64,000 bases of DNA from Streptomyces sp. NBC_00223. GTDB lineage: Bacteria > Actinomycetota > Actinomycetes > Streptomycetales > Streptomycetaceae. Numbering within the stretch: position 1 is the first letter of the stretch; every line of letters starts with the position of its first letter. The translations under genes were made by a program, and so were the position numbers. Positions 1-64,000 of the stretch are shown here, piece by piece. Where the stretch lies: NCBI RefSeq assembly GCF_036199905.1, contig NZ_CP108109.1, forward strand, positions 1 through 64,000, written 5' to 3'. Under the pieces are notes generated by a model that was not told the origin of the DNA, ran no database searches, and saw nothing but the letters and a program-made list of their open reading frames with translations.

Positions 1-357
1 GCCTTCGGCCCTGCGCGCGGGCTTCGCCCGCCGACTACCCGGCCTTCGGCCGGGGGCACCGCGGCGGCGCCGCGGTGCGTGGCCCGGCTGCGCCGGGCGT
101 GATCGGGCTGCGCCCGATCGGTGGGGGCGAGTGTGGGGTGTTCGGTAGATGGTGGCTCACTTCTCCTGCGGAGCAGGAGAAGTGAGCGTGAGTCGAGGAG
201 GTGTGGGCCTGCGGCCCTGACGGTGGGTTGGCTGGGGCCGGGCTTCGCCCGATGAGATGGCGGTGGGTGGGCGCTTCGCGATCTCGGGCGGGTGGTGCTG
301 GATGGTCCTGTCGCGAGTTCACTCGTTCGGGTGGCCCGGGGGCGGGCTTCGCCCGCC
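1..357. repeat. Telomere-like array of short palindromes at the left end
   Basis: At least eight GC-rich hairpins stand nearly head to tail. Stems (loops): 17-22/26-31 (TTC), 38-44/48-54 (TTC), 56-65/69-78 (GGC), 82-88/92-98 (TGC), 101-108/112-119 (TGC), 156-169/173-186 (GGA, 14-bp perfect stem), 205-209/213-217 (TGC), 239-243/247-251 (TTC) and 341-347/351-357 (TTC). The first bases (1-9) look like one more, cut short. Read on the minus strand, whose 3' end lies here, most loops are GAA or GCA. That is the hairpin type known from the 3' overhang of Streptomyces telomeres. The sequence is not the archetypal telomere as I know it. There is no convincing gene before 499. The nearby tap-tpg pair supports the call. 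Confidence 0.75.
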
Positions 358-498
358 CTCCTGATTCAAAGACGCAATCCCGCTAAACTCTGTGGTGTTA
401 GGGAGGCTCCGGGGAGGGCTCAAGATCGCGGACTCGATCAGTGTCGTGATCCACTTCCTGTCGTTCCTCGCTCGTTCCGGAAAGAGGAGGCATCCGTC

Positions 499-2964
499 AT
501 GGCGAGGAAGCTGCGGCCGAACCAGGAGGAGGCGTGCGGGGCATCGGTCCGGCTCCTGACGCTGCCCGCGTCGGGGGCGGTGCCGCCGGAGGGGCTTCGG
601 TGTCAGATCAGGGCCGCGACGGGGGCGGGCAAGTCGCTGACGGCTGTTCACGTCGCCTCCCGCCTCCACGCGGAGCGGGCACTGGTGCTGGTCCCCTCGT
701 TACCGCTGCTAGAGCAGTCGGTCGGGGTGTGGCAGCGGGAGAGGCGCGGCTGGCGGATGTTCGGGCTCTGCTCGTTGAGGGCCGGCGAGCAGCCGGGGAT
801 CAAGTGCACCACGGATCCTGCGGAGCTGGTGAAGTGGACCGCCGGGCCGGGGCTGGTGACGGTGTTCGCCACGTACGCGAGTGTGGGGCTGGGGCACCTG
901 GAGGGGGCCCACCGGGCCGGGTTGCCAGCGTGGTCGCTGGCGGTGGTGGACGAGGCGCACCGGGTGTCCGGGCAGGCAGGGCGGCCGTGGGCGGCGATCT
1001 TGGACAATGCCCGGATCCCGTGTGACCGGCGGTTGTTCATGACGGCGACGCCAAGGCTGTGGGCGGTGAAGGAGGACGATCGGGAGCGGGCCGCCGCGGT
1101 GGGGATCGAGGCGGCGGAGCTGATCGCAAGTATGGACGACGAGGCGCTGTTCGGGCCCGTCGCGCACGACTACCCGCTCGGGAGGGCGATCTCGGACGGG
1201 GTGATCGCCCCGTACCGCATCCTGTGCGTCGACGTCGCAGACCCAGTGCTGCAGGGCCTGGAGCAGCGCGGTGCGAGTGACCGGTCGGTGGAGTACCGGG
1301 GGGCTCGGCTGGCCGCGTTGCAGACGGCGCTGCTGACGGCGTGTACGGAGTGGGACCTGTCGCGGGTGCTGTCGTTCCACCACATGGTGGCGGAGGCGCG
1401 GGCGCTGAGCACCGGTCTGCGAGAGGTGGCGCGGGTGCTGTGGGAGCGGGATCCGGCGCTGCACCCGCGGCCGGAGCTGGTCGGCACGAGCTGGCTGGAG
1501 GCCGAGCACACCCCGGCGGAGCGACGGGCCGCGCTGGGCACGTTCTCCTCGCTGGTCGGCGAGGACGGGTGGCAGCTGCTGCGGTACATCCTGTCGTCGG
1601 TGAAAGTGCTCTCCGAGGGGGTGGACACCTTCGACTGCGACAGCGTGTTCTTCGCGGACGTGCGCGGGTCGATGGTCGACTTGGTCCAGGCCGTCGGGCG
1701 CGCTCTGCGGATGCACCCGGGCAGCGGGAAGGTAGCCACCATCGTAGTGCCCGTGCTGCTGGGGGCCGACGAGGACGGCGAGCAGCTGCTCACCTCGAAG
1801 GCGTACGACGGGCTAGCGAAGGTTCTGATGGCGCTGCGGTCGCACGACGCAGCCTCCGTCGAACGCCTGGCGCTGCCGCAGTCCGAGGCCCGGCCCCCGC
1901 AGGAGTCGCGGCACGCGGGGGCTCCGGAGGAGTTCAGCTCCGCCGGTGGCGAGGCGCAGCTGCTGCAGTTCTCCAGCCGACGCGACCCGGCGGTCATCGC
2001 GGCGTTCGTGCGGACCCGGGTGCTGGAGCCCGAGCGGGAGGAGTTCCGGCGCGGTCTGGAGGAGCTGCTCGCCTACCGGGAGAAGTTCGGCGACGTGAAG
2101 GTGCCCTACGCCTACCGGGCGACCTCGGGGCACCGGGTCGGGGCGTGGGTGGCCGACCAGCGCCGCTACAAGGCCGCCGGGGTCCTGGACGCCGAGCGAA
2201 TCGCCCTGCTGGACGAGCTCGGCATGGTCTGGTCCGCGTTCGATACCGCCTTCACCGACAACCTGACCGCGGTCGCCGGCTACGCCGCCGAGCACGGACA
2301 TGCTTGCCCGCCTGCCGACGCCGTGTGGGGCGGGCGCCCGGTCGGCGTCATCATGAAGAACCTGCGCACCGCCCAGCGCCGCACCGAGGCCCTGGAGCGC
2401 CGCGCCGCGGCCGGCGAACAGGGCCTGGACTGGACCGGGGCACTGGCCGCCGACCGCAAGGCCGCCTACGACGCCATCGACCCCGCCTGGTGCCCCACCG
2501 GATGGTCGGTGGACTGGCAGCGCAGCTTCACCCTCGCCTGGCGCCACGCGAAGGTCGGCGGGACCCTCGCCGGCACCGAGCCCGACGGCGTCGTCGTCCA
2601 GGGCGAGGACCTCGCCGGATGGGCCCGCACGCAGCAGATCGGCTGGGACAAGCTCGGCCCCGCCCAGCAGTGGGCCTTGGAGCACGTCCTCGGCCTGGCG
2701 CCGCTGACCGCCGAGCAGCGGCCGGCCCCAAAGGTGACCCACGCGGAGAAGGAGCAGCGGAACCTGGCGGCCGCCGCGCAGTACCGGGAGCGCGAAGGGC
2801 ACCTCACCGTCCCGCGCAAGCACAAGGAGCCGTTGGAGCTGGCCGACGGCACCACCATCGAGATCGGCCTCGGCATGTTCATCGCCAACAGCCGCAGCAG
2901 GCGCGCCGACATCCCGGCCGCCCGCGCCGAGCGCCTCGCCGAACTCGGCATGCGCTGGGAGTAG
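499..2964 (+). CDS. DEAD/DEAH-box helicase with C-terminal helicase-associated (HA) domains
   Basis: Superfamily 2 helicase, 821 aa. Walker A is AATGAGKS (residues 39-46), motif II is DEAH (151-154), motif III is TAT (182-184). A helicase-C core follows with the VQAVGRALR motif. Past residue about 510 there are HA-type repeats, each ending in a LDELGM or LAELGM turn, a family usually taken to bind nucleic acid. I chose ATG 499 because AGAGGAGG (483-490) is an excellent ribosome binding site 8 bases upstream. The open frame reaches back to 292, but that stretch overlaps the palindromes and is not protein-like. Helicase-like genes commonly sit just inside Streptomyces telomeres, and the position here matches. 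Its role in end replication is inference. Confidence 0.9.
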   Translation: MARKLRPNQEEACGASVRLLTLPASGAVPPEGLRCQIRAATGAGKSLTAVHVASRLHAERALVLVPSLPLLEQSVGVWQRERRGWRMFGLCSLRAGEQPGIKCTTDPAELVKWTAGPGLVTVFATYASVGLGHLEGAHRAGLPAWSLAVVDEAHRVSGQAGRPWAAILDNARIPCDRRLFMTATPRLWAVKEDDRERAAAVGIEAAELIASMDDEALFGPVAHDYPLGRAISDGVIAPYRILCVDVADPVLQGLEQRGASDRSVEYRGARLAALQTALLTACTEWDLSRVLSFHHMVAEARALSTGLREVARVLWERDPALHPRPELVGTSWLEAEHTPAERRAALGTFSSLVGEDGWQLLRYILSSVKVLSEGVDTFDCDSVFFADVRGSMVDLVQAVGRALRMHPGSGKVATIVVPVLLGADEDGEQLLTSKAYDGLAKVLMALRSHDAASVERLALPQSEARPPQESRHAGAPEEFSSAGGEAQLLQFSSRRDPAVIAAFVRTRVLEPEREEFRRGLEELLAYREKFGDVKVPYAYRATSGHRVGAWVADQRRYKAAGVLDAERIALLDELGMVWSAFDTAFTDNLTAVAGYAAEHGHACPPADAVWGGRPVGVIMKNLRTAQRRTEALERRAAAGEQGLDWTGALAADRKAAYDAIDPAWCPTGWSVDWQRSFTLAWRHAKVGGTLAGTEPDGVVVQGEDLAGWARTQQIGWDKLGPAQQWALEHVLGLAPLTAEQRPAPKVTHAEKEQRNLAAAAQYREREGHLTVPRKHKEPLELADGTTIEIGLGMFIANSRSRRADIPAARAERLAELGMRWE

Positions 2965-3194
2965 GCGTGTGCCGGAGACGGGCCGGTGGCGGGTACCGAT
3001 CTGTCGCGCCCCAACAACGCGCAGGGTGGGCGAGCACGGTCTCGTTGGCCGCCATCGCGTGCGCCGGAGCGCCCGTACCCCGCGTTGTGGAGCCGTGTCG
3101 GAGCGAGGCAGGCCGAGGACGTGCCCGGCCGTAGTGCACGGGTCGTCTCACCACGTTGCGCACAACGGAGTCGGCCGGTCGAGCTGAGGGGGGT

Positions 3195-3492
3195 TAGACT
3201 GGCAGGTGCCGGTGCGTCGAGTGTCGGCCGCGTACCGCTCCGGTTATACGGAACTGCACCTCGCAGGGTTGGACCTGCGAGGTGAAGAGCGGCTAGCGCC
3301 TTCGGGACCGACCAGTGGCTCGCCTAGTTTCGTGGAACGCCGGTCGGCATGGTGACGTACCGGACCGTGAGCCGGTGGGGAGCTGTGACGACGCCCGCCG
3401 CCCTTTGGACGGCGCGCAGTGGAGTCTCTGGCCCGATGCCGGGGATGGCAGGTTCAGCCTGCGGCGCGCCAGTCCCCAAAGGGCGTTTTTTC
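3195..3492 (+). promoter_or_regulatory. Structured leader RNA that can sequester the ribosome binding site of the next gene
   Basis: A possible -10 box (TAGACT, 3195-3200; the -35 is poor) precedes a leader of about 285 bases. It contains a perfect 10-bp hairpin (3258-3267/3274-3283). A long-range helix follows: CCCTTTGG (3401-3408) pairs with CCAAAGGG (3476-3483), and GGCGCGC (3411-3417) with GCGCGCC (3464-3470). Two small hairpins lie inside (CCCG/CGGG near 3433 and GCAGG/CCTGC near 3450-3463). The helix is followed by CG and six T (3486-3491), then the ATG at 3493. The only ribosome-binding-like bases, AAAGGG, are in the outer strand of the helix. The element could therefore act as a translational switch, a terminator/attenuator, or both. 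I cannot assign a known riboswitch class. Confidence 0.5.
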
Positions 3493-5610
3493 ATGAGTAT
3501 CGACGCGTTCGAGAACGACAGTCTTCCCCCGCTGCTGCGGCGCCCCGACGAGGTGCCGGACCCGGCGCCGGTCACGCAGTTGCGCGGCTTCCGCAAGACC
3601 CTGCTCGACAACCCGGTGAACTCGCTGGACGAGGACGCGGCCACCGTGGTCACCGGCGGTGCCGTGGACCCCGTGCTGCTGCGCAAGCTGGTCGAGGCGG
3701 CCGGGGAGACCGCCGACGCCGGCCTGCTGATGGCCAAGCCGGTCGTCGGCGGCACCCTGTACGCCATCCCGCCGCACCGGCGGTTCACCGACCTGGACGT
3801 ACTGCCCGACTTCCTCAACCAGCGGTGGGTGCACAAGCTGCACACCGCGATGGACGACAAGCAGGAGAACAACGCCCCGGTCGTCTACAGGACCTTCATC
3901 GACGAGGCGACCGGGCAGCCGAGGGCGCTGTTCGTAGTGCGGGTGGCGGACCGTCAGGCCCTGGCCGACGCGGTCACCGAGAGCATGCGCCAGACGTACG
4001 GGGCCCAGGGCCAGCGAAACGTCTACACCGAGAGCGTGCTGCAGCACGGCATCAAGGAGCCGATGACGCTGTTCCTGGTCCGGGTCGTCTACGACGACGG
4101 CGTCGAGGAGACCTACACCGTCGCTGGCGACGGCAACAGCCGGCTCGTCAGCATGTGGCTGGCGCGCACTGGCGGCAACATCGACGAGGCGGCGGCGGCG
4201 TGCGTCGCCGCCGTGATCGGCCCGGTGGACCGCTCCGGCCCGCGCCGGCCGGCCGACCAGCGCTCGGCCCGCGCAAAGGTGACCGAGATGGCCGCCCGCG
4301 TACGCCGCGGCCTGGCCGAGAAGGTCCTCACCGAGGCGACCCGCCGCGAGGGCCACACCCTGACCTTCCCGGCCATCGTGGTGGTCGGCGCCGTCACGGA
4401 GGACGGCACCCCGCTGCCCGACCTGGTCGCCGCCCGCGACGACCTGGTGGCCAACCTGCACGTCCACGTCACCCCGTGGGACGAAGGCGCGCAGTACACC
4501 CAGGGCATGCAGCGCGTCTACCGGCACGCCCTGCGCGAGCACTTGGTCGACGCCGACACGTACAAGGTGCTGCTCGGCGAGGTCAGCCCGGCCACGATGC
4601 ACAAGCTCCTCGGCCTGCCGCCGCACCGCCTGTGGTCGGTGGCCCTGCACCAGCAGGGCATGCTCGCCGGTCAGGCTGAGAGGATGAACCGGCTCCTCAA
4701 GCAGGAGTTCGGCATCGGCAGGGCCGACCGCCAGAAGGTGAGCGAGCGGATCGCGTCGATGGCGCTGTCCGCCTACCGCAGCTCCCCGGCCATCGACCAG
4801 TACGCCCGCGCCCTCGGCAACGGCGGCACCATCACCGACACGGTGTGGAAGCGGAACTGGACGCTGACCCGCGGCACCGACGCCCTGAAGGTCCTCGACG
4901 GCATCCTCGAGCGGGCGCTGCTGGACGAGACCAACGCGGTGGCCGAGCTGACCGTGCTCGGCGGCACCGCCGCGATCGTCTCCGGCTTCATCACCCGTGA
5001 CCGCGGCTCCAAGCTCGCCGCGGCCCGTGAGGTGCGCACCGCGCCGCTGCGGCACACCCCCAACGCCCTGCTGGCGTTGCTGGCCGGCACCCAGGGCGGG
5101 CTGCGGATGCTCCACTCCATCGCCTACGCGCACGTCGCGGCCGACCCCAGCATCCTGCCCAAGCAGTTCCACACCGCCGCGCGGGAGATCGACGGTGCGG
5201 TGATGCGGGATGGCGAGCCGGTCGTCGACAAGGCCGGCGCGGTGGTCTCCATCGACTACGAGTGGGACCTGGTCTACGCCGCCAGCCCGGTGGAGGCCGA
5301 GGCGTCGATCGCCGAGCTCAAGAAGAAGCTCGACGGCAAGACCGGGAGCGGCAGCACTACGGAGACCGAGGACGCACGGCAGCGCCGGATCCTGCAGAAC
5401 TCGATCAAGGCCGCCAGCCGGGCCGCGTTCACGCTCGCCAAGATGACCCAGACCCACGCCCGTGGCCGTGAGGTGTTCGGCCTCGTCACCAGTGTGGACG
5501 CCCTGCGGGTTCAGTTGGGCAGCATCACCGAGACTCTCATCAAGTTCGGCCCCGTGGCCAACGTGATGCCGGACCCGGAGGACGAGTACGAGGACGGTGA
5601 CGGCGCGTGA
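3493..5610 (+). CDS. Large protein with a ParB/Srx-like domain, function unknown
   Basis: 705 aa from ATG 3493; the open frame begins at 3349 but that part is the structured leader. Residues 179-217 follow the ParB N-terminal pattern: an ES-x-x-x-HGI-x-x-P segment (180-190), then a Y-x-V-x-G strand and DGNSR (213-217), where ParB has GERR and DndB-type proteins have DGQHR. The rest is mostly helical, with a charged C-terminal tail (EDEYEDGD). I recognise no catalytic motif with confidence. The gene lies between the terminal helicase and tap-tpg, and its stop overlaps the GTG of the next gene (GTGA at 5607-5610). A DNA-binding, partition-like or defence role are all possible; none is shown. 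Confidence 0.75.
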   Translation: MSIDAFENDSLPPLLRRPDEVPDPAPVTQLRGFRKTLLDNPVNSLDEDAATVVTGGAVDPVLLRKLVEAAGETADAGLLMAKPVVGGTLYAIPPHRRFTDLDVLPDFLNQRWVHKLHTAMDDKQENNAPVVYRTFIDEATGQPRALFVVRVADRQALADAVTESMRQTYGAQGQRNVYTESVLQHGIKEPMTLFLVRVVYDDGVEETYTVAGDGNSRLVSMWLARTGGNIDEAAAACVAAVIGPVDRSGPRRPADQRSARAKVTEMAARVRRGLAEKVLTEATRREGHTLTFPAIVVVGAVTEDGTPLPDLVAARDDLVANLHVHVTPWDEGAQYTQGMQRVYRHALREHLVDADTYKVLLGEVSPATMHKLLGLPPHRLWSVALHQQGMLAGQAERMNRLLKQEFGIGRADRQKVSERIASMALSAYRSSPAIDQYARALGNGGTITDTVWKRNWTLTRGTDALKVLDGILERALLDETNAVAELTVLGGTAAIVSGFITRDRGSKLAAAREVRTAPLRHTPNALLALLAGTQGGLRMLHSIAYAHVAADPSILPKQFHTAAREIDGAVMRDGEPVVDKAGAVVSIDYEWDLVYAASPVEAEASIAELKKKLDGKTGSGSTTETEDARQRRILQNSIKAASRAAFTLAKMTQTHARGREVFGLVTSVDALRVQLGSITETLIKFGPVANVMPDPEDEYEDGDGA

Positions 5611-6095
5611 CCTCGGTAACGATCCCCCGTCAGATCCGTCGGCGGCTCGCCCCCGCCGTCCGCACCCTGGCGCCGCTCCTGGACACCGGTGCCCTCGCCC
5701 GCGCCGACGACCCGGCCTCCGGCCTTGGCCTGCCGGGCGACCGTCGAGGCCGCCCGGAGCGAGATCACCGTGCCGCGCGCGGTGTACGTGGCCTGGGATG
5801 CCCGGGGCTGGTGCCGCTACATCGGCAGCGTGAACCGCCGACAAGCAACCGCGGTCGGCGACCGGCTCGCCGAACACCACCAGCACCCGCGGCACGGGCC
5901 GGCCCGCCGCCGCGACTGGGTGCTGCTGACCGTCCTGCCGATCCGGGCGGACGCGCCGCACGGGGCCGTCCTCGCCGCCGAGGGATGGGCGGCGCGACTG
6001 CTCGTCTCGCTCGACGGCGGCGCGCACCCGGTGATCGATCTGATGCTCCCGCCCGACGCGATAGCCGCGCGATCCCCACCCCGCACGGCCCCTGA
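5607..6095 (+). pseudogene. GIY-YIG-like protein gene with an internal frameshift
   Basis: GTG 5607 overlaps the upstream stop, suggesting coupled translation. The first 40 or so codons have good GC3. Coding signal then moves to the +1 frame near 5710-5750. From about 5722 to 6070 that frame reads like a GIY-YIG domain: AVYVAWDARG, then CRYIGSV, RLAEHH with the usual R and H, and AAEGWAARL with a candidate catalytic Glu. The shifted frame has possible starts at ATG 5689 and GTG 5770 and stays open to 6543, but composition stops looking coding near 6070-6130. Either the gene is broken, there is a one-base sequence error, or the short start at 5770 is used. The nuclease assignment is motif-based and tentative. 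Confidence 0.45.
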
Positions 6096-6131
6096 GCCTG
6101 GTACCGGGCGCGGGCGGGTGGGTGGTCGTGA

Positions 6132-6428
6132 CTACGACCACCCACCCGTCGGCTCTCCGGTCAGCCGCCCGACGGCGAGGCGTAGCGGGGTGAGGCATCG
6201 GCCGGGTGCTCGGAGACCAGCAGTTCCTCGCTGCTCGGCGCGCAGGATGCCGTCCCGGGCCCAGCGGCAGGGTTGCTGCGGCAGGACGGCGGCGAGACGG
6301 CCCCCGGGGTCAGCCGGTACGGCAACGAGTGCGACCACCCGCCGCGGGACGCCGCTGTTCGCCAGGACGACGGGTGAGGTGGCGCCGGCGGCGCGGAGTT
6401 CGTGGTCCCACAGGGCTCTCACCGCCAA
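6132..6428 (-). CDS. Small protein of unknown function downstream of tpg
   Basis: 98 aa from TTG 6428 (or GTG 6422). The protein-like core is a hydrophobic segment rich in Val and Ala (VVALVAVPADPGG) followed by an Arg-rich half. It follows tpg on the same strand by 38 bases and could be the last gene of the tap-tpg operon. No family is recognised and the ribosome binding site is weak. It converges on the GIY-YIG-like gene. Confidence 0.35.
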   Translation of the reverse strand: MAVRALWDHELRAAGATSPVVLANSGVPRRVVALVAVPADPGGRLAAVLPQQPCRWARDGILRAEQRGTAGLRAPGRCLTPLRLAVGRLTGEPTGGWS

Positions 6429-6466
6429 TCAGGCTTTCCTGCAAGGAGGCTGTGTGCTGATCCGGG

Positions 6467-7015
6467 TCAGGTCAGGTCGAAGTCGTTGGGGTCGAAGTCG
6501 AAGTCGTCCGGGCCGAAGCCGCCGTAGCCGGGGCCGCCGTTGAAGTATTCCGCGAGGGCCTGGCCGACGATCTGTCGCACCTCGCCCTCGTTCTCGGCGA
6601 GGGCCAGGGCGGCGGCCTGCTCGCCCGTCAGGTTCAGGTGGATGTCGCGGGCGCGGACCGCGTCCGAGCCGCGGATCTCGAAGGTCATGGTGCGGCCGAC
6701 CCGGGCCCCGATCCCGGAGACGGTGCCGCGCTGGGCCAGTTGCTTGGCCTTGCGCTCCCGGCCGCGCTCGGTGGTCTGCACGTCGACCGCCTCGCGCTGC
6801 AGTCGCTCGGCGGCTTCTCCCTTGGGGTGGCGGGTGCCGTCGATCCAGCGGAGCACGGTGCGCGGGGCGACGCCGTAGGCGGCGGCCATGGCCTTGGTGT
6901 TCCCGCTATACTTGCGCTCCCGCACCTGGCCGGCCTGCGTGGTGGACTGCACCGGCGCCTTCCTGGAGGGGAACAGCGCCTCGCGCACCCGGCCGAACAG
7001 CCCCTTGGCCGCCAT
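6467..7015 (-). CDS. tpg: Telomere terminal protein Tpg
   Basis: 182 aa, the usual length of Streptomyces Tpg (about 184-185 aa). Tpg becomes covalently attached to the 5' ends of linear replicons, primes end patching and protects the ends. Features seen: a basic N-terminus, a helix-turn-helix-like segment (YGVAPRTVLRWIDG, about residues 47-60), a charged ERGRERKAKQL stretch, a GARVGRTMTFEI segment, and a tail with a QALAEYF motif and a repeated Asp-Phe acidic end. The start ATG shares one base with the tap stop (TGATG at 7013-7017), so the two genes are translationally coupled. Assignment rests on length, motif order and the tap neighbour. The sequence looks divergent from the archetypal protein. 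Confidence 0.85.
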   Translation of the reverse strand: MAAKGLFGRVREALFPSRKAPVQSTTQAGQVRERKYSGNTKAMAAAYGVAPRTVLRWIDGTRHPKGEAAERLQREAVDVQTTERGRERKAKQLAQRGTVSGIGARVGRTMTFEIRGSDAVRARDIHLNLTGEQAAALALAENEGEVRQIVGQALAEYFNGGPGYGGFGPDDFDFDPNDFDLT

Positions 7016-9483
7016 CAGTTGCCGCCTTCCTCGTCGTCGTTGTCGGTCTGCTCCGGGGCGATCGGGGTGCCGTCAGTGGTGTAGTGGTGGACCAGCTTGG
7101 AGGGGTGCTCCCGGCGCTCCATCGCCTCGACCACGGCCTCCAGGGGGATCGAGGCTTCGTGCTTGTGGCTGCCCGGGGCGATGCCCAGGCGCAGTGCGCC
7201 GGGGACCGGGGTGCCGTCGTCCTTGACCGGGAGCAGCTCCAGCGGGGACGGGGCGGCGGCGGCGTACAGGTAGCTGTCCACGTTGACCGCGAAGGGGGCC
7301 CGGCCGGTGAGCAGCAGGGTCTTGCGCAGGCGGCGGTGGGCGGCGATGCGGGCGGCGGCGATGACCTGGAAGCGCAGCGCGGGGTCGTAGGACCAGGAGG
7401 CGGCGACCTTCTCCAGCCACACCTGGTCGTCCAGGTGGCGGGCGGAGTCGGCCCACTTGCCGATCCCGCCCTTGTAGACGTTCTTGTAGGTCTCCGCGAG
7501 GACCAGGGCGTCCGCGCGGACCGGGTCGGTGCCGACGTCCCTGTGGACGGCGTAGGCGGCCAGGAACTCCTCCGGGCTCTGGCCGTCGAACAGACCCAGC
7601 TCGGCGTAGGTCCGCTTGTAGCCGCCCCTGATCCGGCCGGTCCACTCTTTGAGCAGCGGTGCGGTGTGGGCGGCCAGGTAGGCGGCGGTGATGGTGGCCT
7701 GGTCGAAGCCGTAGGTGGTGGCCATGTAGGCGACCGTGACGGTGGCGTACCAGCCGGGCCCGGTCGGCGGCTGGCCGTGGAAGGTGGCCGGGTGCGGCAG
7801 CAGGGAGTCAACCTCGGTGCCGGTGAAGTCGCACCACCACAGGCCGGCGGTCTTGCCGTCCCAGGCCGGGTGCTCCACGTACGCGTACGGGCCGATGGGC
7901 AGGCGCAGGGAGTCGGTGACGGACAGGTAGCTCGCGCACACGTCGACTGCGACCGCGAACTGGCGGCCGGCCTCCTCGGTGGTGAGTTCGCGGGCCCACC
8001 ACTTGTAGTCCTCCTCTTCGCACACCGTCTCTCCCTTGGAGAGGAGTTCGCGGGTGAGCGGGTGGCGGGCCCCGGCGGCCGGCGGCACGCACAGGTCTCC
8101 CGAGGGCAGTGCGCCCTCGCGCATGTACGAGGACCACTCCCCCATCGCCTGGTCCTTGGTCCACTCCACGCGGGGGCGCACCGCGTCCAGGAGCAACATC
8201 GCGGTCGAGGCCGTGGTCGCGCCGGGGGCGACGCCGAGGTCGGTGGTGAAGGCCCGGTAGCGGCGAGCCAGGACAAGCCCGTCCCGGGTGCCGTCGGGGG
8301 CGGTGGCCAGCGGGGCGGCGAGGGAGCTGACGGCCTGCTGGCGGCCGTCGCCCTGGCCCAGCCACGGCGCGATGGTGACCCGCACCGAGGTCTTCGGGCC
8401 GCCGGCCGACCCGGCACGGCGGAAGGCGTGGAAGGACGGGCCGATCGCCTCGGAGATCTCCATGCCCACCGTGGCGGCGGCCTTGGCCAGCTTGGCCTGG
8501 AGCGCGGCCAGGGCCTTCTCCGTGCCGGGCAGCATGGCGGGCAGGCCGAGCTGCTTGAGCGCGGCGGCGGTCAGACAGACCATGCCGTCGCCACCGCGTC
8601 CGGCCGGGTGGGCGCGCTCGACGCGCAGCGGCAGCCCCGTTCCCAGCCACGCGAACCAGTCGCCCAGCTTCGGCCCGGCCGGAGCCGGGATCTGCGGGAC
8701 GTCCAGCACCCAGCCGCCGCCCTCGGCGACGTCCAGCGCGACCGCCGACCACCAGCGCGCAGCGGCAGCCGTGGCGGCCGGACGCGGCGCAGCCGGACGG
8801 GTAGCGGGACGGGACGTCGCCGGGCGCGGCCTGGCCGACGGGGCCGGGGAAGCGGTGGGCGCGGGCCGCACCGGCGACGAGGAAACAGGAGCAGGAGCAG
8901 CGGGCGCGGCCGGGGCGGCGACGGGCGCCAGGGCCACCGGGGCGGGCAGAGCCTGGCCCGCCGGAGCCGGGGCCGGCTGCTGGGCGGCCGGTGCGGCGGC
9001 CTGGGGCGCCTGGGCGGCGGGGCGGCAGAACCCGCCCAGGTGCATCGGGCGGCCCTGCGCGCGATAGACGGAGGGCTGGCAGCACTGCACGCACGGCGCC
9101 GACTCGCCCATCACCAGCGAGCCGTCCGGGTTCTGGTCGAGCAGCGGAACCACTAGGCCGTCACCCGTGTCCTGGGCGGGCGCCGGGGCGGTGAACGCCT
9201 GCGGCACGACCGAGACCGGAGCGGTGGGCTGTTCAGGCGCAGGGAAGCGCTCCGCCAGGCCCGCGAGCAGCCGCGCGTAGGCCGGGGCGATGTCCGGGCC
9301 CGGAACGGCTGATCCGTCCTCCCAGCCCAACACCAGGGCCGAGTCCACCCGCAGAACCGCGGCGATCTGCGTAGGCGTCAGCCCAGCCGCCAGGCGCAGC
9401 CGCTGCCGCTCCGCCGGAAGCGGCAGGCCGGTGTTCACGGCCGCCAGCAGAGCGTCGACGGAGTTGAACAGGTCATCCGACAT
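7015..9483 (-). CDS. tap: Telomere-associated protein Tap
   Basis: 822 aa, longer than the roughly 740 aa of known Tap. Tap binds single-stranded telomere hairpins and recruits Tpg. The start ATG 9483 gives the family's N-terminus: residues 20-80 form an XRE-like helix-turn-helix (AAGLTPTQIAAVLRVD, then LGWEDG). Residues 131-153 hold Cys residues (CVQCC, then C) that could bind zinc. An Ala-Pro linker of about 90 residues accounts for the extra length. A large globular C-terminal half follows, with DEEDYKWW-type and KRTYAELGLFDGQ segments. Fourteen bases separate it from the upstream gene, and it overlaps tpg. The longer open frame to 10623 is not supported. Confidence 0.85.
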   Translation of the reverse strand: MSDDLFNSVDALLAAVNTGLPLPAERQRLRLAAGLTPTQIAAVLRVDSALVLGWEDGSAVPGPDIAPAYARLLAGLAERFPAPEQPTAPVSVVPQAFTAPAPAQDTGDGLVVPLLDQNPDGSLVMGESAPCVQCCQPSVYRAQGRPMHLGGFCRPAAQAPQAAAPAAQQPAPAPAGQALPAPVALAPVAAPAAPAAPAPVSSSPVRPAPTASPAPSARPRPATSRPATRPAAPRPAATAAAARWWSAVALDVAEGGGWVLDVPQIPAPAGPKLGDWFAWLGTGLPLRVERAHPAGRGGDGMVCLTAAALKQLGLPAMLPGTEKALAALQAKLAKAAATVGMEISEAIGPSFHAFRRAGSAGGPKTSVRVTIAPWLGQGDGRQQAVSSLAAPLATAPDGTRDGLVLARRYRAFTTDLGVAPGATTASTAMLLLDAVRPRVEWTKDQAMGEWSSYMREGALPSGDLCVPPAAGARHPLTRELLSKGETVCEEEDYKWWARELTTEEAGRQFAVAVDVCASYLSVTDSLRLPIGPYAYVEHPAWDGKTAGLWWCDFTGTEVDSLLPHPATFHGQPPTGPGWYATVTVAYMATTYGFDQATITAAYLAAHTAPLLKEWTGRIRGGYKRTYAELGLFDGQSPEEFLAAYAVHRDVGTDPVRADALVLAETYKNVYKGGIGKWADSARHLDDQVWLEKVAASWSYDPALRFQVIAAARIAAHRRLRKTLLLTGRAPFAVNVDSYLYAAAAPSPLELLPVKDDGTPVPGALRLGIAPGSHKHEASIPLEAVVEAMERREHPSKLVHHYTTDGTPIAPEQTDNDDEEGGN

Positions 9484-9497
9484 CAGGGCCGGTCTCC

Positions 9498-10133
9498 TCA
9501 GCGTCCGTTGGGTCGGGTCGGGTCGATCCGCGGGTCGCCGAACAGGGCGTCGAAGACCCGCTCGGTGAGGCAGGCGATCGGGCCCTGCTCGGGGCGCAGC
9601 GTGTAGCCGGCGGTGCGCCCGAGATCGGCCACCGCGATCGGGACCTGGCGGCGGTAGTAGAACTCGAGCTCGCGGCCGGCGAACTCCGTGGGCTCGACCA
9701 CGCCCTGCGCGGGGTTGAACGGCAGGGTGAACGAGGGCAGGCCGGCCACGTCCTCCTCGGCGGCCAGGTGCAGCACGCCGTCGTCGGTGGTGCGGAACGC
9801 CACGGCCAGGTCCACGCCGCCGGCTCGGCGGTCGCGCGGGAGCCCGTGGCCCTCCAGGACACGGCCCAGCTGCGAGGGAGCCATGGCGGCCGCGATGCCC
9901 AGGGCGCGCCGGTTGGAGTAGCTGTCGCTGGCGTCCGCGCGGGACATGGCCAGCTCCTTGACCACGTTCAGGTGCTGGGTGACGCGGCTGATGCAGGCGA
10001 CCAGGGCGGTCAGGTCGTCGAAGGCGGAGGCCTGCGGCGGCTCGACCAGCCGCTCGCCGCGCAGGGCCGCGAGCAGCGCCTGGGCGAGGTCGTCGTGCAC
10101 CTCGACCCGCTCGCCGCCGATGCTGATTCTCAC
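9498..10133 (-). CDS. First gene of the tap-tpg operon, function unknown
   Basis: 211 aa from GTG 10133, with GGGAG about 8-12 bases upstream and a good promoter beyond. The N-terminal 100 residues are probably helical and charged. A SNRRALGIAAAMAPSQLGRVL segment could be a helix-turn-helix-like unit. The C-terminal half reads as beta-rich (VLHLAAEEDVAGLPSFTLPF, then ELEFYYRRQVP). No known family is recognised. It sits 14 bases before tap, so it is almost certainly co-transcribed with the telomere genes and may assist end maintenance. That role is inferred from position only. Confidence 0.7.
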   Translation of the reverse strand: MRISIGGERVEVHDDLAQALLAALRGERLVEPPQASAFDDLTALVACISRVTQHLNVVKELAMSRADASDSYSNRRALGIAAAMAPSQLGRVLEGHGLPRDRRAGGVDLAVAFRTTDDGVLHLAAEEDVAGLPSFTLPFNPAQGVVEPTEFAGRELEFYYRRQVPIAVADLGRTAGYTLRPEQGPIACLTERVFDALFGDPRIDPTRPNGR

Positions 10134-10165
10134 GAGACAACTCCCAAAAAGTAGAATTTAACCAA

Positions 10166-10194
10166 ATACTACGCCCGTCTGCTCTTGGAGTCAA
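10166..10194 (-). promoter_or_regulatory. Sigma-70-type promoter of the tap-tpg operon
   Basis: On the minus strand TTGACT (10194-10189) and TAGTAT (10171-10166) are separated by exactly 17 bases, close to the consensus for the principal sigma factor. It lies in the only AT-rich patch of the region, 33 bases before GTG 10133. Confidence 0.75.
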
Positions 10195-10489
10195 AGAGGA
10201 AAGGGCGCGCGGCACTGCTGTGCGCCGGTGCAACTGGCCAGGGGTCGGGGAGGGCAGGCGCGGCCGCCTCCGGCCAACGCGACGCGGGTGCACGCCACTC
10301 TGGCCTGACCGGGGGCTGGGAAGACGGTGCCAACCGGGCAGGGCAGCGGCGTAGGGTGTTCGCCACCACGGCGAGTTGGCCACCCGCCGGGGCGACCACA
10401 CCGTCGAGTCGCTGGCCGGCAAGGCCGCGCCCGACCGCTTCGTGGTCCTGCTCTTCTCCGCTCCCCTGTTCCCAGCGAGTGAGGCACCT

Positions 10490-11712
10490 TTGTCCAGCGG
10501 GCTTGTCCGCGCCACCTCGCCCAACCAACCGCCCAGCGCCCTGCCGAACGAGCTCGCCGACGAGCAGCTCACGCTGCTGCTGGAGATCGCCACGCCCTTC
10601 GTGCAGACCTGGGTCTGGCCCATCTGGGACTACGTGGTCAAGCGGATGGACGAGCGCGGGCTCGATGCCCGCAAGATCATGGCGTCCCTGCCCCGCGTCG
10701 GAAGCACCGGAACGCTCGGGCCGTCCTACGGCTTCACCGCCAAACACGACTGGCGCATGATCGGCGACGGCGACCCGGTCAGGCTCACGGTCGCGGCCGC
10801 CCTGCCGCTCGGCGAGCTGCGCCCTCTCCTCGCAGACCCGTTCCTGCGGGTGCTTCACCACATGATCGCCCTGCAACGAGCCGCAGTACCGTCGCCGACC
10901 GAGGTCACGCAGACCTGGCTGAACTCACCGGAGCTGGCCGAGGCCATCCCCAGCCTCAAGCCCGAGTTCATCGCCGCGCTCCCGCAGATCCTCGACGATG
11001 AGCCCAGCACCTGGGGGGGAAGCGGACGGGGCCCGAACCTGCCCGACGACCGGCGTGGGCCAAGGAGATCAAGCGCGAGATCCAGGAGTACGCGCAGGCG
11101 ACCGACGTGGAGGCATACGTCGCCACCGTCTGCCGGATCGTCACCGAACAGATGTGGGAGCAGAACTACCACCATTACCGCGCCGAGCAGGGTGTGCCGC
11201 TGCCCCGCGAGTATGCCGCGGCGCCCCGGCCCGGCCAGGCCGGGGAGGAAGCGGCGGAGCCCCCCGCCGCGCCGGAGACCTCCGGGTCGGTCTACGTCAA
11301 GGAGGCGCTGATCGAGGAGCTGGTCGAGCTCGACGGCGCCGGCCGCTTCTTCACCGACAAGCTGGTCCGGCAGTGCAGGGAGCTGAACTTCAACTACCAG
11401 CACGAGCAACCGTTCTCGTGTCACGCACTGCTGCGCGCCATCATCGACCACGTTCCGCCGGTCTTCGGCGTGGCCGGGTTCGCCCAGGTCGCCAGCAACG
11501 TCACGGGGCGGACCAAGACCGACAAGGACTACCTCAAGAAGCTCCAGGACTTCCGTACCCAGGGCGACGACGTGCTGCACCGGCAGATCGGCCCCCAGCG
11601 CAGCCGCATCGACATGCACGACGTCCCCGCCCCGGCAGCCCTGAACGCCCTGCTTGAAGGCCTCCTCAAGCACCTCCGGCAGGCCCGGGCCGCGGCCGCG
11701 GCCGGGAAGTAG
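10490..11712 (+). pseudogene. Unknown-family gene split by a frameshift in a G run
   Basis: The first part (TTG 10490, or TTG 10376) reads in frame to about 11018. Good coding sequence then continues two frames away (AWAKEIKREIQEYAQA onward) to the stop at 11712. The break coincides with six G at 11013-11018. A seventh G would restore one protein of about 408 aa. The C-terminal part has a helical ALLRAIIDHVPPVFG segment, then TKTDKDYLKKLQDFRTQG and DDVLHRQI, a layout reminiscent of helical domains in defence-type proteins, though I cannot name the family. It may be a pseudogene, a phase-variable gene or a sequencing error. It diverges from the tap operon. Confidence 0.6.
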
Positions 11713-11777
11713 CGCGCCGACCTGCCGGGCCTCGGACGGGCGGCCGGGCTGTGTACGGGCCCGGCCTCCCGGAGGCT

Positions 11778-12431
11778 TCACCGTGCGGCGCCCGTACCGT
11801 GGGGGTGCTCGTGCCGGGCGGTGCGGAGCAGGCGCAGCCACGCGCCCTGGTGAAGGCGCTCGGCGGGTCCAACGAGCATGGCGGGCCACGGGCACGGCCG
11901 GGATCCGGCGGGGGCCGGTACCCATAGACGCGGCCCGCATGCAGTCGCTGCGGGCGGTGCTGTCGGGCCTGGGCGGCGATGGCGGGCAGGTCCAGCGGAA
12001 CGGGCAGGGCGCGAGCTCGGCCCAGACGACCTTGCCGGTGCCGGTCGGGTGCTCCCCCGCTCTTCGGCCAGGGCCTCGACCATCAGCAGGCCGCGGCCGG
12101 TGACGGCCTGGTCGTCGCCGATGCCGGCCACGATCCGGGGCAGGGCGGCGCCCTGGTCCTCGACCTCGAACCGCACCCGGGCGCCGGCCGCGTCCAGGCG
12201 CAGCAGCGCGGTGAGCCGGGCCGGGCCCGCGTAGCGGGCGGCGTTGGCGAGCAGTACGGAGGCGACGGTCACCAGGTCGTCCAGTGCGGCGCCGTCCAGG
12301 CCCCAGCCGGTGGCGGCGCAGTGGACCAACCTGCGGGCGGGGCCGACGCAGGCCACGCGCCGGTGCGGGTCGGAGGCGGTCGCGGTGAGGGTCAGGCGGT
12401 ACAGCGGCCCGCGCCGAAGACGGTGCGGCAT
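11778..12431 (-). pseudogene. Frameshifted HATPase-type (anti-sigma-factor-like) gene
   Basis: From ATG 12431 the frame gives an RsbW-like ATPase fold of the kind common in Streptomyces. An N-box region (DLVTVASVLLANAARY) is followed by FEVEDQGAALPRIV and a G-box (GRGLLMVEALAEERG). Near 12065 the protein jumps to another frame (EHPTGTGKVVWAEL). Near 12015 it jumps again, to a frame with the normal C-terminus (LPVPLDLPAIAAQ). Two indels in 60 bases mean no complete protein is made from this sequence as given. The ends are approximate. Confidence 0.6.
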
Positions 12432-12635
12432 CGGGGCCCTCAGGGGTGGTGACGGCACGTCGGTCGGGTGGGCCACCGGTTCGGAGGCGACCGGCGGCGG
12501 CCCGCATCCGACCCAGCCGACCCGCGCCACAGGCGCAGTTCCAGTCCACCGCCCGCAGCCACGGGAGCGGTGCCACCCCGACCGCACGTTTCACCGGCCA
12601 CTTCAGCCCGGCCGCCCGCCCGGTGGCGCCAGGGT

Positions 12636-13310
12636 GTGACGACTCCTCAGACCGAGGAGAGCAGGCGGTGGGCACCAGCACGCCAGCCGGGTTGGGCAAA
12701 GCGGCCGGCTGCACCCAGGAGACCCTCGTCGTCGCGTTCGCCGCGCTGGCCACCGGCTCGGCATCCAGGCCGCGGTGAGCGTGCGTCAGCTGCGCCGCTG
12801 GGAGGCGCCCGACCCACCGCTGCCGCACCCAGGCCAGCAGGAGGTACTGGAGGCGCCGCTCGGGGTGCCGCTGGAGGAGCTCGGCTTCCAGATGCCCGCC
12901 GAGCGGCGCAGCACGCACCGGCCGGGCCGGCAGGTCGGCGCGGCGGACGTCGTGCTGCTGCACGCCGAAGTGGCCGGGCTGTACGCCATCGACCACACCG
13001 CCGGCGGGCGGGCCGCGCGCACCGCCCGCCCGCCGGGTCCTCGGCGAGCTGGAGCGGGCACTGACCAGCGGCAGCTACCTGGAGCGGGGGCCGGGCCCGC
13101 ACCGCGTGCTCGGAGGCGCTGGCCACCGCCCGCCTGGTCGGCGACCCGCTGCTGGAGATCCGCGCACTCGACAGCCTCTCCCTCCTCGCGGTCGGGCAGA
13201 AGCGCCCGTGGGAGACGGTCGCCGCGGCCAGCACGGTCGGCGCCCTCGCCCAGTCCCACGGCAGCCTCAAGGTGAAGTCCGTCGTCGCGCTGCGCCACAC
13301 CCCGCCCTGG
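12636..13310 (+). pseudogene. Broken XRE-type regulator remnant
   Basis: The pieces match the Streptomyces regulator family with an N-terminal XRE helix-turn-helix and a long repeat-rich C-terminus. Seen in order: an N-terminal MTTPQTEE-like start at GTG 12636, KAAGCTQETLVVAFAALA, SVRQLRRWEAPDPPLPHPGQ, EAPLGVPLEELGFQ, LGELERAL, then VGDPLLEIRALDSLSLLAVG and STVGALAQSHGSLK. The pieces lie in at least four reading-frame blocks (shifts near 12670, 12775, 13035 and 13130). The family sequence stops near 13310, well short of normal length. Its 3' end runs antisense into the open frame of the next gene. It is a decayed, truncated gene. Confidence 0.6.
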
Positions 13311-16300
13311 TCCCCCGAGCCTCACGTACACGAGCGGGTGCAGGTCTGTCCGTCTCAGGGTCTGGTATTCGGCGAGGGTGAGGCGGCAGGTGCTGGGCGG
13401 GGTGGTGCCGGGCCAGTCCGGTGAGTCGATGCCTCGGGCGCGGGCGGCCTGCCACATGGTGGGGACCAGGGCGTGGGTGTGGGCGGGGGTGGCCATCTGT
13501 TCGCACATCCACAGCAGTCGGCCGGCCCCACGGGAAGGACCGAGGGTGCGCCAGCGGATGCGCTGGGCGAGGTCGGCGGCGGTGATGGCGATCCAGGGGT
13601 GGACGGTGGCGAGGGGGCCTTGGGCGCCGAGCCAGGCGAGGTAGCGCTGTGCGTCGTCGAGGACGGGGGCCATGGAGTCCGCCGGGATGCCGCGGATGTA
13701 TGCGGGCCGGCCGCGGAAGGCGCGGGGTGCGCGGGCGACGAGGAGCAGGACGGCGCGGGCGAGGTCGCCGGCGACCGGCTGCCAGTCCTCCTCCTCGTCC
13801 TGGTCCGCGTCTGTGGTGGCCTGGCCGGGTTGGCCGAGGGTGCGCAGGACGTTGTAGAGCTCGGCTTTGGCGCGGTCGGTGAACGGCGCTTGTTCGAGCG
13901 CGGGCAGGCGGGTGGCGAGGGTGGCGATGAGGGCGTCTTCCGCGGTGTCCGGGTTGTCGGGGACGGGGAGGTGGGCGGTGGCGTCGGCGAGGGTGGAGGC
14001 GAGGTCGGCGTCGACCATGAAGCGGCTGGTGAGGCGGCCGAGTTCGGTGGCTTCGATGCGGTCGTCGCCGCCGTCGGGGTCGGGGGTGCGGGTGAGGTAG
14101 GCGGTGTCGGTGAGGAAGTCGGTGGCGTCGTGGAGGGGGTCGAGGGGGTGGTGGCCTTGGTGGAAGGCGAGGGTGCTCTTCCACCAGTTCTCGGCCTGGG
14201 TGGTGGTGGCGAGGCGGTTCTGGACGGCTTCGGCGAGGAGGTGGTCGGGCAGGCGGTCGCGGATGCGGGAGGTGACGGTGTATCCGGCGGCGAGGCGTGC
14301 CTGCCAGTGGTGGCGTTCGCTGGGGGCGGTGAGCAGGTAGGCGTGGCCTTCGCGTTCGCCGGCGCCGATGCGGCCTGCACGGCCGAACATCTGCTGGACC
14401 ATGGACACTTCGATACGGCTCATGCCGATCTGGGTGTCGCGGACGATGACGGCACGGGCGGGCAGGTTGACGCCGGCGGCCACGGTGGAGGTGGCGACGA
14501 GGATGTCGGCCTGACGGGTACGGAAGGCCTGTTCGGCTTCGCGCTTGTGAGGCCAGTCGCGGTAGTGCAGGCGCACGCCGGCCTTGGTGCACAGGCGCTC
14601 CACGAGATCGCTGTCGTCCGCGTCGGCGCCGGTGGTGTCGACGCCGCGGTCATGGGCCAGGGCGAGGGCAGTGGTACGGACCGAGCGTTTGCTGCCGCAG
14701 AACACCAGGACACTGCCGCCGCCGGCGGTGTGGTGGCGCGCGAGGTCGACGGTGCGGCGGGTGCGGGTGTTGTTGCGGGTCGCCCAGTCGGCTGCGTCGG
14801 CGTCCGGTGGCATGGCCGGCAGCTGCCAGGTCAGGCGGGTCGGGCGCCAGGGCGAGCGGATGAGACGGGCGCCGAGCCATCCGGCGAGTTGGTCGGCGTT
14901 GGCGACGGTCGCGGACAGGCCCACGATCCGTACCCGGGTGGCGTCCTCGCGGACCCGGGCCAGGAGCGCCTCCAGGACCGGGCCCCGGACGGGGTCGCCG
15001 AGCAGGTGGATCTCGTCCACGACCAGGCAGCCGACTTCGGCGAGCGCGGCGCGTAGGGAGCCGGCGCGGCAGATCGCCTCGAACTTCTCGGTGGTGGCGA
15101 CCCACAGATCGGCTTCGCGGATGAGGTCGGTGTCGACGGCGGCTTCGCCGGTCAGGCGGACCACCCGCAGCCCGGCGCGGCGCCAGGCGGCGAGGTCGCG
15201 GTCGAGTTCGTCGGTGAGGGAGCGCTGGGGAACGAGCCAGGCGGCTTTGCGGCCGCGTTGGTGAGCGGTGAGGGCGGCGACCATGCCGATCGCGGTCTTC
15301 CCGGCTCCGGTCGGGGCAACGACCATGGCGTGCTCGTCGCCGTCGGTGACGGCGGGGATGGCGGCGGCCTGGACCGGGTTGAACGCCGGGTGCGGCAGCA
15401 GCGCCTTCCACACCTCGGGGACGAGGTCCTCGACGGGCACGAACGCCTCGGTGTCGCCGGCGGGGAGCTCGTCCAGGGCGTCCCACTGGGCGGCGAACGC
15501 GTCCCGGGCCGCGTATGCGGCGGGCCCTGCGGCCGGCGTCGCCACGCCGCCGGGCCAGGCGGCCAGCTCGACGGGCGCGCCGAGGTCGGACACCGTGGTG
15601 ACCACCTCGTCCTCCACCCAGTGCGCGGCGGTGCGCACCTGGGCGCCGAGACCAGCGAGAGCGTCGCGCAGGGTGTCGAAGCGCTCCCCCGCCGGGATGA
15701 TGACCCTCAGGTCGGTGGCGGCGCGCAGTGCGGGCTCGGGCACGTTCCAGGCGGGGTCGGTGATCTTGCCCCACCACAGAGCCCGCGTCTCCTTCTGGGC
15801 CGGCAGGGGCAGGTCTTCGGGCCACGCCGGGCCCACGGGGGCGGTGGTGGGTGCGGGTTCGCGGGAGGGGTGGGGCAGGCGGATCGCCGTGACGCTCACG
15901 CCGGGCCCGCTCGGACACGGGCCCGTGTCGGGTCCGGCCACCAGCCGTGCCGCGGCGCGGGCGGTCACCGCAGGAGCGGCCTTTGTACGCTGCGGTCCGG
16001 GGGCGGCGGCCGCCGCAGGCGTGGCCGGGGTAGTGGGGCGCAGGAGCCTGTCGTAGGTCTTCACGCCGAGGTCGGCGAGCGTGAACGCAGCCGGGCAGGC
16101 GGGGCAGACGACGGCGACGTACCGGTACTTGCGCCCTGCGGACTCGTACGGGCGGCGAAGCGAGTGCAGTACGCCGTCGCACTGCGGGCACGGGCGGGGC
16201 ACCTGCTCCTGGTAGGTCCAGCCCGGCTCGGTGAACCGCTGCTGCAGCCCTGCGGCCGGCAGGTCGCTCCCCCACCTGTCACGGACGAGCTGCTCGACCG

Positions 16301-16343
16301 TCAGATCGCTGGCCTCGGTGTCTGTTTCGTGCACGGTGCTCAC
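12786..16343 (-). CDS. Ski2/Hel308-like DEIH-box helicase with N-terminal zinc ribbon
   Basis: Start GTG 16343 (GTG 16334 also possible); the frame upstream to 16562 is Pro/Gly-rich and unlikely. Residues 52-83 contain CPQC and CPAC, a zinc ribbon. After a Pro-Ala linker come a Q-like motif (FNPVQAAAIP, 321-330), Walker A (APTGAGKT, 343-350), motif II DEIH (443-446), SAT (477-479), motif IV (VLVFCGSKRS), VATSTVAAGVNLPA, and motif VI QMFGRAGRIG. This layout is that of Ski2-type RNA/DNA helicases. Homologous sequence ends about 13310 (LHPLVYVR). The frame then runs another 170 codons antisense to the broken regulator, so the true C-terminus has been lost or replaced. No target can be named. Confidence 0.8.
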   Translation of the reverse strand: MSTVHETDTEASDLTVEQLVRDRWGSDLPAAGLQQRFTEPGWTYQEQVPRPCPQCDGVLHSLRRPYESAGRKYRYVAVVCPACPAAFTLADLGVKTYDRLLRPTTPATPAAAAAPGPQRTKAAPAVTARAAARLVAGPDTGPCPSGPGVSVTAIRLPHPSREPAPTTAPVGPAWPEDLPLPAQKETRALWWGKITDPAWNVPEPALRAATDLRVIIPAGERFDTLRDALAGLGAQVRTAAHWVEDEVVTTVSDLGAPVELAAWPGGVATPAAGPAAYAARDAFAAQWDALDELPAGDTEAFVPVEDLVPEVWKALLPHPAFNPVQAAAIPAVTDGDEHAMVVAPTGAGKTAIGMVAALTAHQRGRKAAWLVPQRSLTDELDRDLAAWRRAGLRVVRLTGEAAVDTDLIREADLWVATTEKFEAICRAGSLRAALAEVGCLVVDEIHLLGDPVRGPVLEALLARVREDATRVRIVGLSATVANADQLAGWLGARLIRSPWRPTRLTWQLPAMPPDADAADWATRNNTRTRRTVDLARHHTAGGGSVLVFCGSKRSVRTTALALAHDRGVDTTGADADDSDLVERLCTKAGVRLHYRDWPHKREAEQAFRTRQADILVATSTVAAGVNLPARAVIVRDTQIGMSRIEVSMVQQMFGRAGRIGAGEREGHAYLLTAPSERHHWQARLAAGYTVTSRIRDRLPDHLLAEAVQNRLATTTQAENWWKSTLAFHQGHHPLDPLHDATDFLTDTAYLTRTPDPDGGDDRIEATELGRLTSRFMVDADLASTLADATAHLPVPDNPDTAEDALIATLATRLPALEQAPFTDRAKAELYNVLRTLGQPGQATTDADQDEEEDWQPVAGDLARAVLLLVARAPRAFRGRPAYIRGIPADSMAPVLDDAQRYLAWLGAQGPLATVHPWIAITAADLAQRIRWRTLGPSRGAGRLLWMCEQMATPAHTHALVPTMWQAARARGIDSPDWPGTTPPSTCRLTLAEYQTLRRTDLHPLVYVRLGGPGRGVAQRDDGLHLEAAVGLGEGADRAGRGDRLPRALLPDREEGEAVECADLQQRVADQAGGGQRLRARGAGPAPAPGSCRWSVPAPARRGPGGRAVRAARPPAVWSMAYSPATSACSSTTSAAPTCRPGRCVLRRSAGIWKPSSSSGTPSGASSTSCWPGCGSGGSGASQRRS

Positions 16344-16663
16344 TGTGGCAGCCGGGTAGCCGCCCGTACCAGAGGCACTCGGACAGTGTCGCGGCCCCGT
16401 GCCGGTGGCGCCGTCAGCGGCAGGGGCCGAACCTTCGTGCTCAGCGCCGATTTGGCCGCCTTCGCTGCCGGGCGGGATGCGGCCGGCGCGATTCAAGGCC
16501 GTGGTGCTCTCCCGCTGGTGTTCCGGCGGGCCGCCGAGGGCCTGGGAGCCCTTGTTGTTCACCGGTGTGAGAGTTGGAACCGCACTGGGGTTGAGATCGC
16601 GGACGCGGCCCGCTCAACGTGGCGCGGAAAAGTACTGCTGGGCTACGTCACGGCTGGGGTTGC

Positions 16664-17161
16664 TCAGTGGAACAGTGCTTCGACCAGGGCTGCGCGGAAC
16701 CGGCGCTGCCGGACTCCAGTGGCGATGGCCTGCGTGGTCGGATCCCCTGTCAGGCCGATACACATGACGACGGCTCCGGTTTTCTCGAGCATGTGCCACA
16801 TGTCGTCGGTGAGGCGGACGGGCACTGCGATGCGGACGATCTCCGGGTCGGTGCTGTGCTTCGACTCGTCGTAGAAGCCTTCGAAGGTACGGTTGGCCGA
16901 GTTGAAGACGGCCTTCCAGCCGTGGTCCTGGGCGAGTACAGCGGGCGCGTCCCACACGGGCCAGCCGAAGTGGTCCTGCACAGCGGTGGTCGTTGCGGAT
17001 GTGTGCCCGGACAGCACCAGGGTGACGGTGCGCACCTGATTTCCCGTGATGACGGTTGTCCTGCCTTGGGCTCGGGCGCTCACCGCGCCGGGCGCTGACA
17101 GGCCGATGTGCGTGACCGCCATGTTGAGCTGAGCCCACAAGTCCCGGGGACGTTCTGCCAT
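16664..17161 (-). CDS. Hypothetical protein, 165 aa
   Basis: Start ATG 17161 (MAERPRDLWAQLNMAV); the frame is open to 17212 but the extra N-terminus is Pro-rich. It is a soluble alpha/beta protein with normal GC3. Notable segments are LVLSGHTSATTTAVQDHFGWP and EIVRIAVPVRLTDDMWHMLE. No family is recognised. It follows a 320-base stretch (16344-16663) between it and the helicase in which I see no gene or clear signal. Confidence 0.6.
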   Translation of the reverse strand: MAERPRDLWAQLNMAVTHIGLSAPGAVSARAQGRTTVITGNQVRTVTLVLSGHTSATTTAVQDHFGWPVWDAPAVLAQDHGWKAVFNSANRTFEGFYDESKHSTDPEIVRIAVPVRLTDDMWHMLEKTGAVVMCIGLTGDPTTQAIATGVRQRRFRAALVEALFH

Positions 17162-17212
17162 GCCCCCAGCATCGGGTAGGCGGGGTGGCGCGGGGGACTG
17201 TGTCAGGGTCAT

Positions 17213-17612
17213 TCATTCTTTCGGGTGGGCCCGTGTACGCGGCGGGCTGGAACGCGCTTGGCTCCTGTTGAGAACCTGACGCTCGAACAGGCCGCATATG
17301 TGGGCTGCTTCGTCCACGGCTCTCCTGTCCCAGGGGCGAGTTGCACGCTTGGGCGGCCGGGCGGCCTCCCGTCCAGCTCCGCGAAGCGGCCGGCTGCGGA
17401 GATCAGGTCGACTGCCCAGGGCGGTACGGGAAGATCGCCGCCGCCGTCGGTGCGGGCGGCGGACAGCCGAAGCGGCGCGTCGGAGCGTCCGGTGACAATC
17501 CGCTGTGCCAGCGCGGCGGCGTGCAGCGGGTGGGCGACGCGTGTGTGAAGCCGGTGGGCGAGCAGGACCGTCGCATGGTCGGGCTCGGGTGGCCCTCTCT
17601 GTCATCGTTGTG
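17213..17612 (-). pseudogene. Gene fragment next to the first IS3 element
   Basis: Minus-strand reading frames contain protein-like pieces (TVLLAHRLHTRVAHPLHAA, LPVPPWAVDLISAAGRF, then in another frame RAVDEAAHICGLFERQ) without a start codon. The fragment abuts the left end of the IS element. It may be the 3' part of a gene cut by that insertion. Family unknown. Confidence 0.25.
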
Positions 17613-17669
17613 TGAGACGCCCTGAAACGATCAGCTGGTCTGAGAGGGCACGAATGGAGTCTCACCCGT

Positions 17670-18050
17670 ATGTCCAGTACCAACCGTCCTGGCGCCGGTC
17701 CCGCGCCGAGGCCGAAGCGGCGGGCGTTCTCCGCGGAGTACAAGCTGCGGATCGTCGCCGAGTACGACGCTGCCCCCGCTGGGGAGAAGGGTGCGGTCCT
17801 GCGCCGTGAGCGCCTGTACTCCTCCCATGTCATCGAGTGGCGCCAGGCCCGCGACGGCGGCGCTCTGAAGGGGCTTGTGGACCGGCGCACCAGTTCCGCC
17901 CCAAGGAAGCACCCCGCCGGGGCGGGGGCCGCGAAACTGCGCGCGGGGAATGAGCGGCTGCGCCGGGAGGTGGCCAGGAAGGACGCGGCTCTGGAGGTGC
18001 TGGGAAAAACACACGCGCTGTTGGAGCAGTTGTCCGGCAGCGCGGACTGA
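17670..18050 (+). CDS. IS3-family transposase OrfA
   Basis: 126 aa from ATG 17670. The N-terminal helix-turn-helix begins with RRAFSAEYKLRIVAEYD. A C-terminal leucine-zipper-like coil (LRAGNERLRREVARKD) is typical of OrfA. It binds IS ends and, when fused to OrfB, forms the transposase. A slippery heptamer GGGAAAA (18002-18008) lies in the right phase (G GGA AAA) for -1 frameshifting into the orfB frame, which is open from that point. Confidence 0.85.
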   Translation: MSSTNRPGAGPAPRPKRRAFSAEYKLRIVAEYDAAPAGEKGAVLRRERLYSSHVIEWRQARDGGALKGLVDRRTSSAPRKHPAGAGAAKLRAGNERLRREVARKDAALEVLGKTHALLEQLSGSAD

Positions 18051-18091
18051 CCGACGTCCTGGACACCCATCTGCACCAGGCGGTTGAGGAG

Positions 18092-19057
18092 TTGAAGGCC
18101 CACACCGGCATCGTGGACGCCTGTCGCCTGACGGGCCGCTCGCGTGCCACCCACCACCGGCGCCTGAACCCCGCGCCGCGGCGGGAGAAGAAGCCGCGCC
18201 CGGCCCCGGCCACCGCCTTGTCCGCCGCCGAGCGGGAGGTGGTGCTGGCGCTGATGGACACCCCGGAGTACGCCGGGCTGCCGCCCGCCCAGATCTACGC
18301 CCGCGAGCTGGACGAGGGCCGCTACCACTGCTCCGAGCGCACCATGTACCGCATCCTGGAGTCGGCCGGGCAGAACGGGGAGCGGCGCCGGCAGACCACC
18401 CACCCGGCCAGGACCGTGCCCGAACTGGTGGCTGACGGGCCGTCGCAGGTACTCACCTGGGACATCACCAAACTCGCGGGCCCGGCCAAGGGCATCTGGT
18501 TCCACGCCTATGTGATCATCGACATCTACAGCCGTTACATCGCCGGCTGGACGGTGGAGCGGGCCGAGGAACTGATCCGCGACACCATCGAGCGCAACGG
18601 CATAGTCCCACAGACCGTGCACGCCGACCGCGGCACGTCGATGGCGTCCAAGAAGGTCTCCCAGCTCCTGATAGACCTCGGGGTGACCAGGAGCCACTCC
18701 CGCCCCGGCATCTCCAACGACAACCCCTGCATCGAAAGCTACTTCAAGACCGCCAAGTACCAGCCGGACTTCCCGCCGAGGTTCGATTCACTGACGCACG
18801 CGCGGGAATGGACGGAGGGATTCATCACCTACTACAACCACACCCACCAGCACTCCGGGATCGGCTACCACACCCCGGCCGGCGTGCACTTCGCCACCAC
18901 CGGACTGGTCCGTGAGCAGCGCGCCGCCACCCTCACCGCGGCGTACGCCCGACACCCGGAGCGGTTCAACCGGCGCCCGGTACCGCCAGAGATCCCCGCG
19001 AAGGCGTGGATCAACGATCCTGCCAAACGCCAGCAACCCAAGCATCAAAGTTCATAG
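18092..19057 (+). CDS. IS3-family transposase OrfB (DDE integrase)
   Basis: 321 aa from TTG 18092 if translated alone. The frame is open upstream to the slippery site at 18002, so the real product is probably the OrfAB fusion. The DDE catalytic triad is visible: Asp in LTWDITKLAG, Asp in HADRGTSM, Glu in PCIESYFKTAKY. The HTH_21-like N-terminal region and the YYNHTHQHSGIGYHTP tail are typical of the family. It appears intact. Confidence 0.9.
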   Translation: MKAHTGIVDACRLTGRSRATHHRRLNPAPRREKKPRPAPATALSAAEREVVLALMDTPEYAGLPPAQIYARELDEGRYHCSERTMYRILESAGQNGERRRQTTHPARTVPELVADGPSQVLTWDITKLAGPAKGIWFHAYVIIDIYSRYIAGWTVERAEELIRDTIERNGIVPQTVHADRGTSMASKKVSQLLIDLGVTRSHSRPGISNDNPCIESYFKTAKYQPDFPPRFDSLTHAREWTEGFITYYNHTHQHSGIGYHTPAGVHFATTGLVREQRAATLTAAYARHPERFNRRPVPPEIPAKAWINDPAKRQQPKHQSS

Positions 19058-19073
19058 CACTACATTCGTCTCA

Positions 19074-19250
19074 TTTGACTTGGCAGGTAGCGTGATGGCC
19101 AGTCTCTCCCTCCTCGTCAGGGAGGCAGCGATCCGCTCCATCCTGGACGGAAGCCTCGCGATCACGAAGAAACATCTGTCGCAGGTACTCCTCGACGTCC
19201 AGGCCACGAACGCGGCGCGCGCCACTCTGCGGCAACGCCCCGGCAGCTGA
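19074..19250 (+). pseudogene. tniB: C-terminal tail of a TniB/TnsC-like AAA ATPase
   Basis: Starting directly at the IS end, the frame encodes 58 residues (SLSLLVREAAIRSILDGS, then ITKKHLSQVLLD) and stops at 19250. The pattern matches the last helices of TniB-type transposition ATPases, and tniQ follows. The ATPase core with its Walker motifs is absent on both sides of the IS. The gene is therefore a remnant truncated by the insertion and a further deletion. Confidence 0.5.
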
Positions 19251-19388
19251 CCGGCACGGTGGGAGGCCCGCCCGGGCCTCCCACCGCGGGCCCGCCCTTG
19301 CAGTCCCCCTTCCCGTGCCGACATGGCGCTGGTCCATGGCCGCGCCCCCTGCTCTGCTCTGCCCTCAACGCCCCACATGCAAAGGACG

Positions 19389-20517
19389 ATGCCAGTGCCA
19401 CCCTCCGCCTCCACGTTTGTTCGAATCCCACCCGTGGCGGGGAAACTGACCGGCTCCTGGTTCCGCAGGACGGCCGCCCCCTTACGGTCTGCCCGCGCAG
19501 GACTTGCTGCGGGGCATCCTGGACGGCACGCACCGGGTGCAGGTGACGGGTACTCCTGGCACCGGCCTGGAACTGTTCCTCAACACACCCGCACGAACAG
19601 CCCTTATCCGCTCCACCGGTCATCACCTGCCTCAGCTCACCCGCCTGCTACCCGCTCTCGCCGCCCCGCACGAGCGCGTCACGGACGACGAGAACCTGCG
19701 GGCGGCCTGGTACATGCCGGACGAGGCGTGGGTGGGGGCCTGTCCCCCGTGCACCGGGCGGGCCGGACGGCCGGTGCTGGTGTATCCGGGAACCGCCGGG
19801 CACGTCTGCCGGCGTCACCTCCGCTGGCTCCTCACGCATCCCGGGAGGCCGGCGAGCATTCCGCTGGAGACCCTGCCCGCGGTCCTCACTGCTCACCGCC
19901 ATCACTCCGTTCTCGCCCGGTCCCGTCCGGATGCGGCGGACGTGGTGGCCCTCGCCGCGGCGGTGGTGCGGTCGTGGCAGGTACAGGGGTGGAGATCCGA
20001 GCCGGTCTGGCAGGACCGTGTACGCCGGCTGGCCGCGGTCACGGGATCCGTGCCGACGGCCGTGGTGCCGCATGCGCTGGTGTCCTATCCGGAGACGATC
20101 GCCGTGGCCCGGCTGCTTGGCGCTCCGCGCTGGCAGCAGCGGCTGCGTGAGACCGCCGCAGTCGAAGGGGCAGACGCCGCAACAGAATTGCTTCTCGGGG
20201 AAATCAGCCGCCGGGCCGGCAGACCGTGGCTCGCAGACTGGCTGACCGCCTGCACCCGCACCCGGCCAAGAACAGCCGCACAAGCCGATCCCCTCAACGG
20301 ATGGCTGCGCCAGCTCACCGCTGCGGACGGCACCGGAAGCGACGGCCTATGGACACTGCACCGGGCGGCCGTACGGCCCACCGAGTACGGCGACCGCGCC
20401 AGCTTCCTCACCGACCGCAGTTCCCGCAGCATCTGCGAAGAAGCCGGGGCAGCCTTCCTGACCGGTGGCTGGGAACCGGTGCCTGCACCGCGGCCCGGGC
20501 CTGCGCCCTGCCCGTGA
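19389..20517 (+). pseudogene. tniQ: TniQ-family target-selection protein gene with a frameshift
   Basis: ATG 19389 follows AAAGGA. The N-terminus (RIPPVAGKLTGSWFRR) is the TniQ opening motif. Near the C run at 19477-19481 the coding frame shifts by +1 and continues as YGLPAQDLLRGILDGT to the stop at 20517. The zinc-finger signature is present: CPPC, then HVCRRH. In Tn7/Tn5053-type elements TniQ/TnsD proteins help choose the target with TniB and the transposase. The shift inactivates it unless it is a sequencing error. Track-independent start at 19504 would lack the N-terminal motif. Confidence 0.65.
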
Positions 20518-20606
20518 CATCTCCCCCGTCAAGGCAGTGCCGCCCCGTCGGCCTGCTCGGCGACTCGCCCGTTGTCCCTATCAGCGATCTCAAGGAGCTA
20601 TACCTC

Positions 20607-21737
20607 ATGTGGCTTTCACTCCAGGCAGCACACCAAAGGCTTGCCGACCTCACCCACCACACGGCAGTCCCCGCGTATCTGGATCATGTGAACCGCTACA
20701 CGTTCGCCGCTGCCAGCCACGTGCTCATCGGTGATACAGCCGTGCCCGGCTACAAGTACCGGCAGCAATGGCGCTTCCTCGACCGGGACATCCAGAAGGC
20801 CGGCAAGCGACTCGCCGGACTCGCGATCGACCCCGGCGACCTGGTCGACGCCGGCCTGGAGGCCGGCGAGCCACACACCTGGCGCTCTCGCGTCTGGCAG
20901 TGGATCTCTCAGGCCACCTATGAGTCCGAGCTTCCTCAGATGCAGGGCCCCGGTGTCCTATCCAAGGATTTCGCCGGGCAGCAGCTGCCCGAAGCTTTCA
21001 CTCGGCGGACCATCGCGAGCACCCGGCCGCTGCCGCTGATGGTCTGGTCGGGGAAGGAGTGGCTGGTTCCTCGCGCCTATGCCGCTGTGCTGGACCGGGC
21101 CGAGGAGGTCGAAGCCGGCCTCGCAGCGCAGGACGACGTGTGCAGCGGCTGCGGAACGCCGGCCGGCCGCGAGCAGTGGCGTTCCTCCAGCGCCTCAGGG
21201 TTCGTCGTCCTGTGCCCGTCGTGTGCTGCCCAGGCCTCCAGGCCCTATACCGGCCATCTGCGAGGCCGCCAGTACACGAAGGGGTTCGCCAGACGCTCTC
21301 CCGCCGAGGTCTTCCTGTGCCGGATGTGTCCTGAACCCCGGCGGGCCCTGTATTGGGACCACTGCCATTCCCACGGTCTGTTCCGCGGGCCATTGTGCGT
21401 GAAGTGCAACAACTCCGAGGGCGCTCATGGGTTCATCGACCGTCCCGGAGGGGTCGAGCACCTTCTGCAGTGCACGGACTGCCGCGCTCAGCGGACCCTC
21501 CCCCTCCAGCACCACGCCGACATCGTCCGCCGCCTTGCCGTATTCGAACCGCACGCGGCATGTACGCACGAACTGTCCTGGAGGTGGTTCTACGCCGAGG
21601 ACGACGGATCGGTCGTGGCCCGGTTCCGGTGCTATCAGCATCAGCCGGAGCTTGCATGGTCCGTCACCGTCCCATCGGACGGAGTGAAGCTTCTGGTACG
21701 CCGGTTCATCGACGAAGCCATCGGCTCCGGGCCGTAG
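20607..21737 (+). CDS. Endonuclease VII-like HNH-type nuclease
   Basis: 376 aa from ATG 20607, with AAGGAG at 20592-20597. The N-terminal 170 residues are of unknown type. The C-terminal half has a first CxxC pair (CSGC), a second (CPSC), CRMC, and the endonuclease VII core: a WDHCHSHG motif followed by RGPLCVKCN. In that fold the His/Asp residues bind metal and four Cys hold zinc. It directly follows tniQ (90 bases) and probably belongs to the same mobile module. The substrate is unknown. Confidence 0.7.
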   Translation: MWLSLQAAHQRLADLTHHTAVPAYLDHVNRYTFAAASHVLIGDTAVPGYKYRQQWRFLDRDIQKAGKRLAGLAIDPGDLVDAGLEAGEPHTWRSRVWQWISQATYESELPQMQGPGVLSKDFAGQQLPEAFTRRTIASTRPLPLMVWSGKEWLVPRAYAAVLDRAEEVEAGLAAQDDVCSGCGTPAGREQWRSSSASGFVVLCPSCAAQASRPYTGHLRGRQYTKGFARRSPAEVFLCRMCPEPRRALYWDHCHSHGLFRGPLCVKCNNSEGAHGFIDRPGGVEHLLQCTDCRAQRTLPLQHHADIVRRLAVFEPHAACTHELSWRWFYAEDDGSVVARFRCYQHQPELAWSVTVPSDGVKLLVRRFIDEAIGSGP

Positions 21738-22020
21738 CGGGGCGCCGGGCGTGTCGTCCTCGGCCGCCACCGGAGACGACATGCCCGCTGAGACGGACCG
21801 CCTCAAGCGCAGAGGCCAAAGCGCCGTTACGGGTGCCGAGGTTCTTCGACCACACCCCCATGCACACCAGTTGACTCCGGTACAGCCTCCGTACCGGTGA
21901 GGCTCTCCTTGGTTCAGCGGTGGATGGCGACGACTTCGACCTCCGCGTTCATCGCGCGCAGCCGTCTGACTGCTTGGAGCAGTCAGACCTGGGCGAAGGC
22001 GAAGAGCGAGTCGACGCGGA
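21738..22020. other. Gap between the nuclease gene and the second IS3, with a perfect hairpin
   Basis: No intact gene. An imperfect hairpin just after the stop (about 21752-21779) may be the terminator of the nuclease gene. A perfect 11-bp stem with a three-base loop lies at 21964-21974/21978-21988. On the minus strand protein-like scraps flank it (RVDSLFAFAQV, RAMNAEVEVVAIHR), suggesting an older gene fragment that the IS interrupted. Confidence 0.4.
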
Positions 22021-22049
22021 TGTGAACCGTTCCGGGTCCGGTGGAGACT

Positions 22050-22973
22050 CTAGATCTTGACTGTGACCTGGTGTTTCTTGTCGGTCTGGTGGTAGTTGGC
22101 TTCGTATTCTGCGGGCGGGATGTGGCCTATTTCACCGTGCAGGCGGTGGTGGTTGTACCAGTCGACCCATTCGGCGGTGGCCAGTTCGACGTCGGCCAGG
22201 GTTCGCCATGGCCGGCGGGGCTTGATCAGTTCGGTCTTGAACAGGCCGATCGTGGATTCCATCAGGGCGTTGTCGTATGCGTCGCCGACGGATCCGATGG
22301 AGGCGGCGATGCCCTCCCGCTGAAGGTGTTCAGCGAGGGCGAAAGAGGTGTATTGCGACCCGGCGTCGCTGTGGTGTACCAGTTGGCCGTGCTGGTGGCG
22401 GCTGCCTTCCCGGTCGCGCTGCCACAGGCCCATTTCCACCGCGGCCAGGACGAGTTCGGTGTGTTTGGTGGTAGCCGCGGACCAGCCGACGATGCGGCGG
22501 GAGAAAGTGTCGACGACGAAAGCGACATAGACCGTGCCGGCCCAGGCCGCGACATGGGTGAAGTCCGCGACCCAGGTCCGGTTCGGAGCCTTGGCGACGA
22601 AGTCGCGGTCGACCAGGTCCGGGGCCCGCTCGGCCGCCCGGTCCTGGACAGTGGTGACGATCCTCTTCCCGCGGACGGCTCCGGTGATGCCGAGTTCGCG
22701 CATCAGCCGCTCGACCGTGCAGCGGGCGACCTGGTGGCCCTGCCGGCGAAGGTGGTGCCAGATCTTGCGGGCTCCGTAGACACGGTAGTTGGCCTCGAAC
22801 ACCTCCTGGACCAGGACTTTCAGTTCCGCGTCGCGCACTGCACGCGCCGAGGGCGGGCGGACCTTGGCGGCGTAGTAGGTGGAGGGCGCGATGCTGAGGC
22901 CGTGCTCGGTGAGCACGGTGCAGATCGGCTCGACGCCGCCGAAGCGGTCGCGGTGCTCGTCGATGAACGTCAC
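22050..22973 (-). CDS. IS3-family transposase OrfB (DDE integrase)
   Basis: 307 aa from GTG 22973, whose first bases overlap the orfA stop (GTGA). It has an HTH_21 region (GARKIWHHLRRQGHQVARCT) and the DDE residues: Asp in TWVADFTHV, Asp in VHHSDAGSQYTS, Glu in NALMESTIGLFK. The EWVDWYNHHRLHGEIGHIPP tail is characteristic of the group. A longer open frame upstream would allow an OrfAB fusion by frameshifting. Confidence 0.92.
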   Translation of the reverse strand: MTFIDEHRDRFGGVEPICTVLTEHGLSIAPSTYYAAKVRPPSARAVRDAELKVLVQEVFEANYRVYGARKIWHHLRRQGHQVARCTVERLMRELGITGAVRGKRIVTTVQDRAAERAPDLVDRDFVAKAPNRTWVADFTHVAAWAGTVYVAFVVDTFSRRIVGWSAATTKHTELVLAAVEMGLWQRDREGSRHQHGQLVHHSDAGSQYTSFALAEHLQREGIAASIGSVGDAYDNALMESTIGLFKTELIKPRRPWRTLADVELATAEWVDWYNHHRLHGEIGHIPPAEYEANYHQTDKKHQVTVKI

Positions 22974-23296
22974 GAGCGAAGATGTGGCCGGTCGAGCTCG
23001 GCCGCGAAGAAAGCCGAGGCCGCCTTGAGGATCTCGTTCGCCCGCCTGAGCTCTGCGACTTCTTTCTTCAGGGCTTTGACCTGGGCGGATTCCTCCGTCG
23101 TCGTCCCGGGCCGGGTCCCGGAGTCGATCTGGTCCCGGCGGACCCACTGCCGCACCGTCTCGGCCGCGCCGATGCCGAGCTTGCCCGCGACGGCCTTCAT
23201 CGCGGCCCACTCGGTCTCGTAGTCCGGCCGTACCTCGGCGACCATGCGCACCGCACGACGCCGAAGCTCAGCGGGATAAGGGGAAGGACGTGCCAT
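22970..23296 (-). CDS. IS3-family transposase OrfA
   Basis: 108 aa, ATG 23296. It has an HTH_Tnp_1 domain (YPAELRRRAVRMVAEV, then GIGAAETVRQWVRR) and a C-terminal coiled coil (KALKKEVAELRRANEILK) typical of IS51-like OrfA. It overlaps orfB by four bases. Confidence 0.92.
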   Translation of the reverse strand: MARPSPYPAELRRRAVRMVAEVRPDYETEWAAMKAVAGKLGIGAAETVRQWVRRDQIDSGTRPGTTTEESAQVKALKKEVAELRRANEILKAASAFFAAELDRPHLRS

Positions 23297-23348
23297 GACT
23301 CGATCCTCTCAAAGAATCGAGCCTCCACTGAACCCGGAACGGTTCACA

Positions 23349-23695
23349 ACCGTAATCCGCCGCCCACTGCGCAACGGCCGGACCCGGGACGCGCTCGCAG
23401 CACACCCCCCCGCCCACAGACTGCCCGGCCGCACCCGGCTCACCGCCCCCACCGCATCCATCAACAGCCTCGGAATCTCCCTGACCCCGACCACCCGGGA
23501 AAACACACACCCAAAAATCCGTCCCACCCCAGAACCAGTCACGAAACACCCCCCCACAACGACCTGCCCTCCAACCCGCCCACACCCCACTCACCACAGG
23601 ACCACTCACCGGTGTCTACAGAACGGGCAGAATCCGCACCCCGTGCAGCATCAGCGTTGCAACAGGCGGCCCCAAGGCAGGCATTGCCGCTCGTG
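23349..23695. other. C-rich gap after the second IS3
   Basis: Very C-rich + strand (long runs of ACCC/CCAC). All frames are low-complexity Pro/Thr/His or Gly/Val. I see no gene, RNA or clear signal. Confidence 0.4.
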
Positions 23696-24376
23696 TCAGC
23701 CGTGGCGGCCACGCCTCATCCAGCAGCGGGTAGACCAGTCGCCAGCGGGCAGCAGCAGCTCGCCGCTCTCCCGCGCAACGACAAGCCCGCCCTCCTCGAA
23801 ACTGATCCGATCACCAGCGGCCAGGAAAAGCGGGCGCGCCAACTCAAAGACGTAGCCGTCGTCGGTCTCAAGATCGTCCACCAGTACCAACCGCGAGGCC
23901 GGCGTGGCCCCGTCAGCAATCAGGCGCATACCGAAACGCTCCCATACCGCGCCGGACCCCCGCAGGCCCATACGGAAAGCGAGCAGGTCAGAGATTGAAG
24001 AACAAGGTGGCGCGCGCAATCCGACGTACGACCTTGTGGACCTCCGGCACCGGCAGTCGGCGGGGCCGCGCCCCACGCCGTCCAGGAACCAACGGCCGAT
24101 GAGCGCAGGGGCGGTGAGCGGGTCGTCCTGCCGGGTGCCGGACAGGTGGACGGACACCTGGTGCGCGAGGACGCGGTGCGGCAGGATCTGCGCGTGGAAG
24201 GGGAGCGCCCGGAGTTCCTGGGCGGTCTCAAGGACCTCCAGGAACATCGTGGCCCATTCCCCCGCGTACTCGTCCCGTGCGGAACCGACGGACGCGAGGA
24301 AAGCGCCGCACTCGCAGATCAGCCCCAGCCCACCGGTCACGGTCCAGACCGGCTCCCGGCGAGCGGACCAGCCCAC
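23696..24376 (-). CDS. Hypothetical protein, possibly degraded in the middle
   Basis: 226 aa, start ATG 24376. The N-terminal half (ARDEYAGEWATMFLEVLE, then LPFHAQILPHRVLAHQVSVH) and the C-terminal part (RLVLVDDLETDDGYVFELA, ISFEEGGLVVARESGE) look like real protein. The middle (about residues 108-130) is Cys/Arg-rich, as if a pair of compensating shifts had occurred. No family recognised. It stands alone between the IS and the methyltransferase gene. Confidence 0.4.
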   Translation of the reverse strand: MGWSARREPVWTVTGGLGLICECGAFLASVGSARDEYAGEWATMFLEVLETAQELRALPFHAQILPHRVLAHQVSVHLSGTRQDDPLTAPALIGRWFLDGVGRGPADCRCRRSTRSYVGLRAPPCSSISDLLAFRMGLRGSGAVWERFGMRLIADGATPASRLVLVDDLETDDGYVFELARPLFLAAGDRISFEEGGLVVARESGELLLPAGDWSTRCWMRRGRHG

Positions 24377-24781
24377 GGATCACCGGATCACCGGATCACC
24401 GGGATCCTGGTTGCCGGGTCAGGTAACGGCATGACGGTCCGCTCGCCCTCCGGGCACTGCCCCCGGCCGTGGCCGCCGGGGGCGGGGATCAGCCGCAGAC
24501 ATCTCTCGCTCCCTGAGGCCGCCGACCAAGGCCACCCCCATTCCGGCCTTCGCGAAAACGCTCCCGGAGATCTGCCGGGCAGACACGTCCGGCCTGAAGT
24601 GCCCGCTCCGGTGAGCGACCACCACCGGCCCGACCGGCGGAATCCGGCCCCCTCCCGCCACGCAGACCCCGCCCGGCCGAAACCGCGTCCCCGCTTTCGA
24701 CGGAACCACCGGCCGCACCATACGTACTGACCAGCCGACACCTGGCGCCCGACAACTCCCCGCCCCGCAGATCACGTCACG
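24377..24781. other. Gap upstream of the hypothetical gene
   Basis: Begins with a short tandem repeat (GGATCACC three times near 24375-24400). Minus-strand frames are open but Gly/Arg/Trp-rich and unconvincing. No gene supported. Confidence 0.4.
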
Positions 24782-25459
24782 TCAGGTCACGTGCTCGATC
24801 TGACGGCCCGTCCGGGCCTTGCGGGCGAGCAGGTGGATCGAACGGAACTGCCGTCGGTCCGCGGGCCGGGGCTCACTCACCATCCGGGCCACCTCGGCCA
24901 GCCCTGATTCCAGCAGCATCGCGGCCAGGTGGTCAGGCGACCACCGATAGGCCGGCGCGACCGTGTGATCGAAGACCTGCGCCGGGCGGGACGGATCATC
25001 GCCGGCCCAGAAGCCGAGCAGAAGGTAGCCGCCAGGTGCCAGCACACGGTGGAACTCCGACAGGATCACGGGAAGTTCCCGCGGCCGAGTATGGATGATG
25101 GACCAACGCGACAGCACGCCGCCCAGCTCACCGTCACCGAAGGTCAGCGCGGCCATCGAGCCCACGTCGAACCGCAGGCCCGGATACGCCTGACGGGCCA
25201 ACCCGATCATCGCAGGAGAGGCGTCGACGCCGGACACCGCGAGCCCCAGTCCGTTCAAGTGCGCGGTGATATGACCGGGCCCGCATCCCAGGTCCGCGAC
25301 CCGACCGCTCCCACTCGCACGTGAGACCTCGGCGAAAGCGCTCAAGAACGCGCGTTCGAGGGGCTCGTCACGCAACGAGTCGGCGAACCGGTCCGCGTAC
25401 ACGGACGCGACGGCGTCGTACGCCTCGCGGGTGAAACCGAGGGCATCGTCTTCGATCAT
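24782..25459 (-). CDS. Class I SAM-dependent methyltransferase
   Basis: 225 aa from ATG 25459 (MIEDDALGFTREAYDAVA); the longer frame to 25528 has an unlikely N-terminus. Methyltransferase-11 type: motif I is VADLGCGPGH, the acidic residue ending strand 2 is in SGVDASPAMI, motif II-III is FDVGSMAALTF, and the post-motif FHRVLAPGGYLLLGFW is diagnostic. The substrate cannot be predicted. It is divergent from the SDR gene, with a 160-base shared upstream region. Confidence 0.88.
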   Translation of the reverse strand: MIEDDALGFTREAYDAVASVYADRFADSLRDEPLERAFLSAFAEVSRASGSGRVADLGCGPGHITAHLNGLGLAVSGVDASPAMIGLARQAYPGLRFDVGSMAALTFGDGELGGVLSRWSIIHTRPRELPVILSEFHRVLAPGGYLLLGFWAGDDPSRPAQVFDHTVAPAYRWSPDHLAAMLLESGLAEVARMVSEPRPADRRQFRSIHLLARKARTGRQIEHVT

Positions 25460-25619
25460 GCCCGCGACCGTAGCCCCCGGCACTGACACCGGCCGGGACA
25501 ACCGCGACCTGCCCTCCGGCCCGTTCACCCCGGCCCACCGGCCGGAGGGAAAACACGTCCGCCGCGGTAGTAGTCACCAAAGGGGAGGGACAGCGAACCG
25601 GCACAGGACGGAGGTCCCG

Positions 25620-27197
25620 ATGAGCGGTGACGACACGGTCCGCGCGGCGGGCGGGCCCGGCACCGCACGGTGCCTGGTGGCCGGCGCGACGGGCTACATC
25701 GGCGGAAGACTGGTGCCCGAGCTGCTGGCGCTGGGGTACCGGGTGCGCTGCCTGGCCCGGACCCCCGCGAAGCTGCGGGACTACCCCTGGGCCGGGGACG
25801 CCGAGGTGGTGCGCGGCGACGTCACCGACCCCGTGTCGCTCGGTGCGGCGATGCGCGGGACGGACGTGGCGTACTACCTGGTGCACGCCCTGGGCAGCGG
25901 GAAGGACTTCGAGGCCACCGACCGCCGGGCGGCGCGGAACTTCGCCGAGCAGGCACGTGCCGCGGGCGTACGGCGGATCGTCTACCTCGGCGCGCTCACC
26001 CCGGCCGGGGTACCGGACAGCGAACTGTCACCGCATCTGCGCTCGCGCGCCGAGGTCGGCCGTATCCTGCTGGACTCGGGCGTGCCCACGACCGTACTGC
26101 GGGCCGCGGTGATCATCGGATCGGGGTCGGCGTCGTTCGAGATGCTCCGCTACCTCACCGAGCGGCTCCCGGTGATGGTCGCCCCCAGATGGGTTCACAC
26201 CCGTATCCAGCCCATCGCGGTGGGCGACGTCCTGCGGGTACTGGCCGGCAGCGCCGCGATGCCCGCCGACGTCAGCCGCGCCTTCGACATCGGCGGCCCC
26301 GACGTGCTGACCTACCGGGAGATGATGACGCGGTACGCCGCGGTCGCCGGGCTGCCGCGGCGGATCATCGTGACCGTACCGGCCCTCACACCCCGGCTGT
26401 CCAGCCACTGGGTCGGGCTGGTCACACCCGTGCCCCCGTCGATCGCCCGGCCGCTGACCGAGTCGCTGCGCCACGAGGTCGTCTGCCACGAACACGACAT
26501 CGCCCGGTACGTCCCCGATCCGCCGGGCCGCCCGAACGGCTTCGAGACAGCGGTGTCGCTGGCACTGCGCCGGGTACGGGACGCCGAGGTCACCACCCGC
26601 TGGTCATCGGCCTCCGTACCGGGCGCGCCCAGCGACCCGCTGCCCTCCGACCCGCAATGGGCGGGCGGCAGCCTCTACACCGACCGCAGACAACAACTGG
26701 TCGACGCCTCACCCGCCGCCCTGTGGCGGGTCATCGAGGGCATCGGCGGCGACAACGGCTGGTACTCCTTCCCCCTGGCCTGGGCGGCCCGCGGCTGGCT
26801 CGACCGGCTGGCAGGCGGGGCAGGACTGCGCCGCGGCCGCCGCGATCCGGCCCGCCTACGGGCCGGCGACTCCCTCGACTTCTGGCGGGTCGAGGAAATC
26901 ATGCCCGGCCGGCTGCTGCGCCTGCGCGCCGAAATGCGGCTCCCCGGCCTGGCCTGGCTGGAAATGCACGCCGGAACCGACGAACAAGGCCGCACCCGCT
27001 ACCGCCAGCGCGCCGTATTCCACCCCCACGGACTCCTCGGCCACGCCTACTGGTGGACCATCTCCCCCTTCCACACCGCCCTGTTCGGCGGCATGGCACG
27101 CAACATCGCCAAAGCCGCCGCCAAACAACCCACCACACAACCCGCCCGGGACACAGCCGACGAACCGGCCGCGAACACAGCCGCGAACAAGACCTGA
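25620..27197 (+). CDS. NAD(P)-binding SDR fused to a DUF2867 domain
   Basis: 525 aa from ATG 25620, with ACGGAGG 7 bases upstream. The N-terminal NmrA/YbjT-like Rossmann domain has the nucleotide motif VAGATGYIGGRL at about residues 20-31 and an atypical-SDR core. The C-terminal 170 residues (WRVIEGIGGDNGWYSFP, FWRVEEIMPGRLLRLRAEM, YRQRAVFHPHGLLGHAYWW) form the DUF2867 domain. This fusion is a known actinobacterial architecture, probably a redox or ligand-binding enzyme of unknown substrate. Confidence 0.9.
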   Translation: MSGDDTVRAAGGPGTARCLVAGATGYIGGRLVPELLALGYRVRCLARTPAKLRDYPWAGDAEVVRGDVTDPVSLGAAMRGTDVAYYLVHALGSGKDFEATDRRAARNFAEQARAAGVRRIVYLGALTPAGVPDSELSPHLRSRAEVGRILLDSGVPTTVLRAAVIIGSGSASFEMLRYLTERLPVMVAPRWVHTRIQPIAVGDVLRVLAGSAAMPADVSRAFDIGGPDVLTYREMMTRYAAVAGLPRRIIVTVPALTPRLSSHWVGLVTPVPPSIARPLTESLRHEVVCHEHDIARYVPDPPGRPNGFETAVSLALRRVRDAEVTTRWSSASVPGAPSDPLPSDPQWAGGSLYTDRRQQLVDASPAALWRVIEGIGGDNGWYSFPLAWAARGWLDRLAGGAGLRRGRRDPARLRAGDSLDFWRVEEIMPGRLLRLRAEMRLPGLAWLEMHAGTDEQGRTRYRQRAVFHPHGLLGHAYWWTISPFHTALFGGMARNIAKAAAKQPTTQPARDTADEPAANTAANKT

Positions 27198-27668
27198 ACC
27201 CATCCGGCAGACGCCGGACGCCCTCGAAAGTGATCACGTGCAGAGTGGATCCCGGCCGCAGCCGCATCCGGAGCAGCCGCGTGCCCTGCCGGCACCGCCC
27301 GGAGACACCGCACGGAGACACCGCACGAAGGCGACCGTACGGAGGCAGCCGCGCCGGCCGGCCGCGACACCTTTCGGGTTACACCCCGGAGAACACCCGG
27401 CAACCCCACCCCCACACAGCAGGACACAACCCATCAAGCGGGGAAAGCCGTGAAATACGTCATAGTGCCGCGAACAGACCGACTCCACCGTTACAGACCT
27501 GACACCGACAACAACCCACCCCCACCCACCAATCCGGAACCACACCGACGACCGGCGGGCCGGAGGGGCGCCCCGGGACGCCTCGGGACGACTTAGGTCA
27601 CCCTTCCCCGCAGCCGCGGGCACCTGGTAGAGATGGTGGGGTTCCGCCAGCACTCCGGAAGACTCGCC
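27198..27668. other. 470-base gap without a supported gene
   Basis: Low-complexity C-rich sequence between the SDR gene and a small DUF gene. Frames are short or Pro/Arg-rich. AT-richer spots near 27448-27470 (AAATACGTCATAG) could hold a promoter, but no convincing pair of boxes is seen. Confidence 0.35.
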
Positions 27669-27923
27669 ATGAACCAGGACGACAGCGCCAACGGCCTCAT
27701 ACCCTTCACGATCGACCTGACCCTCGAGGAAGCCCGGCGACGGGCCGAGGTCGTGGCCGCGCTCGGGCCCGACTGGGACCCGGTGGCCGCCATGCGGGGC
27801 GAGGAGGAGGCGTACGCCCTCCTGTACTCGGGCCTGGACGACGAGCAGCAGCGCACCTACGACATGCTGGTGGCCGCGGGTGTCCTGCCGGGGGAAGAGC
27901 CGGGCCGTGCGGTCGCCCATTGA
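27669..27923 (+). CDS. Small acidic protein of the DUF6400 type
   Basis: 84 aa from ATG 27669. It has the conserved Streptomyces block IDLTLEEARRRAEVVAALG, then WDPVAAMRGEEEAYALLYSG and EQQRTYDMLVAAGVLP. I believe this is the family named DUF6400; no function is known. It overlaps the start of the next small gene, so the two are probably co-translated. Confidence 0.75.
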   Translation: MNQDDSANGLIPFTIDLTLEEARRRAEVVAALGPDWDPVAAMRGEEEAYALLYSGLDDEQQRTYDMLVAAGVLPGEEPGRAVAH

Positions 27924-28152
27924 CCCGCAGGCGGACTCCTCCCGCCGCGCCTGGGTGGCCTGCCCCGTCTGCGACGACGCCCGCCACTGCGCGACCTGCG
28001 CCGGCCGGAGCAACTGCGACGAGCACTGGCGCTATCTGATCTCCAACAGCGGGCCGGTCATCCACCTCCAGTGCCCGCGGTGCACCCACATGTGGTCGCT
28101 GAACACCCGCCCCGGCGTCGCCGGCCCCGGCGGCGGCACTCCCCGGCCCTGA
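27907..28152 (+). CDS. Small zinc-ribbon protein
   Basis: 81 aa from GTG 27907 (GTG/ATG further up to 27880 possible). It has Cys pairs CPVC, CATC, a single Cys in SNCDEHW, and CPRC: a likely four- to six-Cys zinc-binding fold. The rest is polar and the C-terminus is Pro/Gly-rich. It overlaps the DUF6400-type gene by 17 bases. Function unknown. Confidence 0.65.
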   Translation: MRSPIDPQADSSRRAWVACPVCDDARHCATCAGRSNCDEHWRYLISNSGPVIHLQCPRCTHMWSLNTRPGVAGPGGGTPRP

Positions 28153-28307
28153 CGGACAGCGCGAACAGACCCCGTCGCCACGCCGGTCCGACAAGCACCG
28201 CCCGGCCCCGCGTTCCGCTGCCCCTCTTCACCGGTCCCGCGTCCTCCTACCCCTATTCACCAGCCACGCCAGGTCCGTCGGGGCGCGGGGCGTGAGAAGG
28301 TCGGGCC

Positions 28308-29408
28308 ATGACACCACGCCGAGTAATCGTCGTCGGCGGCGGGGTGATGGGCTCGTCCGCGGCCTGGCACCTCGCCTCCCGCGGCACAGAGGTCACCCTC
28401 TTCGAGCAGTTCGCGCCGGGCCACACCCGCGGCAGTTCCCACGGCACCTCCCGGATCTTCCGGCTCGCCTACGCCGACCCCTTCTACGTCTCCCTCGCCG
28501 TGCGCGCCCTGCCCCTGTGGCGGCAGCTGGAGGAGGAGACCGGCACCGAGGTCCTGACCCTGACCGGCGCCCTCGACCACGGCCCCGCGGCCGCGACCGA
28601 AGCCCTGTGGAACGCCCTGACCGCGGCCGGCCGCCCCGCCGAACGCCTGACGCCCGACCAGGTCGCGGAACGCTGGCCCGGGCTGCGGGCCGACACCACC
28701 GCCCTGGTCCACCCCGAAGCCGGACGCCTCCACGCGGACAACGCCGTCATCGCGTTCCAGCAAGCCGCCGCCAAGCACGGCGCGGAGATCCGGCACGGGC
28801 TCAAGGCCGTCACCATCACCCGCACAAGCACCGGCGCCGAAGTCATCACCTCCGACGGGACGGCGACCCGCGCGGACGCCGTCGTCGTCGCGGTCGGCGG
28901 CTGGGCCCCCACTGCCCTGGCCCCCCTCGTGACCCGCACACCCTCCCTGCGCGTCACCCTCGAACAGCCCGCGCACTTCCCCGCCGAGGACGCCCTGTCC
29001 TGGCCCTCGTTCATCCACCACGGCGGAGCCGCCCTCCCCCAGGACTCCGGGATCTACGGGCTCGGCAGCATCGACGGCGTCAAGGCCGGATTCCACGGCA
29101 TCGGCCCCGTCATCGACCCCGACCGGTCCGAGCGCACCCCCGACCCCGCCGTCACACGCGCCCTCCAGGAGTACGCCGAACGCTGGCTCCCCGGCGCCGA
29201 CGCCCAGAATCCCACCATCACGACCTGCCTCTACACCACCACACCCGACCACGACTTCGTCATCGACCGCGAAGGACCCCTCACCGTCCTCGCGGGATTC
29301 TCCGGACACGGCTTCAAATTCGCCTCGGTCATCGGCGAACTCGCCGCCGACCTCGCCACGGGCCGCCCCGGACCGGACCGCTTCACGCTCAACCGCCTCA
29401 CCGGCTGA
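28308..29408 (+). CDS. solA: FAD-dependent N-methyl-L-tryptophan oxidase/sarcosine oxidase-type enzyme
   Basis: 366 aa. DAO-family flavoenzyme oxidising N-methyl amino acids with release of formaldehyde and hydrogen peroxide. The FAD Rossmann motif is VIVVGGGVMGSSAAWHLA (residues 6-23), followed by EQFAPGHTRGSSHGTSRIFR, the hallmark of monomeric sarcosine oxidase/SolA, with the Arg-rich segment near the flavin. The C-terminal FSGHGFKFASVIGE contains the conserved Gly-His-Gly-Phe-Lys segment. Length is close to the usual 370-390 aa. The exact substrate is uncertain, so the symbol is tentative. Confidence 0.85.
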   Translation: MTPRRVIVVGGGVMGSSAAWHLASRGTEVTLFEQFAPGHTRGSSHGTSRIFRLAYADPFYVSLAVRALPLWRQLEEETGTEVLTLTGALDHGPAAATEALWNALTAAGRPAERLTPDQVAERWPGLRADTTALVHPEAGRLHADNAVIAFQQAAAKHGAEIRHGLKAVTITRTSTGAEVITSDGTATRADAVVVAVGGWAPTALAPLVTRTPSLRVTLEQPAHFPAEDALSWPSFIHHGGAALPQDSGIYGLGSIDGVKAGFHGIGPVIDPDRSERTPDPAVTRALQEYAERWLPGADAQNPTITTCLYTTTPDHDFVIDREGPLTVLAGFSGHGFKFASVIGELAADLATGRPGPDRFTLNRLTG

Positions 29409-29428
29409 CCCGCAGGGGTCTGGTCGGA

Positions 29429-29472
29429 GCCGTATCGCGGCCACCACCAAGAAAGACCGCGCGCGATACGGC
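29429..29472 (+). terminator. Hairpin terminator after the oxidase gene
   Basis: Perfect 11-bp stem, GCCGTATCGCG (29429-29439) with CGCGATACGGC (29462-29472). It starts 20 bases after the stop. There is no T run, which is usual for Streptomyces terminators. Confidence 0.65.
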
Positions 29473-29523
29473 CCGGACACGCGGGCCGCCGACCCCGCCG
29501 GACCCGCGCCGGCGATAGCCTGC

Positions 29524-29967
29524 GTGACCATGACCCGCGCCTGGATCCTGCCCGTACTGCTCGTCGCCTGCGGCACGCTCATCGCCACCACGCTCGCCTT
29601 CCGGGGATCGCCCGCCGCCGCGGTTCCGCCACTGCTGATATTCGTCCTGTTCGCCGCGCTGAACTCACCACTGGCATTTCCACGCTCGATCAGCGCGGCG
29701 GAGGCGCAACGCCGCAGCGCCGCCGACGGCCGGCCGATCGTCTACTGGCGGGCGGGCTGCACGTACTGCCTGCGCCTGCGGATCCGGCTGGGCCGCAGCG
29801 CCCGTCAGCTCCACTGGGTCGACATCCGACGCGACCCGGCCGGATCGACGGTGGTACGAGCGGCCAACAACGGCGACGAGACCGTACCCACCGTCGTCGT
29901 CGCGGGCCGGCCCCACACCAACCCCCGCCCCCAATGGGTACGCGCACAACTGCCCCCACCCGCATAG
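29524..29967 (+). CDS. Membrane-anchored glutaredoxin/mycoredoxin-like protein
   Basis: 147 aa from GTG 29524 (ATG 29530 equally possible). Two hydrophobic N-terminal segments (residues about 5-50) anchor it. A thioredoxin-fold domain then has the active-site motif CTYC (in YWRAGCTYCLRLR) and the cis-Pro motif ETVPTVVV. Mycoredoxin-like proteins reduce mixed disulfides using mycothiol; whether this one does is inference. It stands alone. Confidence 0.75.
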   Translation: MTMTRAWILPVLLVACGTLIATTLAFRGSPAAAVPPLLIFVLFAALNSPLAFPRSISAAEAQRRSAADGRPIVYWRAGCTYCLRLRIRLGRSARQLHWVDIRRDPAGSTVVRAANNGDETVPTVVVAGRPHTNPRPQWVRAQLPPPA

Positions 29968-30244
29968 CACCTGGCCATCGACAGCGGGGCCGACGGGCAC
30001 GGCGTCCACGGTGATCTCCGGATGCCCGGTGCGGCGGAAACCGCTGGAGGACGACAGCGCCGTTGTCGGCTCGCGGAGCCCGCGGCACGGGCCGGCCGGC
30101 AGCGGCCGGCCCGTCGCCTCCTGAGCGCCCGGACAACCCCACGGCTTCGCCCCCGCGGCTGCCTCCGCACGCCCGCGCATATCGGCGAATCCCGGCTTCT
30201 TTCTTCACACCTTTCCTCACTCAGAGTGACAGAATAGGTCATCT

Positions 30245-30574
30245 GTGTATTCTCCTCGTGCGAAAGGCAGTCGTGAGACGGGTACCGCACCGGACAACGG
30301 CGAGTATGCGATTGAGGTGATCGGCGTCGAATACATCCGGAAGCGGTGGGCCAATGCGGAAGCGGCGATCCGCAAGGCTTTCGACGGGCAGGAGTGGGTC
30401 GATGAGGGCTACGGCGTGGAGAACGCCGTTCGCCGGACCCGCGACGGGGTGGAAGGGCGCCCGCGCCCGCAAGGAATGCGGCATGTGCCCGCCCGGTCGG
30501 CGAACCCCGCCGGATCGGCCCGCCGGTCGGCCGGCCCCGGATTCGGACGCGCTTCTTCCCTCTCCGTCCCTTGA
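30245..30574 (+). CDS. Small hypothetical protein upstream of the nicotinamidase gene
   Basis: 109 aa from GTG 30245. The central part (EYAIEVIGVEYIRKRWANAEAAIRKAF split over residues 20-46) looks like protein; the C-terminal 40 residues are Arg/Pro-rich and may not be. The ribosome binding site is weak. It lies 17 bases before pncA and might be co-transcribed. The gap 29968-30244 before it holds no other feature I can see. Confidence 0.4.
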   Translation: MYSPRAKGSRETGTAPDNGEYAIEVIGVEYIRKRWANAEAAIRKAFDGQEWVDEGYGVENAVRRTRDGVEGRPRPQGMRHVPARSANPAGSARRSAGPGFGRASSLSVP

Positions 30575-30591
30575 TCTGAAAGGTGTTGGCC

Positions 30592-31185
30592 ATGGCCCGA
30601 GGCTTGATCGTGGTGGATGTGCAGAACGACTTCTGCGAAGGCGGCAGTGTTCCGGTCAAGGGCGGGGCGCGGATCGCCGCGGCGATCACCGACCTGCTGG
30701 ACGGAAGCGCGGGACGTGAGTACGACTATGTCGTCGCCACCCGGGACCGGCACATCGATCCCGGGGCCCACTTCTCCGAGAGCCCGGACTTCCGGGACAG
30801 CTTCCCCGTCCACTGTGTCGCCGGGACGTCCGGAAGCGAGTTCCATCCGGGCTTCGCTCCCGCCGTGACGTCCGGCTCTGTCGACGCCGTGTTCTTCAAG
30901 GGCGCCCACAGCGCTTCGAAGAGCGGCTTCGAGGGCGCGGACGCGGAGGGGACCTCCCTGGCGGACTGGTTGCGGGCCCGCGGTGTGGAGGACGTCGACG
31001 TGGTGGGTATCGCGACGGATCACTGCGTACGGGCCACGGCTCTGGACGCGGTCAAAGCCGGTTTCCGCGCACGCGTACGTCTCGATTACTCGGTCGGCGT
31101 GGCCCCGGACACCGTCGCCTCGGCCCTGGACGACTTCCAGCAGGCCGGTGTGGGCGTGTCCGGCCAACCGGCGGCCGCCGGATAA
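30592..31185 (+). CDS. pncA: Nicotinamidase (isochorismatase fold)
   Basis: 197 aa from ATG 30592, AAAGG 9 bases upstream. It hydrolyses nicotinamide to nicotinate in NAD salvage. The catalytic triad is visible: Asp in VDVQNDFCEGG (residues 7-14), Lys in VFFKGAHS, Cys in ATDHCVRATAL. Metal-binding Asp/His are in ATRDRHIDPGAHF. The length is typical of actinobacterial PncA (about 190-210 aa). Confidence 0.9.
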   Translation: MARGLIVVDVQNDFCEGGSVPVKGGARIAAAITDLLDGSAGREYDYVVATRDRHIDPGAHFSESPDFRDSFPVHCVAGTSGSEFHPGFAPAVTSGSVDAVFFKGAHSASKSGFEGADAEGTSLADWLRARGVEDVDVVGIATDHCVRATALDAVKAGFRARVRLDYSVGVAPDTVASALDDFQQAGVGVSGQPAAAG

Positions 31186-31536
31186 CCGGCACACCGCGTA
31201 CACATGGTGCCCGGGCTCCGCCAACAGCCGGACCCGGGCGCCGAGATCAGCCCCGCATGGGCAACGGCCTTTCCCCGCCTACGGGTTGCGAATACCCGTC
31301 GACCCCGGCATAGGGTGCCGTCGCCGGGGCGCCCCGGGTTTCAGGCTCCAACGTCTGCCGCCCCTGGCCCAATTGCACCAATTTTGCCGCCGCTTGAACG
31401 TGGTACGCGTCCCTGTCCGTCCCATTTTGGCTTCCCGTCGGCCCCTCCCGTCCGGGAGTCACCTCTTGCCGCCGAGAATCCCACGCGTACCAATAAGACC
31501 AATTGAACTCACGCGATACATGCTGGGCCACCACGC

Positions 31537-31566
31537 TTACGGCATGGGGCGGCGTGCCGCTATTCT
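31537..31566 (+). promoter_or_regulatory. Candidate promoter of the four-helix membrane protein gene
   Basis: TTACGG (31537-31542), 18 bases, TATTCT (31561-31566), ending 46 bases before ATG 31613. The -10 is good, the -35 moderate. The remaining part of the 31186-31612 gap shows no gene. Confidence 0.4.
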
Positions 31567-31612
31567 CGGCCCCCAAGTGTTCGTTGGCAACGTCAGCAGG
31601 GAGAAAGACACC

Positions 31613-32167
31613 ATGACGCACGATGTTCCGCCGCCACCCGGTCCGCCGGTTCCGCCGCCGAACGCCGGCGGCCCGTCCGGGGGTTCTTTCGATCCGGCAT
31701 CGGTCAATCGCCTCGACTGGGCGATTCTCGGTATCGGGTTCATCGTGTTCATCTTCTCGTTCTTCGACTACTACTCCTGGGATTTCGGCCGGGGGTACGG
31801 CATCAACGTCGCCAGTGTGAGTTGGAGCGCCTGGCACTTCGACCACGGGCTGTTCATAGCCTGGCTCGCGATGGTCATCACCGTGCTGGGTGCCGTCGCG
31901 CTGGCGATCAGCCTGTTCTCCCCCGCGATCAACCTGCCCGCGCCGGCACGGGTGTTGACCTTCCTCGCCTTCACGGTCGGCTTCGTGCTCTACCTCATCG
32001 CGATCTTCGCCCACTCCGACTTCGGCCCGGCCGGCGGCCACGGCTTCAGCTTCTGGGTCAGCCTGATCCTCGCGGGCGGGGGCGCGGTCATCGCGCTCAT
32101 GCGGGCCCAGCAGACCGGCACGGCGCTGCCCGGTCAGCTCAACAACCTTCCGCGCGTCGGTAGGTAG
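31613..32167 (+). CDS. Four-helix membrane protein, function unknown
   Basis: 184 aa from ATG 31613, with GGGAGAAAG 6 bases upstream. A Pro/Gly-rich cytosolic N-terminus (about 40 residues) is followed by four hydrophobic helices: LDWAILGIGFIVFIFSFF, the segment around FIAWLAMVITVLGAVALA, VLTFLAFTVGFVLYLIAI, and FWVSLILAGGGAVIALMRA. The layout is common among small actinobacterial membrane proteins with no known role. Confidence 0.8.
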   Translation: MTHDVPPPPGPPVPPPNAGGPSGGSFDPASVNRLDWAILGIGFIVFIFSFFDYYSWDFGRGYGINVASVSWSAWHFDHGLFIAWLAMVITVLGAVALAISLFSPAINLPAPARVLTFLAFTVGFVLYLIAIFAHSDFGPAGGHGFSFWVSLILAGGGAVIALMRAQQTGTALPGQLNNLPRVGR

Positions 32168-32194
32168 CGCAACAGCAGTGCCCCGAGGCCGACC

Positions 32195-32232
32195 GGACCG
32201 CCGCCCCACCTCTACGGTGGAGGCGGCGGTCC
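32195..32232. terminator. Bidirectional hairpin terminator between convergent genes
   Basis: GGACCGCCGCC (32195-32205) pairs perfectly with GGCGGCGGTCC (32222-32232). CCACC/GGTGG extends the stem inside. It sits between the stops of the membrane protein gene and the phosphatase gene. Confidence 0.8.
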
Positions 32233-32341
32233 GTTGTCGTGTGGCCGACGAAGTCGGCGGCCATGACGTGCGGGGGCCCGCGCAGGGCTCGGGGCATTCG
32301 CGGATCCGCTCATGAGGGCGATCGGCGGCGGTGGTGCGGGG

Positions 32342-33502
32342 CTAATAGGGGTAGTGGGCCTGGGTGCGTTCTATGACCAGGAGGGCCGCGTCGTCGACGG
32401 GCTCACCGCCGATGTGGTCGATCAGGTCGTGGTGAATGCGGTTGAGCAGATCGGCGGGGTGGGTCGCGGGGAAGGTGGCGACCCGTTCGGCGAGCGGGTA
32501 GAAGACGCCCTCCGGCGAGCGGGCTTCGATGACCCCGTCGGTGTACAGGACGAGTATGTCGCCGGGTTCGAGCGCGAACTGGTCCGTGCGCAGATCGGCA
32601 CCGAGGCCGGGGCCGGGACCGGGACCGGAGCCGGACAGGCCGCCGTACAGGCCCAGCGGGGGCGCCGGACGGCTGGCGGACAGGACCGTGACCTCGCGGT
32701 CGCGTACGAGCAGCGGTGGCGGGTGGCCGCAGTTGATCATTTCGGCCTGCGAGCCGTCGTCGGGGAGGTCGAGAACGAGTGCAGTGATGAAGTGCTCGCC
32801 GGGGTCGTACCGGGTGTCGGCGACGTCCTCCAGGTTCCGGCAGACGCTCTCGTCCAGGGCGGTCACGAGCCCGGGCAGGGCGGCATGCCGGTGGGCGCCC
32901 TCGCGGAACGCGCCCAGCACCACCGACGCCTCACCGATGGAGGCCAGGCCATGGCCGCGTACGTCCCCGATGATCGCCCGTGTACCGCAGTCGGGCCCGC
33001 GCGCGACCGCGAACAGGTCGCCTCCGATCTCGGTCTCGTCCTCGGCGGACAGATACAGCCAGGCCACCCGCAGCGGCCCGATCCGGCGGGGCGGGGGTCT
33101 CAGCAGTACGCGCTGCGCCGTCTCGGCGACGGACCGTGCCTGGTTCAGCTCGCGGCTGCGCCGCTCCCGCACCAGGCATACGAAGAACACCAGCGTGGAC
33201 AGGACGGTCAGCGCGATGAGCTGCGACACGTGGTTGGCCGTACCCGGCTCGCTGCCGAACTGTCCGATGAAAGCCTGGGCCCCTACGGCCAGGACCCCCG
33301 ACAGTGCGGTCACCCGCGGCCCGGACACCGCCGCGGTGAGGGCGGGCGCGACCGCCAGCAGCGGACTCAGGTGGATGTTCTCCGGGGCCAGCGAATCCGC
33401 CACGGTGATCATCGCGATCAGCGCGAACGGAATGATCACCAGTCGGCTGCGGCCCGATGGCTGCGTCATGAACTGGTCCACCGACCTCCGCCGATCACTC
33501 AT
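32342..33502 (-). CDS. Membrane-bound SpoIIE-type PP2C protein phosphatase
   Basis: 386 aa from ATG 33502. Several N-terminal hydrophobic helices (about residues 18-110, including LIALTVLSTLVFFVCLV) precede a SpoIIE catalytic domain. Metal-binding Asp residues are in EIGGDLFAV and IGDVRGHG; further motifs are MINCGHPPPLLV and ILVLYTDGVIEAR. Such enzymes dephosphorylate anti-anti-sigma factors in partner-switching pathways. No kinase or anti-sigma partner is adjacent, and no sensor domain beyond the membrane part is visible. Confidence 0.88.
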   Translation of the reverse strand: MSDRRRSVDQFMTQPSGRSRLVIIPFALIAMITVADSLAPENIHLSPLLAVAPALTAAVSGPRVTALSGVLAVGAQAFIGQFGSEPGTANHVSQLIALTVLSTLVFFVCLVRERRSRELNQARSVAETAQRVLLRPPPRRIGPLRVAWLYLSAEDETEIGGDLFAVARGPDCGTRAIIGDVRGHGLASIGEASVVLGAFREGAHRHAALPGLVTALDESVCRNLEDVADTRYDPGEHFITALVLDLPDDGSQAEMINCGHPPPLLVRDREVTVLSASRPAPPLGLYGGLSGSGPGPGPGLGADLRTDQFALEPGDILVLYTDGVIEARSPEGVFYPLAERVATFPATHPADLLNRIHHDLIDHIGGEPVDDAALLVIERTQAHYPY

Positions 33503-33755
33503 TCGGGGCTTATATCCCTTTTGGTGACAATTACACGTGGCCACGGTCGAAGTTCCTCCCGGACGGCCGGGCCCCGGGCCCCGCTCATAGGCGGCGACGG
33601 CGACAGCGACGGCGGCACCACCTGGCCGGAGCCGGTGACCGACGAGCGGTACGCCGACGCCCTCGCCGCCGCCCCCTGAACCCCGTACGGCCGGTGCGGA
33701 AGCAGGTTCGCGGGGCCGGGCGCCCGGCCCGCCCGGCCCGCTCGCCCCGCCGGTC

Positions 33756-35216
33756 CTACGCGCCCGCAGAGGGCCCCTTCCGCAACCAGCGGGCCACGGC
33801 TCCGCGCACGTCGTGCCAGAGGCTGTCGCGGATCTCGGTCAGGGACCGTTCGTAGGCCGGCAGACCGTCGGGCCAGTGGGCGCCGCGCCCGTAACCCTCG
33901 GCCACGTTGTAGTGGACCAGCGCCTGATCGAGCACCGACCGCAGGCCCGCCCGCAGCGCGTCCGTATCCGCGTCCGCCGGTACGGCGTCCCCCGTCAGGG
34001 ACCGTACGGCGAGGGCGGTCCCTGACGGCTCCCAGAGGCTCTCCCGCAGGTCCCCGAACCCGGCCCGGTGCCGGCACCCGACGGCGTCCCACCGGGCCAG
34101 CTTCCGGTTCAGCTCCAGATACCGGCCGAGATCGGCGGCGTGCACGCGTTCGGCCTCCCGCTCCCCCTCGGTGCGGCGGTCCCACACCCGAAGGCCGAAG
34201 AGTTCCTCCAACTCGGCGGTAAACAGGAGTTCCGCCTGTGACGTACCGCCCACCACACGGTATCCGCGGAAATGGGCCGGGACCGAACCGACCGCGACAG
34301 GCCAGTCCGTATCGCTGACCGCCACACCCTCCCTGACCTCGATCGCCTGACGGAGACCGCCGGTGAAGCCGAGGCCGTCCGGCAGCGTTCCCGAGGGGAG
34401 GCGCAGCACCTCGCCGCCGGCCAGTTCGTACTCCTCCCCTCGCCGGGACCGGCGCGCGAGCACCGCCTCGACCGCCCGTTTCTCCAGTAGCAGGGCCGCC
34501 GTGCTCACGGGGACGACCACCCCGTAGGCGTCGTGCAGCCGCTCCCGGCCGCGGGGAGTCAGCCGCGGCACGGCGCTCTCCGCGTCGACGGTGACGTCCG
34601 CGCCCTCGCGCAGGCCCGCCGCGAAACCGGCGATACGCCGCAGCTCGCCGGCCGGCGTGACGTCCTTCTCCAGCAGCGTGATCCGACGGTTGAAGGCGAT
34701 CATGACCTGACCGGGGTCGGAGACCACCGCGGCGGGCGTACCCCGGCCGACCCGGGCCGCGCGGTCCATGACCCGTGCGTCGGCAAGGGCGTCGGGTCCG
34801 AAGCGGCTCAGGGCGCCGAAGGTGACATCGGCGGCGTAGGCAGATCTGCGTCCGGCCGCGTCCATGCCCGACCGTACGGTGGCGGCGACGACGCCCAGTG
34901 GGCCGTACACCGCCCGTGCCGCCGCGGCTTCGGCCTCCGCCGCTTCCTCGTCCGGGCAGATCATGTGAACGCCCTCGCCGGACAGGGAGAGCAGCAGCGC
35001 GGCCAGCAGCCGCGTACCCCGCATTCGGTCGGGGCCGGCCGCCCGGCCGCCGTGGACGACCGTGCCGCCCGCGACCCGCGCGGCCATGACGCGCACGTCG
35101 TCGTCGAAGACCACGTTCCGCGCTGCCGTGCCCGGCCGGTCCAGCAGGCACAGCGCCGGTCCGGCGAGGTCTTCCAGGGCCGCGCCGTGCCGGGCCCGGG
35201 CTCTCAGATCGTCCAC
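33756..35216 (-). CDS. Degenerate SecA-like protein lacking the Walker A motif
   Basis: 486 aa. Segments align by eye with the SecA DEAD domain: LLSLSGEGVHMICPDEEAAE corresponds to SecA's GKGVHVVTVNDYLA, GMDAAGRRSAYAADVTFGA to the SecA stretch before TNNEFGFDYLRDN, and FRGYRVVGGTS with ELFGLRVW to the region around the second helicase half. Where SecA has TGEGKT this protein has RAAGPDRMRG. The usual DEAD-box and GTSVE-type motifs are not seen. It cannot be a normal translocase ATPase. It may be an adaptor or a repurposed fold. It is single, with no sec genes nearby. Confidence 0.65.
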   Translation of the reverse strand: MDDLRARARHGAALEDLAGPALCLLDRPGTAARNVVFDDDVRVMAARVAGGTVVHGGRAAGPDRMRGTRLLAALLLSLSGEGVHMICPDEEAAEAEAAAARAVYGPLGVVAATVRSGMDAAGRRSAYAADVTFGALSRFGPDALADARVMDRAARVGRGTPAAVVSDPGQVMIAFNRRITLLEKDVTPAGELRRIAGFAAGLREGADVTVDAESAVPRLTPRGRERLHDAYGVVVPVSTAALLLEKRAVEAVLARRSRRGEEYELAGGEVLRLPSGTLPDGLGFTGGLRQAIEVREGVAVSDTDWPVAVGSVPAHFRGYRVVGGTSQAELLFTAELEELFGLRVWDRRTEGEREAERVHAADLGRYLELNRKLARWDAVGCRHRAGFGDLRESLWEPSGTALAVRSLTGDAVPADADTDALRAGLRSVLDQALVHYNVAEGYGRGAHWPDGLPAYERSLTEIRDSLWHDVRGAVARWLRKGPSAGA

Positions 35217-35390
35217 GTCGCTCCCCCGCCCCCGGCTGTGTCGGCGCCGGATGTCCTCCGTGCTATCAGTCCGTCCGAGGTATCGGCCCCCGATACGGCC
35301 CCGGCCTCGGGCTGATTCTCCTCGCCCGCGCGCCGCGGGGGCGGCTTCGGTGGGAAGGAGGCGCGATTCGGTGCCTTGTGGCGGCGGACG

Positions 35391-36167
35391 TCAGGGCCTG
35401 CGGCCCCAGGCGGTCACGCACACCAGTGCCGCGACCGCTGCGAAGAGGGGTACGGCCATGGCCCAGGCCGGGGAGGCCGCCCGTACGCCGGCCGCCGCTG
35501 CCGCGCCCGAGGTCAGCGCGATCAGCCGCAGTACGTCGCCCAGAGCCGGGCGGCCGGCGTCGGGGCCCGCGGCGCGGACGGCCAGGGTCGTGAGCGTGCC
35601 CGTGAAGTACGTTCCCGGGCCGCCGGCCCGGCCCGCTCCCACCAGCGCGGCCGACTGCACCCCCATCGCCGCCGCGAGCACGGTCAGTACGACATCGCGC
35701 CACGGCTGTCCCGGCGCCCCACCCGCCACCGCCCAGCCCACGGTCACGGCCGCCAGCAGCGCCGTCTCCACGGCGAGCCAGCGCACCACCGCCGCCGGCC
35801 ACCGCGACTCCGGTTCCCCCGGCAGCCGCCGGCAGAACCGTCCCACCACCACGGCGCCCACGACGTAACCGGCCAGCGCCAGCAGCGGCGCCGACAGTCC
35901 GCTGTCGCCGCCCGCCCTGGTCAACGCGAGCCCCAGCAGCACCAGATTCCCGGTCATCACCCCCGCGAAGACCCGCCCCAGCGCGGTGAAGGCCAGTACG
36001 TCCACCGCGCCCGCCACCCCCGCGAACAACACCAGCGCAGCCCACTCACCACGCCCCGGACCCACCGCCCACCTCCTCCGTACCTCCGCCCACCCCACCA
36101 CATCGCTCCCGCGCTCCGCCCGGCAACACACCAGGGGGCGGGTCGTCCGCGGTACGTTCGCCGACAT
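35391..36167 (-). CDS. DUF1275 (YoaK-like) membrane protein
   Basis: 258 aa. The family signature AGAVDVLAFTALGRVFAGVMTGN is visible over residues about 50-73, followed by five more hydrophobic segments and a late GTYFTGTLTTLAVRA motif. Six-helix membrane proteins of this family are widespread and of unknown function. The start at 36167 is followed by about 35 polar residues; a later start is possible. Confidence 0.85.
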   Translation of the reverse strand: MSANVPRTTRPLVCCRAERGSDVVGWAEVRRRWAVGPGRGEWAALVLFAGVAGAVDVLAFTALGRVFAGVMTGNLVLLGLALTRAGGDSGLSAPLLALAGYVVGAVVVGRFCRRLPGEPESRWPAAVVRWLAVETALLAAVTVGWAVAGGAPGQPWRDVVLTVLAAAMGVQSAALVGAGRAGGPGTYFTGTLTTLAVRAAGPDAGRPALGDVLRLIALTSGAAAAAGVRAASPAWAMAVPLFAAVAALVCVTAWGRRP

Positions 36168-36229
36168 CGGCGCCGCGGCAGGACGCGCGCAAGCAGGGGA
36201 CGTCGCTACGTCGAGGCCCGTACGGAGAG

Positions 36230-36442
36230 GTGGGGGGTGAGGGAGCTGTCGCGCTGGTGGGTCGGATCATCGCGGCGGACTACGTCGACGACGAGCCGAG
36301 CGGTCGGCTCGACCGGCTCGGCGGCGCCCTCGCCTGTCCGGCGGGGCACCTCGGCGATCCGATCTTCTGGCCGAAGGGGCCCGCGCCCTCGGCCGAGGAG
36401 GTGGTCGAGCAGGCGATGGCCTACCGGCCGACGGCCCTGTGA
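36230..36442 (+). CDS. Small colicin/pyocin-immunity-like protein
   Basis: 70 aa from GTG 36230. The pattern ALVGRII, DDEPSGRLDRLGGAL, CPAGHLGDPIFWPKG, EEVVEQAMAYRP parallels the DNase-colicin immunity fold. Im9-type proteins have LVTTIC, the EELVKLVTHFE helix, HPSGSDLIYYP and a C-terminal helix. Streptomyces carry many such orphans, sometimes annotated as e9imm peptide. No toxin gene is adjacent, so real immunity function is doubtful. Confidence 0.6.
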   Translation: MGGEGAVALVGRIIAADYVDDEPSGRLDRLGGALACPAGHLGDPIFWPKGPAPSAEEVVEQAMAYRPTAL

Positions 36443-36530
36443 GCGCGGCGGCGCCACCACCCCCGCGCCCCGAGCGGGTGGACCGCCGGCCGGCCGCCGG
36501 ACGTTCTCGTACAGCCCGGCGGCAGCGCGG

Positions 36531-37268
36531 TCACGTGGTCTCCCGGTGTGTGGCCGTCAGGGCCGCGTGCGCGTCCAGGGCCCGCGCCAGGCGGTCCGCG
36601 TCGTCCTCGGCGATCGCCTCCACCAGCTCCCGGTGGATCTCGGGGCCCGCCGCCGGGCTCCCGGCCGCAGTGTCCGTCGCGGCCTCCGCCGATGCCTCGG
36701 CTGTGATGTCCTTGAGCCGGCTCTGCACGAACTCCAGCAGTGACACATAGGTGTGACGCAGGATCTGGTTCGGGGTGATCTCCGCGATCCGGCGGTGCAG
36801 CGCCCAGCTCGCGGCCAGGCAGTCGGCCGTGTCCGGTTCCCGCGAGGCCAGCGCGTCCGCGAGCCCCCGCAGTTCGGCCACGTCCGCGGCCGTGCGGTAC
36901 CGCATCGCCTCCCTGGCCACCAGCGGCTCCAGCGCGTCACGGACCGTCAGGCAGTCCGGGACCGACACCGAGTCACCGCTGAGTTCGAGCATCTTGCGGC
37001 CGAGGCGGACCAGCGCCGGCGGCGAGGCGACGAACACGCCGCCCTTGACCCCCGGCCGGACCGAGATCGTGCCGCGCGACAGCAGCAGCCGTACCGACTC
37101 GTTGAACGTCGCGACCGCCACGTCGAACTCCCGGCGCAGGCTCTGCTTGGTGCCCAGACGGTGGCCGCTGGGCAGTTCCTGCTGCGCGATCCTCGCCTCG
37201 ATCCGCTTGGCCACCGCCTCGGCCCGCGACACCTGGCGCAGCTCGTCTCGGGTGTCCTCGATGCTCAT
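36531..37268 (-). CDS. GntR-family (FCD/FadR-type) transcriptional regulator
   Basis: 245 aa from ATG 37268. Winged-helix domain at residues about 12-80 (HRLGTKQSLRREFDVAVATFNESVRLLLSRG in pieces of the GntR pattern, ending ISVRPGVKGGVFVA). A helical FCD ligand domain follows (TVRDALEPLVAREAM, LHRRIAEITPNQIL, HRELVEAIAEDDADRLARAL). It lies 120 bases downstream of the creatininase gene on the same strand and is the likely local regulator of the transporter operon. The FCD metal/ligand residues suggest a small carboxylate or amide ligand; this is inference. Confidence 0.88.
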   Translation of the reverse strand: MSIEDTRDELRQVSRAEAVAKRIEARIAQQELPSGHRLGTKQSLRREFDVAVATFNESVRLLLSRGTISVRPGVKGGVFVASPPALVRLGRKMLELSGDSVSVPDCLTVRDALEPLVAREAMRYRTAADVAELRGLADALASREPDTADCLAASWALHRRIAEITPNQILRHTYVSLLEFVQSRLKDITAEASAEAATDTAAGSPAAGPEIHRELVEAIAEDDADRLARALDAHAALTATHRETT

Positions 37269-37388
37269 GGCTGGTGCCCTTCGGCTGGTTGGGGTGAGAC
37301 CGCGAGAGTAGCGAGCGGTTCGGCGGCCGGTCCGCCCGGTGGGGGCGTGGGGCATCGGCCCGGCCCTGACGCGTTTCGTGCCGTGCGC

Positions 37389-38264
37389 TCACCTGTCCGC
37401 TCGGCCGCCCGCGCCGAGCCGGGCCTCGATGGCGTCCGCGGCCAGGAGGGCGGACACCGTGTGGGCGCGCCGGCCCTCGGCGCGGCCGGCCGCGGCGGGG
37501 TCGCCGAAGTAGCCGAGCGGTGTGGTGTGCCGGGCGTCGTCGAACCCCCGCCGCCAGACGGCGAGTTCGGCCGGTCCGAGGTCGGTGGCGGCCAGCGCGG
37601 CGCGGACGTCCTCGCGGACCAGCTCCGGGTGCGCGTGCATCATCACCGACGTCTCCCACCGCCCGGCGTGCACATCGGCGTACGGCCCCTGAGCGGCGGC
37701 CGCGTCGGGGTCGTCGCCGTGCACGGTCAGGCACGGGTCGCCGGGGTCGAGGCCGAGGCGGTGGGCCAGGGCGGGTTCCAGGACGAAGCTGGCGTCGACG
37801 CCGGAACGCTCCCGGCCGGCCCGTACGCCCTCGTACAGCGTCCGGTTGTGCAGCGCGTCGCCGTGGCCGGAGAAGCAGAAGACGTGCCGGAAGCCGTCGC
37901 GGGCCATTCCCGCCAGCAGATCGGCGGTGATCTCCCGCATCAGCTCGGGGCGGACGCCGTAGGAGGCGGGGAAGCTGCCGGAGACGACGTTGATCCCCCA
38001 GTAGTACGGGGGCACGATCAGCGCCTCGACCCCGTGTGCGGCGAGCAGTTGGCGGACCGCGCGCAGCCGGGCGCTGGGCAGGTACACGTCGGTGCCGGCC
38101 GGGAGGTGGGGGCCGTGCTGCTCGATGACGCCGAACGCCCACAGCAGTACGGCGCCGTCGCGGGCCGCGCGTTCGACCTCGTACCAGGTCAGCTCGGCCA
38201 TGGTGCCGGCGAGGACGTCCGTTCCCGGCGCCTCGCCGGCACCCGTACCGTGTTCCCCGCTCAC
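37389..38264 (-). CDS. Creatininase-family amidohydrolase
   Basis: 291 aa from GTG 38264, overlapping the ATPase stop by four bases (GTGA). Metal-ligand motifs of the family are present: GVIEQHGPHLPAGTD (Glu48, His50, Asp59), FSGHGDALHN, and HAGRWETSVMM. Family members open cyclic or linear amide bonds (creatinine, N-formyl or lactam substrates) or act in cofactor maturation. Being last in a transporter operon, it probably acts on the imported compound. The substrate is not known. Confidence 0.88.
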   Translation of the reverse strand: MSGEHGTGAGEAPGTDVLAGTMAELTWYEVERAARDGAVLLWAFGVIEQHGPHLPAGTDVYLPSARLRAVRQLLAAHGVEALIVPPYYWGINVVSGSFPASYGVRPELMREITADLLAGMARDGFRHVFCFSGHGDALHNRTLYEGVRAGRERSGVDASFVLEPALAHRLGLDPGDPCLTVHGDDPDAAAAQGPYADVHAGRWETSVMMHAHPELVREDVRAALAATDLGPAELAVWRRGFDDARHTTPLGYFGDPAAAGRAEGRRAHTVSALLAADAIEARLGAGGRADR

Positions 38265-39118
38265 ACCGCGGCTCCGGCCGTCGCCCCGGCGCCTTGGGTG
38301 TGGAACACCTTGGCGTGCTGCACCTGTTCGTAGACCTGCGCCCGCAGCGCGGCGAAGCGCGGCAGCGCGCGGGTGGCCAACTGCTCGCGCTCGGCGGGCA
38401 GATCGACCGCGATGTCCTCCATGACCACGGTCGGCGACGCGGAGAGCACCAGCACCCGCTGCCCGAGGTAGACCGCCTCGTCGATGTCGTGGGTGACGAA
38501 GAGGACGGTCATGCCCAGGTCGCGCCACAACGAGCGGGTGAGGTCCTCCAGTTCGGCGCGGGTCTGGGCGTCGACCGCGGCGAAGGGCTCGTCCATCAGC
38601 AGGACGGCGGGCTGGTAGGCGACCGCGCGGGCGATGGCCACCCGCTGCTGCATGCCGCCGGACAGCTGCCAGGGGTAGGCGGCGGGCACGTCGGTGAGGC
38701 CGACGGCCTCGAGCGCGTCGGCGACGAGCCGGTCGCGTTCGGGCCTGGGCACCTTCTTCTGCTTGAGCGGCAGGGCGATGTTCTGCTCGACGGTCATCCA
38801 GGGGAACAGGCTGCGGCCGTACTCCTGGAAGACCACGGCCATGTCCTTGGGCGGCTCGTGCACCGGGCGGCCGGCCAGCCGTACCTCACCGCCGGAGGGT
38901 GCCAGCAGGCCGGCGACGCACTTGAGCAGCGTCGTCTTGCCGGCTCCCGAGGGGCCGACGATGCAGGCCAGGTCGCCGGCGGCGACACCGAACGTCAGGT
39001 CGCGCACCGCCTCCACGGTCCGCCCGGCGCCCTGGTAGGTCTTGCGGACGCCCTGGACCTCCAGCAGAGCAGGGGCCGTGTCCTTGGTCGCGGCGGGGGC
39101 CGCGTCGGTGCCGCTCAT
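38261..39118 (-). CDS. ABC transporter ATPase, nitrate/sulfonate/taurine type
   Basis: 285 aa. Walker A is GPSGAGKTTL, the Q-loop is in VVFQEYGRSLFPWM, the signature is LSGGMQQRVAIARA, Walker B is VLLMDEPFAAVD, and the H-loop is FVTHDIDEAVYLG. These are the SsuB/TauB/NrtD features. It energises the two permeases upstream. ATGA overlap with the permease gene at 39115-39118 and GTGA overlap with the creatininase gene indicate coupled translation. Confidence 0.93.
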   Translation of the reverse strand: MSGTDAAPAATKDTAPALLEVQGVRKTYQGAGRTVEAVRDLTFGVAAGDLACIVGPSGAGKTTLLKCVAGLLAPSGGEVRLAGRPVHEPPKDMAVVFQEYGRSLFPWMTVEQNIALPLKQKKVPRPERDRLVADALEAVGLTDVPAAYPWQLSGGMQQRVAIARAVAYQPAVLLMDEPFAAVDAQTRAELEDLTRSLWRDLGMTVLFVTHDIDEAVYLGQRVLVLSASPTVVMEDIAVDLPAEREQLATRALPRFAALRAQVYEQVQHAKVFHTQGAGATAGAAV

Positions 39119-39903
39119 CGCTCTCCCCTCTGGGAACGGTGGAGCCCGTGGTACCAGCCGAGGACCCGGGACTCGAACAGGTGGAACAGTAGGGACAGGG
39201 CGAAGCCGATCAGGCCGAGGAGCAGGATGCCGCTCCACATCTCCGGGATGGCGAAGCTCCGCTGGAACTCCACGATCGCGAAGCCGAGTCCGTTGGAGCT
39301 GGCGAACATCTCGCTGATCACCATGAGGATCAGCGAGAGCGACAGCGCCTGCCGCATGCCGACGACGATTTGCGGGCCGGCGGCCGGCAGCACCAGACGG
39401 CGCAGCCGGGCGGTGCCGGTCAGGCCGTAGCAGCGCGCGGTGTCGGCGAGCACCTCGTCGATCGCGCGGACGCCCTCGATGGTGTTGAGCAGGATCGGCC
39501 AGACCGAGCCGGAGATGATCACGACGATCTTCATCCGGTCGCCGATGCCGCTCACGAGCATGAGCACCGGGATCAGCACGGGGGGCGGGATCGCCCGGAA
39601 GAACTCCAGGACCGGTTCGAACAGCGCCCTGATCCGGCGGTGGGAGCCGAGCAGTACGCCCAGACCGACGCCGATCACGACCGCGCCGGCGTAGCCGGCC
39701 GCCAGCCGGGCGAGGCTGGGCAGGACGTCGTCGGTGATCCGCCGGGAGAGCCAGGTGTCGCCGAAGGCGGTGAGGATCTTGTCCAGCGTCGGGTAGTAGA
39801 AGCTGTCGCTCCTGGCGGCCATCCACCACCACAGCGCCAGCAGCGCCGCGGGCAGCCCGAACAGGAAGAGCAGGCTCCGGCCGGCGTTCTTGAGTGTCCT
39901 CAT
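39115..39903 (-). CDS. ABC transporter permease (NitT/TauT type)
   Basis: 262 aa from ATG 39903, overlapping the first permease's stop. Six hydrophobic segments, with the EAA-loop motif near GVRAIDEVLADTARCYGLT and LVLPAAGPQIVVGMRQAL. Paired with the next upstream permease it forms the membrane channel. Confidence 0.92.
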   Translation of the reverse strand: MRTLKNAGRSLLFLFGLPAALLALWWWMAARSDSFYYPTLDKILTAFGDTWLSRRITDDVLPSLARLAAGYAGAVVIGVGLGVLLGSHRRIRALFEPVLEFFRAIPPPVLIPVLMLVSGIGDRMKIVVIISGSVWPILLNTIEGVRAIDEVLADTARCYGLTGTARLRRLVLPAAGPQIVVGMRQALSLSLILMVISEMFASSNGLGFAIVEFQRSFAIPEMWSGILLLGLIGFALSLLFHLFESRVLGWYHGLHRSQRGER

Positions 39904-40841
39904 GTCACGGCCTCCGTCCGTACCGAGGTGTGCCAGGACAGCACCCGCCGCTCCAGCGCCCGGGCCAGTACGTTCACCAGCACGCCGAGCGCGCCGGTCA
40001 CGATGACGAGGGCGTACATCGTGGCGATCGCGTTGCCGGCCTGGGCGAGCGCGATCCGGCTGCCCAGGCCCGGGCTGCCGATGAGCAGTTCGGCGCTGAT
40101 GGACAGGATCAGCGCCACCGAGGCGGACAGCCGGACGCCCGTCATCAGATAGGGAAGGGTGGTCGGCCACACCAGGTGGCGCAGCCGGGTCCATACGGTG
40201 AACCGGTAGCTGGCGGCGGTGTCGCGGGCGACCGGGTCGACGTCCTGGACGCCGTGCAGCACCTGGAGCAGCACCGGCCAGAACGAGGCGTACACGACGA
40301 GCAGCAGCTTGGACTGGAGGCCGGTGCCGTAGACCAGGACGGCCAGCGGGACCAGTGCGACCGAGGGGATCGGGCGCAGGAACTCGATGGTCGAGGCGGT
40401 GGCCCTGCGCAGGAAGCCGACGCTGCCGATCAGCAGGCCGAGGACGACGCCGGCGGCCACGGCGATGGCCAGCCCGTACGCCCAGCCCTTGGCGGTGTCG
40501 AGCAGGGCCTGCCAGAAGGAGCCCCGGCCGGCTTCGTCGGCCAGCGCGGAGGCCATGTCGCTGAACGGCGGCAGGTAGTCGGGCGAGACCACGCCCAGGC
40601 GGGGCAGCGCCTCCAGCGCGCCGGCCAGCAGCAGGATGCCGACGACTCCGAGGACCGGGTCCGGGACGGATCGGGCCCAGTCGGCGGGGCGGGAGGCGGG
40701 GCGGTCGGGCAGCGGGGCGGGGCCGGTGCCTTCGCCGTCGCGGGGGCCGGTGGGTGTGGCGGACCCCGGCGGGCTCTCTTCGGCCGGCTGTGGCGCGCCC
40801 GCCCGCCCGGGGCCGCCGCGTTGCTGAAGTTTCACATCCAT
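39900..40841 (-). CDS. ABC transporter permease (NitT/TauT type)
   Basis: 313 aa, ATG 40841. A Pro/Gly-rich cytosolic N-terminus of about 55 residues is unusual for the family. Six membrane segments follow, with the EAA-type loop DVDPVARDTAASYRFTVW and LVWPTTLPYLMTGVRL. The gap 40842-41039 to the binding-protein gene contains GC-rich short repeats that can fold (on the minus strand) into partial hairpins, perhaps tuning expression below the more abundant binding protein. Confidence 0.92.
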   Translation of the reverse strand: MDVKLQQRGGPGRAGAPQPAEESPPGSATPTGPRDGEGTGPAPLPDRPASRPADWARSVPDPVLGVVGILLLAGALEALPRLGVVSPDYLPPFSDMASALADEAGRGSFWQALLDTAKGWAYGLAIAVAAGVVLGLLIGSVGFLRRATASTIEFLRPIPSVALVPLAVLVYGTGLQSKLLLVVYASFWPVLLQVLHGVQDVDPVARDTAASYRFTVWTRLRHLVWPTTLPYLMTGVRLSASVALILSISAELLIGSPGLGSRIALAQAGNAIATMYALVIVTGALGVLVNVLARALERRVLSWHTSVRTEAVT

Positions 40842-41039
40842 CTCCGACTTCTCGGGGCTTCTCGGGGGTGCGCAGGGCCGAGGTGGGCTGCGGCTTGGCC
40901 GCGTCCGGGCCGATTGCGGGTGGCTTACGGGCTGTTGGGGCTTCCCGGGCCCCGGGGGCTCGCGGCTCCGCGGGGCCGGGGAGGTACGCGGCCGGGCTCC
41001 GCGGGGCCGGGGCTCCGCAGGGCCGGGCGTCGCTGCGGG

Positions 41040-42029
41040 TCAGCCCTTCATCAGCTTGTCGAGCGGGTCGAGATTGTCGATCAGGCCCGTGTCGACGGCG
41101 AGTTTGGCCAGGGGCTCGATCTGGTCCCGGGTCGTCGTCGGGTCCCAGCCGGGCAGCGTCACATGGGCGCTGACGCCCTTGTCCAGGGTGAGGTAGGTGT
41201 CCAGCGCGGCCCGGGCCTCGTCGGGGTGCGCCTCGCCGTACCGCAGCGACTCCTGGAGCGCGGCGGTGAACTCCTTGACGACCTTGGGGTGTTTGGCGGC
41301 GTACGACTCGGACGCGAACCACGCGGCGAACGGGATCTTCGGGCCCATGCTCGCGTAGCTGACCGGCAGCGGGTGCGCGCCCTGGTCCTTGGCGACGGAG
41401 ATGAACGGCTCGCTGAGCATGGCGGCGTCGACCTGGCCGGAGTGCAGCGCGGCCGGCATGTCGGGGATGGGCACCTCGACCAGCTTCAGGCCGTCGTCGG
41501 AGACGCCGTGGGCCTTGAGGGTCGAGCGGACGGCCACCTCGTTGATGCCGCGCAGGGTGTTGACGGCGATCTTCTTGCCCGCCAGGTCCGCGACGGTCTT
41601 GATCTTCGGGTCGTCGGTCAGCAACTGGCCCGAACCGTCCTGCAGTTCGTTGTCCGACGCGCGGGCGCCCACCGAGACCATACGGACCGGGACGCCCTTG
41701 CTCTTGGCGATCAGCAGGCTGACGAGGTTGGAGTACCCGAACTGGAAGTCGCCGCTGACGACGGCGGGCACGATGGCGGCGCCGCCCTGCGAGTTCTGGG
41801 TGGTGACCTGGAGGCCCTGCTTGGCGAAGAAGCCCTTCTTGATGCCGAGTTGCACCGGGGCGATGTCGATGATGGGGATGACGCCGAGCTTGATCTTGAC
41901 CGGCCCGGAGCCCTCGTCCCCGCTGCCGCTACCGCTGCCGTTCGACCCGCAGGCGGTGACGGCGGTGAGGGCGAGGGTGGCCACGGCCGCGTAGGCGGTG
42001 AATCTCCTGCGGCTGCGTAAGAACGGCAT
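41040..42029 (-). CDS. ABC transporter substrate-binding lipoprotein (NMT1/SsuA type)
   Basis: 329 aa. A signal peptide with twin-Arg-like RSRRRF start, hydrophobic core and lipobox TAVTAC is followed by a Gly-Ser linker. The type-2 periplasmic-binding fold then shows KIKLGVIPIIDIAPVQLGIK, SGDFQFGYSNLVSLLIAKS, ADLAGKKIAVNTLRGINEV and GQVDAAMLSEPF. It captures the substrate outside the membrane. First gene of the operon; the candidate promoter/operator is about 550 bases upstream. Confidence 0.92.
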   Translation of the reverse strand: MPFLRSRRRFTAYAAVATLALTAVTACGSNGSGSGSGDEGSGPVKIKLGVIPIIDIAPVQLGIKKGFFAKQGLQVTTQNSQGGAAIVPAVVSGDFQFGYSNLVSLLIAKSKGVPVRMVSVGARASDNELQDGSGQLLTDDPKIKTVADLAGKKIAVNTLRGINEVAVRSTLKAHGVSDDGLKLVEVPIPDMPAALHSGQVDAAMLSEPFISVAKDQGAHPLPVSYASMGPKIPFAAWFASESYAAKHPKVVKEFTAALQESLRYGEAHPDEARAALDTYLTLDKGVSAHVTLPGWDPTTTRDQIEPLAKLAVDTGLIDNLDPLDKLMKG

Positions 42030-42601
42030 GTCGACTCCCTGTGCTGGTGCGTTCGTGAAGTGGGGTGGGTTTCCGGCCTCTTGGCGCGGCCGGGCGGTGC
42101 GGGGTGCCGTCCCGGCGGGTGGGGTCGGCGGGTGCGCGGGCCCGCGGGCCCGCGGGCCCTGGGGCAGCGCGGGGGTACGGCGCCGGGTGGGGGCGCCGGC
42201 GGTGGTGGAGCGGTGGCGGTACGGGCCGTGGCCGTGCCCGTGGGGGTGGTGCGGCGGCGGGCGCCGGGCGGGTCGGAGTGGCCGGGGTGGGGCCCGGCGG
42301 ACCGTCAGCCGGGGCCGGTCAGCGTCGCCGGGGTGAACCTCCGGGCGGGCGTACGGTCGCCGCGCCCGTGAGCCGGCCGCCGTGGCGGCGGCGCCGCGCT
42401 CTGCCCGGCAGTGCGCCCACGGCCGTCCCGATCGTCCACGCGCCCATGGCGCTTCCCCTCCTGGCTCACCGCGGCCGGGCGACGGCCGCGCCCCGCTCGG
42501 GCCGGCCTGACGGCCCGCGGCGTGGCGGTGCGACGCGTTCGTTCCAGTACGTCCTGACCCGGCGCGGTGCGCCGGTGGTTGGAGTATGGAACACGCGAAC
42601 G

Positions 42602-42627
42602 GTTGTAATCAATACATTGATAGCAAC
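42602..42627 (-). promoter_or_regulatory. 26-bp palindrome over a candidate promoter, likely GntR operator
   Basis: The arms GTTG, ATCAAT / ATTGAT, CAAC match symmetrically (20 of 26 positions). On the minus strand TTGATT (42612-42607), 18 bases, CATACT (42588-42583) form a plausible promoter whose -35 lies inside the palindrome. Binding here would block transcription toward the transporter operon. The stretch 42030-42582 between promoter and first gene is G-rich and has no supported gene. Confidence 0.55.
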
Positions 42628-42726
42628 TAATTCCCTCCCGCCGACGCCGAGTTGCCCCTCGGCCCCGGTCGGCCCGCGCGGCCGGGGGCGGCCGAATCCC
42701 TCCGCCGGACCGGAAGTGTCCCGCAG

Positions 42727-43490
42727 CGGGCGGCCACGCACGGCCCCGCAAACGGGGGGAAACAAGCCACACTTCCCGGCTGCGCCGGCCGACGCGCACG
42801 GACCCGAGGCCGAGCGCCCCCGCGCCACTGACGAACAGCCGTACGCACCAAGCCCGTTGCCCGCGCCGGGCCCACGAGTACGGTCCCCCCGGCAGAACAC
42901 CCCAGCCCCGCGCCGCCGATGTCCCGCGCCCGCAACCGGACCGCAGGCGCACCTACTGGATTACGGGCGGCTCGCCCCCACGCCCGCGCCGGACCACCGA
43001 CTTTCCGCGCCGCGTGGCCACGCCCGAGCCCGCCAACCGGGGCACGGCCGAAGGCCGTTGGGCTCCCCCGGCCGAACGGAAACGGTCCCGCAATCGGGCG
43101 GTCCCCGAGCGGCGGGGCGGCATATCGCCACCGGCCGACAGACGCGCACCTGCGCGGACAACAGGCCCGGCACCCCAAGCTCCGAGTCCCGACCGGCAGC
43201 GCCCCCCGCACGGGCGGCCACCGCGCGACCCTCCGCGAATGGGGGCACGGCCGAAGGCTGTTGGGCGAACCGAGTGCCGGAGTGCGGGCTCCCCGGCCGA
43301 CTGGCGACGATCCCGTGAACGGGCGGCCTCGCGCGACTCCGCCGGCGGCGGCACGGCCCCGCGACCGTCGGCCGGAGCGGACGCGCTCACCGCTGGAGCC
43401 GCCGACATCCCACGCCCGGGCGGCCGCACGTCGCGCCACGGCCGGAGTTCGGCCGAAGGCCCAGGCGCGGGCTCCCGCGCCGGAGTTCGG
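42727..43490. repeat. Degenerate short-hairpin repeats in a 1-kb non-coding tract
   Basis: CGGGCGG occurs at 42727, 42964, 43095, 43211, 43320 and 43417. Four copies are preceded by CCCG and 2-4 bases, so each can fold as CCCG/CGGG. A 23-base unit at 43041-43063 recurs at 43244-43266 with one mismatch, 203 bases later; a shorter third copy is near 43448. GGGCTCCCC-like blocks follow each unit. No frame from 42640 to 43651 looks like a real protein. Function unknown. Confidence 0.5.
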
Positions 43491-43651
43491 CGTGTGGGCG
43501 GGCGGACGCGTACGCCGGGTGGCTCCCGTGCTCGGGGGCAGCCGCTGCGTGCGGCGGCCCCCTGTGTCACAGACGGCCGCACCCGCCGCGGGTGGGGGGA
43601 AGCGGAGCAGTAGAGTCCCGTGCGGGGACGTCCGGCACGGGGAGGCACCAC

Positions 43652-45637
43652 ATGGACGTGAACATCGCGCGCGGCCGGCGTCGGCGTACCGCCGCCGTAC
43701 TCACCGCCCTCGTGGCGATCCTGCTGCTCGCCGGGCCCGCCGCCGCGGACGAGCCCGGGCCGGCGCCGCAGTCGGCGCGGTTGGCCGACTTCCTGCGGCA
43801 CGACCCGGTGTACGTGACCGACCAGCTGCCCCGTACCGTCCCGCGCTCCACCGCGTCGCGGTTCGCCGCGCTGGCGAAGCGGACGGGTGTGCCCACGTAC
43901 GTGCTCGTGCTGCCCGACCAGGGCGTGCCGGGCGGCACGCTGCTCGGCGCGGTCCACGACCGGCTCGGGCGCGACGGGCTGTATGTGCTGGTGGGGGCGA
44001 TCGGCGTCGTGGACGCGCGGGCCTTCGGGGTCCGCGCGCCCGCCGAGGACGCCAAGGCCGTCGCGCTGTACGCGCTGCCCTACGACGCGGGCCCGGTCCG
44101 CGCCTTCCAGGAGTTCGTCGACGCCGTCGCCGGGGGCGCGGAGAAGGCCGCCGCGCGCGCCGACGCCCTGCGCAAGAAGTACGGGTACAGCGGCGACGGC
44201 CCCGCCGCGTTCTATCCGTCGTCCACCGACCGGGAGAACCAGTCGTTCCTGACCGGGATCCTGCTACTGGGCACGCCGCTGCTGCTCCTGCTGGTCAGCC
44301 CGTACGTGCGGCGCCGGCGCGCCCGCCCCCGCGCGGACACCGGCAAGGTCCCGCCGCGGCCGCCCCTGCTGCGGCCGGTCGAGATCGGCGCAGCCGTGGT
44401 GCTGGCCGCCGTGATCGCGGTCGGCGCGCCCCGCGTCTTCGACCAGAAGCTGGACAGCGCCGCGCCCGTACCCACCCGCGCGGATCTGACCACCCGTGTC
44501 GACCGGGTGGCGGCCGGGCTGGCGCGCACCGACATCTACACCGACCCGGAGAGCCCCCAGCGCCTGGACGCGGCCCGGGTGGCCGAACTGGGCGGCAGGA
44601 TCGCCGCCTTCGCCCCCGGCCCGGTGCGGATCGCGGTCGTCCCGCAGCTGAGCGACGACGAGTCGGCGGGCGACACCGGCGCCTTCGTCACCGCGCTGCA
44701 CCACAGGCTCGGCGAGGACGGCGTCTATGTGATCGCCGACCCGCTGACCGGTTCCGTCGATCTGTTCGGCTACGGGGTACGGCTGGACGACAGCCGGCTG
44801 ACGTTCGGTCTGCCCGCCGCGATACGCGACGACGACACCTCCCACCCCGCCGACGACCGCCGCCTCGGCGCACGGCTCGACGACCTGATGACGTATCTGA
44901 AGTCGGTGCCGACCGCGCAGACGCCCGCCCAGGGCCCGCGGACCGCGCCCGAGGCCCTGGACGACCACCGGCTGCCGGCCCTGTACAGCGGGGACTTCTG
45001 GCCCGGACTGCTGATCGGCGCGCTGGCGGCGGGCGTGCTGTGGGGCCTGCTGGCCGCCGTGCTGGGCTGTGCGGCCCTGGTCGGGAACGGCAGGCGGCGT
45101 GCCCGGGAACCCGGTCACGCCCCGCCGGACCCGGGCCTGGGCCGGCTGCGGCGCGGCGCGCAGCACGAACTGGACACCCTGGGCGCCCGGTTCGCCGAGG
45201 CGACGCCGGACGAGGCCACCCGGCTGCGGGTCTGGGACTGTCTGGACACCGCGATGCTGCTCGTCGACCGCGGACCCGACGGCCGGCCGGGCGAGGCGGT
45301 GACGGCGGCCGATCTGGCGGCCGCGATCGTACTGGCCCAGGCGGGCCTGGCGGCGCTGTCCGGTCATGGCTACGAGGACTGCTGCGGGCTCAACCCGCTG
45401 CACGGACCCGCGACCGCCCGGCGCGACGTGGGGTCCGTACGCCGTGAACACGTCTGCGCCTCCTGCCGGTCGGAGATCCGCCGCGCCCCCGGGCAGGCCG
45501 ACGCGCTGCGCCTGGTGCTGCCGGGCCCGGGCGGCGGCGCGATCCCGTACGAGAAGGCCGCGGGACCGCTGCCGGCCGTGCGCGACGGAATCACCCGGCT
45601 CATCACCGCTACAAGGGAAAACGCCCGTGTCCAGTGA
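43652..45637 (+). CDS. Secreted-anchored membrane protein with two TPM-like domains and a C-terminal zinc motif
   Basis: 661 aa from ATG 43652; GGGGAGG 7 bases upstream. Signal peptide (LVAILLLAGPAAA). Extracytoplasmic domain 1 starts at FLRHDPVYVTDQLP and has an alpha/beta TPM-like layout (TYVLVLPDQG, DGLYVLVGAIG). A membrane helix lies near LTGILLLGTPLLLLLV. A second, similar domain follows (TDIYTDPESPQRL, DGVYVIADPL), then another helix (LLIGALAAGVLWGLLAAVLG) and a cytosolic region with C-C-x-LNPLHG and CASC, probably zinc-binding. It overlaps its paralogue downstream by 11 bases. Function unknown. Confidence 0.8.
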   Translation: MDVNIARGRRRRTAAVLTALVAILLLAGPAAADEPGPAPQSARLADFLRHDPVYVTDQLPRTVPRSTASRFAALAKRTGVPTYVLVLPDQGVPGGTLLGAVHDRLGRDGLYVLVGAIGVVDARAFGVRAPAEDAKAVALYALPYDAGPVRAFQEFVDAVAGGAEKAAARADALRKKYGYSGDGPAAFYPSSTDRENQSFLTGILLLGTPLLLLLVSPYVRRRRARPRADTGKVPPRPPLLRPVEIGAAVVLAAVIAVGAPRVFDQKLDSAAPVPTRADLTTRVDRVAAGLARTDIYTDPESPQRLDAARVAELGGRIAAFAPGPVRIAVVPQLSDDESAGDTGAFVTALHHRLGEDGVYVIADPLTGSVDLFGYGVRLDDSRLTFGLPAAIRDDDTSHPADDRRLGARLDDLMTYLKSVPTAQTPAQGPRTAPEALDDHRLPALYSGDFWPGLLIGALAAGVLWGLLAAVLGCAALVGNGRRRAREPGHAPPDPGLGRLRRGAQHELDTLGARFAEATPDEATRLRVWDCLDTAMLLVDRGPDGRPGEAVTAADLAAAIVLAQAGLAALSGHGYEDCCGLNPLHGPATARRDVGSVRREHVCASCRSEIRRAPGQADALRLVLPGPGGGAIPYEKAAGPLPAVRDGITRLITATRENARVQ

Positions 45638-46895
45638 CCGCAAGGCTCCGATCGCCGCGGCGGCCGCGCTGGTCGCCGCACTCGTCCTCACCGCCCTGGC
45701 GGCGCTGCCCGCCGCCGCCGACAGCCCCGTCACCGGTCCCGCCGCGAGCGCGGGCCGGAAGATCGCCGACGCGCTGCGGACCTCGCCGGTCTATGTCGAC
45801 CCGGCCTACGCGGGCGCTCTGCCCGCCGCCCGGCAGAAGGAGCTGGCGCGGCGGATCGGGCGGACCGGGCTGCCGATCGAGGTGGCGCTGGTCCCGCTGG
45901 TCAAGGGCGACGCGTTCGACGGGGACCCGGCGGTGCTCGCCGACATCGTCCACGAGCGCAGCGGTCTGCACGACCTGATCGTGGTCACCATGGCCGAGTG
46001 GGGCGACGGGCTCTACGGGCACGAGTGGCCGGGCGAGGAGCACCAGGCGCGCGACGCGGTGGCGGCGGTGGAGTTCCTGGACTCGATGAAGGACGCCGGT
46101 CTGGCCGACCGGGCCGACAAGGCGGTCGACCTGATCGCCGAGGGCGACGGGTCGAAGGTCTACCAGGACGCGACGGCCGACCTGCACTCCGGCGTCACGC
46201 CCGCCACGGAGCGGGCGGCGTCCTCCGGCGGCTCGGCGCTGTGGCCGGTCCTGGCGGGCGTCGCGGCGGGTGTGGTGGTGCTGGCCGCGGGCGGCACCTG
46301 GCTGGTGCGGCGCAGGCGTGCGCCGTCGCCGTTCGTCTTCCCGCAGGCCGTGTTCGCCGCCGCCAGGACCGCCGACCTCGGTGAACTGCGGCACCGGGCG
46401 CAGGCGCAGGTCATCGCGCTGGGCGAGGCGATCGAGAACGCCGAGGTGAAGGCCACGCCCGGGCTCGGCCGGGCGCTGGACGCCTACGCGGCGGCGGGCA
46501 AGGTGCTGGACACCGCGCGCGAGATCCCGGACCTGGCCGGGGTGCTGGCGCTGGTGGTGGAGGGCCGGGACGCGCTGGACGGGCGGGCCGGCGCGCTGCC
46601 GCTGTGCTTCTTCGACCCGCTGCACGGCCGGGCCGCCCGCCGGGTCTCCTGGCGGCCGCTGGGCCGCCGCGACCAGCTCGACGTGGCGGTCTGCGCCGCC
46701 TGCGGGCAGGCCGTTCGTGCGCGCCGCGCGCCGGAAACGCTCACCGACAGCGGTCCCGGCGGCCACCCGGTCCCGTACTACGAGCTGCCGCCGGGCCACA
46801 GCCCGTGGGCGGACACCGGTTACGGCTCGCTGCTCAGGCCCGGTGACGCGGACACGCTCGCCGACCGGGTGCTGCGCGGCAACAGGGCGCTGTGA
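45627..46895 (+). CDS. Paralogue of the preceding membrane protein, one TPM-like domain
   Basis: 422 aa from GTG 45627, AAGGGA 9 bases before. Signal peptide (ALVLTALAALPAAA), one extracytoplasmic domain beginning SPVYVDPAYAGALP, a membrane helix (VLAGVAAGVVVLAAGGTWLV) and a cytosolic part with LCFFDPLHG and CAAC. The shared PLHG and CxxC motif and the shared PVYVDP-type start show that this and the upstream gene derive from one ancestor. They are likely partners. Role unknown; perhaps envelope maintenance. Confidence 0.8.
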   Translation: MSSDRKAPIAAAAALVAALVLTALAALPAAADSPVTGPAASAGRKIADALRTSPVYVDPAYAGALPAARQKELARRIGRTGLPIEVALVPLVKGDAFDGDPAVLADIVHERSGLHDLIVVTMAEWGDGLYGHEWPGEEHQARDAVAAVEFLDSMKDAGLADRADKAVDLIAEGDGSKVYQDATADLHSGVTPATERAASSGGSALWPVLAGVAAGVVVLAAGGTWLVRRRRAPSPFVFPQAVFAAARTADLGELRHRAQAQVIALGEAIENAEVKATPGLGRALDAYAAAGKVLDTAREIPDLAGVLALVVEGRDALDGRAGALPLCFFDPLHGRAARRVSWRPLGRRDQLDVAVCAACGQAVRARRAPETLTDSGPGGHPVPYYELPPGHSPWADTGYGSLLRPGDADTLADRVLRGNRAL

Positions 46896-46916
46896 CCGGG
46901 GCGGGCCGCCGTACGG

Positions 46917-47687
46917 TCATTCCGCCGGTGCCCGGATCACCCGCACGCCGAGTGCCGCCAGGGCGCCGGTCTGCTCCGCGGGGGCGTCCGTGTCGGTGAC
47001 CACGGTGTGCAGCGCGGTGGGCGCGGCGACGTAGGCCAGTGCCGTACGGGTGAGCTTCGCGGCCTCGGCCACCGCGATCACCCGGCGGGACGAGGCGATC
47101 GCGGCGCGCTTGACGGACGCCTCGGCCAGGTCGTAGGCGGTCAGCCCGTCCTGGGCGGTCAGGCCGCAGCAGCCCACGACGGCGGTGTCGAAGCGCAGCG
47201 CGCCCAGCGACGCCTCGGCGAGCGGGCCGGTCACGCCCAGTTCGCCGGGCCGGACCTCGCCGCCGGGCAGCAGCAGCCGCAGCCGGGGGCCGGCGGCGGA
47301 CAGGGCGTTGACCGCGTGCAGCGACAGCGGCATGACGGTCAGCCTGCGGTCGGCGAGCAGCCGGGCGACCTCCAGGCAGGTGGTGCCGCCGTCGAGGACG
47401 ACCGTCTCGCCGTCCGCGATCAGCGCCGCGACCTCGGCCGCGATCCGCCGTTTGACCTCCTGGCCCTCCCCCGCCCGCAGCGCGAACGGCGGTTCCTCGC
47501 CGCGCAGCAGCAGGCTGCGGGCGCCGCCCCGGTAGCGTTCGAGCACGCCCTGCGCGGCCAGGGTCTCCAGGTCGCGGCGGACGGTCATCTCCGAGGCGCC
47601 GGTCAGGGACGCCAGTTCGGCGACCCCGATCCGTCCCGCCGACTGCACGGCATCCGCGATCCGCCGGTGTCGTTCGATGCTCACCAT
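46917..47687 (-). CDS. DeoR-family transcriptional regulator
   Basis: 256 aa from ATG 47687. Helix-turn-helix: IADAVQSAGRIGVAELASLTGASEMTVRRDLETLAAQG split over residues 8-45. The C-terminal DeoR sensor domain is of the sugar-phosphate-isomerase fold (VLDGGTTCLEVARLL, VGCCGLTAQDGLTAYD, AIASSRRVIAVAEAAKL). Ligands of this family are usually phosphorylated sugars. It is divergent from an MFS transporter gene, with GAACA half-sites between them. Confidence 0.92.
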   Translation of the reverse strand: MVSIERHRRIADAVQSAGRIGVAELASLTGASEMTVRRDLETLAAQGVLERYRGGARSLLLRGEEPPFALRAGEGQEVKRRIAAEVAALIADGETVVLDGGTTCLEVARLLADRRLTVMPLSLHAVNALSAAGPRLRLLLPGGEVRPGELGVTGPLAEASLGALRFDTAVVGCCGLTAQDGLTAYDLAEASVKRAAIASSRRVIAVAEAAKLTRTALAYVAAPTALHTVVTDTDAPAEQTGALAALGVRVIRAPAE

Positions 47688-47717
47688 GGCGCCATTGAAC
47701 ACCACAGCGCACCCGCG

Positions 47718-47766
47718 CTGTTCAGGAAGGGCCATATCGAACAGTAAAGATGTTTGTTATGTTCGA
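47718..47766. promoter_or_regulatory. Inverted GAACA/TGTTC half-sites between deoR-like and MFS genes
   Basis: CTGTTC (47718-47723) faces GAACAG (47739-47744). TCGAACA (47737-47743) faces TGTTCGA (47760-47766), a perfect 7-base inverted repeat spaced by 16. DeoR-family proteins bind such repeats, so this is the likely shared operator. It overlaps the first ATG of the transporter gene, hinting that a later start (47759 or 47771) or a near-leaderless transcript is used. Confidence 0.5.
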
Positions 47767-49015
47767 CCCCATGCTCACCTCGCTGAGGGCCGCCCGGGCC
47801 GCCACGTTCGCCTACTTCGCCCTCAACGGCTTTGTGCTGGGCATGTGGATCGTCCACATCCCCACCGTCGAGCAGCGCGCCGGGGTCAGCCACGCCGTCC
47901 TCGGCTCGCTGCTGCTGCTCCTGGGCGGAGGTGCCTTCGCCGGCATGCAGCTGGCCGGGCCGCTCACCGACCGCTTCGGCCCGGCCCGGGTCGTCCCGGT
48001 CAGCGCGGCGCTGTGCGCGGCGGCCGTGGTGCTGCCGGGGCTGGCCACCGGCGGGTGGGCGCTGGGCGCGGCCCTGCTGGTGCTGGGCTTCGGCAACGGC
48101 TGCCTGGACGTGAGTATGAACGCCCACGCCGTGCAGGTCGAACGCGGCTACCGGCGGCCGGTGATGTCCGCCTTCCACGCCGTGTTCTCGCTCGGCGGGG
48201 TGGCCGCCGCGCTGGTCGGCGCCCGGACCCTGAGCTGGGGGTGGAGCGCGCCCGCGACGCTGGGCGGCACCGCGCTGGCCGGGCTCGCCGTCGCCGCGCT
48301 GGCCGCGCCCGCGCTGCTGCGGCCCGAGCCGGCCGCCGCGGCGGACCCCGTACCGGAGGCGGCGGCGCACAAGCGGGTCCGGCGGCGTACTCCCGGCCGG
48401 ATCTGGGCGCTGGCCGCGCTGGCGATGATGGTCATGCTCTGCGAGGGCACCGCCAACGACTGGAGTGTGCTGGCGCTCAAGGACGTGCTGCACGCGCCCG
48501 CCGCCACCGCCGCGCTGGCCTACGGCGCCTTCGCCACCGCGATGACCGTCGGGCGGCTGCTCACCGACCGGATCGCGGCCCGGATCGGCCCGGCGGCCGT
48601 GGTCCGCTGGGGCACCACGGTGGCGGCGGTCGGTATGGCGGCCGTGGTGGCCTCGCCGTGGATTCCGCTCGCCCTGGCCGGGTGGACGCTCTTCGGCATC
48701 GGTCTTTCCGGCACGGTGCCGCAGCTGTTCAGCGCGGCCGGGCACGCCGACCCCGACAGCGCGGGGGCCAATGTCTCGCGGGTGGCGGGGCTCGGCTACC
48801 TGGGGATGCTCGCCGGGCCCGCCGTCATCGGCGCGCTCACCCGCGGGGTCCCGCTCAATGTGGCCTTCCTGCTGCCGCTCGTGCTGTGCGTCATCACCGC
48901 CGTCACCGCGACCGGGCTGCTGGCCGCGCCCGCCGCGGCGGACCCGTCGGCGGTCGGCGCCGTACCGGCGGACGGGGTCGCGGCCGGCGAGGTCCCGGCC
49001 GACGCGGCGCCGTAG
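47750..49015 (+). CDS. Major facilitator superfamily transporter
   Basis: 421 aa from ATG 47750 (ATG 47759 and 47771 possible). Twelve hydrophobic segments; the loop 2-3 signature is in AGPLTDRFGPARVV, and GFGNGCLDVSMNAHAVQVE plus MSAFHAVFSLGGVAAA place it in the fucose-permease/FucP-like or drug-like group common beside DeoR regulators. A charged cytosolic loop lies in the middle. The substrate is probably a sugar or sugar derivative, inferred from the divergent regulator. Confidence 0.85.
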   Translation: MFVMFDPMLTSLRAARAATFAYFALNGFVLGMWIVHIPTVEQRAGVSHAVLGSLLLLLGGGAFAGMQLAGPLTDRFGPARVVPVSAALCAAAVVLPGLATGGWALGAALLVLGFGNGCLDVSMNAHAVQVERGYRRPVMSAFHAVFSLGGVAAALVGARTLSWGWSAPATLGGTALAGLAVAALAAPALLRPEPAAAADPVPEAAAHKRVRRRTPGRIWALAALAMMVMLCEGTANDWSVLALKDVLHAPAATAALAYGAFATAMTVGRLLTDRIAARIGPAAVVRWGTTVAAVGMAAVVASPWIPLALAGWTLFGIGLSGTVPQLFSAAGHADPDSAGANVSRVAGLGYLGMLAGPAVIGALTRGVPLNVAFLLPLVLCVITAVTATGLLAAPAAADPSAVGAVPADGVAAGEVPADAAP

Positions 49016-49050
49016 GGCCCACCGCGCGGCCGCGTCCGCGACGTCGTCCC

Positions 49051-49335
49051 TTATGTGTCGCCCGGCTTCCAGTCCGGGGCCAGCCGGCAGGACATGAAGT
49101 GGGCGCGCGCCCAGCGTTCCCACACCCGGGCGTGGACGGCCCCGGGGTTCGCCGAGTAGCGCGCGCACTCGGGGCAGCCCGGGCGCGGTTCGGGGACGGT
49201 GCCGTGATCGTTCAGATGGTGGGTCGCCCACACATACAGTGAGGCGCCGGGATTGGGCGTGGCGGGATCCCTGAACCGGTTCTCCAACTCGGCACAGCGG
49301 CCGCATTCCTGGCCCTCGGCAACACCACTGATCAC
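49051..49335 (-). CDS. Small cysteine-pair protein, function unknown
   Basis: 94 aa from GTG 49335. CGRC near the N-terminus and CPEC in the middle suggest a zinc-binding fold. The protein also has WATHHLNDHG and a Trp/Arg-rich helix (ARVWERWARAHFMSC). GC3 is normal. It lies downstream of the cyclophilin gene and its terminator, convergent with the MFS gene. Confidence 0.65.
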   Translation of the reverse strand: MISGVAEGQECGRCAELENRFRDPATPNPGASLYVWATHHLNDHGTVPEPRPGCPECARYSANPGAVHARVWERWARAHFMSCRLAPDWKPGDT

Positions 49336-49451
49336 AAAGATCAGCCTACGTTCTCCCGTCTCCCACGGGGGCACGATTCGCCCGAGAGGGATCGAACGGG
49401 CACACGATTTACTCGGCGTGTCGGCCCGCGGAGGGCGGCCGGGAACGCGCT

Positions 49452-49483
49452 GGGCCCCCCGCCGCGGGTGCGGCGGAGGGCCC
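49452..49483 (-). terminator. Strong hairpin terminator after the cyclophilin gene
   Basis: A 14-base arm at 49452-49465 pairs with 49470-49483 with one mismatch; loop GGGT. It starts 22 bases past the cyclophilin stop on the minus strand. Confidence 0.8.
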
Positions 49484-49505
49484 GGGACAGCGGTCGCGCG
49501 GGTGG

Positions 49506-49997
49506 CTACTTCACGGTGCCGGACTCGGCGATGACGACCTTGGCGGCGGGCGTGCCCGAGTGGGAGCCCTTGCTCTCGATCTGCCTGACCAGGTCCTGGC
49601 CCTCGATGACCTCGCCGAACACGACGTGCTTGCCGTTGAGCCACGGGGTGAGCACGGTGGTGATGAAGAACTGCGAGCCGTTGGTGTTCGGCCCCGCGTT
49701 CGCCATGGACAGCAGGAACGGACGGTCGTGCTTGAGCGTGAAGTTCTCGTCCTTGAACTTGTTGCCGTAGATGCTCTTGCCGCCGCGGCCGTCGCCGCTG
49801 GTGAAGTCGCCGCCCTGGAGCATGAACTCGGGGATGATCCGGTGGAACGCCGAACCCGCGTAGCCGAAGCCCTGCTCCCCGGTGGCCAGCTCGCGGAAGT
49901 TGCGCGCCGTCTCGGGGACCACGTCGTCGAACAGGCGGAAGACGATCCGCCCGGCGGGTGCGCCGTCGATGGTGATGTCGAAATACACATTGCTCAT
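49506..49997 (-). CDS. Cyclophilin-type peptidyl-prolyl cis-trans isomerase
   Basis: 163 aa, full-length single cyclophilin domain, no signal peptide, so cytosolic. Active-site residues are in [15 protein letters not shown] (Arg, Phe, Met, Gln), [16 protein letters not shown] and [12 protein letters not shown] (the Leu/Trp and His positions). It accelerates proline isomerisation during folding. Monocistronic, bounded by a strong terminator. Confidence 0.95.
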
Positions 49998-50137
49998 GGA
50001 CCCATCCTGGCATCCCCCGCCGGGCCGCGCGCCGCACCCCCTCCCCCTCGGGCCGTGTCACGGTGCCGGGAGCCGGTCCGCACGGCGGCGGGCGCACCGG
50101 CGGGACGCCCACAGCGGCGGGCACACCGGCCGGGCGC

Positions 50138-51160
50138 TCACAGCGGCGCGGGCGAGGAGGCGTCGGGGATCAGCAGATGCGCGGCGCCCGAGCCGTCGGC
50201 GGGCACGCTCCACAGGTCGGTGCTCTTGGTGTCGCCCTCCTTGGGCAGCGCGTAGGCGACGGTGCGGTTGTCGATCCAGGCGGCCTGGTCGTCCACGCTG
50301 CGGTGCTCGGCCAGCGGTGTCTGGCGCAGGGTCCGCAGGTCGAGGACGTACTCGTGCCAGAGCGAGGCGCCGTGCAGGACGCGCTTCTTGAAGGCGATAC
50401 GCGTGCCGTCCGGGGACAGCGAGGGGCATTCGACGTTCTGTACGCCGAGTGAGGTGACGCTGCGGTGGGCGACGGAGCCGCGGACGAGGTAGGTGCGGCC
50501 CGCGGTGCCGAGGGTGGCGTAGAAGGTGTCGTCGTCGTCCGCGAAGGTGACGCCCCAGAAGTTGTCGTCCACCGCGTGGTAGGGGCGGCCGTCCAGGGTG
50601 ATGGCGAAGTCCTCCAGGTTGGGCAGGATCTTCCAGGTGCGGGTGTCGACGATCGAGGTGCGGGTGGAGAAGAACGCGGCGCCGTACGACTCGCCGCCGA
50701 CGAACACCGTCCAGGCGGCGAGGTGCCCGCTCGGCGAGACCCGGGCGCGGCTGGGGGTGCCTGCCAGCGGGAAGGTGCGCAGGACGCGCAGGTCCTTGTC
50801 GAGGACGACGGCCCGGTTGGTCTGGGAGACGACCCCGAGGCCGGTCTGGAGGCAGACTCCGGTGCCCGAAGCGGTGTAGAAGCGGGCGCACTTGAGGTCG
50901 GCGGCGGTCCGGGCGCCGCCGGGGTCGGCGGCGGGCACGGCGGCGACCTCGGTGCGGTGCGGGCCGGGGGCCGAGTTGACGAAGGCGAGCTGCCCGGTCC
51001 TGGTGAGGGTGACCGGTCCGGCGCCGACCGCGGGGCCGCCGGCCCGGGGCTTGTCCTTGTCGGCGGCCCGGTAGGCGGCGTGGAGCACGAATCCGGTGCC
51101 CACGCCCGCGAGCAGCAGGACCGCCACGACGAGAACGAGCAGGCGGTGCTTGGGTGTCAT
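50138..51160 (-). CDS. Membrane-anchored beta-propeller (TolB/WD40-like) protein
   Basis: 340 aa from ATG 51160. A single N-terminal membrane anchor (LLVLVVAVLLLAGVGTGFVL) is followed by repeated four-strand units, for example RARVSPSGHLAAWTVFVGG, CPSLSPDGTRIAFKKRV and DDQAAWIDNRTVAYALP. The S-P-D-G-x-x-I/L-A-F/W signature is that of TolB-type propellers. Two Cys in DLKCARFY and GTGVCLQ may form a disulfide. Ligand unknown. It follows an MFS gene by 41 bases and may be in its operon. Confidence 0.8.
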   Translation of the reverse strand: MTPKHRLLVLVVAVLLLAGVGTGFVLHAAYRAADKDKPRAGGPAVGAGPVTLTRTGQLAFVNSAPGPHRTEVAAVPAADPGGARTAADLKCARFYTASGTGVCLQTGLGVVSQTNRAVVLDKDLRVLRTFPLAGTPSRARVSPSGHLAAWTVFVGGESYGAAFFSTRTSIVDTRTWKILPNLEDFAITLDGRPYHAVDDNFWGVTFADDDDTFYATLGTAGRTYLVRGSVAHRSVTSLGVQNVECPSLSPDGTRIAFKKRVLHGASLWHEYVLDLRTLRQTPLAEHRSVDDQAAWIDNRTVAYALPKEGDTKSTDLWSVPADGSGAAHLLIPDASSPAPL

Positions 51161-51201
51161 CGGGGTCCTCACGGGGTCGGGCGGTGGTGTGCCGGTCGGG
51201 G

Positions 51202-52509
51202 TCAACGGGTGCCGCCGCCCGGCCGCAGCACGATCCCGGCGGCCGCCGCGCACAGCAGCAGTCCGACCGCGGAGCCGAACAGGGCGCGGCCGTCGCCCCA
51301 GACCGTCCAGGCGGCGCCGAAGGCGAGCGAGCAGCAGAAGCGGGCCAGCGCCTGCCCGGTGCCGACCAGGGCGAGGCCGCTGCCGCGCAGGTTCTCCGGG
51401 ACGACGTCGGCGACCGCGGCGGGCAGCACCCCGTCGGTGGCGGCGTAGAAGACACCGTGCAGGGCCAGCACCAGATAGGGCAGGGCGGCGGTCCGCGGGC
51501 CCCACAGCAGCAGGGCGTAGGCCGCGAGCAGTCCGGCGTGGCCGGCCAGGAACACCCAGCGGCGCCCCACCCGGTCGGCCAGTACGCCCGCGGGCACGGC
51601 CAGCAGCAGGAAGACGGCGGCGGTGCCCAGCGGCAGCAGCGGGAACCACTCCTCGCCGATGTCCGCGCGGCGCTGGAGCAGCAGGTAGACGAAGGCGTCG
51701 CTGACGGTGGTCAGGCCGAGCAGCACCGCGCAGGCGGTGAGCGCGCGCAGCCGGGGCAGCCTCAGCAGCCCGAACGCCTGGCGCAGGTCGACCGGGCGCT
51801 CGGCCGCGGCCGGTTCGGCGGGGGCGGAGGCGGAGGTGGCGCCTTCCGCCGCGGCCCGGCGCTGCTGGGCGACGAGCGCCTTGCCGGGGACGAAGAGCAC
51901 CAGGACGAGCACACCGAGCACGGCGAAGCAGGCGCTGACGCCGAAGACGGCGTCGTAGCCGTCGGCGGCCGCCCGCAGGATCAGGAAGGCGGTGACCGGC
52001 CCGAGTACGGCGCCGGTGGTGTCCATCGCCCGGTGGACGCCGAAGGCGCGGCCGCGGGTCCCGGGCGGCGAGGACAGGGATATCAGCGCGTCGCGCGGGG
52101 AGGTGCGCAGTCCCTTGCCGGTGCGTTCCAGCGCGAGGACCACGCCGAGCGGGCCGAGGCTGTGCACGATCATCAGCAGGGGTTTGCAGAGCGCGGACAG
52201 GCCGTAGCCGAGCCCGGCGACGAGCTTGTGGTTGCGCACCCGGTCGGCGAGGTGGCCGCCGGTGAGCTGGACCAGGGCGCTGACGCCGTTGTAGACGCCG
52301 TCGAGGGTGCCGAACCCCAGCGGGCTGAGGCCGAGCGAGATGACGAGGTAGAGCGGCAGGACGGCGGTGACCATCTCCGAGGAGATGTCGGTGATCAGGC
52401 TGACCGCGCCCAGGGCCAGCACGACCGAGGAGACCGCCCGGGTCCGTCCGCGCGCGGCGCCCGGGAGGGTGCCGGCTCCGTCGGGAGCGGCGCGGTCCGC
52501 GAGGTACAT
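51202..52509 (-). CDS. Major facilitator superfamily transporter
   Basis: 435 aa from ATG 52509; the open frame above is Pro/Arg-rich. Twelve-helix MFS with a central cytosolic Ala-rich loop. Motifs: TDISSEMVTAVLPLYLV (helix 1), GHLADRVRNHKLV (loop 2-3), ERTGKGLRTSPRDALIS (helix 4-5) and ADRVGRRWVFLAGH (loop 8-9). This TDISSEM/GKGLRTSPRD pattern marks a distinct MFS group common in bacteria and of unknown substrate. Upstream of the propeller gene on the same strand. Confidence 0.88.
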   Translation of the reverse strand: MYLADRAAPDGAGTLPGAARGRTRAVSSVVLALGAVSLITDISSEMVTAVLPLYLVISLGLSPLGFGTLDGVYNGVSALVQLTGGHLADRVRNHKLVAGLGYGLSALCKPLLMIVHSLGPLGVVLALERTGKGLRTSPRDALISLSSPPGTRGRAFGVHRAMDTTGAVLGPVTAFLILRAAADGYDAVFGVSACFAVLGVLVLVLFVPGKALVAQQRRAAAEGATSASAPAEPAAAERPVDLRQAFGLLRLPRLRALTACAVLLGLTTVSDAFVYLLLQRRADIGEEWFPLLPLGTAAVFLLLAVPAGVLADRVGRRWVFLAGHAGLLAAYALLLWGPRTAALPYLVLALHGVFYAATDGVLPAAVADVVPENLRGSGLALVGTGQALARFCCSLAFGAAWTVWGDGRALFGSAVGLLLCAAAAGIVLRPGGGTR

Positions 52510-52852
52510 GGTCGGCGACTCCAGTGGCCGGTCGCGCCGGACAGGGCGCGGGAGTTGACGGCGGGGGTGTCGGGGTACGGGCCGGCGCGGCGGCGACCGG
52601 GTGCGTACAGGTGCGCGATCGGGCGCGGGCCACTGTAGCGGGCATAAGCGGCGGCGCGGCCGCTTTCCGCTGCAATCGGCCGGATGCGGCGGCGAAGGGG
52701 CGGGACCAACTGGCGCTGAACGGGGATCAGTTGGCACCGTGCGGCGGGCCGCCCGCCCACCGACCGCAGCAAGCGGGCACGCGACTCGGGCCGTACGGGA
52801 CGGCGTTGATACGGGCCGGGGCGGTCCGTGCTCTCCCGTACGGCCGGTGTCC

Positions 52853-53746
52853 TCAGTCCGCGCGGCTGCTCTCGTCGCGCAGCCACGTCCCGTAGTCCTG
52901 GGCGCGGATGGCCTTCGCGGCGGCCCGGCGCGCGAGGACGGCGGCGGCCAGGAAGAGCACCAGGTGCGGGAGCAGCCAGGGCTCCCGGCGCAGCAGTGCC
53001 CGCAGGTCGGCGGTGCTGGTACGGGCCGAGGGCGGCAACTCCCCCGCCGGGGACGCCGCGGACGCCGGCGACGCCGGGGGCCGCGCCGCCTGGTGCTGCT
53101 CGACCTGCGCGGACGACACGGCCGCCCGTATCCGACGCTTCATCAGATCCCGCCAGGTGCGCGGCGGATGGACGACCACCCGGGCCGTCTCCACCACCCG
53201 CCGCTCGCCGGGCGCGAAGGCCAGCGACGCGGCGAGGTCGTCGGCCATCAGCGGCGGCAGGGCGGCGATCCGGGCGTGGCCCTCCTCGGACAGCGCGATG
53301 ACGCCCCGGCCGAACAGCCCCTCGCGTACGGCCGGCAGCCGCGTCCACACCCGGTAGTACGCGCGGACCCGCCGGCCGCAGCCCTTCAGCGGCAGCTCAC
53401 GGGCGGGGGCGGCGGCGAGGACCGGGCCGGGGCCGTCGACCGCGGCGGCCAGCGCCCGTACGTCGGCCGGGCCGAGGACGACATCGGCGTCCACGTACAG
53501 CCGGGGGAAGCCGCGGGCGTGCTCGTCGCCGGTGCGCATCGCGAGGTGCTTGGACGGGGTGGGGATCTCCACCACCCGAACTCCCGGGTGTGCGCGGGCG
53601 ATCCGGGCGGTGCCGTCGGTGCAGCCGTTGCACACCACCACGACGTCGGGGGCGTCCTCGCCGTCCGGCGGCCCGGCCGACAGGGCGTCGAGGAGGCGGC
53701 CGAGGACCCGTTCCTCGTTGTGCGCCGGTATCACGATGCTCGTCAC
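52853..53746 (-). CDS. Family 2 glycosyltransferase
   Basis: 297 aa from GTG 53746. GT-A fold: SIVIPAHNEERVLGRLLDAL, VVVCNGCTDGTARIAR and the DxD-type LYVDADVVLGPADV. A membrane-proximal C-terminal helix (LPHLVLFLAAAVLARRAA) suggests inner-membrane association. The acceptor is unknown. It points away from the sugar cluster and shares a 470-base intergenic region with it. The long minus frame covering the neighbouring cluster to 55735 is a shadow. Confidence 0.82.
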   Translation of the reverse strand: MTSIVIPAHNEERVLGRLLDALSAGPPDGEDAPDVVVVCNGCTDGTARIARAHPGVRVVEIPTPSKHLAMRTGDEHARGFPRLYVDADVVLGPADVRALAAAVDGPGPVLAAAPARELPLKGCGRRVRAYYRVWTRLPAVREGLFGRGVIALSEEGHARIAALPPLMADDLAASLAFAPGERRVVETARVVVHPPRTWRDLMKRRIRAAVSSAQVEQHQAARPPASPASAASPAGELPPSARTSTADLRALLRREPWLLPHLVLFLAAAVLARRAAAKAIRAQDYGTWLRDESSRAD

Positions 53747-54214
53747 GTGGTGAGTATGCGGCCGGAAACGGTGCCGTCGCCGAGTGTTTCGTCCAACTCT
53801 CCCCCCGGCTGGTCGCGGTGGTCTAGATTGGGCGTCGCGGAACCGGTTTGCGCGGAGCAATGCCTCACTTCCCAGGGCCAGTTGACACGGCAAGGGGAAG
53901 CAGGGGCACGACGGCCGACCGCCGCGAGCGCAGGCGGTACCGCAAGCACGATCACTGCACCACAGCACCGCGGCGCGAGCGCCGCGGTGTGCGCGAGTCC
54001 GGGCGGCACACCCGCCCGGGCGGACCGCAGACGAGTCATCCGCTCCTCCGGAACCGGGCGTTGGGGAACGCCGAAAGGCCGGGCGGGGCGTGCGGGACAC
54101 CGGGGTGGGGGGAAGCATGGTCATGGCACGGGTCGTCACGCCCGCGCGATGCGCGGCTGCCTTCCGCCAGGTGCGGACAGGCCGGCCGACGTACGCGAAG
54201 GGGAGACGTACACC
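53747..54214. other. Intergenic region before the sugar cluster
   Basis: 468 bases between divergent genes. It must hold promoters for both, but apart from an isolated TTGACA (53882-53887) with no -10 at the right distance I see no clear boxes. Several GC-rich hairpins (around 53970-53990) are present. No gene supported. Confidence 0.4.
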
Positions 54215-55291
54215 GTGACGCAGAGCAGCACCCTTGAGGGGGGATCGGCGGAGACCCTGGGGGTCGCCGTGGTGGGGGCCGGTTACTGGGGGCCCAATCT
54301 CGTCCGCAACTTCCAGGCCAGCCCGCGGTTCCGGCTGCGCCGGCTGTGCGACCTGGACGAGGCGCGGGCCCGGCGGGTCCTCGGCGCCTACTCCACGGTC
54401 GAGGCGACCTCGGACTACGCGTCCGTGCTCGCCGACCCGGAGGTGGACGCGGTGGCGGTGGCGACACCGGCCGGTACGCATCTGGAGGTGGCGCTGGCCG
54501 CGGTACGGGCGGGCAAGCACGTCCTGGTCGAGAAGCCGCTGGCGGCGTCCTACGCGGACGGCGCCCGGCTGGTGGCCGAGGCCGAGGAGCGCGGTCTGAC
54601 CCTGATGTGCGACCACACCTACTGCTACACCCCTGCGGTGGCCAGGATCAGGGAACTGGTGCACTCCGGGGAGCTCGGGGAGATCCACTTCGTGGACTCG
54701 GTGCGGATCAACCTGGGCCTGGTGCAGAAGGACATCGACGTGATGTGGGACCTGGCGCCCCACGATCTGTCGATCCTGGACTTCATCCTGCCCGAGGGCG
54801 TCGAGCCGGTCGCCGTGGCCGCGCACGGCGCGGACCCGATCGGCGCCGGGCGGGCCTGTGTGTCGTATCTGACGCTCCAGCTCAACACGGGCGCCATCGC
54901 GCACGTGCACGTCAACTGGCTGTCCCCGACGAAGGTCCGCACCACGATGGTCGGCGGCTCGAAGCGGACGCTGATCTGGGACGACCTCAACCCGGCGCAG
55001 CGGCTGTCGGTCTTCGACCGCGGGGTGGACCTGTCGGCGCCGCAGGAGATCGGCGCGAACGAGCGGCGGGAGATGCTGATCTCCTACCGGTCCGGCGACA
55101 TGGTGGCGCCCGCGCTGCGCGAGAAGGAGGCGCTGGCCTCCATGGTCGACGAGTTCGCGAGCGCGATCACCGAACGGCGGGCGCCGCTGACCGACGGCCG
55201 GGCGGGGCTGCGGGTGCTGGACATTCTGGAGGCGGCGTCGCGGAGCCTGGAGTTCCGGGGCGCGGTGGTGGGGCTGCGCGCGGCCCGTTAG
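54215..55291 (+). CDS. Gfo/Idh/MocA-family sugar dehydrogenase
   Basis: 358 aa from GTG 54215, GGGGAG about 9 bases upstream. NAD-binding motif VVGAGYWGPNLVRNF (residues about 20-34), the family EKP motif in VLVEKPLAAS, and catalytic-region MWDLAPHDLSILDF. The sequence resembles WlbA-type UDP-sugar 3-dehydrogenases, which make a 3-keto sugar for a DegT aminotransferase. First gene of the cluster. Confidence 0.88.
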   Translation: MTQSSTLEGGSAETLGVAVVGAGYWGPNLVRNFQASPRFRLRRLCDLDEARARRVLGAYSTVEATSDYASVLADPEVDAVAVATPAGTHLEVALAAVRAGKHVLVEKPLAASYADGARLVAEAEERGLTLMCDHTYCYTPAVARIRELVHSGELGEIHFVDSVRINLGLVQKDIDVMWDLAPHDLSILDFILPEGVEPVAVAAHGADPIGAGRACVSYLTLQLNTGAIAHVHVNWLSPTKVRTTMVGGSKRTLIWDDLNPAQRLSVFDRGVDLSAPQEIGANERREMLISYRSGDMVAPALREKEALASMVDEFASAITERRAPLTDGRAGLRVLDILEAASRSLEFRGAVVGLRAAR

Positions 55292-55331
55292 CGGCCGGGG
55301 CGGCGGCTCACCGGCAGGGTGTGGGCCGAAG

Positions 55332-56405
55332 GTGCGGGACATCACGACGGATGGTGTGGGGGCAGAGGCGTTGAGCACGGTACGAGGCAAGAAGATCCTG
55401 GTCACCGGTGGGGCGGGCACCATCGGCTCCAATCTGGTCGACCAGCTGGTGGACGGCGGCGCGCACCGGATCGTGGTGCTGGACAACTTCGTGCGGGGGC
55501 GGATGGCCAATCTGGCCCGGGCCCTGGAGCGCGGCCCCGGTGTGGTGGAGGTGGTCGAGGGCGACATCCGCGACGCGGCCACCGTACGGAAGGTCACCGA
55601 GGGGGCCGAGCTGGTCTTCCACCTCGCCGCGATCCGGATCACCCAGTGCGCGGAGGAACCTCGGCTGGCCAACGAGGTGATGGTCGACGGCACGTTCAAC
55701 GTGCTGGAGGCGGCGGCCGCCGAGGGCGTGGGCAAGGTGATCGCGTCCTCGTCGGCGTCGGTCTACGGCCTGGCCGAGACCTTCCCCACCACCGAGCGCC
55801 ACCACCCGTACAACAACGACACGTTCTACGGGGCCGCGAAGGCATTCAACGAAGGGATGCTGCGCAGTTTCCACGCCATGTACGGGCTGGACTACGTGGC
55901 GCTGCGGTACTTCAACGTGTACGGGCCCCGGATGGACATCCACGGTCTGTACACGGAGGTGCTGATCCGCTGGATGGAGCGGATCACGGCCGGGCAGCCG
56001 CCGCTGATCCTCGGCGACGGCACCCAGACCATGGACTTCGTGCACGTCCGGGACATCGCGCGGGCCAATGTGCTGGCCGCCGAGTCGGAGCTGACCGACG
56101 AGGTGTTCAACGTCGCCAGCGGTACGGAGACCTCGCTGCGCGATCTGGCGCTCGGTCTGCTGGCGGCGATGGACGCGGATCTGGTCCCCGAGCACGGTCC
56201 GGCCCGGGCGGTCAACGGGGTGACCCGGCGGCTCGCGGAGACCGGCCGGGCGGCCGAACTCCTCGGTTTCCGGGCGGAGATCGACCTGGAGACGGGGCTG
56301 CGGGACCTGGTCGACTGGTGGCGGGCCGAGCGGGCGGCGGACGCGGCTGAAGCGGCGAAGGCGACCGACGGGCCGAAGGTCACGGACGCGGGGGCCGCGC
56401 GATGA
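55332..56405 (+). CDS. NAD-dependent sugar epimerase/dehydratase (extended SDR)
   Basis: 357 aa from GTG 55332. Rossmann motif VTGGAGTIGSNLVDQL, Ser in ASSSASVYG, and the catalytic Tyr/Lys as YGAAKAFNEG, with RYFNVYGPRMD typical of UDP-sugar epimerases. A charged Ala-rich tail extends beyond the usual end. It overlaps the next gene (ATGA), indicating coupled translation. It probably supplies or modifies the nucleotide-sugar precursor. Confidence 0.9.
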   Translation: MRDITTDGVGAEALSTVRGKKILVTGGAGTIGSNLVDQLVDGGAHRIVVLDNFVRGRMANLARALERGPGVVEVVEGDIRDAATVRKVTEGAELVFHLAAIRITQCAEEPRLANEVMVDGTFNVLEAAAAEGVGKVIASSSASVYGLAETFPTTERHHPYNNDTFYGAAKAFNEGMLRSFHAMYGLDYVALRYFNVYGPRMDIHGLYTEVLIRWMERITAGQPPLILGDGTQTMDFVHVRDIARANVLAAESELTDEVFNVASGTETSLRDLALGLLAAMDADLVPEHGPARAVNGVTRRLAETGRAAELLGFRAEIDLETGLRDLVDWWRAERAADAAEAAKATDGPKVTDAGAAR

Positions 56406-57571
56406 GCGCCCCGGAGACGACACCCGCCGCCGACCCCGCCGACCGTATCCCCGTGATGATCCCCTGGCTGGGCGAGGAGGAGGCCCGGGCGGCGGCCGAC
56501 GCGGTGCTGTCCGGGTGGGTCGCGCAGGGGCCGCGGGTCGCCGCCTTCGAGCGGGCCTTCGCCGAGCGGGTGGGCGCCGGGCACGCGATCGCGGTCAGTT
56601 CGTGCACCACCGCGCTGCACCTGGCGCTGGTGGCGCTGGACCTCGGGCCGGGCGACGAGGTGGTGGTCCCCTCGCTGTCGTTCATCGCGACCGCCAACGC
56701 CGTACGGTACGTCGGCGCCGAGCCGGTGTTCGCGGACGTGGACGAGGAGACCGGCAATGTGACGGTACGGACCGTCGACGCGGTGCGGACCGAGCGGACG
56801 AAGGCGGTGATCGCCGTCCACCAGGGCGGGGTCCCCGCCGACGTGCACGCGCTGCGGGCCGCCTGCGACGACTGGGGAACGGCCCTGGTCGAGGACGCGG
56901 CCTGCGCGATCGGCGCCACGGTCGGCGGCAAGTCGGTCGGGCAGGGCGCGCTGCTCGCGGCCTGGTCCTTCCACCCCCGCAAGATCGTCACCACCGGCGA
57001 GGGCGGGATGCTCACCACCGACGACGCCGACTGGGCGCTGCGGCTGCGCAGACTGCGCGAGCACGGGATGAACGCGTCGGCGGCCCAGCGGCACGCCAGC
57101 GCGACGCCGGTCCTGGAGAGCTATCTGGAGGTCGGCTTCAACTACCGGATGACGGACATTCAGGCGGCCGTCGGTCTGGTGCAGTTGGGCAAGCTGGACG
57201 AGATGGTGGCCAGGCGCCGGGCGCTGGCGGCGCGTTACGACGCCCTGCTGCGGGACGTACCCGGACTGCGTCCGGTGCGCGACCCGGCGTACGGGCAGGG
57301 CAACTTCCAGTCCTACTGGGTGCTGCTCGCCGAGGACTTCCCGCTGGGCAGGGACGAGTTGCTGGCCGCGCTGGCGCGGGCCGGGATCTCGGCGCGGCGC
57401 GGGATCATGGCCGCGCATCTGGAGCCGGCCTACCGGGGGCATCCGCACGCGCCGCTGCCGGTGACCGGGCGGATCAGCCGGGACTCGCTGATCCTGCCGC
57501 TGTTCCACACGATGATCGAGGCGCAGCAGGACCGGGTGGTGGCCGCGCTGCGCGAAGAGGCGGCGCGGTGA
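56402..57571 (+). CDS. DegT/DnrJ/EryC1-family PLP aminotransferase
   Basis: 389 aa. Sugar aminotransferase fold type I: VSSCTTALHLALVALDL, EDAACAIGA with the PLP-binding Asp, the Schiff-base Lys in SFHPRKIVTTGEGGM, and FNYRMTDIQAAVGLVQL. It transfers an amino group to a keto sugar nucleotide. Overlaps its neighbours on both sides. Confidence 0.93.
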   Translation: MSAPETTPAADPADRIPVMIPWLGEEEARAAADAVLSGWVAQGPRVAAFERAFAERVGAGHAIAVSSCTTALHLALVALDLGPGDEVVVPSLSFIATANAVRYVGAEPVFADVDEETGNVTVRTVDAVRTERTKAVIAVHQGGVPADVHALRAACDDWGTALVEDAACAIGATVGGKSVGQGALLAAWSFHPRKIVTTGEGGMLTTDDADWALRLRRLREHGMNASAAQRHASATPVLESYLEVGFNYRMTDIQAAVGLVQLGKLDEMVARRRALAARYDALLRDVPGLRPVRDPAYGQGNFQSYWVLLAEDFPLGRDELLAALARAGISARRGIMAAHLEPAYRGHPHAPLPVTGRISRDSLILPLFHTMIEAQQDRVVAALREEAAR

Positions 57572-58461
57572 CCGGCTCCGGCAGACCAGGCGCGGGCCGG
57601 GACCTGGTGATCGTGGGCGCGGGCGGCTTCGCCCGCGAGACCGCGCAGGCGGTACGGGCCGCGGCCGCCGCCGACCTGGCCGCCGGACGCCCGCCCCGGC
57701 TGCGGCTGCTCGGCCATCTGGACGACGACCCGGCGCTGCACGGCCGTGAGGTCGACGGGACCCCGGTGCTCGGCGGCTGCGAGCGGGTGCGCGACCTGCC
57801 GGACGCCCAGGTGGTGGTCTGCGTCGGCAGCCCCCGGGACCACGCGGTACGGGCCCGGCTGGTGCGGCGGCTGGCGCTGCCCGACGAGCGGTACGCCACG
57901 GTGACGCACCCGTCCGCCGCGGTGTCGGAGTCCTCGTCGGCCGGGCCGGGTTCGGTGCTCCTCGCGCACTGCGCGCTCACCGCCGCAGTGCGCCTGGGCG
58001 CGCATGTGGCGGTGATGCCGCACGCGGTGCTCACCCATGACGACGTGGCCGAGGACTTCGTCACGATCGCCTCCGGGGTGCGGCTGGGCGGCGGGGTGCG
58101 GCTGGCGCGCGGCTGCTACGTGGGCGCGGGCGCGCTGGTCCGCGAGTACGTCACGGTCGGCGCGTGGTCGCTGATCGGCATGGGGGCCGCGGTGCTCGGC
58201 GACGTGCCGCCGGGCGAGGTCTGGGTGGGCAGCCCGGCCCGCCGGCTGCGCGCGGCCGGCCCGGCGGAGTCGCGAGAGCTGCGGGAGCAGCCCGAGCGGC
58301 ACGCGTCAGGTGAACAGAACGGACCGCACGACACCGGCGCCGGGGAGCCGTACGGGCCCGGTGGCCGGGATAGCCGCGGCGCGGGCCGCGGGCAGTCGCC
58401 CGTTGGCGTGATCGGCGCCGGCCCCGAGCCGGCGACACGAAGGGGGAGTCCAGCCGTATGA
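57568..58461 (+). CDS. NeuD-like sugar O/N-acyltransferase (left-handed beta helix)
   Basis: 297 aa from GTG 57568, overlapping the aminotransferase stop. The N-terminal nucleotide-binding PglD-like region (LVIVGAGGFARETAQAV) is followed by hexapeptide repeats (VRLGAHVAVMPHAVLTHD, VRLGGGVRLARGCYVGAG, GMGAAVLGDVPPGEVWVG). The His in the HAVLTHD repeat is a candidate catalytic base. A non-conserved polar tail of about 70 residues follows. It likely N-acylates the amino sugar made by the DegT enzyme. Confidence 0.88.
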   Translation: MTGSGRPGAGRDLVIVGAGGFARETAQAVRAAAAADLAAGRPPRLRLLGHLDDDPALHGREVDGTPVLGGCERVRDLPDAQVVVCVGSPRDHAVRARLVRRLALPDERYATVTHPSAAVSESSSAGPGSVLLAHCALTAAVRLGAHVAVMPHAVLTHDDVAEDFVTIASGVRLGGGVRLARGCYVGAGALVREYVTVGAWSLIGMGAAVLGDVPPGEVWVGSPARRLRAAGPAESRELREQPERHASGEQNGPHDTGAGEPYGPGGRDSRGAGRGQSPVGVIGAGPEPATRRGSPAV

Positions 58462-59573
58462 ACCAGATTCCACTGGTCGATCTCAAGGCGGCGCACGCCG
58501 AGGTCGCCGACGAGGTGCGGGCCGGTTTCGAGCGGGTGCTCGCGGCCACCGCCTTCGTCGGCGGCGAGGAGGTGCGGGCCTTCGAGCGGGAGTACGCCGA
58601 GTTCGCCGGGGTGGCGCACTGCGTGGGCGTCGCCAACGGCACCGACGCGCTCGAACTGGCCCTGCGGGTCAGCGGGGTCGGCGCGGGCGACGAGGTGGTG
58701 CTGCCCGCCAACACGTTCGTCGCCACGGCCGGCGCGGTGGCCAGGATCGGTGCCCGCCCGGTGCTGGTGGACTGCCTGCCGGAGACGTTCCTGATGGACC
58801 CGGCCGCCGCCCTGGCCGCCGTGGGCCCGGCCACCCGCGCGGTCGTCCCGGTCCATCTGTACGGGCAGTGCGCCGACACCGCCGCGCTGGCCGCCGGACT
58901 GCCGCCGGGGGTGCGGCTGGTCGAGGACGCGGCGCAGTGCCAGGGCGCCACCCGCGACGGCCGCTCCCCCGGCAGCGGCGGCATCGCGTCGACCAGCTTC
59001 TACCCGGGCAAGAACCTGGGCGCCTACGGGGACGCGGGCGCGGTGCTCACCGACGACGAGGAGGCGGCCGGGCTGGTGCGCGCGCTCGCCAACCACGGCG
59101 GTGTGGCCAAGTACCGGCACGACGTGGCCGGGTTCAACAGCCGTCTTGACGGCCTCCAGGCGGTCGTGCTGCGGGCGAAGCTGGCCCGGCTGGCGGACGG
59201 CAACCGGGCCCGGCTGGCCGCGGCCGGGCGCTACGACGCGCTGCTCGCGGACCTGGCGGCGGCCGGCCGGGTGGTGCTGCCGGTCACCGTGCCGGGCAAC
59301 GCCCATGTGTGGCACCTGTACGTCCTGCACGTCGTCGGCGCCGACCGCGACGCCGTGGTGGGCAAGCTCAACGCCGAGGGCATCGGGGCGGGGGTGCACT
59401 ATCCGGCCCCGGTCCATCTGACGCCGGCGTTCGCCGGGCTCGGTCACCGTCGCGGTGACTTCCCGAACGCCGAACTGGCGGCGGACCGGATCGTCTCGCT
59501 GCCGCTCTTTCCGCAGATCACCGCCGACCAGCAGGAGCGAGTCGTGGACGCGCTCGCCGATGCTCTGCGCTGA
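58458..59573 (+). CDS. Second DegT/DnrJ/EryC1-family aminotransferase
   Basis: 371 aa from ATG 58458 (ATGA overlap). VANGTDALELALRVSGVG, VEDAAQCQGA, the Schiff-base Lys in SFYPGKNLGAYGDAG, and FNSRLDGLQAVVLRAKL. This variant is closest in pattern to WlbE/QdtB-type enzymes that aminate C3 of a 3-keto sugar. Two different DegT enzymes in one operon imply a diamino sugar or two products. Confidence 0.93.
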   Translation: MNQIPLVDLKAAHAEVADEVRAGFERVLAATAFVGGEEVRAFEREYAEFAGVAHCVGVANGTDALELALRVSGVGAGDEVVLPANTFVATAGAVARIGARPVLVDCLPETFLMDPAAALAAVGPATRAVVPVHLYGQCADTAALAAGLPPGVRLVEDAAQCQGATRDGRSPGSGGIASTSFYPGKNLGAYGDAGAVLTDDEEAAGLVRALANHGGVAKYRHDVAGFNSRLDGLQAVVLRAKLARLADGNRARLAAAGRYDALLADLAAAGRVVLPVTVPGNAHVWHLYVLHVVGADRDAVVGKLNAEGIGAGVHYPAPVHLTPAFAGLGHRRGDFPNAELAADRIVSLPLFPQITADQQERVVDALADALR

Positions 59574-59670
59574 GGCCCTCCGCGGCCGCCGGCCGCGGAC
59601 GCGCGATCAGCCACCGCTTGTGTTCCACCCGCCCTCACGGGCGGGCCCCCGCACTGCCTGAGAGGTTCAG

Positions 59671-62600
59671 ATGTTCACAAGGAGCAGACTCTTCCGGGGA
59701 GTTCTGTGCGCCCTGATCGCGGTGCCGGCGGCGGCCGTGCTGCCGCTGGTCACCGGTTCGGGCGCGGCCGCCGCCGATCCGTGCGGATCGGGCATGAACA
59801 AGATCGTCTGTGAGAACTCCAAGCCGGGCACGCCGATGTCCGACTGGTTCTCGCCCAACTCCTACGGAAACGTCCAGGGATTCTCCACGCAGGTCAGCGT
59901 GCAGGCGGGCGACACCGTGCAGTTCAAGGTGCAGTCGCCGATCCCGTACCACGTGGAGGTCTACCGGCTGGGCTACTACGGCGGTGACGGGGCGCGGGAG
60001 ATCTCGACGGCCGCCCAGGCGTCGGCCACCTATCCGGCGAACTTCACCAAGGACGGCACCCCCGGCAGTCCGCCGGACAACACGGTCGTCGACGGGGACG
60101 CGGACGGCAAGCCGCTCAAGTGCAGCACGAACGACACGGGTCTGGTGGACTGCGGCAACTGGCCGGTGACGGCGAGCTGGACGGTGCCCGCCGACGCGGT
60201 CTCGGGGCTGTACATCGCCAACTTCGACCAGACGGACGGCAACGGGGTGATGCCGTACCCGTTCGTGGTGCGCGAGGACTCCAGCCACTCGGACATCGTG
60301 GTGCAGACCAGCGACGAGACCTGGCAGGCGTACAACACCTGGGGCGGCCGCAACCTCTACCAGGGCAACGGTCCTGCCCCGGACGGGCGGGCGTACCAGG
60401 TCAGTTACAACCGGCCGCTGGACATCGGCGGCGACAACGGGGTGTACGGCTCGGAGTTCGAGATGCTGTCGTGGCTGGAGCAGAACGGCTACGACGTGAG
60501 CTATCTGTCCGGCGTGGACGTCTCGACCAGACCCGCGGACCTGGTGAACCACAAGATGTTCATGTCGTCGGGGCACGACGAGTACTGGACCCAGGACCAG
60601 TTCACCAATGTCCTGAACGCCCGGCACGCGGGGCTCAACGAGACGTTCTTCAGCGGCAACGAGGTGTCCTGGAAGACCCGGCTCGCGCCCAGCGTCGACG
60701 GCACGTCCACGGCGAACCGGACCCTGGTCTGCTACAAGGAGACCAAGCTGGAGCTGGGCACGCCGGACGGCATACCGGACCCCGACCCGCAGGTGTGGAC
60801 CGGCGCGTTCCTCGACCCGGGCAGCGCGGTCAAGGGCGAGCCGTTCCAGCCGCAGAACATCCTGACCGGCTCGCTGTTCACGGTGAACGGCTACCGCAGC
60901 GACGCGATCACCGTGCCGGGCGCCTACGCCAAGCTGCGGCTGTGGCGCAACACCACGGTGGCGAATCTGGCGGCCAACCAGACCGCGACCTTCCCGGTGG
61001 GCACGCTGGGCTACGAGTGGGACAGCGACCTGGCGACCAGCACCCGGCCGGCCGGGCAGATCGACCTGTCCTCGACGACGGTCGACATCACCGACGGCAA
61101 GGTGCGGCTGGACTACGGCAACACTTACGGCAACGGCACGATGACGCACAGTCTGGTGGCCTTCCGCGACCAGACCTCGCACGCGCTGGTCTTCGGCTCG
61201 GGGACCGTGCAGTGGTCGTGGGGTCTGACCAATGTGCCGACCAGCGACCCGGCCGCGGCGGTGGTGACCGCGGACAAGCGGATGCAGCAGGCCACGGTGA
61301 ACATCCTCGCGGACATGGGCATCCAGCCCAGGACGCCGCAGAGCGGCCTGGTCGCGGCCACCGCCTCCACCGACACGGTGGGCCCGGCGGTCACCGTGAC
61401 CAGTCCGGGCCTCGGGGCCACCGCGCCCGCGCTGCGGCCGGTGACCGTCACCGGCACGGCGTCCGACACCGGCGGTGTGGTCGCCCGGGTCGAGGTGTCC
61501 ACGGACGGCGGTACGACCTGGCATCCCGCGACCGGCCTGGCGTCGTGGAACTACACTTGGACGCCGACGGTCCCCGGCACCGTGCAGATCAAGGTGCGGG
61601 CGGTCGACGACAGCGTCAACATCGGCGCCACCACCACGATCCCGCTGACCGTGGGCCCGCAGCAGTGCCCGTGCACGGTCTGGCCCGCAACGGCGGTCCC
61701 CACCCATGTCAACGGCGGTGACGGCGGCGCGGTCGAACTCGGCGTCAAGATCCGCACCACCACGAACGGTTCGGTCACCGGTATCCGCTTCTACAAGTCG
61801 CCCGCCAACACCGGGACGCACACCGGCAGTCTGTGGACGGCCTCGGGCCATCTGCTGGCGACGGGCACCTTCACCAACGAGACGGCGTCGGGCTGGCAGC
61901 AGATGAACTTCGCCACGCCGGTGCCGGTCAAGCCCAACACCACGTATGTGGCCTCGTACTTCGCGCCCAACGGCGGATACTCCTACGACGGCGACTACTT
62001 CACCGGCGGCGACGCCGGGCTCGCCCCGCTGACCGCGCTCAGGTCAGGCTCCGACGGCGGCAACGGCCTGTACCACTACGGCTCCTCCGGCGGCTTCCCG
62101 AGCTCGGAGTCCTCGGGCAGCAACTACTGGGTGGACGCGGTGATGGACACCGCCTCGGCCAGTACGGTGCCGCCGGCGGTCACCAGCACCTCGCCGACCT
62201 CGGGCGCCGTGAACGTGCCGATCACCGCGCCGGTCACGGCCGTCTTCAGCGAGGGCCTGGACGCGGACACGCTGGCCTTCACGCTCAAGGACGCCGACGG
62301 GGACAACGTGCCGGGCGTCACGACCTTCGGCGCAGCCAACAGCGTGACCTTCACCCCGTCCAGCCAACTCGGCCTGAACACCACCTACACGGCCTCCGTA
62401 CAGGCGGACGACCTGTGGGGCAACTCGATGGACGAGCCCACCGCCTGGAGCTTCCGCACCAGCGCGACCCCGCCCGCGGTGACCTGCCCGTGCACCCTGT
62501 GGGGCAACTCCACGGTGCCGGCCACCACCGACATGACCGGCGACCCCAACCCGGTCGAGCTGGGCACCCGGTTCACCTCGGCGGTCAGCGGCTACATCAC

Positions 62601-63018
62601 CGGCGTCACCTTCTACAAGGGCGCGGGCAACACCGGGACGCACACCGGCAGCCTGTGGTCCGACGCCGGGACGCTGCTGGCCACCGGCACGTTCTCCAGC
62701 GAGACCGCGACCGGCTGGCAGCTGCTGTCCTTCGGCACCCCCGTGCCGATCACCGCGGGCACCAGGTACGTGGTGTCCTACCACGCGCCCAACGGCAACT
62801 ACGCGGTCGACGGCGGGTACTTCGCCGGCGCCCACCAGTCGTATCCGCTGACGGCCACCCCCGACACCGCGGGCAGCCCCAACGGCCTGTACGCGTACGG
62901 CGCCGGCAGTGCCTTCCCGAACGCCGGTTACGGGTCGGCGAACTACTGGGTGGCGCCGATCTTCAGCACGACCCTGCCGCCCGCACAGTCGGACGGCACG
63001 ACCACGGAAATCCACTAG
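59671..63018 (+). CDS. Large secreted multidomain protein with DMFase-like and DUF4082 domains
   Basis: 1115 aa. Signal peptide (residues 1-36, cleavage near GAAAADP). Residues about 45-560 form the N,N-dimethylformamidase-like large domain (YHVEVYRLGYYGGDGAREI, YNTWGGRNLYQG, MSSGHDEYWT). An Ig-like domain follows (VTVTSPGLGAT, VEVSTDGGTTWHP). Two DUF4082 domains start with CPCTVWP and CPCTLWGN and each contain a FYKxxxNTGTHTGSLW motif. An SbsA-type Ig domain (TSPTSGAVNVPITAPVTAVF) lies between them. This architecture is recurrent in Streptomyces polysaccharide loci. Probably a surface or matrix protein; enzyme activity is unproven. Confidence 0.88.
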   Translation: MFTRSRLFRGVLCALIAVPAAAVLPLVTGSGAAAADPCGSGMNKIVCENSKPGTPMSDWFSPNSYGNVQGFSTQVSVQAGDTVQFKVQSPIPYHVEVYRLGYYGGDGAREISTAAQASATYPANFTKDGTPGSPPDNTVVDGDADGKPLKCSTNDTGLVDCGNWPVTASWTVPADAVSGLYIANFDQTDGNGVMPYPFVVREDSSHSDIVVQTSDETWQAYNTWGGRNLYQGNGPAPDGRAYQVSYNRPLDIGGDNGVYGSEFEMLSWLEQNGYDVSYLSGVDVSTRPADLVNHKMFMSSGHDEYWTQDQFTNVLNARHAGLNETFFSGNEVSWKTRLAPSVDGTSTANRTLVCYKETKLELGTPDGIPDPDPQVWTGAFLDPGSAVKGEPFQPQNILTGSLFTVNGYRSDAITVPGAYAKLRLWRNTTVANLAANQTATFPVGTLGYEWDSDLATSTRPAGQIDLSSTTVDITDGKVRLDYGNTYGNGTMTHSLVAFRDQTSHALVFGSGTVQWSWGLTNVPTSDPAAAVVTADKRMQQATVNILADMGIQPRTPQSGLVAATASTDTVGPAVTVTSPGLGATAPALRPVTVTGTASDTGGVVARVEVSTDGGTTWHPATGLASWNYTWTPTVPGTVQIKVRAVDDSVNIGATTTIPLTVGPQQCPCTVWPATAVPTHVNGGDGGAVELGVKIRTTTNGSVTGIRFYKSPANTGTHTGSLWTASGHLLATGTFTNETASGWQQMNFATPVPVKPNTTYVASYFAPNGGYSYDGDYFTGGDAGLAPLTALRSGSDGGNGLYHYGSSGGFPSSESSGSNYWVDAVMDTASASTVPPAVTSTSPTSGAVNVPITAPVTAVFSEGLDADTLAFTLKDADGDNVPGVTTFGAANSVTFTPSSQLGLNTTYTASVQADDLWGNSMDEPTAWSFRTSATPPAVTCPCTLWGNSTVPATTDMTGDPNPVELGTRFTSAVSGYITGVTFYKGAGNTGTHTGSLWSDAGTLLATGTFSSETATGWQLLSFGTPVPITAGTRYVVSYHAPNGNYAVDGGYFAGAHQSYPLTATPDTAGSPNGLYAYGAGSAFPNAGYGSANYWVAPIFSTTLPPAQSDGTTTEIH

Positions 63019-63028
63019 GCGACACCGG

Positions 63029-64000
63029 ATGGGCAGCGCATCGATGAGCAGTGTCAGCGTCGTGATCCCCTGTTACAAGTACGGCCACTTCCTCGCCGAC
63101 TGCGTACGCAGTGTGCTGGACGAGCAGCCGGGGCTCGACGTACGGGTGCTGATCATCGACGACGCCTCGCCCGACGACTCGGCGGAGGCCGCCCGCGCGC
63201 TGGCGGCCTCCGACCCGAGGATCGAGGTGCGGGTGCACGCCCGCAACCAGGGGCACATCGCCACCTACAACGAGGGCCTGCTGGAGTGGGCCGACGGGGA
63301 CTACGCCGTCCTGCTCTCCGCGGACGACCGGCTGGTGCCGGGCGCGCTGGTACGGGCGGCCGCGCTCCTGGACGCCCACCCGGAGGCCGGTTTCTGCTAC
63401 GGCAGGCCGCTGCGCTTCACGCACGGCGGCCCGCTGCCCAAGGCCCGTACCCGGAGCGCCGGTTCGGTGGTCTACCCGGGCCGCTGGTGGCTGGAGCGCC
63501 GCTTCCGCGAGGGCACCGGCTGCATCACCTCTCCTGAGGTCGTGGTCCGTACCTCCCTCCAGCGGAAGGTCGGGGGCTACGACCCGAAGCTGCCGCACGC
63601 GGGCGACATCGAGATGTGGATGCGGCTGGCCGCGCACGCCGACGTCGGGTACGTACGCGGGGCGGACCAGGCGTTCTACCGGGTGCACGGCGCGAACATG
63701 TCCACCACGGACTTCGGCGGCCAGCTGGACGACCTGCGGCAGCGGCGGGTCGCCTTCGAGTCGGTGCTCGACAAGTGCGGCGAACTGCTGCCCGCCGAGC
63801 GGCTCGCCGAGACCGTGCACACCCGGCTGGCCCGGTTCGCGCTGCGCCGGGCCTACCGGGCGTACGACCGGGGGCGCACCGAGGTGGTGCCCGTGGACGA
63901 GCTGGTGGAGTTCGCCCGGGAGTGCCTGCCGGGCTTCGCCGCGCTGCCGGAGTACCGGGCGCTGCGGCTGCGGCGGCGGATCGGCGCCCGCGCGATGCCG
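63029..64000 (+). CDS. Family 2 glycosyltransferase, cut by the window end
   Basis: ATG 63029 (or 63044) opens a frame with no stop to 64000 (324 codons seen). GT-A motifs: SVVIPCYKYGHFLADCVRSV, VLIIDDASPDDS, ARNQGHIATYNEGL and LLSADDRLVPGAL with the DxD-like element, then the acceptor-side MWMRLAAHADVGYVRG. It probably transfers the cluster's sugar to a glycan or protein. Starts 11 bases after the secreted protein gene. Confidence 0.9.
   Translation, partial: MGSASMSSVSVVIPCYKYGHFLADCVRSVLDEQPGLDVRVLIIDDASPDDSAEAARALAASDPRIEVRVHARNQGHIATYNEGLLEWADGDYAVLLSADDRLVPGALVRAAALLDAHPEAGFCYGRPLRFTHGGPLPKARTRSAGSVVYPGRWWLERRFREGTGCITSPEVVVRTSLQRKVGGYDPKLPHAGDIEMWMRLAAHADVGYVRGADQAFYRVHGANMSTTDFGGQLDDLRQRRVAFESVLDKCGELLPAERLAETVHTRLARFALRRAYRAYDRGRTEVVPVDELVEFARECLPGFAALPEYRALRLRRRIGARAMP

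Follow-up and report, generated by a model that had tools for sequence, protein, structure and literature searches.

The window analysed here, a stretch of 64,000 nucleotides, comprises bases 1-64,000 at the left end of a one-contig genome of 7,961,474 bp. It opens with a dense array of palindromes, which is followed by a short conserved block. The elements of this outermost region are listed below; only the block has a strand assigned.

1-358: palindrome array of the telomere, with the minus strand as the expected 3' overhang
1-9: GCC TTC GGC, left over from a truncated outer hairpin; relatives have GCGCCTTCGGCGC here
17-31: hairpin, 6-bp stem, loop TTC; TCT in the right-end copy
38-54: hairpin, 7-bp stem, loop TTC; kept in relatives
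56-78: hairpin, 10-bp stem, loop GGC; TGC in the right-end copy
82-98: hairpin, 7-bp stem, loop TGC; one compensatory C-G/G-C change relative to relatives
101-119: hairpin, 8-bp stem, loop TGC; almost invariant among relatives
155-187: long hairpin, 15-bp stem, loop GGA; relatives have another long palindrome, AACTCCGC-GCTTCGCT-GCGGAGTT
205-217: hairpin, 5-bp stem, loop TGC
239-251: hairpin, 5-bp stem, loop TTC
340-358: hairpin, 8-bp stem, loop TTC, the innermost of the array
364-392, plus strand: conserved subtelomeric block, TCAAAGAC...CCCGCTAAACTCTG, between the array and the helicase gene, found in an alignment of ten ends; a possible promoter

The array contains nine perfect non-overlapping triloop hairpins (stem of at least 5 bp, 3-nt loop), while 1000 dinucleotide-preserving shuffles of it gave a mean of 0.65 and a maximum of 4; the nine or more palindromes that the original prediction had placed in the first 360 bases are thus borne out. 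Seven of the hairpins have stems of at least 6 bp, compared with a maximum of three among the other 360-bp slices of the window. The loops on the 3'-ending (minus) strand are mostly GAA or GCA, in agreement with the predicted prevalence of TTC and TGC on the plus strand, and the minus strand folds mainly as separate hairpins (-105 kcal/mol, DNA parameters), a fold that the original prediction had proposed as a check. Two hairpins had been singled out as breaking the pattern. The longer one, described as a 14-bp hairpin at 156-186, has a 15-bp stem at 155-187, and it is not an exception, because in relatives this position is likewise occupied by a long palindrome, though of another sequence. 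The GGC loop of the hairpin at 56-78 does deviate at the left end but not at the right end, where the loop is TGC. In a covariation test of two hairpins among close relatives only one compensatory pair was found, which is not above shuffled alignments (74 of 500 shuffles). Support for the hairpins comes from their persistence in relatives while the sequences differ, and not from base-level covariation. The array is partly tandem-duplicated in genome G105 (L136:480-1223), in plasmid 1 of Kitasatospora NBC_01302 (L042:1-602) and in K. aureofaciens CPD02 (L058:1-700); the outermost palindrome of the latter is in inverted orientation, TTACCCGGCGTAGCCGGGTAA.

The window and the single contig share their first base, and an inverted copy of the array lies at the other end of the replicon (7,961,086-7,961,474), two points that the original prediction had marked for checking. 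Both copies belong to a terminal inverted repeat (TIR).

12-17663, no strand assigned: TIR, 17,652 bp, 3 mismatches relative to the right end

All three mismatches fall in hairpin loops, at window positions 24-25 (TTC on the left, TCT on the right) and 66 (GGC on the left, TGC on the right). The terminal bases of assemblies are error-prone, and the outermost bases differ between the two ends in several related plasmid records too, so that an end-of-contig consensus error is a likelier cause of these mismatches than a real difference; the GGC loop at the left end may be such an error. The inner border of the TIR, at 17,663, lies beside an IS element (integrase-core ORF at 18092-19057, region 17592-19092), and the right end (near 7,943,822) diverges at the same base into another insertion-like sequence. 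The border may therefore have been set by IS activity.

The array had been predicted to be cut inside its first palindrome, and comparison with relatives agrees with this. The linear contig C2 of the Kitasatospora genome G194, a complete relative, starts with CCCGGCTACGCCGGGTAACCACGGGCCTTCGGCCCGGGTTGCTTGCGCCTTCGGCGC; its opposite end is the same but one base shorter, and the start CCCGGCTACGCCGGGTAACCAC is common to the two ends bar that base. Since the window aligns from position 47 of the G194 contig, about 46 outermost bases are absent from the assembly, and positions 1-9 are what is left of an outer hairpin. At the right end, 11 further bases are absent.

The following genes of the TIR are relevant to the function of the end.

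499-2964, plus strand: terminal helicase gene, 821 aa, with DEAD/ResIII and helicase-associated HA domains; TtrA-like by position
6467-7015, minus strand: tpg', gene of a divergent terminal protein of 182 aa, with Ser117 as candidate priming residue
7015-9483, minus strand: tap', gene of a divergent telomere-associated protein of 822 aa; 299 bits against NCBIfam telomere_Tap (cutoff 600)
9498-10133, minus strand: conserved hypothetical gene, 211 aa, upstream of tap'

The helicase shares up to 85% identity with proteins encoded next to the same telomere in Kitasatospora and relatives. The order of tpg', tap' and the 211-aa gene is that of plasmid 2 of Kitasatospora NBC_01302, whose Tpg' protein is 87% identical to that of the window; each TIR carries tap' and tpg' in intact form. 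Tpg' matches the Tpg family NF047541 at 42.4 bits (E 2.9e-10), below the curated cutoff of 90 bits, and Tap' matches the Tap family NF047542 at 298.8 bits plus a 76-bit N-terminal piece, below the curated cutoff of 600 bits. Judged by its sequence, Tpg' is a homologue of the Tpg family that lies outside the equivalog. The same chromosome carries an intact canonical tap-tpg pair about 224 kb from the left end (G000:C1:223705-226425), far above both cutoffs (Tpg 298.5 bits, Tap 1114 bits); Tpg' and Tap' are 31% and 33% identical to these canonical proteins, respectively.

Features common to Tpg' and Tpg are a Thr or Ser at the T114 position, a helix-turn-helix motif, a length of about 185 aa (182 here) and a tap gene directly upstream. 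In S. lividans Tpg, experiments identified T114 as the priming residue, and a T114S variant is functional (PMC3572947). The residue of Tpg' aligned with T114 is Ser117; this position is Ser in nearly all aligned members and Thr in one. For the C-terminal domain of Tap', an AlphaFold2 prediction from a four-sequence alignment gave an unusable model (pLDDT 33), and a sequence search for a solved relative found none. A plus-strand tap/tpg candidate at 3349-6095 was rejected, as the ORF at 5607 has the appearance of GC-rich noise and the protein starting at 3349 matches no telomere family. The latter protein (753 aa, 3349-5610, plus strand, within the TIR) shares 60% identity with a protein encoded near the end of a Kutzneria buriramensis plasmid of 38 kb (NZ_CP130631.1) and is possibly end-associated.

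The telomere class, with the end sequence CCCGGCTACGCCGGGTAACCACGGGCC..., was found in 13 of 395 Streptomycetaceae genomes, nearly always at a contig end; the occurrence at many internal loci that would have spoken against a telomere was not seen. The same class is present at the ends of plasmids of Kitasatospora NBC_01302 and of the Streptomyces strains NBC_01601, NBC_01304, NBC_00637, NBC_00239 and S. halstedii NBC 00641, and on contigs of many Kitasatospora genomes. By genus grouping, Kitasatospora corresponds to g14, and the window's genome belongs to genus g1, which is neither Streptomyces nor Kitasatospora. One other g1 genome (G020) has the window's telomere class; other complete g1 genomes have different ends, which are archetypal-like (G026, G030) or of the CTTG-loop type (G025, G027).

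The occurrence of Tpg' follows that of the telomere class. It is encoded in all 13 genomes with the class and in 17 of the 382 others (30 genomes in all; Fisher test, 1.6e-16, a figure that overstates the significance because related genomes are not phylogenetically independent), as well as in seven of seven plasmid records with the class telomere. Canonical-type Tpg is encoded in 394 plasmid records, mostly without this class. The 17 genomes and three plasmid records that encode Tpg' with no detected class telomere represent draft ends, divergent ends or hybrid replicons; NBC_00039 and MMBL 11-1, for example, encode Tpg' and have ends that are not recognisable as the class. The Kitasatospora drafts G396, G397, G398, G401 and G403 have the class, and their only matches in the Tpg family search (E 1e-5) are Tpg' proteins below the cutoff. 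The plasmid of S. globisporus NBC_01078 (NZ_CP108665.1; L079, L080), with a diverged class end on the left, an archetypal end on the right and both types of Tpg, looks like a hybrid. In genome G090, two inverted Tpg' copies face each other in mid-contig (C1, 4.68-4.81 Mb), as they would if assembly had joined and rotated a linear chromosome; the midpoint was rejected as a telomere junction, as there is no array within 4.725-4.765 Mb.

The element is a Streptomyces-type telomere, with tightly packed palindromes inverted at both replicon ends and short purine-rich loops on the 3' strand. A list published in 2021 has six telomere classes (PMC8743542); additional variants were described in 2020 (PMC7205883). 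In tests against these, the window's class is not of the archetypal, Sg2247 or CTTG-loop type; from SCP1 it is set apart by published features only. Like the archetypal telomere (S. coelicolor, S. lividans, SAP1), it has palindromes in a row, their 3-nt loops being mainly GCA on the 3' strand, together with the tap-tpg gene order, and its complete relatives start with CCCG...GGGTA(A)CCAC, similar to Palindrome I followed by TACCAC. It differs from the archetypal telomere in lacking blastn similarity to the SAP1 end over the array and in its Tap' and Tpg', which, at 33% and 31% identity to the canonical proteins, are under the family cutoffs. The stretch that would hold Palindrome I is missing from the window; relatives have CCCGGCTACGCCGGG there, compared with the 13-nt CCCGCGGAGCGGG of the archetypal class. 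A search for the archetypal telomere elsewhere in the window's genome gave short chance-like matches only. The non-archetypal character proposed in the original prediction thus agrees with the comparisons.

The type I CTTG-loop telomeres and that of pS1D4-20.1 (PMC7205883) similarly combine a variant telomere with a variant tap-tpg pair, and replacement was proposed for them. The type I ends have loops of CTTG, and their Tpg shares 48% identity with the archetypal protein (PMC7205883), whereas the window has GAA/GCA loops and 31% identity. The pS1D4-20.1 telomere has GCA loops too (PMC7205883), a likeness by description and not by sequence. The CTTG-loop ends of the g1 members G025 and G027 (L149, L151) resemble the type I ends of Streptomyces populations (PMC7205883). 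The Sg2247 type (S. rimosus, pSGZL, pSCAT) shares the array of 3-nt-loop hairpins at replicon ends, but no sequence similarity to the pSGZL or pSCAT ends was found; genomes with the Sg2247 class were reported to have no Tap/Tpg similarity (PMC8743542). SCP1 has a protein-capped end with its own two-gene pair, Tac and Tpc, much as is proposed here. By its published traits it differs in a G-run start and 4-nt loops, compared with the 3-nt loops and the CCCGG start of complete relatives here (PMC4513846, PMC7205883), and Tpc has no homology to Tpg (PMC4513846, PMC7205883, PMC3572947).

The TIR segments at 6.5-10.2 kb and 13.4-17.6 kb match Kitasatospora at 82-95%, and this similarity stops at about 17.59 kb, beside the TIR border (17,663). 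In the Tpg' tree the window's protein falls inside the Kitasatospora group, with weak local support, and apart from the two other g1 carriers of Tpg'. The presence of a TIR that is in large part Kitasatospora-like in a host of another genus suggests that a transferable end cassette replaced the telomere, a process proposed for Streptomyces populations (PMC7205883). Probably the telomere, the terminal helicase and tap'-tpg' came as a unit from Kitasatospora and replaced earlier ends. On the simplest reading, a Kitasatospora-type replicon end would have replaced one chromosome end and would then have been copied to the other.

Taken together, bases 1-358 are very probably the near-complete left telomere of a linear Streptomycetaceae chromosome, served by its own tap'-tpg' pair, and the cassette is probably of Kitasatospora origin. 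In the known system, Tap binds palindromes II and III; on the 3' overhang, it and Tpg synthesise a primer of 13 nt, which a polymerase later extends (PMC4513846). By analogy with the Streptomyces system, replication would leave the minus strand as a 3' overhang, which could fold into a row of GAA/GCA triloop hairpins. Tap' could bind the outer hairpins and position Tpg', which would act as a protein primer: the hydroxyl of Ser117 would accept the first dCMP and a short primer would be made, after which DNA polymerase would patch the gap, leaving Tpg' on the 5' end. The homology, the gene order, the triloops and the Ser/Thr residue suggest that Tap' and Tpg' act here like Tap and Tpg; it is by this analogy that we infer covalent capping, the priming residue and the acting pair. 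The class would work with its own tap'-tpg' pair, 6.5-9.5 kb from the end in each TIR, in place of the canonical Tap and Tpg or alongside them.

Three other explanations were considered. An internal palindrome cluster or a pseudo-telomere at which the assembly chanced to break is barely credible: pseudo-telomeres are possible in Streptomyces chromosomes (PMC8743542), but the array is inverted at both ends of one contig and in relatives lies almost always at contig ends. The telomere could also be real and served by the canonical Tap and Tpg, with Tap' and Tpg' as passengers travelling with plasmid ends. The canonical pair of this genome, intact and far above the cutoffs, might do the capping, and lone or extra tpg copies are common, some of them pseudogenes (PMC3572947). 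However, Tpg' strictly tracks the telomere class across the 395 genomes and the plasmids, while the 394 plasmid records with canonical Tpg mostly lack the class; several class drafts have Tpg' only, and both genes are intact in the two TIRs. We regard the passenger explanation as quite improbable.

Alternatively, the class may be known already, as the telomere of pRL1, pRL2 or S. griseus 13350 or a variant of one of these. The plasmid pRL2 was reported to encode Tap-like and Tpg-like proteins (PMC8743542), and 3-nt loops also occur in griseus telomeres (PMC7205883). On the other hand, pRL1, pRL2 and Sg13350 were each the sole member of their class in NCBI in 2020 (PMC8743542), and the griseus GtpA was reported to be only 18% identical to Tpg (PMC7205883), compared with 31% between Tpg' and canonical Tpg. 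Identity with one of these classes seems unlikely, in a comparison that drew on published descriptions of pRL1, pRL2, Sg13350 and pS1D4-20.1. A broader proposal has, in our judgement, an even chance of being correct: Tap' and Tpg' with the array would constitute an undescribed class with its own recognition system, separate from canonical Tap and Tpg, and a cassette of telomere, helicase and tap'-tpg' would move between genera on linear plasmids and replace chromosome ends, the canonical tap-tpg pair being a relic or a parallel system.

The six known telomere classes sufficed to close just 20 of 223 complete streptomycete genomes; ends of a novel kind are probably frequent, and most classes have no known capping system (PMC8743542). 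Chromosomal telomeres of recognised classes were reported for two genera only, Streptomyces and Kitasatospora (PMC8743542), and the window's genome lies outside both. In it, a non-archetypal class is accompanied by candidates for both the capping pair and the priming residue; relatives supply a complete terminal sequence, and the host has two tap-tpg systems. This combination makes telomere specificity and replacement directly testable. The sequence of the class can be used to close other actinomycete genomes.

Follow-up and report, generated by a model that had tools for sequence, protein, structure and literature searches.

The window, i.e. the whole stretch of 64,000 nucleotides that was analysed (bases 1-64000), is the left end of a single linear contig of 7,961,474 bp (7.96 Mb). 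Its outermost part comprises the following features.

1-17663, unstranded: terminal inverted repeat of 17.65 kb, by which the whole set is doubled at the other chromosome end
1-190, unstranded: inner telomere, supported by sequence, DNA fold, homologous closed ends and compensatory pair changes
1-412, unstranded: telomere-proximal non-coding region, with approximately 70% identity to Kitasatospora linear-plasmid ends and to contig ends
499-2964, plus strand (inward): TtrA-like HA-domain DEAD/SF2 helicase, assigned by domains and position
3493-5610, plus strand: 705-aa protein with no family match, between the helicase and the operon and outside the conserved module
5689-6543: open reading frame previously called GIY-YIG-like, with a short YIG-like string only
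6467-7015, minus strand: tpg, divergent terminal protein with a helix-turn-helix (HTH) and the candidate priming residue Ser117 in an invariant GSDAxR block
7015-9483, minus strand: tap, divergent telomere-associated protein
9498-10133, minus strand: unknown gene, the first of the operon, conserved upstream of tap

As proposed in the preliminary description, the last three genes form an operon on the minus strand (9498-10133, 7015-9483 and 6467-7015), with a 14-nt gap before tap and a 1-nt overlap between tap and tpg. Tap appears as a clear homologue that lies outside the NCBIfam telomere_Tap equivalog NF047542 (E 1.6e-111, 374 bits versus a cut-off of 600), and it is approximately 33% identical to archetypal Tap. 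The protein gave an HTH_31 domain match, and it exhibits an HTH at residues 28-73, a C2HC zinc ribbon at 131-153, an Ala/Pro linker at about 155-241 and a conserved C-terminal region at 242-800, in which D514, K667, K671-K676, D736 and K774 are conserved. The unusual length ascribed to Tap is real (822 aa versus 725 aa for the archetypal Tap of the same genome), but it is not due to the linker alone, as had been thought, since the zinc ribbon also contributes. The AF2 model of the C-terminal region, built with seven close sequences, reached a pLDDT of 33, and scanning viral contigs with Tap revealed no relatives.

Tpg, a protein of 182 aa with a pI of 9.6 and weak HTH matches, is indeed divergent, scoring 42.8 bits against a cut-off of 90 on NCBIfam telomere_Tpg NF047541 (E 5.4e-11) and being approximately 34% identical to archetypal Tpg. 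The acidic tail that had been taken as a mark of this divergence is ordinary, as acidic aromatic tails (...DIDYIELDF, ...HVEFEL) are found in nearly all archetypal Tpgs too. In a MAFFT alignment, Ser117 falls on the archetypal S113, and a shift by one residue aligns the S-D pair with T114-D115; in Tpg, serine can stand for Thr114, while Asp115 is required (PMC3572947). The locus exhibits the broad features of Tap/Tpg end-patching, namely overlapping tap and tpg genes, an HTH in both proteins and a basic Tpg of about 185 aa. This Tpg is present in only 3 of 35 members of the host's genus.

With regard to the other genes, the HA-domain helicase reported next to the telomere is confirmed, with three HA domains (PF03457, 5.9e-32) and DEAD/ResIII/Helicase_C domains encoded at 499-2964. 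Helicases 80-84% identical to it lie at the ends of CP108406, CP108405, CB01950 and CBMA156, and in this genome the only copies are the two in the terminal repeats. The product of 3493-5610 had been called ParB-like; no ParB or Srx match was obtained for it in Pfam, NCBIfam, PHROGs or PADLOC, and its gene was found on 2 of 72,556 plasmid records, neither of which carries the divergent Tap clade. Strong structure was found in its leader (z -4.7), which matches no Rfam family, and an Rfam search of bases 1-16000 of the window gave nothing above chance-level matches. The GIY-YIG label of 5689-6543 finds no support in the domain search, and this open reading frame also lies outside the module. The first gene of the operon, which had no family match and an AF2 model with a pLDDT of 47, is found upstream of tap in seven related loci with 74-97% identity. 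What recurs is not a module of six proteins, but the telomere with tap-tpg, together with the upstream gene in Kitasatospora, which is a different genus of the host's family; the HA helicase is present at several such ends.

Bases 12-17663 of the window recur inverted at the right chromosome end with 99.98% identity, and the divergent tap-tpg pair is present in two intact copies, one per terminal repeat, beside the cognate telomere at both ends. The left end is incomplete in the assembly: related closed ends extend 46 nt beyond base 1 of the window, a segment that comprises palindromes I and II, and the right end is 11 nt shorter still. The physical end of the chromosome was thus inferred from that of its relatives, palindromes I and II being absent from the window. 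Within the inner telomere, palindromes with 3-nt loops are located at 1-9, 17-31, 38-54, 56-78, 82-98 and 101-119, and a long palindrome at 155-187. The terminal 190 nt fold with a z of -6.9 relative to dinucleotide shuffles (0/200 shuffles as good), and the palindromes exhibit compensatory pair changes across 17 ends. Bases 1-412 match the end of CP108406 (E 2e-29) as well as contig ends of CB01950 and CBMA156. Complete ends, observed at both termini of G194:C2 and from base 1 of G201:C63, whose palindrome I shows a compensatory change, start with CCCRGC-TAC-GCYGGG-TAACC and differ from archetypal ends; the full ends of the relatives read CCCRGCTACGCYGGGTAACC.

A search for the telomere that was blind to Tap, conducted on 72,556 plasmid records with a threshold of E < 1e-8, yielded seven convincing records, every match being at the record terminus. 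Conversely, a search for Tap that was blind to the telomere retrieved 396 records, of which only nine belong to this clade (>60% identity), including all seven that bear the telomere. The hypergeometric p of this overlap is approximately 1e-13 under independence of the records, which are not independent. As for the two remaining plasmids of the clade, the end of CP117710 looks unrelated and that of CP108665 merely resembles this telomere. When genomes were searched with Tap residues 257-822, the clade was found in all six that have a contig-terminal telomere match (G105, G188, G194, G052, G093 and G201), on the same contig as the telomere in four of them. In CB01950 and CBMA156, draft contigs stop at the telomere or close to it, and the order of helicase, tpg, tap and upstream gene is preserved on them. 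In the Tap tree, the Taps associated with the new telomere (10/10) all fall inside one clade of 17 with a support of 1.0, from which the archetypal Tap of this genome and two Taps from archetypal-telomere chromosomes are separated. In G090, the Taps are mid-contig in an assembly with head-to-head terminal repeats and no telomere of this class, an observation that is neutral.

The proposal that a divergent telomere lies beside a matching divergent tap-tpg pair is thus borne out by co-occurrence on the same replicons and by a separate Tap clade; neither homologues scattered at internal positions nor grouping with archetypal-telomere strains was observed. The telomere and its replication proteins seem to travel between replicons as a matched set. 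Calling the set co-evolved goes beyond these data, because co-inheritance by linkage would yield the same pattern, and calling it replicon-specific requires care, because the same set is found on chromosomes and plasmids in at least three genera.

This chromosome also carries, at 224 kb, an intact archetypal tap-tpg pair, the Tap of which scores 1114 bits, and a search of the genome for the archetypal telomere motif gave no match. Chromosomes of the same genus (G025-G028 and G030) have archetypal-like ends together with archetypal Tap. The retention of the archetypal pair without a detectable archetypal telomere indicates that a linear plasmid was probably the source of the present chromosome ends, a direction of transfer suggested by genome comparison and for which plasmid-driven replacement of chromosome ends offers a precedent (PMC7205883).

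Based on these observations, we consider it likely that the locus performs protein-primed end-patching of the Tap/Tpg kind, with a distinct telomere class and its own Tap/Tpg clade, plasmid-borne and installed at both ends. After replication from an internal origin, both ends are left with a 3' overhang, as is established for the family. Folding and compensatory changes predict that this overhang forms a row of hairpins with 3-nt loops, of which CCCRGC-TAC-GCYGGG lies outermost. Tap would bind these hairpins through its HTH and the zinc ribbon of this clade, and would then recruit Tpg. The first dCMP would be added onto Ser117 of Tpg, palindrome I would be copied by Tap and the gap would be filled by the host polymerase; the priming step is proposed from the biochemistry of the S. 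lividans system, from the conservation of the S-D pair and from the C with which the end starts. Tap and Tpg are sufficient for priming (PMC4513846). If the telomere depends on its own Tap/Tpg, telomere and operon would move as a unit, and a recombination event involving a linear plasmid could have swapped out the archetypal ends, leaving the archetypal tap-tpg 224 kb inside.

The co-occurrence may instead reflect linkage rather than specificity of Tap/Tpg for this telomere: telomere and tap-tpg, lying within 10 kb of each other, would be co-inherited, and the ends could be served by whichever Tap/Tpg is present, the archetypal one at 224 kb among them. Tap and Tpg work in trans, with cross-talk among replicons reported (PMC8743542), and this genome and several others carry both kinds of Tap. 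We nevertheless regard this explanation as unlikely, as the operon lies about 47-115 kb from the end on CP109056, CP108096, CP109045 and CP109047, yet is present on 7/7 telomere-bearing records, and as Tap is no substitute for Tac on the SCP1 telomere in vitro (PMC4513846).

That the telomere belongs to an already published non-archetypal class is quite unlikely. The best candidate is pRL2, for which a helicase similarity was noted and which encodes Tap-like and Tpg-like proteins (PMC8743542). The Sg13350, Sg2247 and pRL1 genomes were reported to have no Tap similarity (PMC8743542), whereas the Tap described here is clearly similar. SCP1 ends have a dGMP start and Tac/Tpc, whereas the complete ends of the relatives begin with CCC and the proteins are Tap/Tpg homologues. 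The archetypal arrangement, in which TACCACA.. palindromes come after palindrome I (CCCGCGGAGCGGG), is also absent from the full ends of the relatives. The telomere type is apparently undescribed, the comparison with the Sg13350, Sg2247, pRL1 and pRL2 classes covering their published descriptions. Finally, although both tap-tpg pairs are intact in this genome, it is very improbable that maintenance of the chromosome depends on the archetypal pair and that the terminal set is a functionless remnant of a recently integrated plasmid, given two intact divergent pairs in 99.98% identical repeats, each beside its cognate telomere, and no detected archetypal telomere.

Taps of both this clade and the archetypal one might, tentatively, be highly degenerate protein-primed family-B DNA polymerases, with Tpg as a detached primer protein. 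Synthesis of 13 nt has been reported for Tap in spite of its lack of a polymerase motif (PMC4513846). The suggestion comes from a weak profile alignment with three catalytic motifs in register: hhalign aligns D514, K667 and D736 of Tap, in this order, with D249, K383 and D458, catalytic residues of phi29 polymerase (record EU771092), with P from 0.004 (13 Taps) to 0.11 (34-50 Taps) and block-shuffle controls of 2/48, 2/48, 3/160 and 18/160. Motif A would be D514 (DV[NC]xx[FY]), motif B K667-x3-KGGIGK and motif C D736, with only one Asp; together with the [VI]I[AS]xAR segment between motifs B and C and with K774, they would correspond in order and spacing to the palm and fingers of phi29 polymerase. 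Searches with 34 Taps gave no significant match to polymerase profiles in Pfam or PHROGs, and no PDB profile match. Among 952 ORFs, a motif expression written post hoc picked out Taps and phage PolBs and nothing else, a result that is circular for the Taps. The protein primer is shared with phi29-type polymerases and the motif order may be, whereas Tap lacks the first Asp of motif C and no exonuclease motifs were seen. If correct, this would explain how Tap polymerises without a recognisable motif, would connect the ends of actinobacterial chromosomes with the protein-primed replication of phages and would name the catalytic residues of end-patching.

The locus apparently adds a further telomere class with candidate priming proteins, which several published classes (Sg2247, pRL1) lack. 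It also amounts to a natural experiment, in which both kinds of Tap/Tpg but a single kind of telomere are present on one chromosome and own-telomere recognition can be tested.

Compared with the archetypal S. coelicolor/S. lividans set, the tap-tpg order, the HTH-linker-conserved region layout of Tap, the features of Tpg (182-185 aa, basic, HTH, candidate Ser/Thr-Asp priming block, tail) and those of the telomere (packed palindromes, 3-nt loops, CCC start) are shared. In contrast, both proteins fall under the NCBIfam cut-offs at the identities given above, Tap has a zinc ribbon, Tpg has Ser for Thr, an extra gene lies upstream, palindrome I is CCCRGCTACGCYGGG and the later palindromes are unrelated in sequence. 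SCP1 likewise has dedicated telomere-associated and terminal proteins for a non-archetypal telomere, but Tac/Tpc were reported without sequence homology to Tap, and the SCP1 ends start with a dGMP run. The helicase is, like TtrA of linear replicons, encoded by the first gene from the end and is an inward DEAD-type helicase, the likeness being in position and domains only. A further parallel is with the type I/II Tap-Tpg sets (Tidjani et al. 2020, PMC7205883), which also combine a non-archetypal telomere with a divergent tap-tpg pair, with chromosome ends inferred to have been replaced from a linear plasmid, and for which co-transfer of telomere and proteins was already proposed in a Streptomyces population. 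Their Taps and Tpgs are, however, 48-61% identical to the archetypal ones, and their palindromes have CTTG or GCA/GGA loops, other sequences and another host genus.

The window corresponds to C1:1-64000 of a genome consisting of one contig of 7,961,474 bp, which belongs to a genus of the Streptomycetaceae. As an inverted copy of 12-17663 is present at the opposite chromosome end (99.98% identity), the helicase, tap and tpg occur in two copies, one per end. The genes concerned are the following.

499-2964, + strand, HA-domain helicase
3493-5610, + strand, 705-aa gene
6467-7015, - strand, tpg
7015-9483, - strand, tap
9498-10133, - strand, 211-aa gene

Compared with complete relatives, ~46 nt are missing from the outer end of the window and ~57 from the right chromosome end. 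A large helicase-like ORF (13200-16562) is 94% conserved in the draft genome CB01950, where it adjoins the same end, so synteny extends past the tap-tpg operon.

Positions 1-190 are predicted to form a run of hairpins whose loops are 3 nt long (z -6.9 relative to 200 dinucleotide shuffles). A 33-nt palindrome at 155-187, GCTCACTTCTCCTGC-GGA-GCAGGAGAAGTGAGC, exceeds its neighbours in length. The linear plasmid CP108406 has homologous ends at each terminus, and CP108405 has one at its left end; in CB01950 (contig end at window base 1) and the draft genome CBMA156 (corresponding to window base 38), they coincide with or lie close to contig ends. Complete ends, found on either side of G194:C2 (72,183 bp) and at base 1 of G201:C63, read CCC[G/A]GC-TAC-GC[C/T]GGG-TAA(A)CC..., with a GAA-looped second palindrome; a complete 200-nt end exhibits nine predicted hairpins (z -6.4). 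In an alignment of 17 ends, changes on both sides preserve the hairpins at 10 of 23 predicted pairs, and palindrome I is preserved in G201 by a compensatory A/T swap. The top-strand loop of palindrome I is GTA in G188 (L112, the end of G188:C160), versus TAC in G194 (L091/L111), and G188 has an additional TTA outside this palindrome. The G188 hairpin appears to be inverted relative to that of G194, through either a hairpin flip or an assembly fold-back.

The co-occurrence of this telomere with its tap-tpg pair, proposed in the preliminary description, was observed on plasmids and in genomes. Plasmids were searched for Tap (tblastn) and for the telomere (blastn), each search being blind to the other. 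The first gave 396 records, nine above 60% identity and the others below it (37.5% or less among the matches listed); the second gave seven records with E <1e-8, all at termini and all among these nine. As for the remaining two, the end of CP108665 is only reminiscent of the telomere and that of CP117710 is not telomere-like. Of 395 genomes of the family, six (G105, G188, G194, G052, G093, and G201) have the telomere motif no more than ~0.5 kb from a contig end, and the Tap clade (65-90% identity) is present in all of these, on the same contig in four. The G105 copy has ~500 nt outside it, perhaps an assembly join. Internal matches with two mismatches are chance-like, because a reversed-pattern control gave similar numbers.

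The expected separation of Taps by telomere type was also recovered: a divergent clade (support 1.0) includes every Tap with a window-type telomere, and the opposite side of the tree holds the archetypal Tap of the window genome and the Taps of archetypal-telomere chromosomes. As a sequence pattern, this co-occurrence would fit conserved linkage as well as recognition specificity. In the chromosome record of G090 (L171, G090:C1:4734500-4754400), near-identical inverted repeats lie head to head mid-contig, flanked on both sides by divergent and broken archetypal Tap copies, which looks like joined linear ends.

A Tpg match was found in 32 of the 35 genomes of the window's genus, nearly all archetypal-like. 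The divergent Tpg is limited there to G034, G020, and the window genome (G000), and is common in genus g14, which includes Kitasatospora paracochleata. G000 retains an intact archetypal pair (L024, 223723-226425), 224 kb from the left end.

223723-224175, archetypal Tpg
224293-226425, archetypal Tap (1114 bits)

This pair sits in a chromosome whose ends have another telomere class. No archetypal telomere motif was found in G000 with a strict pattern, one that likewise fails to detect ends of clearly archetypal-like appearance, for example those of G026. The simplest account is that a linear-plasmid end module replaced the archetypal ends of the G000 chromosome.

The window Tap (822 aa) comprises the following regions.

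28-73, HTH_31
131-153, C-x2-C-x13-H-x4-C zinc ribbon
to ~241, Ala/Pro linker
beyond, conserved C-terminal region

The zinc ribbon (C2HC) is not exclusive to the divergent clade, as it is present in one archetypal-side Tap, that of NBC_01266 (L046, CP108459, Kitasatospora), which suggests domain exchange between Tap clades. Tpg (182 aa, pI 9.6) exhibits an invariant GSDAxR block, and its S117-D118 fall on T114-D115 of S. lividans Tpg after a one-residue alignment shift. The latter were defined by experiment, serine being tolerated and an acidic neighbour required (PMC3572947). The acidic aromatic Tpg tail, noted in the preliminary description, is common to archetypal Tpgs. The 211-aa gene upstream of tap had no match in the libraries searched; it is 74-97% conserved in Kitasatospora-type loci, and CP108405 and the examined Streptomyces member (L044) either lack it or have something else in its place.

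Tap and Tpg alone make 13 nt in vitro, and no polymerase motif has been recognised (PMC4513846). Across 50 diverse Taps, D514, K667, K671-G673, G675-K676, D736, and K774 are invariant. Using hhalign, 13 Taps gave one alignment with eight protein-primed phage polymerases (P 0.0043), which superposes VDVCASY on FDVNSLY, K-NVY-KGGIGK on K-LML-NSLYGK, and VNVDSYLY on YCDTDSIHL, so that D514, K667, and D736 land on phi29 D249, K383, and D458. With more Taps the score was lower (P 0.11) and the default local alignment was reduced to motif A; a relaxed run still retraced the original path and also took in a [VI]xxxAR segment and, beyond motif C, a K/H-E site. Block-shuffle controls reached the real score in 2/48, 2/48, 3/160, and 18/160 cases, and Pfam, PHROGs, and PDB profiles gave no match supporting a polymerase. 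The single motif-C Asp of Tap is not disqualifying, since primer-independent PolBs also have one (PMC7544198); that survey makes no mention of Streptomyces or telomeres. That Tap may catalyse like a protein-primed, phi29-type phage polymerase is a testable suggestion drawn from these alignments.

The helicase recurs beside window-type telomeres, with 80-84% identity at CP108406, CP108405, CB01950, and CBMA156. The 705-aa gene, described earlier as a ParB-like member of the module, is not retained as such: just two plasmid records have homologues of it, and the Tap clade is present in neither. It has a long structured leader (2965-3492, fold z -4.7), with a hairpin and a T-run immediately before the ATG. 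The linear plasmid pNL15-2K-Lin encodes a 61%-identical homologue (L170:1750-4391) 2.3 kb from its end, also with a leader of ~545 nt; a 42-nt block near the start codon, GGACGGCGCGCAGTGG..., is 81% identical between the two leaders.

The archetypal end, CCCGCGGAGCGGGTACCACA..., which is continued by the ends of G026, G028, and G030, differs from the complete window-type ends (CCC[G/A]GC-TAC-...). The helicase near window-type telomeres matches the description of TtrA (PMC8743542). The principle of end replacement is not new, as the same sort of replacement, with a co-transfer argument, was reported in a Streptomyces population (PMC7205883). In contrast, the telomere class and the protein clade appear to be new, published non-archetypal telomeres being compared by description only.
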